Below, piece by piece: positions 1-23,264 of a DNA stretch of 23,264 nucleotides. Made by a program: the position numbers and the translations under genes. The notes under the pieces were generated by a model that saw only the letters and a program-made list of their open reading frames with translations, ran no database searches and had not been told where the DNA came from. This stretch comes from a virus. Each line of letters opens with the position of its first letter. Positions within the stretch are counted from its first letter, which is position 1. The stretch is from IMG/VR virus record IMGVR_UViG_3300037041_001477, positions 1 to 23,264 of that record. One strand, given 5' to 3'.

Positions 1-2
1 CC

Positions 3-455
3 ATGGCTTATGTCGGCAATGTCAGCATATTCGAGGACAGCGGATCTGCCGGTCCGGTGTTCAACCTGATCAACATAAACTTCCCGGGAGGTTGGCCAGA
101 GGACGAGATCCAGCGGATCGGTGAGCCACTCACGTCGATGGGCGTGGACGGCACCCGTGCCAGATACCCTCGCAGCGACTACCCCCAGTTCATCCTCAAG
201 GGACTGTCGGAAGCGGCGACCTACGACGCGGCGGTGGCAGTCTGCAAGGATATGCGTAAGACCCGCATCAAGCGTGCGACGATCCAGATCATCACCAACG
301 GAGTCACCTACACGTTTGGTGGTCGTAAGGCGTACATCTGGGCCATCGCCGCCAAGCCGATCCGAGCCGACGTGGTGACCGCCCTTGGAGCCATCGCCGC
401 CCCCTTGGGTATGGTCTCCTCGGAGTGGACTCTTCAGTTTATCCCAGGAACCTAA
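3..455 (+). CDS. Hypothetical phage virion-associated protein (possibly 5' truncated)
   Basis: I do not recognise the family. The 150-residue product has no signal peptide, membrane segment or clear motif; its second half (ITNGVTYTFGGRKAYIWAIA) looks like beta-rich structural-protein sequence. The ATG lies 2 bases inside the window, so no ribosome binding site can be seen and the true start may be upstream. It ends with TAA one base before the start of the 804-residue candidate tail hub, so the two are probably co-transcribed. The ribosome binding site of that next gene lies inside the last codons of this one. Position next to the tail genes is the only basis for calling it virion-associated. 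Confidence 0.6.
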   Translation: MAYVGNVSIFEDSGSAGPVFNLININFPGGWPEDEIQRIGEPLTSMGVDGTRARYPRSDYPQFILKGLSEAATYDAAVAVCKDMRKTRIKRATIQIITNGVTYTFGGRKAYIWAIAAKPIRADVVTALGAIAAPLGMVSSEWTLQFIPGT

Positions 456-456
456 A

Positions 457-2871
457 ATGCCCGTCCGCATCGACTCCGCCCCTTACGGTCCTCCGGCCGT
501 CCGTATCTTGGTCAAGGACGCCTTCAATGCCGTCGTCAGCACCGGCATCGTCAAGGATAAGTCCAGTGGTGACTGGACGATCCTCCCGATCGCCAACGCC
601 GTGCAGGCCGGGTATGAACTCATGCAGGTGCACCGCTGCGCCCTGCCGGAGATCGGGACAGCGACCTTCCGGTATTTGGTCGGCCAGTTCGTCAACATCC
701 AGGCACACGTCAATGCCCCAGACCTCTACCGAAAGGAGGTCCGGATCCAGGTTGGTGTCAATCAGGACGGTGGGGCGTGGAAGACGATCTTCTGGGGACA
801 TGTTGACTACCAGGAGGACCTCTGCTACGCATCAGGCACCGCAGAGGCCGGTCTCCGGGAGTACCGATGCGTGGACGGGTTCGCACGTACTCTTAAGTGG
901 ATGGCCGACTACACCGGCTATGATACCGGAGGCGACGGAGCTGGCCAGACCCCGATCTCCATAGGCCCTGGAAAGGTCAACCCCGGCTACAACTACCAGC
1001 CGCAGTCCGATGGTCCGATCCTCGGGAACAAGTCCCCGTCCAAGACGTTCGACCGAGACGGGGTGGATGTCAAGTGCCACATCTGGCAGGGGGCGTTCGC
1101 GCTGATCGGTACTGACCCGGCTCTCCAGACCCAGAACAAGTGGTACGAGACCGAGATGGTCGCCCACGCATGCTCGGCCACCCGCCCAGACGGCGAGCCG
1201 CAGTTCGTCATGGTCGGAGGCGCGGTGGACAACTTCAACGTTGTCACTCCGCAGTCTGTCGGAGAGAACGAGTCGGTCTGGGACGTGGTCTCCCGTATCG
1301 TCGCCCGTCGCCGTGGCAACGGGTGCGTGTGGGTGGATTGGGAGGACGTGTCTGGAGCAGGGCCGGGAGACCTCAAGGTATACCTCCGCGTGGGATCCCT
1401 TATCTCCGAGACCGTGGTCTATCCGATCCCAGGCGACCTCCCGAACACCGGCAGCATCACCGGGGCGACCTCCGGTGGTACCAAGTTCTTCTTCAACGGG
1501 GAGTATGTTTGGGACGTCGAGTCGGACCACCGCAACCTCGACTCGATCTTCCGGCTCACCACCGGAGAGACAAACGTCCACGACTACGTCGAGGTCTACG
1601 GCGAGCCGATCGAGGTCGTCGTTACCCTCTGTATGTACGACGGAGTCCTGGACGTCACCAACCCGAGCGTCGCCGCTAACATCTACACGAGCTACGCGTA
1701 CTCCCTACAGCCTAGGTGGTCGCCGACCGACCTGACAAACTTCACCGCTCTTCCGACGCAGAAGCGGAACATGCCGTACTGGGACTTCATCTTCCAGGGA
1801 TTCGGGATCCCCCGCAACTGGGGTGGTTTCACCGGAAATGGTTTCAACACGGACAAGAAACGGGTTGACTACCGTTGCTCCCCGGACGGGGAGATCTCCA
1901 TCCCAGGGTCGAACGATCCTCCTGACACCCTCGGGTGCAACGTCGAGATCATGAGTACCCTCCCCATCTTCGAGGGATATAAGTACGAGGGGGTCTCTTA
2001 TCCACAGCGCACAGACAACACCCAGCAGTACGGACTCCCGCAGCGCCGTCCACCAACGGTCTACCTCCGTCCGGCTGGTTGGAGCAACAAGGAGCTCGAC
2101 CTACCGAACAATCAGGACCGATGGTTCCTCCCCGCAGGGAAGCTACCGTCGGTAGTCGGAGATGAGAAGATCTACCCGCAGGGGCTGCAGGAGTTCCAGC
2201 CGACCCTTACCGTCCACCCGGACGGCATCCAGTGCTACTCGCAAGCCGCCATGGATCTCGGCCTCCGATACATCGCGGACCCGGCACAGGACGCAGCCAG
2301 AGCGGAAACCAATATGGTCGGGGCTTACATCCCGGTGACCAGGCTGGCCTTCACCGTCGGCCTCCGTCTGCCGCACCGCCTCCGCATGTGCAAGATCGGG
2401 GCGACCGCGACTTCCTGGATGGATGCCAAGAGGCGTAAGTCGATCTACATCCAGAACGCCCACCTATGGCTCTGCGCCCCGAATGCGATCTACGACCTCA
2501 AGCAGACGGATCCTACCAAGTACGGATGGGAGCCGTTGCGAGGATGCCTCGGGTCCACCACCGACCCGGCAATCCTCCGCGACGACCGCCCGCTGCTGGC
2601 CCGCTACTTCGAGCTGGCTTGGCGCTGGTACCTCTATCCCAGGAGACGAGTGGTCGTCGGGATGGCGTTCTGCGGATTCCAGGGGTTCTACTACGACGTC
2701 AGCGGTACGCCGACGATCGGGAACTATCCGAAGCTCGGAGACTTCATCGACACCCTCCGCGCCAACGGTAACGACTACACCGTCGGGTCGGTGGTCACGT
2801 CGATCCTTTATGACCACCAGAAGTACACCACCACCTGGGAAACCGACTGGTTCGACCTGGAGTTCCGATGA
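457..2871 (+). CDS. Large virion protein, candidate tail hub/baseplate protein
   Basis: The product is 804 residues from ATG 457, chosen over the in-frame ATG at 385 because AGGAA at 446-450 lies 6 bases upstream and the upstream gene stops at 455. Residues 95-150 run through a beta-strand-rich stretch, FWGHVDYQED at 122-131 and YRCVDGFARTL at 136-146. That pattern (F-x-G-x-V followed by a C-x-D...L strand) is seen in tail-hub and late-control proteins, though it is only a weak family signal. The rest is rich in aromatic residues, Pro and Gly, as in tail-tip proteins, and no lysozyme or peptidase motif was seen. Its TGA overlaps the next start (ATGA), so the following coiled-coil protein is probably translationally coupled. 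The virion role is likely; the exact hub assignment is inference. Confidence 0.6.
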   Translation: MPVRIDSAPYGPPAVRILVKDAFNAVVSTGIVKDKSSGDWTILPIANAVQAGYELMQVHRCALPEIGTATFRYLVGQFVNIQAHVNAPDLYRKEVRIQVGVNQDGGAWKTIFWGHVDYQEDLCYASGTAEAGLREYRCVDGFARTLKWMADYTGYDTGGDGAGQTPISIGPGKVNPGYNYQPQSDGPILGNKSPSKTFDRDGVDVKCHIWQGAFALIGTDPALQTQNKWYETEMVAHACSATRPDGEPQFVMVGGAVDNFNVVTPQSVGENESVWDVVSRIVARRRGNGCVWVDWEDVSGAGPGDLKVYLRVGSLISETVVYPIPGDLPNTGSITGATSGGTKFFFNGEYVWDVESDHRNLDSIFRLTTGETNVHDYVEVYGEPIEVVVTLCMYDGVLDVTNPSVAANIYTSYAYSLQPRWSPTDLTNFTALPTQKRNMPYWDFIFQGFGIPRNWGGFTGNGFNTDKKRVDYRCSPDGEISIPGSNDPPDTLGCNVEIMSTLPIFEGYKYEGVSYPQRTDNTQQYGLPQRRPPTVYLRPAGWSNKELDLPNNQDRWFLPAGKLPSVVGDEKIYPQGLQEFQPTLTVHPDGIQCYSQAAMDLGLRYIADPAQDAARAETNMVGAYIPVTRLAFTVGLRLPHRLRMCKIGATATSWMDAKRRKSIYIQNAHLWLCAPNAIYDLKQTDPTKYGWEPLRGCLGSTTDPAILRDDRPLLARYFELAWRWYLYPRRRVVVGMAFCGFQGFYYDVSGTPTIGNYPKLGDFIDTLRANGNDYTVGSVVTSILYDHQKYTTTWETDWFDLEFR

Positions 2872-3299
2872 ACCGATCTGAAGAACAGCAGCTGAGGCAG
2901 GAGATCGTCCGCCTCAAGCAATCCATCGCCCTAAGACCAATCCGCGTCCCTACGAGAGGAGGGGGGGGCGTGACCGCGGTCACGGTCATTACCAACAGTG
3001 TCGGCTCGTCAACCCTGGCAACAGTCGCGGGCGTCCCATATACCGGCGTGGAAATCCCAGGCTCAACTGTGACATCGGTTCCGACAGCCGTACCAGGGGC
3101 GGGGCCTTTCCCAACCGGGCTGGGAAAAGGGACGCTGCGCGGGGCGTCTGTGTGGATCGGGATATTAGTGGGCGGGGTCAATGACTCCGTGGCGACCATT
3201 CCTAACGGGCAGACATTCACCACACGCAAGACGATCACCGTGCCTGTTTCAGGCGGCGGTGGCCTGACAGCCCCAGTTTATTTGCCGTGGGATTTCTGA
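2868..3299 (+). CDS. Short coiled-coil, Gly/Val/Thr-rich tail protein, possible fibre adaptor
   Basis: The 143-residue product has two parts. Residues 3-27 form a charged, Leu/Ile-spaced segment (EEQQLRQEIVRLKQSIALRP) likely to be a coiled coil. From about residue 30 it becomes a Gly/Thr/Val/Pro-rich sequence with almost no charged residues, typical of fibre shafts or beta-rich virion proteins. The ATG overlaps the previous stop (ATGA). A run of eight G at 2961-2968 encodes Gly residues exactly at the border of the two parts. Codon choice after that run contains more A/T-ending codons (ACA, ATA, CCA) than before it, which suggests a recombination joint within the gene. A helical anchor followed by a variable distal part would fit an adaptor for the next protein; this is inference. 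Confidence 0.55.
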   Translation: MNRSEEQQLRQEIVRLKQSIALRPIRVPTRGGGGVTAVTVITNSVGSSTLATVAGVPYTGVEIPGSTVTSVPTAVPGAGPFPTGLGKGTLRGASVWIGILVGGVNDSVATIPNGQTFTTRKTITVPVSGGGGLTAPVYLPWDF

Positions 3300-3300
3300 C

Positions 3301-4497
3301 ATGTCAGGTCCATTCGGTGTAACCTCGTATAACTATGTATATACGATATATGATTGGGACGTTCTGCATCTGTATCTGGCAGACGCCGCAAAGCTAAGCG
3401 GACTATACCGACGCACGTTCTTCACGGATACTCTTTACGACCCTAACGGGGAAACCGGGTCGTTGGTATACGGAGATAGCTCGCGGTTTGAGCGTGGGCA
3501 GTACAGTGGCGGGTTGACACCGGGCAGGGAACCGTGGGACGCTTACGTGTTGATAGAGAAGTGGGCAGGGGGGACGCCGGGGGGCGATGGTGTGCCTCAG
3601 GTTGACAACTGGAAGTCCCTCGCGATACGAATGGATGACAACCTTAGGTGGTTCACCAACTGGGGGGAAATAGACCCGAGGTTTGGTGCGATAAACCTCG
3701 CAGCAATAAACGGCTTCCTCGACGCTTGGTACTACGGGCGCGGTGGTGGCGATTGGGTCATGCCTTCGGTGCATCACAGTGATACCACGGCCCCACGGCC
3801 CATTAGCCCGCTGCGACTCTGCGTCACCAAGCCGAGCGTTTCACGCGGCGGGTTTTCCCCGTTGTTCAATACCGACCCACGCCTGTCGGCGGGCGGTTTG
3901 TTCACGACACGCGGACCAGCCGGGCACCGCACTCGCAGGTTGTTGCCAGATACAGTCATGATAAATCCCGCCCGCGAAGTGTATTGGCACTATGTGGACG
4001 GCGCGTGGAAACTGGCATGGCTCCCGACAGGGGACTACCACGAAGCTGCGTGGGGGCTGCCGCCGAGTATTGAAATTGGTTATAACGGGGTTGTGCATCG
4101 TTACCTGCCTGCCGAGACTCCAACACGCACGATCAAGATATTTCTTGAGCAACAGAAGGTCGTGAAAACCGGAGCAAGCTGGGATTACGCCAAGGTAACA
4201 ACAGAGGTCCATTCAGAGAGCGTTCCGATTGTCGCGACGTGGGACAGTTGGGGACCGGCCCGTAACTGGTCATTCTTCCTAGCGCCTACCAGCGTGACTA
4301 ACATCGGGGCGATTGCTTCCGACACAGTGGGATTCCGGTACAGGGTCGAAGTACATACGGAAAACGGGTATTATCCACACGCGGAAAATTCGACCATGTG
4401 GCACAAGTATCCACCCGATAGCCGGGCGTGGGGCAATGCCTGGGGTGAAGGGGAGTCCGATACTTTCCAGATTGGATATGTCGTTCCGCTGGATTGA
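3301..4497 (+). CDS. Candidate receptor-binding/tail fibre protein
   Basis: The 398-residue product is unrecognised. It is rich in Tyr, Trp, Gly and Asp, has no signal peptide or membrane helix, and is likely beta-rich. It is the last gene of the tail-type block and starts one base after the previous stop. Its base composition is clearly lower in GC than the replication genes: the first 60 bases are about 38% GC against about 70% for a sampled 60 bases at 8701. The codons ATA, GTA, ACA and AAC/AAT are also more frequent. Such a contrast is common for host-range genes acquired by exchange. The receptor-binding role is inferred from position and composition only; another structural protein or a glycan-binding protein would fit equally. 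Confidence 0.5.
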   Translation: MSGPFGVTSYNYVYTIYDWDVLHLYLADAAKLSGLYRRTFFTDTLYDPNGETGSLVYGDSSRFERGQYSGGLTPGREPWDAYVLIEKWAGGTPGGDGVPQVDNWKSLAIRMDDNLRWFTNWGEIDPRFGAINLAAINGFLDAWYYGRGGGDWVMPSVHHSDTTAPRPISPLRLCVTKPSVSRGGFSPLFNTDPRLSAGGLFTTRGPAGHRTRRLLPDTVMINPAREVYWHYVDGAWKLAWLPTGDYHEAAWGLPPSIEIGYNGVVHRYLPAETPTRTIKIFLEQQKVVKTGASWDYAKVTTEVHSESVPIVATWDSWGPARNWSFFLAPTSVTNIGAIASDTVGFRYRVEVHTENGYYPHAENSTMWHKYPPDSRAWGNAWGEGESDTFQIGYVVPLD

Positions 4498-4514
4498 CTC
4501 GTCAACGGGGATCT

Positions 4515-4658
4515 ACCTCCCCCCATGGGCCTACCTCCCTGTCCCCCTCCCCCCTCTTTAGCCCGCTCCTCTCCTCTCTACAGTATAAAGAATTATTATT
4601 ATTAGTCACTATAGAGTGGGGGGGAGAGGGGCAGGGAGGCAGGGGTGGGGGGGCCGGA
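4515..4658. repeat. Long imperfect inverted repeat with polypyrimidine/polypurine arms
   Basis: The reverse complement of 4515-4557 aligns with 4612-4658 over about 42 bases with a few mismatches and one- or two-base gaps. Shared blocks are AGAG, a G5-6 run, GAG, a GGG run, CAGGGAGG, AGG and TGGGGGG. The left arm is almost pure pyrimidine and the right arm almost pure purine, so besides a cruciform or RNA hairpin each arm could form a G-quadruplex on its G-rich strand. The loop between the arms is about 54 bases and contains the AT-rich segment. A smaller inner stem (CTCTACAGT at 4575-4583 with ACTATAGAG at 4608-4616, one mismatch) lies in the same place. Confidence 0.7.
4597..4619 (+). promoter_or_regulatory. 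T7/SP6-like phage RNA polymerase promoter candidate
   Basis: The sequence TATTATTAGTCACTATAG (4597-4614) carries the full CACTATAG core shared by T7 and SP6 promoters. It also matches six of the ten preceding T7 positions (-17 to -8), including a T at the position before the core. The predicted first base is G4614, followed by AGTGG. An AT-rich tract precedes it, as in known promoters of this class. It points toward the replication operon 188 bases downstream. No single-subunit RNA polymerase gene is visible in this window, and I found no second copy of the core here, so function is unproven. Confidence 0.4.
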
Positions 4659-4767
4659 GGATATGGGGAAGCTGGAGTGGTCCGAGCTGACTTGGATGTC
4701 CATAAGGCCGGGGCGGTGGATTCCGCGAGCTTTCGAATTCCGGCATGGCATAATTTGGGCTCACCCC

Positions 4768-4783
4768 GAGGGCCACGGCCCTC
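4768..4783 (+). promoter_or_regulatory. Hairpin just upstream of a ribosome binding site
   Basis: GAGGGCC (4768-4774) and GGCCCTC (4777-4783) are perfect complements separated by AC, so a stem of 6-7 pairs with a tight loop can form. It ends 5 bases before AGGAG (4789-4793), the ribosome binding site of the gene at 4802, and could protect the 5' end or tune translation. No run of T follows, so it is not a typical intrinsic terminator. Confidence 0.45.
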
Positions 4784-4801
4784 ACTCCAGGAGACCATCC
4801 C

Positions 4802-5269
4802 ATGCCCCGTACCGCCGACAAGTTCGCCTTCTTCGTCGAGATGGCGAAACAGCAGGACGAGAACAAGTACACCGACGCCCAGCTCTGTGAGCTGATGACC
4901 GAGCACTTCCCGAACTTCGCCGGTCCGCACATGATCCCCGGCTACCGCCGCGCCTACAACCTGGCGTCCAAGCCCGGCTTCGAGGCCCCCGCCACCCCGC
5001 TGCTCGCCTACGATGCCGAGGGCAACGCGATCCCCGAGGGCAAGCGCAAGTCGCCCGAGGCGAAGGCCAAGGCCAAGGCCGAGAAGGCCCCCGCCGACAA
5101 CGCCCCCGCCGATGGTGACGACGCCGCCGACAAGGCTGAGTTCGAGAAGATCAAGGAGAACGCCGCCAAGGCCAAGGCCAAGAAGACGGCTGCCGCCAAG
5201 GCCAAGGCCGCCCCGGCGAAGGCGGCCCCCGCCGCCCAGGCCAAGAAGCTGGTGATCAAGAAGAAGTAA
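4802..5269 (+). CDS. Histone H1-like Lys/Ala-rich DNA-binding protein candidate
   Basis: The 155-residue product has a compact N-terminal part (about 1-60, FFVEMAKQQDENKYTDAQLC through GYRRAYNLAS) and a long low-complexity tail. The tail (about 80-155) is made of Lys, Ala and Pro repeats (AKAKAKAEKAP, KAKAKKTAAAKAKAAPAKAA) interrupted by an acidic patch. Such tails resemble histone H1 and bacterial H1-like proteins, which bind DNA non-specifically. The start has a good AGGAG at 4789-4793. It is the first gene of the replication operon, with the helicase starting one base after its stop. The last residues, KKLVIKKK, closely match the first residues of the nuclease at 7623. DNA binding is inferred from composition; the N-terminal domain is unrecognised. 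Confidence 0.6.
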   Translation: MPRTADKFAFFVEMAKQQDENKYTDAQLCELMTEHFPNFAGPHMIPGYRRAYNLASKPGFEAPATPLLAYDAEGNAIPEGKRKSPEAKAKAKAEKAPADNAPADGDDAADKAEFEKIKENAAKAKAKKTAAAKAKAAPAKAAPAAQAKKLVIKKK

Positions 5270-5270
5270 G

Positions 5271-6626
5271 GTGCGTCAGCCGCTCAAGCACCAAGCGGAC
5301 GCGGTGGCCCGGTTCTCCTGTGAGGACCGGGCCGCCTTGTTTCTGGACATGCGTCTGGGCAAGTCCTACACGGCCATCCTCTGGGCCGCAGCGCGAGGCT
5401 ACAGGCGCGTTCTTCTCCTGGCCCCGGCCACTCCCCTCCTCGACTGGGAAAAGGAGCTAGGCGAGCTCGGGGTGCCCCACCAGATGGTTTCTGGAAGCCC
5501 GGCCAAGAGGGCCTTCCAGCTGGCAAGCCCCGAGCCGGGCTGGTACCTGATGACCTATGGATCGGCTATCCGGTCCGACTCCGTCTTACAACCGTGGGAC
5601 TGCGTCATCCTCGACGAGAGTACGACGATCAAGAACCCGAAGGCCGAGATCACCAAGTGGGTGTTCAAGTATCTCCACCCGTGCACCACCGGGCGGGCCG
5701 TGCTCTCCGGTCTCCCGTTCCCGCAGCGGGACACCGAACTCTGGTGCCAGATGGCGTGGGTCAGTCCGGAAAAGTCGTGGCTGGGCTTCTCGAACTTCTG
5801 GAAGTTCCGTGAAGCCTTCTGCTACCAAGCCGGGTTCGACTGGACGCTGAAGTCCGCCAAGCTGCCGATCATCAAGTCTGCCTTGCACCGGGACGCCGTC
5901 GTCCTCTCCCGAAAGGAGGCGGGCCTCCCGAACATCAAGCAGTACCAGAAGATCCGCCAGCCGCTGGACAAGCTGGCTGCGGAGGCGATGGAGGAGCTCC
6001 TCGCCACATGGGCGCTTGACGACATCGAATACAAGCAGGCCCCCGTGATCGCCGGAGTGGCGCATCGACTGGCGGGCGGCTTTTCTCCAGGAAGAGTCTA
6101 CCCGTGCTGGAAGTACGCTGAGGTCCACCGGATCCTGACCGAGGAGTTCCCCGACGAGCAGGTGGTCGTCTGGTTCGCGTACAACCCAGAGCTCTTCCGG
6201 ATGAAGGCTTGGCTGGAGAGCAAGGGGATCCCCTGCTCGACGTTGGTCGGGACGATGAGCCGCGCTGACCGCAAGCGGCAGATCGAGGACTTCAGAGCCG
6301 GGAGGACACGGGCCTTCCTCGGGCAGGTTCTGTGCGGCAAGTTCGGATTAGACCTATCAAACGCTGACGTGGAGGTATACTTCTCATGCCCTTACTCGTA
6401 CGAAGGAAGACGCCAGTCGGAGGAGCGAATCATCCATCCGACGAAGAAGCGAGACACGCTGGTGCTGGACCTCGTGAACGAGTCATCAGCGGACGAGGCG
6501 GTCATGGAAACGCTCCGCGACCGGAAGAGCAGCGCTACCTACTTCCTGAAGAAGTTCAACGGGCTGTTCGGCGGGATGGAACGCCCTGGTGCAGCGTCGA
6601 CCCGGGGTTCGGCGGGACGGGGGTAG
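5271..6626 (+). CDS. SNF2-type superfamily 2 DNA helicase/ATPase
   Basis: The 451-residue product has two RecA-like domains of the SNF2/Rad54 type found in many phage replication modules. Visible motifs are motif I DMRLGKS (26-32, Walker A), motif Ia LLLAPATPLLDWEKEL (48-63), motif II VILDESTTIKNP (112-123, DEST in place of DEAH), motif III LSGLPFPQRDTELW (145-158), and motifs V/VI ADVEVYF...QSEERIIHP (365-390). These proteins use ATP to translocate on double-stranded DNA and help in replication, recombination or remodelling. The start is GTG, one base after the previous stop, with only weak AAG-rich purines upstream, so translation may depend on coupling. The 3' end overlaps the coding frame of the resolvase by up to 241 bases, which is unusual (see the next gene). 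Confidence 0.85.
   Translation: MRQPLKHQADAVARFSCEDRAALFLDMRLGKSYTAILWAAARGYRRVLLLAPATPLLDWEKELGELGVPHQMVSGSPAKRAFQLASPEPGWYLMTYGSAIRSDSVLQPWDCVILDESTTIKNPKAEITKWVFKYLHPCTTGRAVLSGLPFPQRDTELWCQMAWVSPEKSWLGFSNFWKFREAFCYQAGFDWTLKSAKLPIIKSALHRDAVVLSRKEAGLPNIKQYQKIRQPLDKLAAEAMEELLATWALDDIEYKQAPVIAGVAHRLAGGFSPGRVYPCWKYAEVHRILTEEFPDEQVVVWFAYNPELFRMKAWLESKGIPCSTLVGTMSRADRKRQIEDFRAGRTRAFLGQVLCGKFGLDLSNADVEVYFSCPYSYEGRRQSEERIIHPTKKRDTLVLDLVNESSADEAVMETLRDRKSSATYFLKKFNGLFGGMERPGAASTRGSAGRG
6371..6375 (+). promoter_or_regulatory. Ribosome binding site supporting an internal start inside the helicase gene
   Basis: GGAGG lies 10 bases before ATG 6386, which is in the resolvase frame and inside the helicase gene. 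It is the only good ribosome binding site seen for the resolvase frame, so it supports a long out-of-frame overlap. It may also be a chance product of the GAG-GTA codons of the helicase. Confidence 0.4.
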
Positions 6627-7024
6627 CCTACTGGGTAGGACCGCGCCTCGTCGCCACGAAGATCATCCACGGTAGTCGGAAGGATCCTTGGTGGGCGCAG
6701 GCTCGGCATATCTGCAGGGTGCTCGCTGAAGAGCACTACCAGATCATGTTCTTCGAGCAACCGTTCTTCATCCCGGGGGCGGTTGGCAACGCCAGTCAGG
6801 ATATCACAAAGCTGACCATGCTTGCTGGGACGATCCACGGCTATTTCATGGATTCGAAGAAGGTCTTCCCCGTTGAGGTGCTGGACTGGAAGGGACAGAC
6901 ACCGAAGGAGATCATGCACCCGCGCATCAAGGCCCGAGTGCCGCACTACCGGTGCTGGCAGGCGGGAGGCCACGACGTCGACGCCGTAGGAATCGGTCTC
7001 TGGGTACTCGGCTCACTGGGATAG
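6386..7024 (+). CDS. RuvC-like Holliday junction resolvase (start uncertain)
   Basis: The recognisable domain begins at WCSVDPGFGGTG (residues 68-79 when counted from ATG 6386) and has the RuvC/RNase H-fold pattern. It shows a first catalytic Asp in SVDPG (D72), a second acidic residue in MFFEQP (E124), and a C-terminal GGHDVDAVGIGLW (H196, D197, D199) like the RuvC HxxDA motif. Such enzymes cut four-way junctions during phage recombination and before packaging. The start is a problem: the first 67 residues are simply the helicase motif VI region read in another frame, and no ATG, GTG or TTG lies in this frame between 6386 and the conserved core. Either the gene starts at 6386 after GGAGG and overlaps the helicase by 241 bases, or a -1 frameshift around 6580-6587 joins it to the helicase, or the sequence has an indel. 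Confidence 0.7.
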   Translation: MPLLVRRKTPVGGANHPSDEEARHAGAGPRERVISGRGGHGNAPRPEEQRYLLPEEVQRAVRRDGTPWCSVDPGFGGTGVAYWVGPRLVATKIIHGSRKDPWWAQARHICRVLAEEHYQIMFFEQPFFIPGAVGNASQDITKLTMLAGTIHGYFMDSKKVFPVEVLDWKGQTPKEIMHPRIKARVPHYRCWQAGGHDVDAVGIGLWVLGSLG

Positions 7025-7060
7025 CCAGAGGCTCGGTAGCCGAAAAACATGGAGCGCATC

Positions 7061-7087
7061 GCCCCCCGCTCGCCATAAAGGGGGGGC
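7061..7087 (+). repeat. G/C hairpin in a short intergenic gap
   Basis: GCCCCCC (7061-7067) pairs with GGGGGGC (7081-7087) across a 13-base loop. It lies in the 107-base gap between the resolvase and the GTG start at 7132; no gene was found in that gap. No T run follows it, so if it affects transcription or mRNA processing this is not by the usual intrinsic termination signal. Confidence 0.45.
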
Positions 7088-7131
7088 TGGGCCAGCATCG
7101 CTGCCCGCCAACAACCTGGAGAGCACCGCTC

Positions 7132-7626
7132 GTGAACACGTTCCTACCATTCGCATCCTACACCGAGAGCGCCAAGGCTCTCGACCGACTCCGTCTCGGG
7201 AAGCAGCGTCTCGAAGTTCTCCAGATGCTGGTGGCCCTACGGGTCCCGGATCGTCGCGGCTGGCGCAACCATCCTTGCACTCTGGCTTGGCGCGGCTGCT
7301 CGAACTCTCTCGTCCACTACGGCGTCGAGGTCTGTTCGGAGTGGCAGCGGCGTGGATACACGGATACCCTCCTCTCGCAGATCCGTGCCCACTTCGTCCC
7401 GATCGGGAATTTCTCACTGGAGGAGAGCCCCCGGCCCGCCTGGACGCTGGATCACCGGGTGCACGACATGTACCGCCGCCGACTGGTCACGAAGGACCGC
7501 CGCTTCTACTCGTGGAAGTTTCCAGCCTGGGCGAACCTCCCCAACCTGGACCAGACCGACTGGAGTCTCCTCAATGCTCACGTCCCCGCCGTCCCCCAAC
7601 TCGCAGCCCGAAAGGCCCAGTCATGA
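7132..7626 (+). CDS. MSMEG_6728-like / T4 endonuclease V-like pyrimidine dimer glycosylase family protein
   Basis: The 164-residue product begins MNTFLPFASYTESAKALDRLRLGKQRLEVLQ and continues GWRNHPCTLAWRGCSNSLVHYG. This is the pattern of the MSMEG_6728 / pyrimidine-dimer glycosylase-like family: conserved LDxxRLGKQRxE, W-x-x-HP, W-x-G and L-x-x-Y. T4 endonuclease V, the founding relative, cuts the glycosidic bond at UV-induced thymine dimers; activity of this branch is less well known. The GTG start at 7132 was chosen because the family signature begins right there and GGAG lies about 10 bases upstream; the frame is open further upstream but that part is not conserved-looking. The TGA overlaps the next ATG (ATGA). 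A role in DNA repair inside the replication block is likely. Confidence 0.75.
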   Translation: MNTFLPFASYTESAKALDRLRLGKQRLEVLQMLVALRVPDRRGWRNHPCTLAWRGCSNSLVHYGVEVCSEWQRRGYTDTLLSQIRAHFVPIGNFSLEESPRPAWTLDHRVHDMYRRRLVTKDRRFYSWKFPAWANLPNLDQTDWSLLNAHVPAVPQLAARKAQS

Positions 7627-8612
7627 AACTCGTGATCAAGAAGAAGGTCACTGTCGCCCCCGAGTATCAGTTCAACCCGCTGCAGCAGGGGTTATCCCAG
7701 TCGCAGGTCGGGACGCTGATGGAGTGCCAGGAGAAGGCTCGCCTCAGCACCATCCTCGGTTGGACGCCCAAGGGCAGCAGCAAGCCGCTCATCTGGGGCA
7801 CCACCTTCCACGGGATGCTGGAGGCGGGATACAAGGGACTGAGGAAGACGAGGAAGTGGCCGGAGCAGTCTGCGCTGATCATGAATAGCGAGAAGGAACT
7901 GGCCGGGGAATACCCAAACCCGACGAGTACCGTCAAGGACATCATCGAGGAGTGCTTCCTCGAAACCACCCCGATCATCGGACCGTACCGGAAGAAGTGG
8001 GCGGCCCAGGACGACAAGGTCAAGTGGGTCCACGTCGAGGACGCCTTCCGCGTCCCGGTGGTCCCCGGCCTGCCCCCGATCAAGGGGAAGTACGACGCGG
8101 TGTTCGAGCACCCCCAGTTCGGCCTCAGCCTGCTGGAGACCAAGACGAAGTCCCAGATCTCCCACAACCTGACGGAGTACCTTCCACTCGACCTGCAGCT
8201 GGCGTGGTATCTGATCTCGCTGGAGAAGGAGGGGATCCGTCCGAACACGGTCTGGTACAATATCATCCGCCGCCCCGGCCTCAAGCGCGGCAAGGAAGAG
8301 ACGGCACTCCTCTTCCAGGAACGCATCGCGGCCGACGTGAAGACCAGACCCGATCACTACTTCGTCCGGATCCCGGTGACTCTGGAGAAGTCTGAGATGG
8401 CCTTCGCCAAGAATCGGGTCAAGTACCTCCTCGAAGGGTACATGCAGTGGTACAATAACACCGATCCAAGGGAGCGGTGCCTCGGCTTCAACTCCGGGGC
8501 CTGCGAGGGCAAGTACGGCACCTGCTCGTTCCTCCCGATCTGCGCCAACCAAGACTACTCCGGACACTATGTCCGGGAGCACGTATCCCCTGAACTCAAG
8601 GAGCTCAAGTGA
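7623..8612 (+). CDS. PD-(D/E)XK nuclease, RecB/Cas4-like with Fe-S cysteines
   Basis: The 329-residue product has the layout of Cas4/RecB-type phage exonucleases. It shows an N-terminal Cys in LMECQEKARL (C35), a His in FHGMLE (H63), GKYDAVFE with catalytic D158, LLETKTKS with E172-T-K174, and Q192 in LQLAWYLISL. A C-terminal Cys cluster follows (C286, C294, C301, C307). C35 and three of the later Cys residues probably bind a 4Fe-4S cluster, as in AddB and Cas4. Such nucleases resect DNA ends and work with annealing or recombination proteins; a Sak4-like protein lies two genes downstream. The start ATG 7623 overlaps the previous stop, and the N-terminus MKLVIKKK repeats the C-terminus of the H1-like protein. 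The stop overlaps the ThyX start (GTGA). Confidence 0.85.
   Translation: MKLVIKKKVTVAPEYQFNPLQQGLSQSQVGTLMECQEKARLSTILGWTPKGSSKPLIWGTTFHGMLEAGYKGLRKTRKWPEQSALIMNSEKELAGEYPNPTSTVKDIIEECFLETTPIIGPYRKKWAAQDDKVKWVHVEDAFRVPVVPGLPPIKGKYDAVFEHPQFGLSLLETKTKSQISHNLTEYLPLDLQLAWYLISLEKEGIRPNTVWYNIIRRPGLKRGKEETALLFQERIAADVKTRPDHYFVRIPVTLEKSEMAFAKNRVKYLLEGYMQWYNNTDPRERCLGFNSGACEGKYGTCSFLPICANQDYSGHYVREHVSPELKELK
8560..8576. repeat. Perfect 7-bp inverted repeat near the end of the nuclease gene
   Basis: CCGGACA (8560-8566) and TGTCCGG (8570-8576) flank CTA. The repeat is inside the nuclease coding region, 33 bases before the GTG start of the ThyX gene. In mRNA it would form a stable hairpin with a three-base loop and might slow ribosomes or affect coupling to thyX; on DNA it could be a protein site. 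It may also be coding chance. Confidence 0.4.
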
Positions 8613-9700
8613 AGCACGAATACTTCTCCCCCATCGCCGACCACAAAGGCGAGCAACCGACGGTCCTCTGCGACCGTGGTCCCGACGGGATCAAAGTCAA
8701 GCTCGAACGCTGGACGCCGAACGACCCCAACATCTGGCCGAGCCTCCTGGCCCAGGCCGACGCCAGCTACGGCAACATGATCCACCCGAACAAGGCGACC
8801 CTGGACGACGGAGACCGGGAGCGCATCGCCAAGATGTTCACCGGGGCCATGCTGCCTCAGATCCTGGAGCAGTTCCAGTTCAGCTTCCGCGTCGAGGGCG
8901 TCTCCCTCAACTGCACGCACCAGATCGTCCGCACCCGTATCGGGGCCAGCTTCCTCCAGCAGAGCATGCGGAACAACGACGGCAGGCACATGCAGTTCAC
9001 GATCCCGGAGGCTATCGCCCGGGTGATCAACGACGAACCTGGCAAGCGGGCCTGGGACGCCGGGAACTTCAACAGTCTGTTCGAGAAGTACTGCCGCGTC
9101 TTCAACGTGGACTACTTCCTCCCACCCCACGGCGTCCCCAAGGAGGTGGCCCGGGAGATCCTCGAAGACTCGCTGAAGATCCAGAAGGCTGTGTACGCGG
9201 CCCTCCTCGACAGCGGCGTCCACTTTCAGGATGCTCGGCGCTACCTCGCCAGTGGTCACCAGTCCTACCTCTGGTGCAACTACAACTGGCCAGCCCTGAA
9301 GGGTGTGGTCAGCAACCGCACCGAGCACATCGTCATGGACTGGGAGATCGACTGCGTCGCCCAGCTGATGATGCGCGAGGTCTGGCGGAACTGCCCGTGG
9401 TTCATGGCCCACGGCCTCGGGTCCGCCTCCGACTCGCGGGGCAAGGAGGCCTACGCGGAGGTCGCCGACTGGCCCAGCTGCCAGAAGTGGCCCGGTCCGA
9501 CCCGCGAACGGAAGCCGCTCTTCTCCAACGAGCAGTGCCCGTTCTGGGTTCTCTCGCCGGAGTCGCTGGTGAAGGACGGCCCTCCTGTCTGGATCAAGAC
9601 GGACGGGGTGTTCCCCCACAAGATCTGGTGCCAGATCGCGAAGGACTTCGTCCCGAACCACCCGTGGCTGAAGAAGTTCATCGAGCAGGGGGTCGCATGA
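8609..9700 (+). CDS. thyX: Flavin-dependent thymidylate synthase-like protein (ThyX), variant motif
   Basis: The 363-residue product matches the ThyX fold in two regions. Residues 99-121, SLNCTHQIVRTRIGASFLQQ and SMR, correspond to the ThyX signature RHRX7S, and residues 208-246, DARRYLASG...NRTEHIVMDWE, correspond to the C-terminal active-site segment (the catalytic Arg after DA). ThyX converts dUMP to dTMP using methylenetetrahydrofolate, FAD and NADPH. Here the signature reads RTR with Thr for the usual His and has eight rather than seven residues before the second Ser (S119). The protein is also longer than typical ThyX (about 220-270 residues), with a Trp/Pro-rich extension after residue 265. 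The GTG start overlaps the nuclease stop. Either a divergent thymidylate synthase or a related enzyme making another 5-substituted dUMP would fit. Confidence 0.8.
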   Translation: MKHEYFSPIADHKGEQPTVLCDRGPDGIKVKLERWTPNDPNIWPSLLAQADASYGNMIHPNKATLDDGDRERIAKMFTGAMLPQILEQFQFSFRVEGVSLNCTHQIVRTRIGASFLQQSMRNNDGRHMQFTIPEAIARVINDEPGKRAWDAGNFNSLFEKYCRVFNVDYFLPPHGVPKEVAREILEDSLKIQKAVYAALLDSGVHFQDARRYLASGHQSYLWCNYNWPALKGVVSNRTEHIVMDWEIDCVAQLMMREVWRNCPWFMAHGLGSASDSRGKEAYAEVADWPSCQKWPGPTRERKPLFSNEQCPFWVLSPESLVKDGPPVWIKTDGVFPHKIWCQIAKDFVPNHPWLKKFIEQGVA

Positions 9701-10548
9701 AGCTCGCGATCAAGCCCAAGGCCCCGGCCTACGTCCTGCCAACCGAACAGAACGAACCGTCCGACACCATCGGGTCCTACTCGATGCTCCTGTACGGACG
9801 GAAGAAGATCGGCAAGACCAGCCTCGCTGCCGAGTTCCCCGGGGCATTCATCATCTCCTGCGAGCCGGGGGCGAAGGCCCTGCGGGTCTACAAGGAGGAG
9901 GTCCGGGACTGGATCAAGGCGCAGCAGGTGATCGACGCGGTCTGCAAGTCGGACCGCTTCGAGACTATCGTGGTCGACACCATCGACCTCCTGTACGACT
10001 TCATCTTCGACCAGATCTGCACCAAGCAGATGATCGAGCACCCGAACGACGAGAACGACTTCGGCGCGACGTGGCGCAAGATCCGTAAGGCCTTCCGCAT
10101 CGAGATCCAGAAGCTGCTCACCTGCGGCAAGGGGGTCATCTTCCTCAGTCACGACACGGAGCGTGAGGTCGAGGACCGGGAGGGTGGGAAGTTCGACCGC
10201 ATCCAGCCGACCATGGCCAAGCAGGCGATGGAAGAAGTCGAGGGGGTGGTCGACCTGATCGGCCTCTACGACTACGACGGCGACAAGCGGGTGCTCCGAG
10301 TGGCTGGGGACCAGTTCATGGTCGCCGGTTGCCGGTGCAAGGAGAACTTCATCCGCAAGGGCGGCGAGGCCGGGGAGGCCGCCGACCGCATCCGCGTCAT
10401 CGACATGGGCTCCTCTTCCCAGGAATCCTATGCTAACCTCGTCAACGCATTCAACAATCAACAGGTCCTCGTGGATCTGCCTAAGCCGGAGAAGGTCAAG
10501 AAGGTCTTGACCAAGCTGGCACCAAACAAGCCCAACTCCAAGGAGTAA
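9697..10548 (+). CDS. Sak4-like / AAA_24 RecA-fold ATPase
   Basis: The 283-residue product has a RecA-like core with Walker A YGRKKIGKTSLA (G34-T41), Walker B ETIVVDTIDLL (D94), and a sensor-like FLSHDTE. This matches the phage AAA_24/Sak4 group of ATPases, single-stranded DNA annealing proteins related to RecA/Rad51 that usually work with a phage SSB. The SSB-like gene follows directly, which supports the assignment. The ATG at 9697 overlaps the thyX stop (ATGA). The N-terminus MKLAIKPK resembles that of the nuclease and the C-terminus of the H1-like protein. The C-terminus is Lys-rich (KPEKVKKVLTKLAPNKPNSK). Confidence 0.85.
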   Translation: MKLAIKPKAPAYVLPTEQNEPSDTIGSYSMLLYGRKKIGKTSLAAEFPGAFIISCEPGAKALRVYKEEVRDWIKAQQVIDAVCKSDRFETIVVDTIDLLYDFIFDQICTKQMIEHPNDENDFGATWRKIRKAFRIEIQKLLTCGKGVIFLSHDTEREVEDREGGKFDRIQPTMAKQAMEEVEGVVDLIGLYDYDGDKRVLRVAGDQFMVAGCRCKENFIRKGGEAGEAADRIRVIDMGSSSQESYANLVNAFNNQQVLVDLPKPEKVKKVLTKLAPNKPNSKE

Positions 10549-10551
10549 CCC

Positions 10552-11505
10552 ATGGGCCGTCTCGGAATCAAACTCAACAAGAACGTCTTCGCCGCTGGCA
10601 AGGAGAAAGCCAAAGCCTCCGGCGAATACAACGACGTGACCCTGGAGCCGGGTCGCTACGTCTGCATCATCCGCAAGGCCCGTGCGCAGGAGGTCAAGGG
10701 GAACCCCAAGATCATCTTCGACCTGGAGGTCGCCGGTGAGACGGAGAAGGCGGGCGGCACCATCTCGGTGTGGTTCGACCTGTCCGAGGAGAAGATCCAC
10801 CACCTGCTGAAGACCCTGAACAAGCTCGGCTACGATATCGACTCCCTCGACGACGAGGACACGCTGGCCGACATGCTGGAGAACATCGAGGAGACCACCC
10901 CGGTCGTCCGCATCACCGCCAAGCAGGGCGGCGAGTACGTGAACTACTACATCGACAAGAAGCTCGATGAGCTCACGGCGGCCGAGGTCGCGGCTGGTGG
11001 CGGCGACGACGGTGGTGAGACCGCCAAGGATGAAGAGGCGTCGGGCGGCAAGGCCGGGATCAAGGCTGACAGCCCTCCGGCCAAGGCGGCGGCTGCCAAG
11101 GCGGCGGGCAAGAAGACCCCGGCCCCCGAGCCGGAGCCGGAGCCGAAGACGGACCGGGAGAACCTGGCGATGGCGCTGGAGACCATGGACAAGAAGGCGC
11201 TCCAGGAGTACATCACCGACAACGAGCTGGAGATCCTGGTGAAGAAGGCGGACAAGGAGGAAGACGTTCGCGTCAAGATCCTCGACGCCAAGTACCCCGA
11301 GGGCGGCGACAATCCCCCGGCCGACCAGGACAACCCGCCCGCCGAAGAGGAGGCCAGCATCGTGCCGGGCCTCAAGTGCAAGGCCAGCATCAAGGGCAAG
11401 GTCGTCGACGTGACCGTCGTGTCCGTGGACGAGGCTGCCGGGACCGTGAAGGTCAAGGGGCCGCTCGGAGTCGTCTCCGTGCCGGTCGCCCAGCTGTCGC
11501 TCTAG
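10552..11505 (+). CDS. SSB-like protein (DUF669-type) with extra C-terminal modules
   Basis: The 317-residue product begins with a beta-rich domain (about 28-135; LEPGRYVCIIRKARAQEVKG, IIFDLEVAGE, GGTISVWFDLSEEKIHHLLK) resembling DUF669-type phage single-stranded DNA-binding proteins. It continues with an Ala/Pro/Glu linker (about 142-200). A helical module at about 205-247 (TMDKKALQEYITDNELEILV...DVRVKILDAK) resembles HeH/SAP-type DNA-binding motifs. A small beta module (269-317, VPGLKCKASIKGKVVDVTVV) may be SH3-like. The start has AGGAG at 10541-10545. It immediately follows the Sak4-like gene, a common pairing in which SSB and annealing protein cooperate. The N-terminus GRLGIKLNK carries a version of the KL-x-IK peptide. 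The tail is not the simple acidic tip of bacterial SSB. Confidence 0.7.
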   Translation: MGRLGIKLNKNVFAAGKEKAKASGEYNDVTLEPGRYVCIIRKARAQEVKGNPKIIFDLEVAGETEKAGGTISVWFDLSEEKIHHLLKTLNKLGYDIDSLDDEDTLADMLENIEETTPVVRITAKQGGEYVNYYIDKKLDELTAAEVAAGGGDDGGETAKDEEASGGKAGIKADSPPAKAAAAKAAGKKTPAPEPEPEPKTDRENLAMALETMDKKALQEYITDNELEILVKKADKEEDVRVKILDAKYPEGGDNPPADQDNPPAEEEASIVPGLKCKASIKGKVVDVTVVSVDEAAGTVKVKGPLGVVSVPVAQLSL

Positions 11506-11612
11506 GCTGATCCTAGGTGGTGCGTGGCTACGCTCGTAGGCCACGACCATATCCTGCGAGCCGCGTGGCCCCGGCGATACGGGGCGTTAACCTTCTTCCC
11601 AGGAATCTTCCC
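11506..11612 (+). promoter_or_regulatory. Structured 5' leader with two hairpins
   Basis: The 107-base gap before the deoxyribosyltransferase gene can fold into two adjacent hairpins: CGTGGC-TAC...GTAG-GCCACG at about 11523-11545, with a one-base bulge, and GCCCCG (about 11567-11572) with CGGGGC about 6 bases further on. A pyrimidine-rich stretch and AGGAA (11601-11605) follow, 7 bases before ATG 11613. CCTAGG occurs at its left edge. No tRNA or known riboswitch was recognised. It is one of the few non-overlapping junctions in the operon, so it may hold a promoter, RNA processing site or attenuator. Confidence 0.4.
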
Positions 11613-12149
11613 ATGGTCGAGCCAACCAGGATCTACCTCGCCGGACCGTTCTTCAACGCGGCCCAGATCGAGCTGATCAAGACGATCGAGGACACTCTCG
11701 AGTCTTACAACATCCCCCACTTCAGCCCGCGCAAGCTCGGTCTGAACTCCAATCCATCCACCACCAAGCCGACCCCCGAGCAGGCGGCCAACATCTTCAA
11801 GGCGGACTATCAGGAGATCTGCCGGAGTACGCACGTGCTGGCGGTGGTCGACTGGGCGCTGCCCCCGGGGCAGAGCGTCCACTTGATCCGGGAGGGGACG
11901 ACCGCTTCGATGGACCACGTCTCCCCGGCCCTCAACATCCCCGACAGCGGGACCGTCTGGGAGATGGGCTGCGCCTACGCCCTCCGCGTCCCGGTCATCC
12001 TCTTCACCGCCAACCCCAGCAAGCAGATGAACCTCATGCTGACCCAGTCGGCCAAGGGCTGCCTCTACGGGATCGATCACCTCCAGACGTACCTCGGCAA
12101 TGGGCTCGACCAGGCTTGGCTCGAAGGCTGGAAGGGAGACCATCGGTGA
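11613..12149 (+). CDS. Nucleoside 2-deoxyribosyltransferase-like protein
   Basis: The 178-residue product shows the pattern of the nucleoside 2-deoxyribosyltransferase family: IYLAGPFFNAAQ (7-18) forming the first strand and loop, ADYQEICRSTHVLAVVD (64-80), and DSGTVWEMGCAYAL (111-124) with the catalytic Glu in W-E-M-G (E117). These enzymes exchange bases on deoxyribose or hydrolyse deoxynucleosides and deoxynucleotides. ATG 11613 was chosen because AGGAA lies 7 bases upstream and the family match begins at once; a longer frame from 11517 would run through the structured leader. It sits with ThyX, an HD phosphohydrolase and a DUF6378-like gene, so a role in the nucleotide pool or in making or removing an unusual deoxynucleotide is likely. 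Its stop overlaps the zinc-ribbon gene (GTGA). Confidence 0.75.
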   Translation: MVEPTRIYLAGPFFNAAQIELIKTIEDTLESYNIPHFSPRKLGLNSNPSTTKPTPEQAANIFKADYQEICRSTHVLAVVDWALPPGQSVHLIREGTTASMDHVSPALNIPDSGTVWEMGCAYALRVPVILFTANPSKQMNLMLTQSAKGCLYGIDHLQTYLGNGLDQAWLEGWKGDHR

Positions 12150-12292
12150 GGAATCGCAAAATCGGCATGAGGAATCCTGGACCTCGTGGTCGTAAGGTAC
12201 ACTGCCGTTGCAATGTATTCAAGTCCACCGTGACTAACCCGCACCTGTACGAGTGCCGCTACTGCGGTGGAAAGTTCGTGGTGACACCATGA
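12146..12292 (+). CDS. Small zinc-ribbon protein (48 residues)
   Basis: This short gene fills the gap between the deoxyribosyltransferase and HD genes. Starting at GTG 12146, which overlaps the previous stop (GTGA), it encodes an Arg/Lys-rich N-terminus and then HCRC (C20, C22) and ECRYC (C37, C40), giving a C-x-C-x14-C-x2-C set likely to bind zinc. GGGAG about 8 bases upstream of the GTG supports that start; ATG at 12167 is an alternative. The stop overlaps the next ATG (ATGA), so it fits the coupled operon exactly. Small zinc ribbons often bind nucleic acid or protein partners; no specific function can be given. Confidence 0.7.
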   Translation: MRNRKIGMRNPGPRGRKVHCRCNVFKSTVTNPHLYECRYCGGKFVVTP

Positions 12293-12888
12293 TCCTCAAC
12301 GTCCGAGAGATGATGGTCGGCAAGCCGATCAAGATGCGGTACGTATACCGCTTCCAGGCCTGCCGAGTCAACGACCGGGAGTCAATCATCGAGCACACGG
12401 GTTTCGTCGGTATGTACGCCATGCTCATCGCCATGTACGTCGAGGAGACGACGTTGAACCTGCGGGTGGACTACAAGATCCTCATGCAGCGGGCGATGGT
12501 CCACGACATGGAGGAGGTCGTCACCGGCGACTTCCCCCGTCCGTACAAGTACAGCAACGAGGAACTCAAGCAGGCCCTGGACCGGGCGGCCCCCATGGCC
12601 TTCCGCGAGGTCATCACCGGGTTGGTGGACAAGAAGACCCAGGGGATCCTCGGGAAGGTTTGGGAGCAGGCGAAGGCGGACGACCTGGAGGGGAACATCC
12701 TCCTCCTGGCCGACTTCCTCAGCGCCCTCTCCTACATCGTCCAGGAGGTGCAGGCCGGGAACAAGAGCATGCAGTCCCAGAACTGGACGCTCAGGCAGGC
12801 TCTCGACCACATCGAGACCAAGGTCAACACCGCCCTTCACCCCCTGGTCGAGCAGGCCCGGGCCGTCATGCTGGAGTACATCCCGTGA
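12289..12888 (+). CDS. HD-domain 5'-deoxynucleotidase, YfbR-like
   Basis: The 199-residue product has the HD phosphohydrolase signature: an early His in IIEHTGFV (H36), the HD pair in RAMVHDMEEVVTGDFPRP (H72, D73), and a distal Asp in LLLADFLSAL (D142). The VTGD-x-P segment is typical of the YfbR family, which removes phosphate from deoxynucleoside monophosphates. ATG 12289 was chosen because it overlaps the zinc-ribbon stop; the frame extends upstream to 12253 but only through that gene. In some phages an HD enzyme of this general kind (DatZ) removes dATP to favour an altered base; the partner PurZ is not seen in this window, so I regard ordinary YfbR-like nucleotide salvage as more likely. 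Confidence 0.8.
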   Translation: MILNVREMMVGKPIKMRYVYRFQACRVNDRESIIEHTGFVGMYAMLIAMYVEETTLNLRVDYKILMQRAMVHDMEEVVTGDFPRPYKYSNEELKQALDRAAPMAFREVITGLVDKKTQGILGKVWEQAKADDLEGNILLLADFLSALSYIVQEVQAGNKSMQSQNWTLRQALDHIETKVNTALHPLVEQARAVMLEYIP

Positions 12889-13181
12889 TCGACCGCCCCG
12901 CAATCGAAGCCGTCCACCAGATGATCGTCGAACGCGGCCAGGGGTACGGCGATCCTCAGGCCGGGGGGAAGGCCCTCGGGAAGACCTGGGCTGGGATCCT
13001 CTCGGACGCCCTCCAGACGGAGATCCCGGACCTCTCGCCTAGGGTGGTCTACCTCATGATGGCGGCCCTCAAGCTCAACCGGGCGGCCCGCCCTTTCAAG
13101 TTCTCCCAAGACGACTACGTCGACGGGATCGCCTACCTCCACCTCGCAGAGAACCACAAGGTGTCCAATGACAAGACCTGA
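12885..13181 (+). CDS. DUF6378-like phage protein
   Basis: The 98-residue product is all-alpha and has the pattern of the DUF6378 family common in phages: an ERGQGYGDPQ motif (16-25), a W in the next helix (W35), LSPRVVYLMMAALKLNRAA (50-68), and a final DDYVDGIAYLHLA (76-88). Function of the family is not established; its helical layout and position beside nucleotide enzymes invite comparison with MazG-type nucleotide pyrophosphohydrolases, but the usual E-x-x-E metal motif is not obvious here. GTG 12885 overlaps the HD gene stop (GTGA), which fixes the start. The 3' end overlaps the radical SAM gene by 14 bases. Confidence 0.65.
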   Translation: MIDRPAIEAVHQMIVERGQGYGDPQAGGKALGKTWAGILSDALQTEIPDLSPRVVYLMMAALKLNRAARPFKFSQDDYVDGIAYLHLAENHKVSNDKT

Positions 13182-14190
13182 CCTCGCCTACTACGGCAAG
13201 ATGCTCCACCGCGAACTCGGTCCGATCGCCGGGCAGGTGGAGCTCACATCCTCCTGCTACCAGGAGTGCGCTCACTGCATGTCGTGGCGGGACCACCACT
13301 CCGGGGTCGAGAAGGGTGTGTGGACGTACATCCAGATGGTCAAGCTCCATGAAGAACTTTCGGCTGCTGAGACCTTCGAGCACCTGAGTCTCACCGGTGG
13401 AGACCCGCAAGCCTGGGCTCCACTATGCGACTACCTGGAGTACCACAAGACCTCCGGCGAGCCGTACGGGCTGCAGTGCAACACCACACTCATGCGGAAG
13501 CTCCGGCCCGCCGAGCATGGGATGTGGGACTCGGCGTTCGAGGACATCCGTCTCTCGCTCGACGCGATCACCCCGGCTACCTACCTCGCCACCCGTGGGG
13601 TGGAGGCTGACCCGATCGAGATCCTGGAAAGGTGCCGCGCCTTCCAGCAAGCCCGGGTGGCGATCAACGTCTGCGTCCAGCCCTCCAACATCGACGAGAT
13701 CCCTCAGTTGATCGAGACGGTGGCTCGGGACTTCAAGTTCATCCGGAAGATCATGCTGCTGATCGTGATCGGCCCGGACTCCCTCTCCCAGGAATTCTTT
13801 GACAAGTGGGCGTGCCTCGTACAGGACGAGATTCACACCCATCGGGACGTGCAGGTCTCCTGCGCCGAGGATCCTCGGGATGTCCGCAAGGCCCTGGCCT
13901 CCGGGGCGTACGACAAGCTCAAGTGCCGCGTCGGCGGGTCTACCTTCCACATCAAGGCCAACGGGGATATCTACCCCTGCTGCCTGACGGGCGGTGAAGC
14001 CATCGAGACGGTCCGGGCCTTCCGACTCGGGAACTTCCACACCGACGGATTGATCGACCCTCTCAGCTTCTACAACCGTGGTTGTCACTACGGGCCGGGG
14101 TCGGTCTGCACCAAGATCTGCCAGTGGAAGCAGTTCAACATGAACAAGATCGCGGAGGAGGCGTCGAAGATCAGCCTTTCGATGCCGTGA
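13168..14190 (+). CDS. Radical SAM enzyme with SPASM-like C-terminal cysteines
   Basis: The 340-residue product has the radical SAM signature C-x3-C-x2-C in SSCYQECAHC (C30, C34, C37), a GGDP motif (77-80) for S-adenosylmethionine binding, and IRLSLDA (127-133) as a later barrel strand. The C-terminus carries C253, C271, C272, C306, C314 and C318 around HIKANGDIYPCC, which resembles SPASM/twitch domains holding extra Fe-S clusters. Members act on peptides, cofactors, tRNA or nucleotides by radical chemistry. Here it lies between the DUF6378-like gene, which it overlaps by 14 bases, and DNA polymerase, whose GTG overlaps its stop. This operon position suggests a nucleotide or DNA-related substrate, but a peptide or host-directed substrate cannot be excluded. 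Confidence 0.8.
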   Translation: MTRPDLAYYGKMLHRELGPIAGQVELTSSCYQECAHCMSWRDHHSGVEKGVWTYIQMVKLHEELSAAETFEHLSLTGGDPQAWAPLCDYLEYHKTSGEPYGLQCNTTLMRKLRPAEHGMWDSAFEDIRLSLDAITPATYLATRGVEADPIEILERCRAFQQARVAINVCVQPSNIDEIPQLIETVARDFKFIRKIMLLIVIGPDSLSQEFFDKWACLVQDEIHTHRDVQVSCAEDPRDVRKALASGAYDKLKCRVGGSTFHIKANGDIYPCCLTGGEAIETVRAFRLGNFHTDGLIDPLSFYNRGCHYGPGSVCTKICQWKQFNMNKIAEEASKISLSMP

Positions 14191-16427
14191 AGCTCGCACG
14201 TCTGATCGACCACCGATGCCTGAAGGGGTTCCCCTTCAGTACCCCGGAAGGCTGGGTCGTGACGGACACGGAGACCACGGGCCTCGACCCGTGGCGCTCC
14301 GGCTGCCGTCCCTTCGCCTTCAGCTTCGCCAACGCGGACGGGGAGACGGCCTACGCCCGACTGGCCGTGAACCCCCGCACCCGGCAGGTGATCGTCGACG
14401 AGGACATCCTCGCCCCGATCCGCGAGATCATGGAAGACCCATCCACGACGAAGGTCCTGCACAACGCGATCTTCGATCTCCGTATGTACCTCATGCTGGG
14501 GATCGAGGTCGCCGGGCCGATCTTCGACACGATGGTCGGCATGCATGTGATCAACCCAGACGAGATGCAGTACGGGTTGAAGTACCTCGGGAAGAAGTAC
14601 CTCGGAGTCAGCGACGCGGACCAGAAGGACCTGGAGGAGTCGGTCAAGAAGATCCGCGCTCAGGTCGGCTGGGCGAAGAAGCGGGTGGAGGCGGGGAACC
14701 CCCGACCAGGGGACGAGTGGTTGTCCACCTGGACCACCGCCCCCGACGATGTCACCAATGGCAAGGACGCCTCCCGTGCGGACTACTGGATGGGGGACGT
14801 GGCCGCTTGCGAGAAGTACGCCCGTCTCGACGCCTACCGGACGGCGGTCCTCTTCGAGAACGAGAAGGCGGCCCTGGACCAGGACAAGGAGGACGGCGGC
14901 CATCTCTGGGACTGCATGAAGTCCGAGATCGAGCTGCAGCCTAACCTCTTCGCGATGGAGAACCGGGGGATCGCGATCGACATCGGGCACACCATGAAGC
15001 TGCGGGAGGGGTACCACGGGTTCGCCGTGGAGGCCAAGCAGAAGCTGACCGAGATGGGTCTGGCAGACCTGAACCCGAAGTCTCCGAAGCAGGTGTCGGC
15101 CTACTTCTTCGGGGAGCGCGGACTTAAACCCAATGAGTACTCAACTAACGATGAGGGGGAATCCGTCGCCTGCGTCCACTGCGCGACCCAGGTTGTTGGT
15201 TCTGATGGCAAGCCCGTCCGCCGGGAGACGATGACCAAGACTGGCAAGAAAATCATGCGGGCCATCAAGCGCTCCCCGGGCTGCAAGATCTGCCAGATGA
15301 CCGGGAAGAACCCGACCTGCGACGGGGAGTACTTGCAGAAGATCGCGTGGCGCTTCGACAAGGCGCAGGACAAGATGGTGGTGAACGACGAGGCCGCCTA
15401 CTGGATGCTGCGGTACGACGGATCGAAGCACATGCTGGTTAACTTCTTCGACGTCTACCTCGCGCTGGCCGACGAGGACCCGTACTCCTCTCCAGGAAAC
15501 AAGCGGCTGCACCCCAACTACAAGCAGACCGGGCCGGTGACGGGCCGCCTTGCCTGCGAGAGGCCGAACCTGATGCAGGTGGCCTCGGACGACACGCCCC
15601 GCAAGCACTCCGACATCAGCTACCGGACCCGCGAGTGTTTCGTCGCCAGGGAGAACTACTACCTCTACCTGCCGGACTACTCGCAGGTCGAGATCTGGCT
15701 CTTCGCCTCCCTGGCGAAGGACAAGACCATGCTCAACATTCTCCTGTCTGGCCGAGACTTCCACGGTACCATCGCCCACACCGTGTGGGGGAGCGAGTTC
15801 GACCTGGACGAGGCCCTCCGGTGCAAGAACATCCCGGAGTCCGAGCTGTCCGAGAAGGAGCTGAAGAACCTCAAGACCTACGTGAAGTACCGTAAGCGTT
15901 CGAAGATGCTGATGTTCGGCAAGCTCTATGGCGGCGGCCCGGGGGCCATCGGGGATCTGCTCCAGACGTCCGAGAAGGAGGCGCAGATCTTCATGGACGA
16001 CTACGACCGGCGTCTTCCGGGTATCCCTCGCTTCATGAAGGAGTGCATCCGCACCGCCCGGGAGAAGGGGTACATCCTGAACCCGTTCGGTCGGAAGTTC
16101 CCGATCCCCCGGGGGCTGGCCTACAAGGCCACCAACTACGAGATCCAGGGGACCGCCGCCTCCGTCATGAAGCGCAGCATCAACCGGATCTGTGCTCTCT
16201 CCAGGACGAAGCGGTATGGAGGGCGGATGTTCCCCCTCCTCAACATTCACGACGAGCATGTGATCGAAGTCCACAAGTCGATCCACGGAAAGCAAACCAT
16301 GCAAGACATCATCAAGGCGATGCAGGGCGACGACCATCTTCACCTCGGATGCCCCGTCCCCCTCCCCGTCGGTATGAAGTTCACCAAGACCCGTTGGTCT
16401 GATGTCGAAGAGGTGAAGAGCCTGTGA
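14187..16427 (+). CDS. Family A DNA polymerase with 3'-5' exonuclease and a zinc-finger insert
   Basis: The 746-residue product is the likely phage replicative DNA polymerase. The proofreading domain shows VTDTETTGLDP (D27, E29), VLHNAIFDLRMY and YARLDAYRTAVL. The polymerase domain shows TGRLACERPNLMQVA, motif A LPDYSQVEIW (D497 to E502), motif B KRSKMLMFGKLYGGG, and motif C NIHDEHVIEV (H688, D689, E690). Between the two domains lies an insert with CVHC (C329, C332), CKIC (C366, C369) and C378, a likely zinc site that ordinary PolA lacks. The usual Arg after motif A (IELR) is Trp here. GTG 14187 overlaps the radical SAM stop and gives a normal family length; the frame is open upstream to 14082 but only inside the radical SAM gene. 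Confidence 0.92.
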   Translation: MKLARLIDHRCLKGFPFSTPEGWVVTDTETTGLDPWRSGCRPFAFSFANADGETAYARLAVNPRTRQVIVDEDILAPIREIMEDPSTTKVLHNAIFDLRMYLMLGIEVAGPIFDTMVGMHVINPDEMQYGLKYLGKKYLGVSDADQKDLEESVKKIRAQVGWAKKRVEAGNPRPGDEWLSTWTTAPDDVTNGKDASRADYWMGDVAACEKYARLDAYRTAVLFENEKAALDQDKEDGGHLWDCMKSEIELQPNLFAMENRGIAIDIGHTMKLREGYHGFAVEAKQKLTEMGLADLNPKSPKQVSAYFFGERGLKPNEYSTNDEGESVACVHCATQVVGSDGKPVRRETMTKTGKKIMRAIKRSPGCKICQMTGKNPTCDGEYLQKIAWRFDKAQDKMVVNDEAAYWMLRYDGSKHMLVNFFDVYLALADEDPYSSPGNKRLHPNYKQTGPVTGRLACERPNLMQVASDDTPRKHSDISYRTRECFVARENYYLYLPDYSQVEIWLFASLAKDKTMLNILLSGRDFHGTIAHTVWGSEFDLDEALRCKNIPESELSEKELKNLKTYVKYRKRSKMLMFGKLYGGGPGAIGDLLQTSEKEAQIFMDDYDRRLPGIPRFMKECIRTAREKGYILNPFGRKFPIPRGLAYKATNYEIQGTAASVMKRSINRICALSRTKRYGGRMFPLLNIHDEHVIEVHKSIHGKQTMQDIIKAMQGDDHLHLGCPVPLPVGMKFTKTRWSDVEEVKSL

Positions 16428-18487
16428 GCATCGAGATCTATACCCAAGTCGGACTTGAACTCGCCAAAGTCGGGAGCCAGCTCCTGGGTGAATGCCCGTT
16501 CTGCGGCAAGACTAAGTTCTATGTCGACCCCAACACCACCAAGTACGACTGCAAGGTCTGCGGCGAGCACGGAAACGACAGCACGATCGTCGGACGGCTA
16601 GCCACAGAGGTGTGGCGGCCCGCCCTCACGGACGAGCATGTGGCTGCCCTCAGCCGCTATCGGAAGGGACTACCGGAGGACTCCTTCTGGTTGACCGAGA
16701 CGCTCGGATGGAACGAAGCGCGGGAGTGCTATGTTTGGACCGTGCGGATGGCCGACGGGAGGGTCCGGGGATACCGATACTTCACCATCCCGAAGAAGGG
16801 GAAGAACGCGATCCACAACTCGGGCGGCGGCAAGACCGGCCTCCTGGGATCTGAGCTCCTGGCTGTCCCCGAGCGGAAGAACGAGACGGTCTACATGACC
16901 GAGGGCGAGTGGGACTTCCACGCGACCATCTGGCTCCTGATGGTCGTCCGGCAGGATGGGATCGTTATCTCTGTCCCCGGGGCAGGGGTCCTCCCGGACC
17001 AGATCCTCGGAGACCTTGCCGGTCGGAACATCGTCCTCCTCTACGACAACGATCAAGCCGGGCAGAACGGATGCTACTCGGCGTGGTCGAAGCTCAAGGC
17101 TTCCGCCCGGTCGGTCAAGTGCCTCCACTGGACGAAGGAGAAGAAGGATGGGTACGACCTCAGCGATCTGGTGATGGAGAACGTTCGTAAGCCCAAGGAC
17201 GCCTTCGGGTACATCCAGGCCCAGACCAAGGACAAGCCAGCCAAGGAGCCACCCGCTGTGGCCGCCCGGCAGGCGGCGATCAACGCCAAGCAAGCGGACC
17301 AAGAGAAGCTGACTCCGGCCACTGTCGAGGAGCTTCATGCCGTATACAAGCGTTGGCTCTGCCTAGAGAACACCGACCTCCTGGACGTGGCCATGGGCTG
17401 CCTCTGGACCTGCCACCTTCCAGGAAATCCGATCTGGCTCTTCATCGTCAGCCCTCCCAGCAGCAGCAAGTCCGAGGTGCTGGTGCCAGTCTCGGACTGG
17501 TGGCGCTGCTACGCCCTTAGCAACGTGTCGTCCAAGGGGCTGGTCTCCGGCTTCGCGGGGCAGGCCGGGTCGGACCCATCCCTCCTGGCGAAGATGGACG
17601 GGGTGCCCGGGGCGTTGATCGTGAAGGATCTCACCCCGCTGATCCAGTCGAATCCCGTGGAGCGGGACGAAGTCTTCGGGATCCTCCGCGACGCCTACGA
17701 CGGGTCGTGCTCGAAGGACTTCGGCAACGGTCTTCGTCGGGAGTACAAGAAGTTGAACTTCGCCATCCTGGCTGGCGTCACTCCGGCTATCGATGCCATG
17801 TCCCACGTTGCCATGGGAGAACGCTTCCTCAAGTTCCGCCCAGACAAGGAGACCCGCCGGGCGGACGAAGAGGCTCGGGCCATCAGGGCGATCCAGAACA
17901 CGTCCATACTGGAGAAGATGCGGGAGGAGCTACGGGACATTAGCGTCCGTTGCCTCCTCCGCCCGTTTGACAAGGAGCGGGTCCCATCGCCCGACCCTGA
18001 GGCCATGGAGTTCCTGGCCCGTCTCGCCCAGCTGACGGCTTGGATGCGTGGCACCACGCTGATGGACGAACGGTCGGGGAAGTCGATCGCGGCCCCGATG
18101 GTGGAGGCGTGCCCCCGTCTCGCGATCCAGTTCGTGAAGCTCTCCCAGGGGATCGCCCTGCACCTCGGCGTTGACAGCATCTCCGACCAACGGGTCAAGT
18201 CGCTCATCCGTCGGGTGGCCCTCCACACCGGGGATGCGATCACGATCCACGTGTTCCAGACCATCTGGCGCATCGGGGTTCCTACGAACAAGAAGGAGGT
18301 CGTCCGGATCCTTAGGACGTACAACTTCACGACCGTCAGCGCGGTCTTCGACAAGATGGTCGCCATTGACCTGATCAGCCGTGTTGGAGACATCGAGTAC
18401 AGGGTGTCGGAAGACGCAGCCCGGCTTGTGGAGAGCACCAAGCTGTTCGACGGCCTCCCGCGCTCTGACCCCTTCTGGAAGGCCTAG
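16424..18487 (+). CDS. DNA primase with zinc finger and Toprim domain, fused to a P-loop-like domain
   Basis: The 687-residue product begins with a primase zinc finger (CPFC 24-27, CKVC 43-46). A Toprim domain follows (TEGEWDF with E160; LLYDNDQAGQ with D208 and D210), the catalytic core of DnaG-type primases. After a charged linker (about 265-300) a second region resembles a helicase or ATPase domain: FIVSPPSSSKSEVL (340-353) in the Walker A place and ALIVKDLTPLI (397-407) in the Walker B place. Both key Gly residues of Walker A are Ser here (S-P-P-S-S-S-K-S), so ATP binding may be altered. It probably primes and may help unwind DNA for the adjacent polymerase. GTG overlaps the polymerase stop. 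It is the last gene of the rightward block. Confidence 0.85.
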   Translation: MSIEIYTQVGLELAKVGSQLLGECPFCGKTKFYVDPNTTKYDCKVCGEHGNDSTIVGRLATEVWRPALTDEHVAALSRYRKGLPEDSFWLTETLGWNEARECYVWTVRMADGRVRGYRYFTIPKKGKNAIHNSGGGKTGLLGSELLAVPERKNETVYMTEGEWDFHATIWLLMVVRQDGIVISVPGAGVLPDQILGDLAGRNIVLLYDNDQAGQNGCYSAWSKLKASARSVKCLHWTKEKKDGYDLSDLVMENVRKPKDAFGYIQAQTKDKPAKEPPAVAARQAAINAKQADQEKLTPATVEELHAVYKRWLCLENTDLLDVAMGCLWTCHLPGNPIWLFIVSPPSSSKSEVLVPVSDWWRCYALSNVSSKGLVSGFAGQAGSDPSLLAKMDGVPGALIVKDLTPLIQSNPVERDEVFGILRDAYDGSCSKDFGNGLRREYKKLNFAILAGVTPAIDAMSHVAMGERFLKFRPDKETRRADEEARAIRAIQNTSILEKMREELRDISVRCLLRPFDKERVPSPDPEAMEFLARLAQLTAWMRGTTLMDERSGKSIAAPMVEACPRLAIQFVKLSQGIALHLGVDSISDQRVKSLIRRVALHTGDAITIHVFQTIWRIGVPTNKKEVVRILRTYNFTTVSAVFDKMVAIDLISRVGDIEYRVSEDAARLVESTKLFDGLPRSDPFWKA

Positions 18488-18611
18488 GCGGGGCGGCGGG
18501 GCGGGCTAGCGGGTTAATTCCTAGGGGGGTAGGGCTAGCGATCGGCCCGGGGGCGGGGCGATGGGGGCCGAGGCTCCGATCGCCCCGCCTAGGGGCCTAG
18601 GATCGCATCCC
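18488..18611. terminator. Convergent junction, probable bidirectional terminator region
   Basis: Rightward and leftward gene blocks converge here without another gene. An 11-bp perfect inverted repeat, GGCGGGGCGAT (18552-18562) and ATCGCCCCGCC (18579-18589), has a 16-base loop and would form a very stable hairpin in either direction. A competing 8-bp pair, GCGATCGG (18538-18545) and CCGATCGC (18576-18583), overlaps it. No T run follows on either strand, so termination would need to be factor-dependent or rely on polymerase collision. The region also contains four CCTAGG and two GCTAGC palindromes. Confidence 0.5.
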
Positions 18612-18821
18612 CTAATTGGACGTCGGGTCTGGTAGAGTGTCCAAGCAGAGGGGGGTGTCCAACACCCCGTCCAATGATATCAAGTTACCACCACTGGTCA
18701 GATACGTCTTGATCTCCTTCACGTCAACGTCGAGCGTCCCGGTCTTCTTGGTCCCGTCATCCATGACGGCGACCAAGTGGATGCGGGCCTTCATGGAGGC
18801 TGTGCGGAGCGGGGTCGTCAT
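18612..18821 (-). CDS. Small hypothetical protein, last gene of leftward block
   Basis: The 69-residue product (starting MTTPLRTASMKARIHLVAVM) is unrecognised. It looks like a small mixed alpha/beta protein with DVDVKEIKTYLTSGG in its middle and no Cys pair, signal or membrane helix. The start at 18821 overlaps the stop of the upstream zinc-ribbon gene (ATGA), which is why it is preferred over the longer frame reaching 18923. A GGGGTGT-CCA-ACACCCC hairpin (18652-18668) lies inside its 3' part and may act as an mRNA end or attenuator. It terminates with TAG at the edge of the convergent junction. Confidence 0.5.
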   Translation of the reverse strand: MTTPLRTASMKARIHLVAVMDDGTKKTGTLDVDVKEIKTYLTSGGNLISLDGVLDTPLCLDTLPDPTSN

Positions 18822-19078
18822 GACCGACCCATGCACTTCGGGCAGACGTCGATCCCCCGGGACTTGATGTTCCACCCAGCCGCAATGGCTGCGGCTCGAT
18901 TGAGGACCACCTTGACCCTGCACCTTACGCAGTACCGCTCCTTCGGCTGATGCCCGGGACGGCGACTGACATCGAAGAACTGGTTAGCTGCGTTCCGGTG
19001 GACCTTGAGGTGCGGGTTGGCCTCGATCAGGGTGTCGAGGTCCAACCCCCGGGGGATGTAGATACGGATCAAGGTCAT
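18818..19078 (-). CDS. Small zinc-ribbon-type protein
   Basis: The 86-residue product carries two Cys pairs, YCVRC (C50, C53) and CPKC (C79, C82), a four-Cys set likely to bind zinc in a ribbon. Between them lies VKVVLNRAAAIAAGWNIKSR. The N-terminus, MTLIRIYIPRGLDLDTLIEA, looks like a small alpha/beta domain. The start at 19078 overlaps the preceding stop (ATGA). The longer frame to 19195 runs through the upstream gene and was rejected. It may bind nucleic acid together with the neighbouring HTH protein; this is inference. Confidence 0.55.
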   Translation of the reverse strand: MTLIRIYIPRGLDLDTLIEANPHLKVHRNAANQFFDVSRRPGHQPKERYCVRCRVKVVLNRAAAIAAGWNIKSRGIDVCPKCMGRS

Positions 19079-19293
19079 GGGAGCACCCCGGTCTCCAACG
19101 CCGTGCGGCCGATGTCGGTGATCATCCACCCCTGGCTCGACTGCATGATACACTGCCTCCCGAGGAGGCGGCGGGTGGTCTCCACCGTGACGCACTTGAC
19201 GTCAAGGTCGGCGGCGATCATCGACCCGGTCATCCCATGCCCCCTCAACTTGAGGAGGGCGAGGACTCTACGTTGGAATGGCGAGAGTCTCAC
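19075..19293 (-). CDS. Small winged-helix/HTH-like protein
   Basis: The 72-residue product from GTG 19293 has helix, turn and helix spacing like a MarR-type winged helix: LSPFQRRVLALLKLRGHGMT, then SMIAADLDVKCVTVETTRRL as the recognition pair, then a short wing (MQSSQGWMITDIGRTAL). Such small proteins are often phage transcription regulators. The GTG overlaps the stop of the preceding exported-protein gene (GTGA); the longer frame to 19383 lies within that gene. No binding site can be assigned. Confidence 0.6.
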   Translation of the reverse strand: MRLSPFQRRVLALLKLRGHGMTGSMIAADLDVKCVTVETTRRLLGRQCIMQSSQGWMITDIGRTALETGVLP

Positions 19294-19544
19294 CGCACCA
19301 CCACCCGCTGCATCTTTGCGATGTTGCGGAGGCGGCGGGCCTCCCGGTACGGGGCAGCGATGGCGTCCTGCTCGGCCTTCCACTGGGCCGTGGTCTCCTC
19401 CTCCCGCCTGCGGCGGGCCTGGGCCGCTGCCTCCCGCTCCCGCCGCTTCTCGGCGATCTCCTCGGGAGTCAGTCTGGTCTCGTCTGCGAGGGTCCCGGAG
19501 AGAGCCGCCGCAACGATAGCCATGGTGAGGGCGGCCCGGCTCAT
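19290..19544 (-). CDS. Small secreted or membrane-anchored coiled-coil protein
   Basis: The 84-residue product starts with MSRAALTMAIVAAALSGTLADE, a typical short signal peptide or single membrane anchor with likely cleavage after TLA. The rest is a highly charged helix rich in Arg, Glu and Ala (EEIAEKRREREAAAQARRRREEE), probably a coiled coil. The layout recalls spanin-type or periplasmic lysis proteins, but there is no lipobox Cys and no lysin nearby, so the role is open. Its ATG overlaps the stop of the gene upstream (ATGA). Confidence 0.5.
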   Translation of the reverse strand: MSRAALTMAIVAAALSGTLADETRLTPEEIAEKRREREAAAQARRRREEETTAQWKAEQDAIAAPYREARRLRNIAKMQRVVVR

Positions 19545-19957
19545 CCCTCGTACCCCTTGTACATCTCCTCGGGCTTCAGGGGCCGGATGGCCAGCATCAC
19601 GAGGACGCCGTTCGTGGTGGCTTCTTCCAGGAACGTTTCGGTGTGCGGGGCCTTCGGGACGGCCTTCTCGGCCTCCTGCATCTGGAGCTTGACCTTCTCG
19701 GCCAGCTCCCGCCCGCAGGCCTCCAGCATCGCTCCCTTACCGGCCCGGTAGAGGTCGAACGAGAGGCCGTCGACACGCATGCTGATGGTGTAACCCCGGT
19801 TCGAAGGGGTGACGGGTTCGACGCCCATCTTGCCGATGTGGTAGAGTGCGAAGAGGGTCCGGGCCATATCCTCCACCTCCACCCCGGTCGGGGTGGGGTG
19901 TTCGTCGCAGAAACGGGAGAGGGCGTCGACGGCCTTCTCGATGAGAGGGTTGCTCAT
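19541..19957 (-). CDS. Hypothetical protein (138 residues)
   Basis: The product is unrecognised. It begins with MSNPLIEKAVDALSRFCDEH, likely helical, has a central beta-rich part (GYTISMRVDGLSFDLYRAGK) and a helical part (ACGRELAEKVKLQMQEAEKA), and ends MYKGYEG. No signal, membrane helix or Cys cluster is seen. It starts one base after the stop of the DUF932 gene and overlaps the next gene (ATGA), so it is part of the leftward operon. Confidence 0.55.
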   Translation of the reverse strand: MSNPLIEKAVDALSRFCDEHPTPTGVEVEDMARTLFALYHIGKMGVEPVTPSNRGYTISMRVDGLSFDLYRAGKGAMLEACGRELAEKVKLQMQEAEKAVPKAPHTETFLEEATTNGVLVMLAIRPLKPEEMYKGYEG

Positions 19958-19958
19958 G

Positions 19959-21137
19959 TTATTTCACCATGGCCAGGAGGTGGGGGATCTGGGAGTCGAG
20001 GGTGGTGCGGCGGTCGCCGTTGCCGTAGACTTCCTGGGAGAGTCGGGTCACGCCGGTGACCATCCCCCAGACCGTACGGGGGTTCACCCGATCGGCATCG
20101 CGGGATGCGGCGAGGTGGTAGGCCGCCATCAGGTCCTTCTGAGGGATCTTGACACGGCGGTTCTTGAACACCGCCTCGACGGTCTCCAGGGCGTTCTTCC
20201 CCAGCTCGACCGTCTTGGCCATCTCGATGGTTCGAACCATTTCACGGGTGCCGTTCTGGATCCAGAGATCCAGGTCCTGGGCCACCGCCTCGATCGCCCG
20301 GGTCTCGGCCTGCTTGCCGAGGTGGCGGATGCTGATCTCCTTGATGTCCTTGACGTCCCACACGATATGGTTGCCGCAGACGTGGTCGTAGGCGAACATC
20401 ACGATCTCGCAGCTGCCGTCGCCGACTTCGGTGTTGCGGAAGAAGGCCCCGCGCTGGAGCACCTGCCCGGTGCCGACGTCGATCTCGCCTCCGCCCTTGA
20501 CCATGAACACGAACATGTTCCGGTCTCCGAGGTAGAGACCCGCCGGGGCGATCGGGTCGCCCTCACCGAGTCCCCAGCCGACCTTGGCGGTCTTCCAACG
20601 GACGACGTCCTCCTTGGAGACTCGGCGGGTCCGTGCGGCAGCGGTGCGGCCATTCGGGCGGCCCGGGGGCACGATCCATCCCCGGGATTCGAGTCCCTGC
20701 AACCCTTCGACGATCTTGTGGTTCGGGATGTAGCCGTACTTGTTCGACACGAGGCATTCGACCCGGCCCAGCGAGACGTGGGCGACGCACTCCTTGGCGA
20801 AGTGCCGACGGTTGTCCTCCTCCGAGAGGTGGAAGTTCAGGAGGTCGGCGGCCCGCTCGGCGGGCAGCGTCTGCAGGTACTCGGCCGGAGCGCCGAGCTT
20901 CCCGGCGATCTGCCGGAAGGACCAGTCGGTGAAGACCTGGTTGGCGTGGCCGGGGATGTTGAGTAGGAGGCCCCGGTCGGAGGTGGCGTGGAAGGCCAGC
21001 TTCTCGGGCGGGGCCTCGATGCGCTGACGGTTCTGGTGTTGAGCCAGAGATGCGAGGTACAGGGCGTTGAGGTCCCAGTAGCGTTCGTCATCGGGGCGCG
21101 AGGCCCACTGGTTGCTGGCGGTCATGAGGTCGGGCAT
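19959..21137 (-). CDS. DUF932 phage/plasmid-like protein
   Basis: The 392-residue product has the pattern of DUF932 proteins found on phages and plasmids: ECLVSNKYGYIPNHKIVEGL, GLYLGDRNMFVFMV, and GAFFRNTEVGDGSCEIVMFA followed by YDHVCGNHIVWDV. The molecular role of the family is not established; many members lie beside replication or mobile-element genes. I prefer ATG 21137 because AAGGAG lies about 7 bases upstream; the frame continues to 21179 without a better site. It is the longest gene of the leftward block, and the gap of 78 bases upstream is one of the few in that operon, so a promoter might lie there. Confidence 0.75.
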   Translation of the reverse strand: MPDLMTASNQWASRPDDERYWDLNALYLASLAQHQNRQRIEAPPEKLAFHATSDRGLLLNIPGHANQVFTDWSFRQIAGKLGAPAEYLQTLPAERAADLLNFHLSEEDNRRHFAKECVAHVSLGRVECLVSNKYGYIPNHKIVEGLQGLESRGWIVPPGRPNGRTAAARTRRVSKEDVVRWKTAKVGWGLGEGDPIAPAGLYLGDRNMFVFMVKGGGEIDVGTGQVLQRGAFFRNTEVGDGSCEIVMFAYDHVCGNHIVWDVKDIKEISIRHLGKQAETRAIEAVAQDLDLWIQNGTREMVRTIEMAKTVELGKNALETVEAVFKNRRVKIPQKDLMAAYHLAASRDADRVNPRTVWGMVTGVTRLSQEVYGNGDRRTTLDSQIPHLLAMVK

Positions 21138-21215
21138 GGTGTTCTCCTTGGCGCTGTGCGCCGGGGGGATTATGAGCATCGGGCATCCGATTGCTCGGGC
21201 TATTTTCGGGACGTC

Positions 21216-21530
21216 TTAGGTGTGCTCGGACAGGGTACGGACAAGGAACCAGGTGGCTTCGTCGGGGGCCTTCAGGTGGGTGATGAGTTTCTCGGCGATC
21301 TGGATGGCCTCCGACCAGCCCATGTCGCGGAGCGGGACGTAGCAGTATTCCAAGTCCTTGTCCGGGGTGTCGACGATCTGGATGAAGATCAGCGGGCAGC
21401 CCTCCTCGGGGCAGCCGCCGAGGGTCATGACGAACGTGTCGTCATAGCAGATCATCGGCTCGTTGGTGCCGAACTTCTCGGCCCCGGCGAAGCCGTGCCA
21501 GTCGGAGGCGGTGAATGGTTTGAGGTTCAT
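21216..21530 (-). CDS. Hypothetical protein (104 residues)
   Basis: The product is unrecognised. It is a soluble, probably alpha/beta protein with three Cys in the middle (GGCPEEGC, LEYCYVP) and a helical C-terminus (WSEAIQIAEKLITHLK). The start at 21530 has GGAAGG about 10 bases upstream and overlaps the stop of the preceding gene (ATGA). It ends with TAA before the 78-base gap leading to the DUF932 gene. Confidence 0.55.
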   Translation of the reverse strand: MNLKPFTASDWHGFAGAEKFGTNEPMICYDDTFVMTLGGCPEEGCPLIFIQIVDTPDKDLEYCYVPLRDMGWSEAIQIAEKLITHLKAPDEATWFLVRTLSEHT

Positions 21531-21802
21531 ACGGTGATGTCCTTCCTGGTAGTGATGAGGCCTTCGTGAGGTGCTCCGTCGACGCGGAGGCCGACGTTGT
21601 ACCCGTCGTAAGGAACGAAGTTGGTGACCGTGGCCCGACGGCCATCACGGAGCTTGACCCGAGTTCCTTTCTTCAGGAACCCCGGGAGGAGGTGCTGGGT
21701 CTTGATCAGTTCCTGTCCGTAGGCGAAGAGCTCACCGATCGTGGCCCCCGGCCCCGGGTGCTTCGGGATCTTGACAGCCCACGGCTGGCGGGTGATCTTC
21801 AC
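21527..21802 (-). CDS. Small hypothetical protein with SH3/KOW-like end
   Basis: From GTG 21802 the product is 91 residues, starting VKITRQPWAVKIPKHPGPGA. The second half (KKGTRVKLRDGRRATVTNFV and onward) reads like a small beta-barrel of SH3 or KOW type, which may bind protein or nucleic acid. The GTG overlaps the stop of the small membrane protein gene (GTGA). The frame stays open to 22045 but that part is Arg/Pro-rich out-of-frame sequence of the two upstream genes. Confidence 0.5.
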   Translation of the reverse strand: MKITRQPWAVKIPKHPGPGATIGELFAYGQELIKTQHLLPGFLKKGTRVKLRDGRRATVTNFVPYDGYNVGLRVDGAPHEGLITTRKDITV

Positions 21803-21951
21803 GACGGACGTCCGTTCGACAGGACCATGCAGAACGCACCGGACAGGATCCAGAGGGAGGCCCCGGCGGTGTCCGCGAAGCCGGTGGATGCGAAGACCCC
21901 GCCGGTCAGCGCGAGGGCGGCCCCGATCACGAGGAGGGGAACGCGCCTCAC
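21799..21951 (-). CDS. Small membrane protein, two likely helices
   Basis: The 50-residue product from GTG 21951 begins RRVPLLVIGAALALTGGVFA and has a second hydrophobic stretch (ASLWILSGAFCMVLS) before a polar end. Two short membrane segments with an N-terminal Arg pair are expected. GGAGGG lies about 7 bases before the GTG, and both ends overlap neighbouring genes (GTGA at each side), which supports it as a real gene. Holin-like or superinfection-related roles are possible, but nothing specific is seen. Confidence 0.6.
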   Translation of the reverse strand: MRRVPLLVIGAALALTGGVFASTGFADTAGASLWILSGAFCMVLSNGRPS

Positions 21952-22100
21952 CGGACGTCCCTCCAGCAGACGCGGTTGACGGTCTTGGAGACCTGAGGCT
22001 GGGAGATCCGGAGGAGGCGGCCCACGAGGGCCTGGGGGAATCCATGCCGGACGAGGCGACGGCAGGTTCGAACGTCCACGGGCGGGCGGAGCTTAACCAC
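21948..22100 (-). CDS. Small helix-turn-helix protein (50 residues)
   Basis: The product from GTG 22100 contains a convincing HTH: RRLVRHGFPQALVGRLLRIS as the first helix and turn, followed by QPQVSKTVNRV as the recognition helix, like sigma region 4 or resolvase-type HTHs. There is little else in the protein, so it may bind DNA as a dimer or act as an anti-repressor-like partner. It overlaps the preceding gene by 8 bases and the next gene by GTGA. It is basic (many Arg), consistent with DNA binding. Confidence 0.55.
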   Translation of the reverse strand: MVKLRPPVDVRTCRRLVRHGFPQALVGRLLRISQPQVSKTVNRVCWRDVR

Positions 22101-22560
22101 GGTTCACCCGGCGGAGAGACTCGATGGCCTCGTTGATCGCTTCGTTCATCTCGGTGTTCTCGTCGTCCTTCTCCTTCAGTGCGTCGCAGACCTCGCAGAC
22201 CCGGTTCGGGAGCGTTTCCTGCCGGCGGTTGTCCACCTCGTCGCAGCCGTCCAGGGTGGCCTCGATCGCGTCGAGGTCCTCCTCGTATCGGTTGGCGTCG
22301 TCGATGACATTCTCGAGACGCTGGAGGATCTGGTCCGGCTGGTCGCCGAGGCTGCCGCCCTTGACCTTGGAGTCGAAGAGGCGGTGGATGGCGGACTGCA
22401 GGTCGGTGTCGTGGCGGCTGGCCTCCATGCGGGCGACGGTCTCACGGATGACCTCGATCACCGGGGTCTCCGGGACGCCGATGATCTTGGCGAAGTCGAT
22501 GGGGATGATGGTGGGCCGACCGTCGGCGTCCACGTGGGTGAGGAAGGTGATGGGTTGCAT
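22093..22560 (-). CDS. Hypothetical acidic, helical protein (155 residues)
   Basis: The product is unrecognised. The N-terminus (MQPITFLTHVDADGRPTIIP) looks beta-rich and the rest is helical, with an acidic C-terminal half (NVIDDANRYEEDLDAIEATL and EKDDENTEMNEAINEAIESL) likely to form a coiled coil. A C-x2-C (VCEVC) lies in it without a partner pair. The start has AGGAA about 4 bases upstream. Acidic phage proteins sometimes mimic DNA to block host proteins; that would be speculation here. Confidence 0.55.
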   Translation of the reverse strand: MQPITFLTHVDADGRPTIIPIDFAKIIGVPETPVIEVIRETVARMEASRHDTDLQSAIHRLFDSKVKGGSLGDQPDQILQRLENVIDDANRYEEDLDAIEATLDGCDEVDNRRQETLPNRVCEVCDALKEKDDENTEMNEAINEAIESLRRVNRG

Positions 22561-22567
22561 GGGGTTC

Positions 22568-22951
22568 CTAGTCGTTGTAGATGGTGAGGGTGGAGGTGGG
22601 GGTCGTGTAGACCCAGTAGGTCTCGCCGTGGTCGGAGCAGCGATCCCACGGCACCCGGGCCGGGAAGCCCGGGGGCATGACGAAGGCGCTGTCGTTCGGG
22701 CTGACCCCTGGCTTCAGGTGCAGCTCGGAGGCGTCGACCGCCCAACCGGCCGAGGTCTTCACCCAGGGATTGTTGGACGGTTTGGCGAGCTTGCTAAGTT
22801 GCTGGGCGACGGCGGCTTCGAAGCCGTGGTGGGCGGCGAGGTAGTACCGGTAGGACTCCTGCAGCTTCTCGTAGCTGACGTTCGAGAGAAGTTGGCACTG
22901 CTTGGCCGAGTTCGTCATGACGAGGAGAGCACGGTCGAGGTGGTCGGTCAT
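22568..22951 (-). CDS. Hypothetical protein (127 residues)
   Basis: The product is unrecognised. It has a helical N-terminal half (ALLVMTNSAKQCQLLSNVSY and EAAVAQQLSKLAK) and a beta-rich, Pro/Trp-containing C-terminal half (MPPGFPARVPWDRCSDHGET, then YWVYTTPTSTLTIYND). No membrane segment is evident. The start overlaps the stop of the preceding gene (ATGA), and the stop lies 7 bases before the next start. Confidence 0.55.
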   Translation of the reverse strand: MTDHLDRALLVMTNSAKQCQLLSNVSYEKLQESYRYYLAAHHGFEAAVAQQLSKLAKPSNNPWVKTSAGWAVDASELHLKPGVSPNDSAFVMPPGFPARVPWDRCSDHGETYWVYTTPTSTLTIYND

Positions 22952-23130
22952 AAGATCCCTTCCAGCGCGGCCCGGGTCTCATCGCACGCGTCGTCGAGCT
23001 TGGCCTGGGCGGCTTCGAGGGCGTCGTCGCTCTCGAACCCGGCTTCGCACGCCTTGGCGCACGACTCCAGTTCGTTGGCGGCAGTCCGGGCGGCAGCTGC
23101 CCGGGTCGCCATGATGAGGTATGGACTCAC
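22948..23130 (-). CDS. Small helical hypothetical protein (60 residues)
   Basis: The product is almost entirely helical and Ala-rich (ARTAANELESCAKACEAGFE and DALEAAQAKLDDACDETRAA), with three Cys. GTG 23130 overlaps the stop of the partial upstream gene (GTGA), which supports it as the start; ATG 23112 is an alternative. No family is recognised. Confidence 0.5.
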   Translation of the reverse strand: MSPYLIMATRAAAARTAANELESCAKACEAGFESDDALEAAQAKLDDACDETRAALEGIL

Positions 23131-23264
23131 CGGAACATCTCCGGGTGGCGGTCCTTCAGACTGCGGCCGAGGTCGGCCTTGCCGCTGGTGGTGGCGGAGA
23201 CGACGTCTTCGTTGCGGTTGTCCACCTCCGTCCAGCCCTCGGGGCCGGGGGCCGGGGCCGGGGC
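23127..23264 (-). CDS. Partial gene, C-terminal 45 residues only
   Basis: The frame enters from the right edge of the window and ends with TGA at 23127. The visible part starts Ala/Pro/Gly-rich (APAPAPGPEGWTEVDNRNED) and ends with a charged helical stretch (LGRSLKDRHPEMFR). The 5' end is outside the window, so length and family cannot be judged. Its stop overlaps the next start (GTGA), so it belongs to the leftward operon. Confidence 0.5.
   Translation of the reverse strand, partial: APAPAPGPEGWTEVDNRNEDVVSATTSGKADLGRSLKDRHPEMFR

Follow-up and report, generated by a model that had tools for sequence, protein, structure and literature searches.

The arrangement of nucleotide-remodelling genes immediately ahead of a DNA polymerase gene raises the question of whether a virus prepares a modified building block for its own genome and, if so, which base is concerned. 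The window considered here is a linear IMG/VR fragment of 23,264 bp, and gene absences from such a fragment prove little. In it, genes coding for a nucleoside 2-deoxyribosyltransferase (NDT), a zinc ribbon, an HD phosphohydrolase, a DUF6378 protein, a radical SAM enzyme, a family A DNA polymerase (PolA) and a primase follow one another on the + strand (Table 1), and every junction from NDT through the primase is an overlap of 4 to 14 bases. The claim of an initial, sequence-only reading that a nucleotide-remodelling gene string is coupled to a family A polymerase is thus borne out, all the genes being present and overlapping end to start. The range that it gave, 11613-16427, contains real genes and omits the upstream gene of a ThyX-like protein, which is part of the set.

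Table 1. Features of the window, with the profile or positional evidence for each.
Feature	Coordinates	Strand	Evidence
ThyX-like protein, Thy1 family, 363 aa	8609..9700	+	PF02511 3.2e-24; TIGR02170 thyX 55.0 bits, below cut-off 87.9
Sak4-like AAA protein, replication/recombination neighbour	9697..10548	+	PF13479 3e-39; phrog_124 3.7e-35
Putative SSB-like acidic protein	10552..11505	+	function from position alone; similar ORFs in relatives
Nucleoside 2-deoxyribosyltransferase (NDT)	11613..12149	+	PF05014 7.6e-16
Zinc ribbon, 48 aa	12146..12292	+	four Cys; Zn_ribbon_SprT 0.0043, below cut-off
YfbR/DatZ-like HD phosphohydrolase	12289..12888	+	PF12917 4.2e-27; phrog_7076 dATP triphosphohydrolase 2.5e-22; PDB YfbR 2.4e-10
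DUF6378 protein	12885..13181	+	PF19905 2.9e-10; four-helix AlphaFold2 model
Radical SAM/SPASM enzyme	13168..14190	+	PF04055 2.6e-07 and PF13186 (SPASM) 2e-05, both above cut-off
Family A DNA polymerase with 3'-5' exonuclease	14187..16427	+	PF00476 3.4e-49; PF01612 1.4e-13
Primase/helicase-like protein (zinc ribbon + Toprim)	16424..18487	+	phrog_47 1.3e-17

A recurrent cassette with a variable slot

In a survey of 2.9 million viral contigs, about 30 PolA-type operons, diverse and non-redundant, showed the order NDT-HD-DUF6378-[variable slot]-ThyX-like-PolA-primase, most of the cassette records being fragments and the counts of presence and absence depending on HMM thresholds set in the present analysis. 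The cassette linked to a DNA polymerase therefore recurs, which answers the sequence-only reading's call to check the conservation of gene order. The version with a radical SAM gene in the slot is found in contigs whose radical SAM proteins share no more than about 37-42% identity, so that the clustering exceeds chance; a literature search of limited scope retrieved no description of the cassette. The primase lies downstream of PolA in most PolA-type cassettes. The neighbouring genes also have counterparts, the Sak4-like gene at the equivalent position in L034 and L068, an ORF like the SSB-like gene between Sak4-like and NDT in L034, L068, L036, L043 and L064, and a zinc-ribbon ORF in L034 (1828-1989).

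The two putative pool enzymes are closely tied to each other and to the ThyX-like protein. Among 90 polymerase/primase relatives, NDT and HD co-occur in 17/17 cases and never without ThyX-like, and phylogeny-aware contrasts indicate that they are gained or lost jointly (7:0, p=0.016); for ThyX-like and HD, the median p is 0.03. The NDT matches PDB 6evs (4.6e-10) and bears the stretches YLAxPFF, DxGTxWE and NLM, conserved in 32, 34 and 36 of the 38 cassette NDTs. The HD protein is assigned by its PF12917 and phrog_7076 matches as a predicted DatZ-type (YfbR-like) phosphohydrolase. The AlphaFold2 model of the DUF6378 protein (pLDDT 88.5) consists of four helices; neither the MazZ, DUF550 and DUF5664 families nor a PDB fold search gave a match, and a role as a MazG-like pyrophosphohydrolase is unsupported by Pfam and by the fold search. 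It is not clear that the PolAs form a dedicated clade like DpoZ, as those of the cassettes fall in several places of the tree with at least 8 forced changes.

The radical SAM enzyme is an exchangeable accessory of this cassette, because the slot holds a radical SAM enzyme (11 of the roughly 30 PolA-type operons), a short-chain dehydrogenase (6) or neither, and never both. The radical SAM gene is missing from 19/30 PolA-type NDT+HD operons, including L068, the closest relative of the window, and is thus optional. On the tree of ThyX-like proteins its occurrence is scattered, with 11 changes, of which at least 6 are forced. A dehydrogenase gene beside Thy1, of which the window has none, is present in L036, L064, L069, L075 and L076, and the Pol III branch contains an extra flavoprotein together with an aminotransferase, a radical SAM enzyme or a dehydrogenase. 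The same reading would have abandoned a modification pathway if virion DNA held only standard nucleosides and the radical SAM gene were absent from otherwise similar operons. That absence, the genomic half of the argument, is indeed what was found; however, a dehydrogenase or an aminotransferase substitutes elsewhere, and this is easier to reconcile with a tailoring step than with a refutation of the pathway.

The enzyme itself belongs to the radical SAM/SPASM superfamily, with the CX3CX2C cluster motif in 25/25 family members and SPASM cysteines 253, 271, 272, 314 and 318 invariant in A12. It does not resemble QueE of 7-deazaguanine DNA modification (TIGR03365, 13.2 bits for a cut-off of 206.1). 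Its closest solved structures, obtained like those of the ThyX-like protein from profiles, single-sequence queries giving none, include the peptide maturases SkfB, CteB and SuiB. These matches would suit an enzyme unconnected to DNA precursors, with RNA, a peptide or some metabolite of the host as its substrate and linked to the operon solely by expression timing, but the nucleotide enzymes viperin, MoaA and BlsE also match the fold, and no precursor peptide gene was noticed. Moreover, an unbiased radical SAM search returned 18 loci, of which 17 encode a Thy1 protein (16 are ThyX-like by HMM, and L211 has Thy1 by Pfam) in PolA and Pol III backgrounds alike; L206 contains NDT, HD and DUF6378. 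An unconnected function is therefore very unlikely. The radical SAM proteins of L022-L026 and L029 look like a different family. L008/L019, which combine a ThyA-like protein having Asp at the position of E. coli Asn177, a kinase and a distant radical SAM enzyme, appear to represent a distinct system of cytosine type and were left out of account. By tblastn, 50,697 phage genomes contained no relative of the window radical SAM enzyme, nor of L038 or L004, and a search of 84,980 prokaryote genomes, of a sensitivity limited by its pattern step, returned neither this enzyme nor the core ThyX-like protein.

The ThyX-like protein and a candidate pathway

The cassette is centred on the ThyX-like enzyme rather than on the radical SAM enzyme, which points to a pyrimidine. 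With canonical ThyX it has in common the Thy1 fold family, the first arginine of the RHR motif and the Ser/Arg of the downstream motif, but N85/E86 are replaced, a cysteine-bearing C-terminal extension is present and the score falls short of the thyX equivalog TIGR02170, as do those of L038 (54.1 bits) and gp130 of Bacillus phage SP-15 (26.7 bits), the controls STSV1 and SP-15 gp9 reaching 205.7 and 120.4 bits. The window protein reads RTRIGASFLQQSMRNN and that of T. maritima RHRIASYNELSGRY: RHRX7S is replaced by RTR with X8S spacing. The histidine of RHR is replaced in 16/39 ThyX-like relatives, whereas the first arginine is kept in 39/39. The protein is proposed to be the synthase of a modified dUMP.

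The intact arginine would also suit an ordinary nucleotide supply, in which the ThyX-like protein makes dTMP, HD and NDT salvage nucleotides of the host, DUF6378 keeps the pools in balance, the DNA contains the four standard bases and the slot enzymes are unrelated passengers. Salvage roles are known for the HD and NDT families, and many phages have such genes. In addition, a ThyA-type synthase (PF00303) was found in 0/18 cassette records, which usually encode a single Thy1 protein and mostly no other thymidylate synthase, so that a supply of phage dTMP by the ThyX-like enzyme also fits. Such a supply nevertheless leaves unexplained the radical SAM, dehydrogenase and aminotransferase genes adjoining ThyX-like, the divergence of the ThyX-like protein and the tie of NDT and HD to it, and we regard it as unlikely, if worth keeping in mind.

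On balance, the cassette probably makes a C5-modified deoxyuridine nucleotide and clears competing precursors, as a variant of base replacement. The ThyX-like flavoenzyme would extend dUMP at C5 by a carbon unit, and the resulting side chain would then be altered by the radical SAM enzyme or, where relatives have one of these instead, by the dehydrogenase or aminotransferase. The HD phosphohydrolase would take competing nucleotides (dNTPs or dNMPs, such as those of thymidine) down to nucleosides, whose base the NDT would strip or swap, blocking their re-use; DUF6378 probably assists pool control, and PolA would incorporate the modified dNTP into phage DNA. If true, this is a modular, ThyX-based rather than ThyA-based route to pyrimidine-modified genomes, by which radical SAM chemistry enters DNA precursor synthesis at the nucleotide level.

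Comparison with known systems

Z-genome phages (PurZ/PurZ0, DatZ, DmtZ, MazZ, DUF5664, DpoZ) have a YfbR-like HD enzyme, an NDT-family enzyme, a small extra pool protein and a phage PolA in common with the window, and their DatZ and DmtZ likewise serve pool control (PMC12884076), which makes the sequence-only comparison with them apt. A variant 2-aminoadenine system is nonetheless exceedingly improbable: PurZ (PF00709) was found in 0/18 records, which may be fragments, in agreement with the earlier verdict that this is not a PurZ system; the window PolA scores 149.8 bits with the DpoZ model NF038380 (cut-off 500); and the ThyX-like protein, accompanied here by a radical SAM enzyme, is a pyrimidine and not a purine enzyme.

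The thymidine-hypermodifying phages M6, ViI and phi W-14 share the likely target, a C5-modified deoxyuridine, but use a ThyA-type hydroxymethylase, absent from the 18 cassette records, followed by post-replicative steps; phage enzymes that act on modified thymidine within DNA have precedent. By analogy, the ThyX-like protein could make hydroxymethyl-dUMP, to be incorporated and then modified in DNA by the radical SAM enzyme and others, as SP-15 gp130 has been proposed to be a hydroxymethyluridylate synthase (PMC5977210). The link of the pool genes NDT and HD to the cassette speaks for control of nucleotides instead, no DNA kinase or transferase gene of such pathways was noticed next to the cassette, and modification after replication seems improbable.

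Wifcevirus, Pbunavirus and Carpasinavirus possess a sister-branch ThyX-like protein, a DUF6378-like domain and, in 2/3 genera, a dehydrogenase, but differ from the window in having Pol III instead of PolA and a flavoprotein; no NDT, HD or radical SAM gene was found in the stretches examined. We know of no DNA modification in Pbunavirus, whose therapy phages are distant relatives of the Wifcevirus phages. The Wifcevirus set is flavoprotein-ThyX-like-HAD/DUF6378-dehydrogenase, and the E. coli phages of this genus are reported to be restriction-resistant by a mechanism that is not known (PMC11990801), a resistance for which a modified base would be a possible cause.

A close parallel is provided by SP-15 and its relative, Listeria phage LIS04, which among cultured phages matches the core ThyX-like protein best (2e-16). 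Both share with the window an NDT, a YfbR-like HD nucleotidase, a Thy1 protein and PolA, although in separate clusters. SP-15 (NDT gp127, 1.1e-25; dehydrogenase gp129; Thy1 gp130; HD gp90, 5.6e-55; PolA) differs further in its extra sugar-transfer genes and in the dehydrogenase gene beside Thy1, lacking in the window and not annotated next to Thy1 in LIS04; no radical SAM gene was found in SP-15. As a point against the modified-base reading, the Thy1 match of gp130 is weak (26.7 bits); the protein passes PF02511 at 26.4 bits. The 5-dihydroxypentyluracil of SP-15 is formed prior to DNA synthesis (PMC5977210). We tentatively suggest, as a bolder idea with a smaller chance of being right, that in phages, ThyX-like flavoenzymes represent an extensive, so far overlooked class of DNA-base factories, which would extend dUMP at C5 and, through exchangeable radical SAM enzymes, dehydrogenases and class III aminotransferases, give rise to several new bases, covering dihydroxypentyluracil synthesis, Wifcevirus restriction resistance and, for the window, an undescribed base. 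If the reading as a C5-modified nucleotide pathway is true, it supplies candidate genes for the dihydroxypentyluracil of SP-15, a chemistry of the 1970s for whose core enzymes there are so far only proposals; related gene sets occur in cultured phages, which makes that reading directly testable.

The gene string and its core

The sequence-only reading had proposed a string running from a deoxyribosyltransferase to a family A polymerase, and its gene list proved correct: the linear IMG/VR virus record of 23,264 bases carries these genes in one overlapping string (see table). Conservation of gene order is seen in the viral contig L003, whose radical SAM protein is 37% identical to that of the window, in the order NDT-HD-DUF6378-like-radical SAM-ThyX-like-PolA-primase.

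Features of the window and of related loci
Record	Feature	Coordinates	Strand	Remarks
Window	Pyrimidine dimer DNA glycosylase	7132-7626	+	PF03013, 9.7e-21; immediately upstream of exonuclease gene
Window	Thy1-family protein (ThyX-like)	8609-9700		PF02511, 3.2e-24; upstream of string, outside range of sequence-only reading
Window	NDT, 48-aa zinc ribbon, YfbR/DatZ-like HD, DUF6378, radical SAM/SPASM, PolA, primase (in order)	11613-18487	+	Seven genes, each end overlapping next start
Window	HD	12289 (start)	+
Window	Radical SAM	13168-14190	+
Window	DUF932 protein	19959-21179	-	Inside block of small genes in opposite orientation
L002	N6/N4 DNA methyltransferase	1678-2628		ThyX-like on one side, PolA on other
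L004	HAD phosphatase/DUF6378-like fusion	9217-9978		Near radical SAM gene
L007	HAD phosphatase/DUF6378-like fusion	5450-6220		Near radical SAM gene
L013	HAD phosphatase/DUF6378-like fusion	6798-7670
L008	Distant radical SAM cluster	2896-6037
L019	Distant radical SAM cluster	7232-12254

Profile scans for primase, PolA and ThyX-like proteins yielded 71 non-redundant ThyX-like loci, for which presence counts rest on author-set HMM cut-offs and incomplete contigs. Among the 41 PolA-type loci, NDT was found in 30, HD in 31, DUF6378 in 27, radical SAM in 13 and a short-chain dehydrogenase in 8; the 23 Pol III-type loci carried a flavoprotein (21), a class III aminotransferase (11), radical SAM (7) or the dehydrogenase (3). 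Across 90 PolA loci with sufficient upstream sequence, NDT and HD occurred together in 17 of 17 cases, always with the ThyX-like gene. Because kinship can mimic co-occurrence, contrasts on the PolA tree were used: at least eight cassette changes are needed on supported branches, the contrasts for NDT with HD are 7:0 in favor of joint change (p = 0.016), and the median p is 0.03 for ThyX-like/HD and 0.06 for ThyX-like/NDT. These joint gains and losses indicate that NDT, HD and the ThyX-like protein behave as one unit.

DUF6378 gave a confident four-helix predicted model (pLDDT 88.5) that matched no fold in the PDB. Its fusion to a HAD phosphatase in three related loci would link it to nucleotide phosphate chemistry.

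The radical SAM enzyme as an exchangeable part

The radical SAM enzyme is an exchangeable part of the cassette. When mapped onto the tree of ThyX-like proteins, the radical SAM gene of PolA-type loci turns up in dispersed positions, requiring 11 changes of which at least six are forced. Its clustering is not clear, 82 of 500 shuffles being equally low; the aminotransferase differs in this respect. In L068, the closest relative of the window by ThyX-like protein (58%) and PolA (60%), DUF6378 overlaps PolA with no radical SAM gene in between. The cluster of the sequence-only reading was real, meaningful and well framed, but an optional part had been taken as core. Among the 30 PolA-type loci with both NDT and HD, 11 carry radical SAM, six the dehydrogenase and none both, an absence of overlap with a chance of about 0.05 by hypergeometric arithmetic that ignores kinship. 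A profile search for radical SAM elsewhere in 14 records of cassettes lacking it found none, with no positive control and in records that can be fragments.

Relatives of the window enzyme were found neither among 50,697 phage genomes nor in a scan of 84,980 prokaryote genomes. A profile search of viral contigs recovered 18 loci, from both PolA-type and Pol III-type phages, 16 of them with a ThyX-like protein by HMM; of the other two, L211 has a Thy1 protein (Pfam, 1.2e-15) and L206 carries NDT, HD and DUF6378. The predicted model resembles the SPASM/MoaA/viperin class, and its top matches include SkfB, SuiB, BlsE, MoaA and viperin; since this class includes both peptide and nucleotide enzymes, it does not decide the type of substrate. 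The extreme C terminus is conserved in the PolA group, nearly all proteins ending in -MP (LSMP, LAMP, MTMP) and two in -IP.

The ThyX-like protein and the proposed pathway

The window ThyX-like protein scores 55.0 bits, below the thyX equivalog cut-off of 87.9 (controls: STSV1 ThyX, 205.7; SP-15 gp9, 120.4). The Pol III-branch protein of L004 passes at 97.4 bits, which places the greatest divergence in the PolA branch. Window RTRIGASFLQQSMRNN aligns at T. maritima RHRIASYNELSGRY; across 39 relatives, in an alignment numbered 12 above the usual T. maritima positions, the first Arg of the motif is invariant and the His is substituted in 16. Given the functional roles generally known for ThyX motif residues, these changes suggest an altered chemistry. 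Alternatively, the protein may do no more than make dTMP, a reading consistent with the finding of no ThyA in 18 cassette records. A second Thy1 paralogue with the motif HRHxSFFSxSHQL lies near or directly upstream of radical SAM in several cassettes with that gene (L195, L251, L265), and probably in L086.

In the modification pathway proposed as most likely, the ThyX-like enzyme would put a carbon unit on dUMP at C5. That unit would then be modified by the slot enzyme, and PolA would take the new dNTP as substrate. HD and NDT would remove the phosphate and base of a competing precursor, preventing its return; this natural sequence from nucleotide to nucleoside to base would account for their joint travel.

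Other candidate loci and known systems

Pol III lies beside a ThyX-like gene, a flavoprotein gene and one for a class III aminotransferase in 11 non-redundant phages (among L009 and L216-L239), a candidate further tailoring set. Matches to the flavoprotein (phrog_4828) and to the ThyX-like protein were found in 357 phages in each case, covering most of the protein and giving the same genus counts (Pseudomonas 291, Escherichia 27), including L267 (PQ850631, Bas101), L013, L012 and L014. The restriction resistance reported for Wifcevirus phages fits an unrecognised DNA modification, of which it is not proof. In L008 and L019, a distant radical SAM gene sits next to genes for a ThyA-like protein of the dCMP hydroxymethylase type (Asp where E. 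coli has Asn177), a MazG-like protein and a nucleotide kinase; L008 also has a glycosyltransferase-like gene. Both clusters are likely to serve cytosine modification.

We rate the cassette as a probable variant of base replacement at the nucleotide level in phage DNA; that it represents a larger, new class is a reasonable possibility. Z-phages manage their pools with YfbR-like DatZ and NDT-family DmtZ (PMC12884076). In contrast, the window PolA falls below the DpoZ cut-off and PurZ was not found across the 18 cassette records. In SP-15, 5-dihydroxypentyluracil arises prior to DNA synthesis (PMC5977210). NDT (gp127), dehydrogenase (gp129) and Thy1 (gp130) are clustered there, alongside HD (gp90) and PolA elsewhere. 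Radical SAM was not found in SP-15, and gp130 is only distantly similar. The SP-15 relative Listeria phage LIS04 provides the top cultured match to the core ThyX-like protein (2e-16), and its NDT gene lies three genes upstream.
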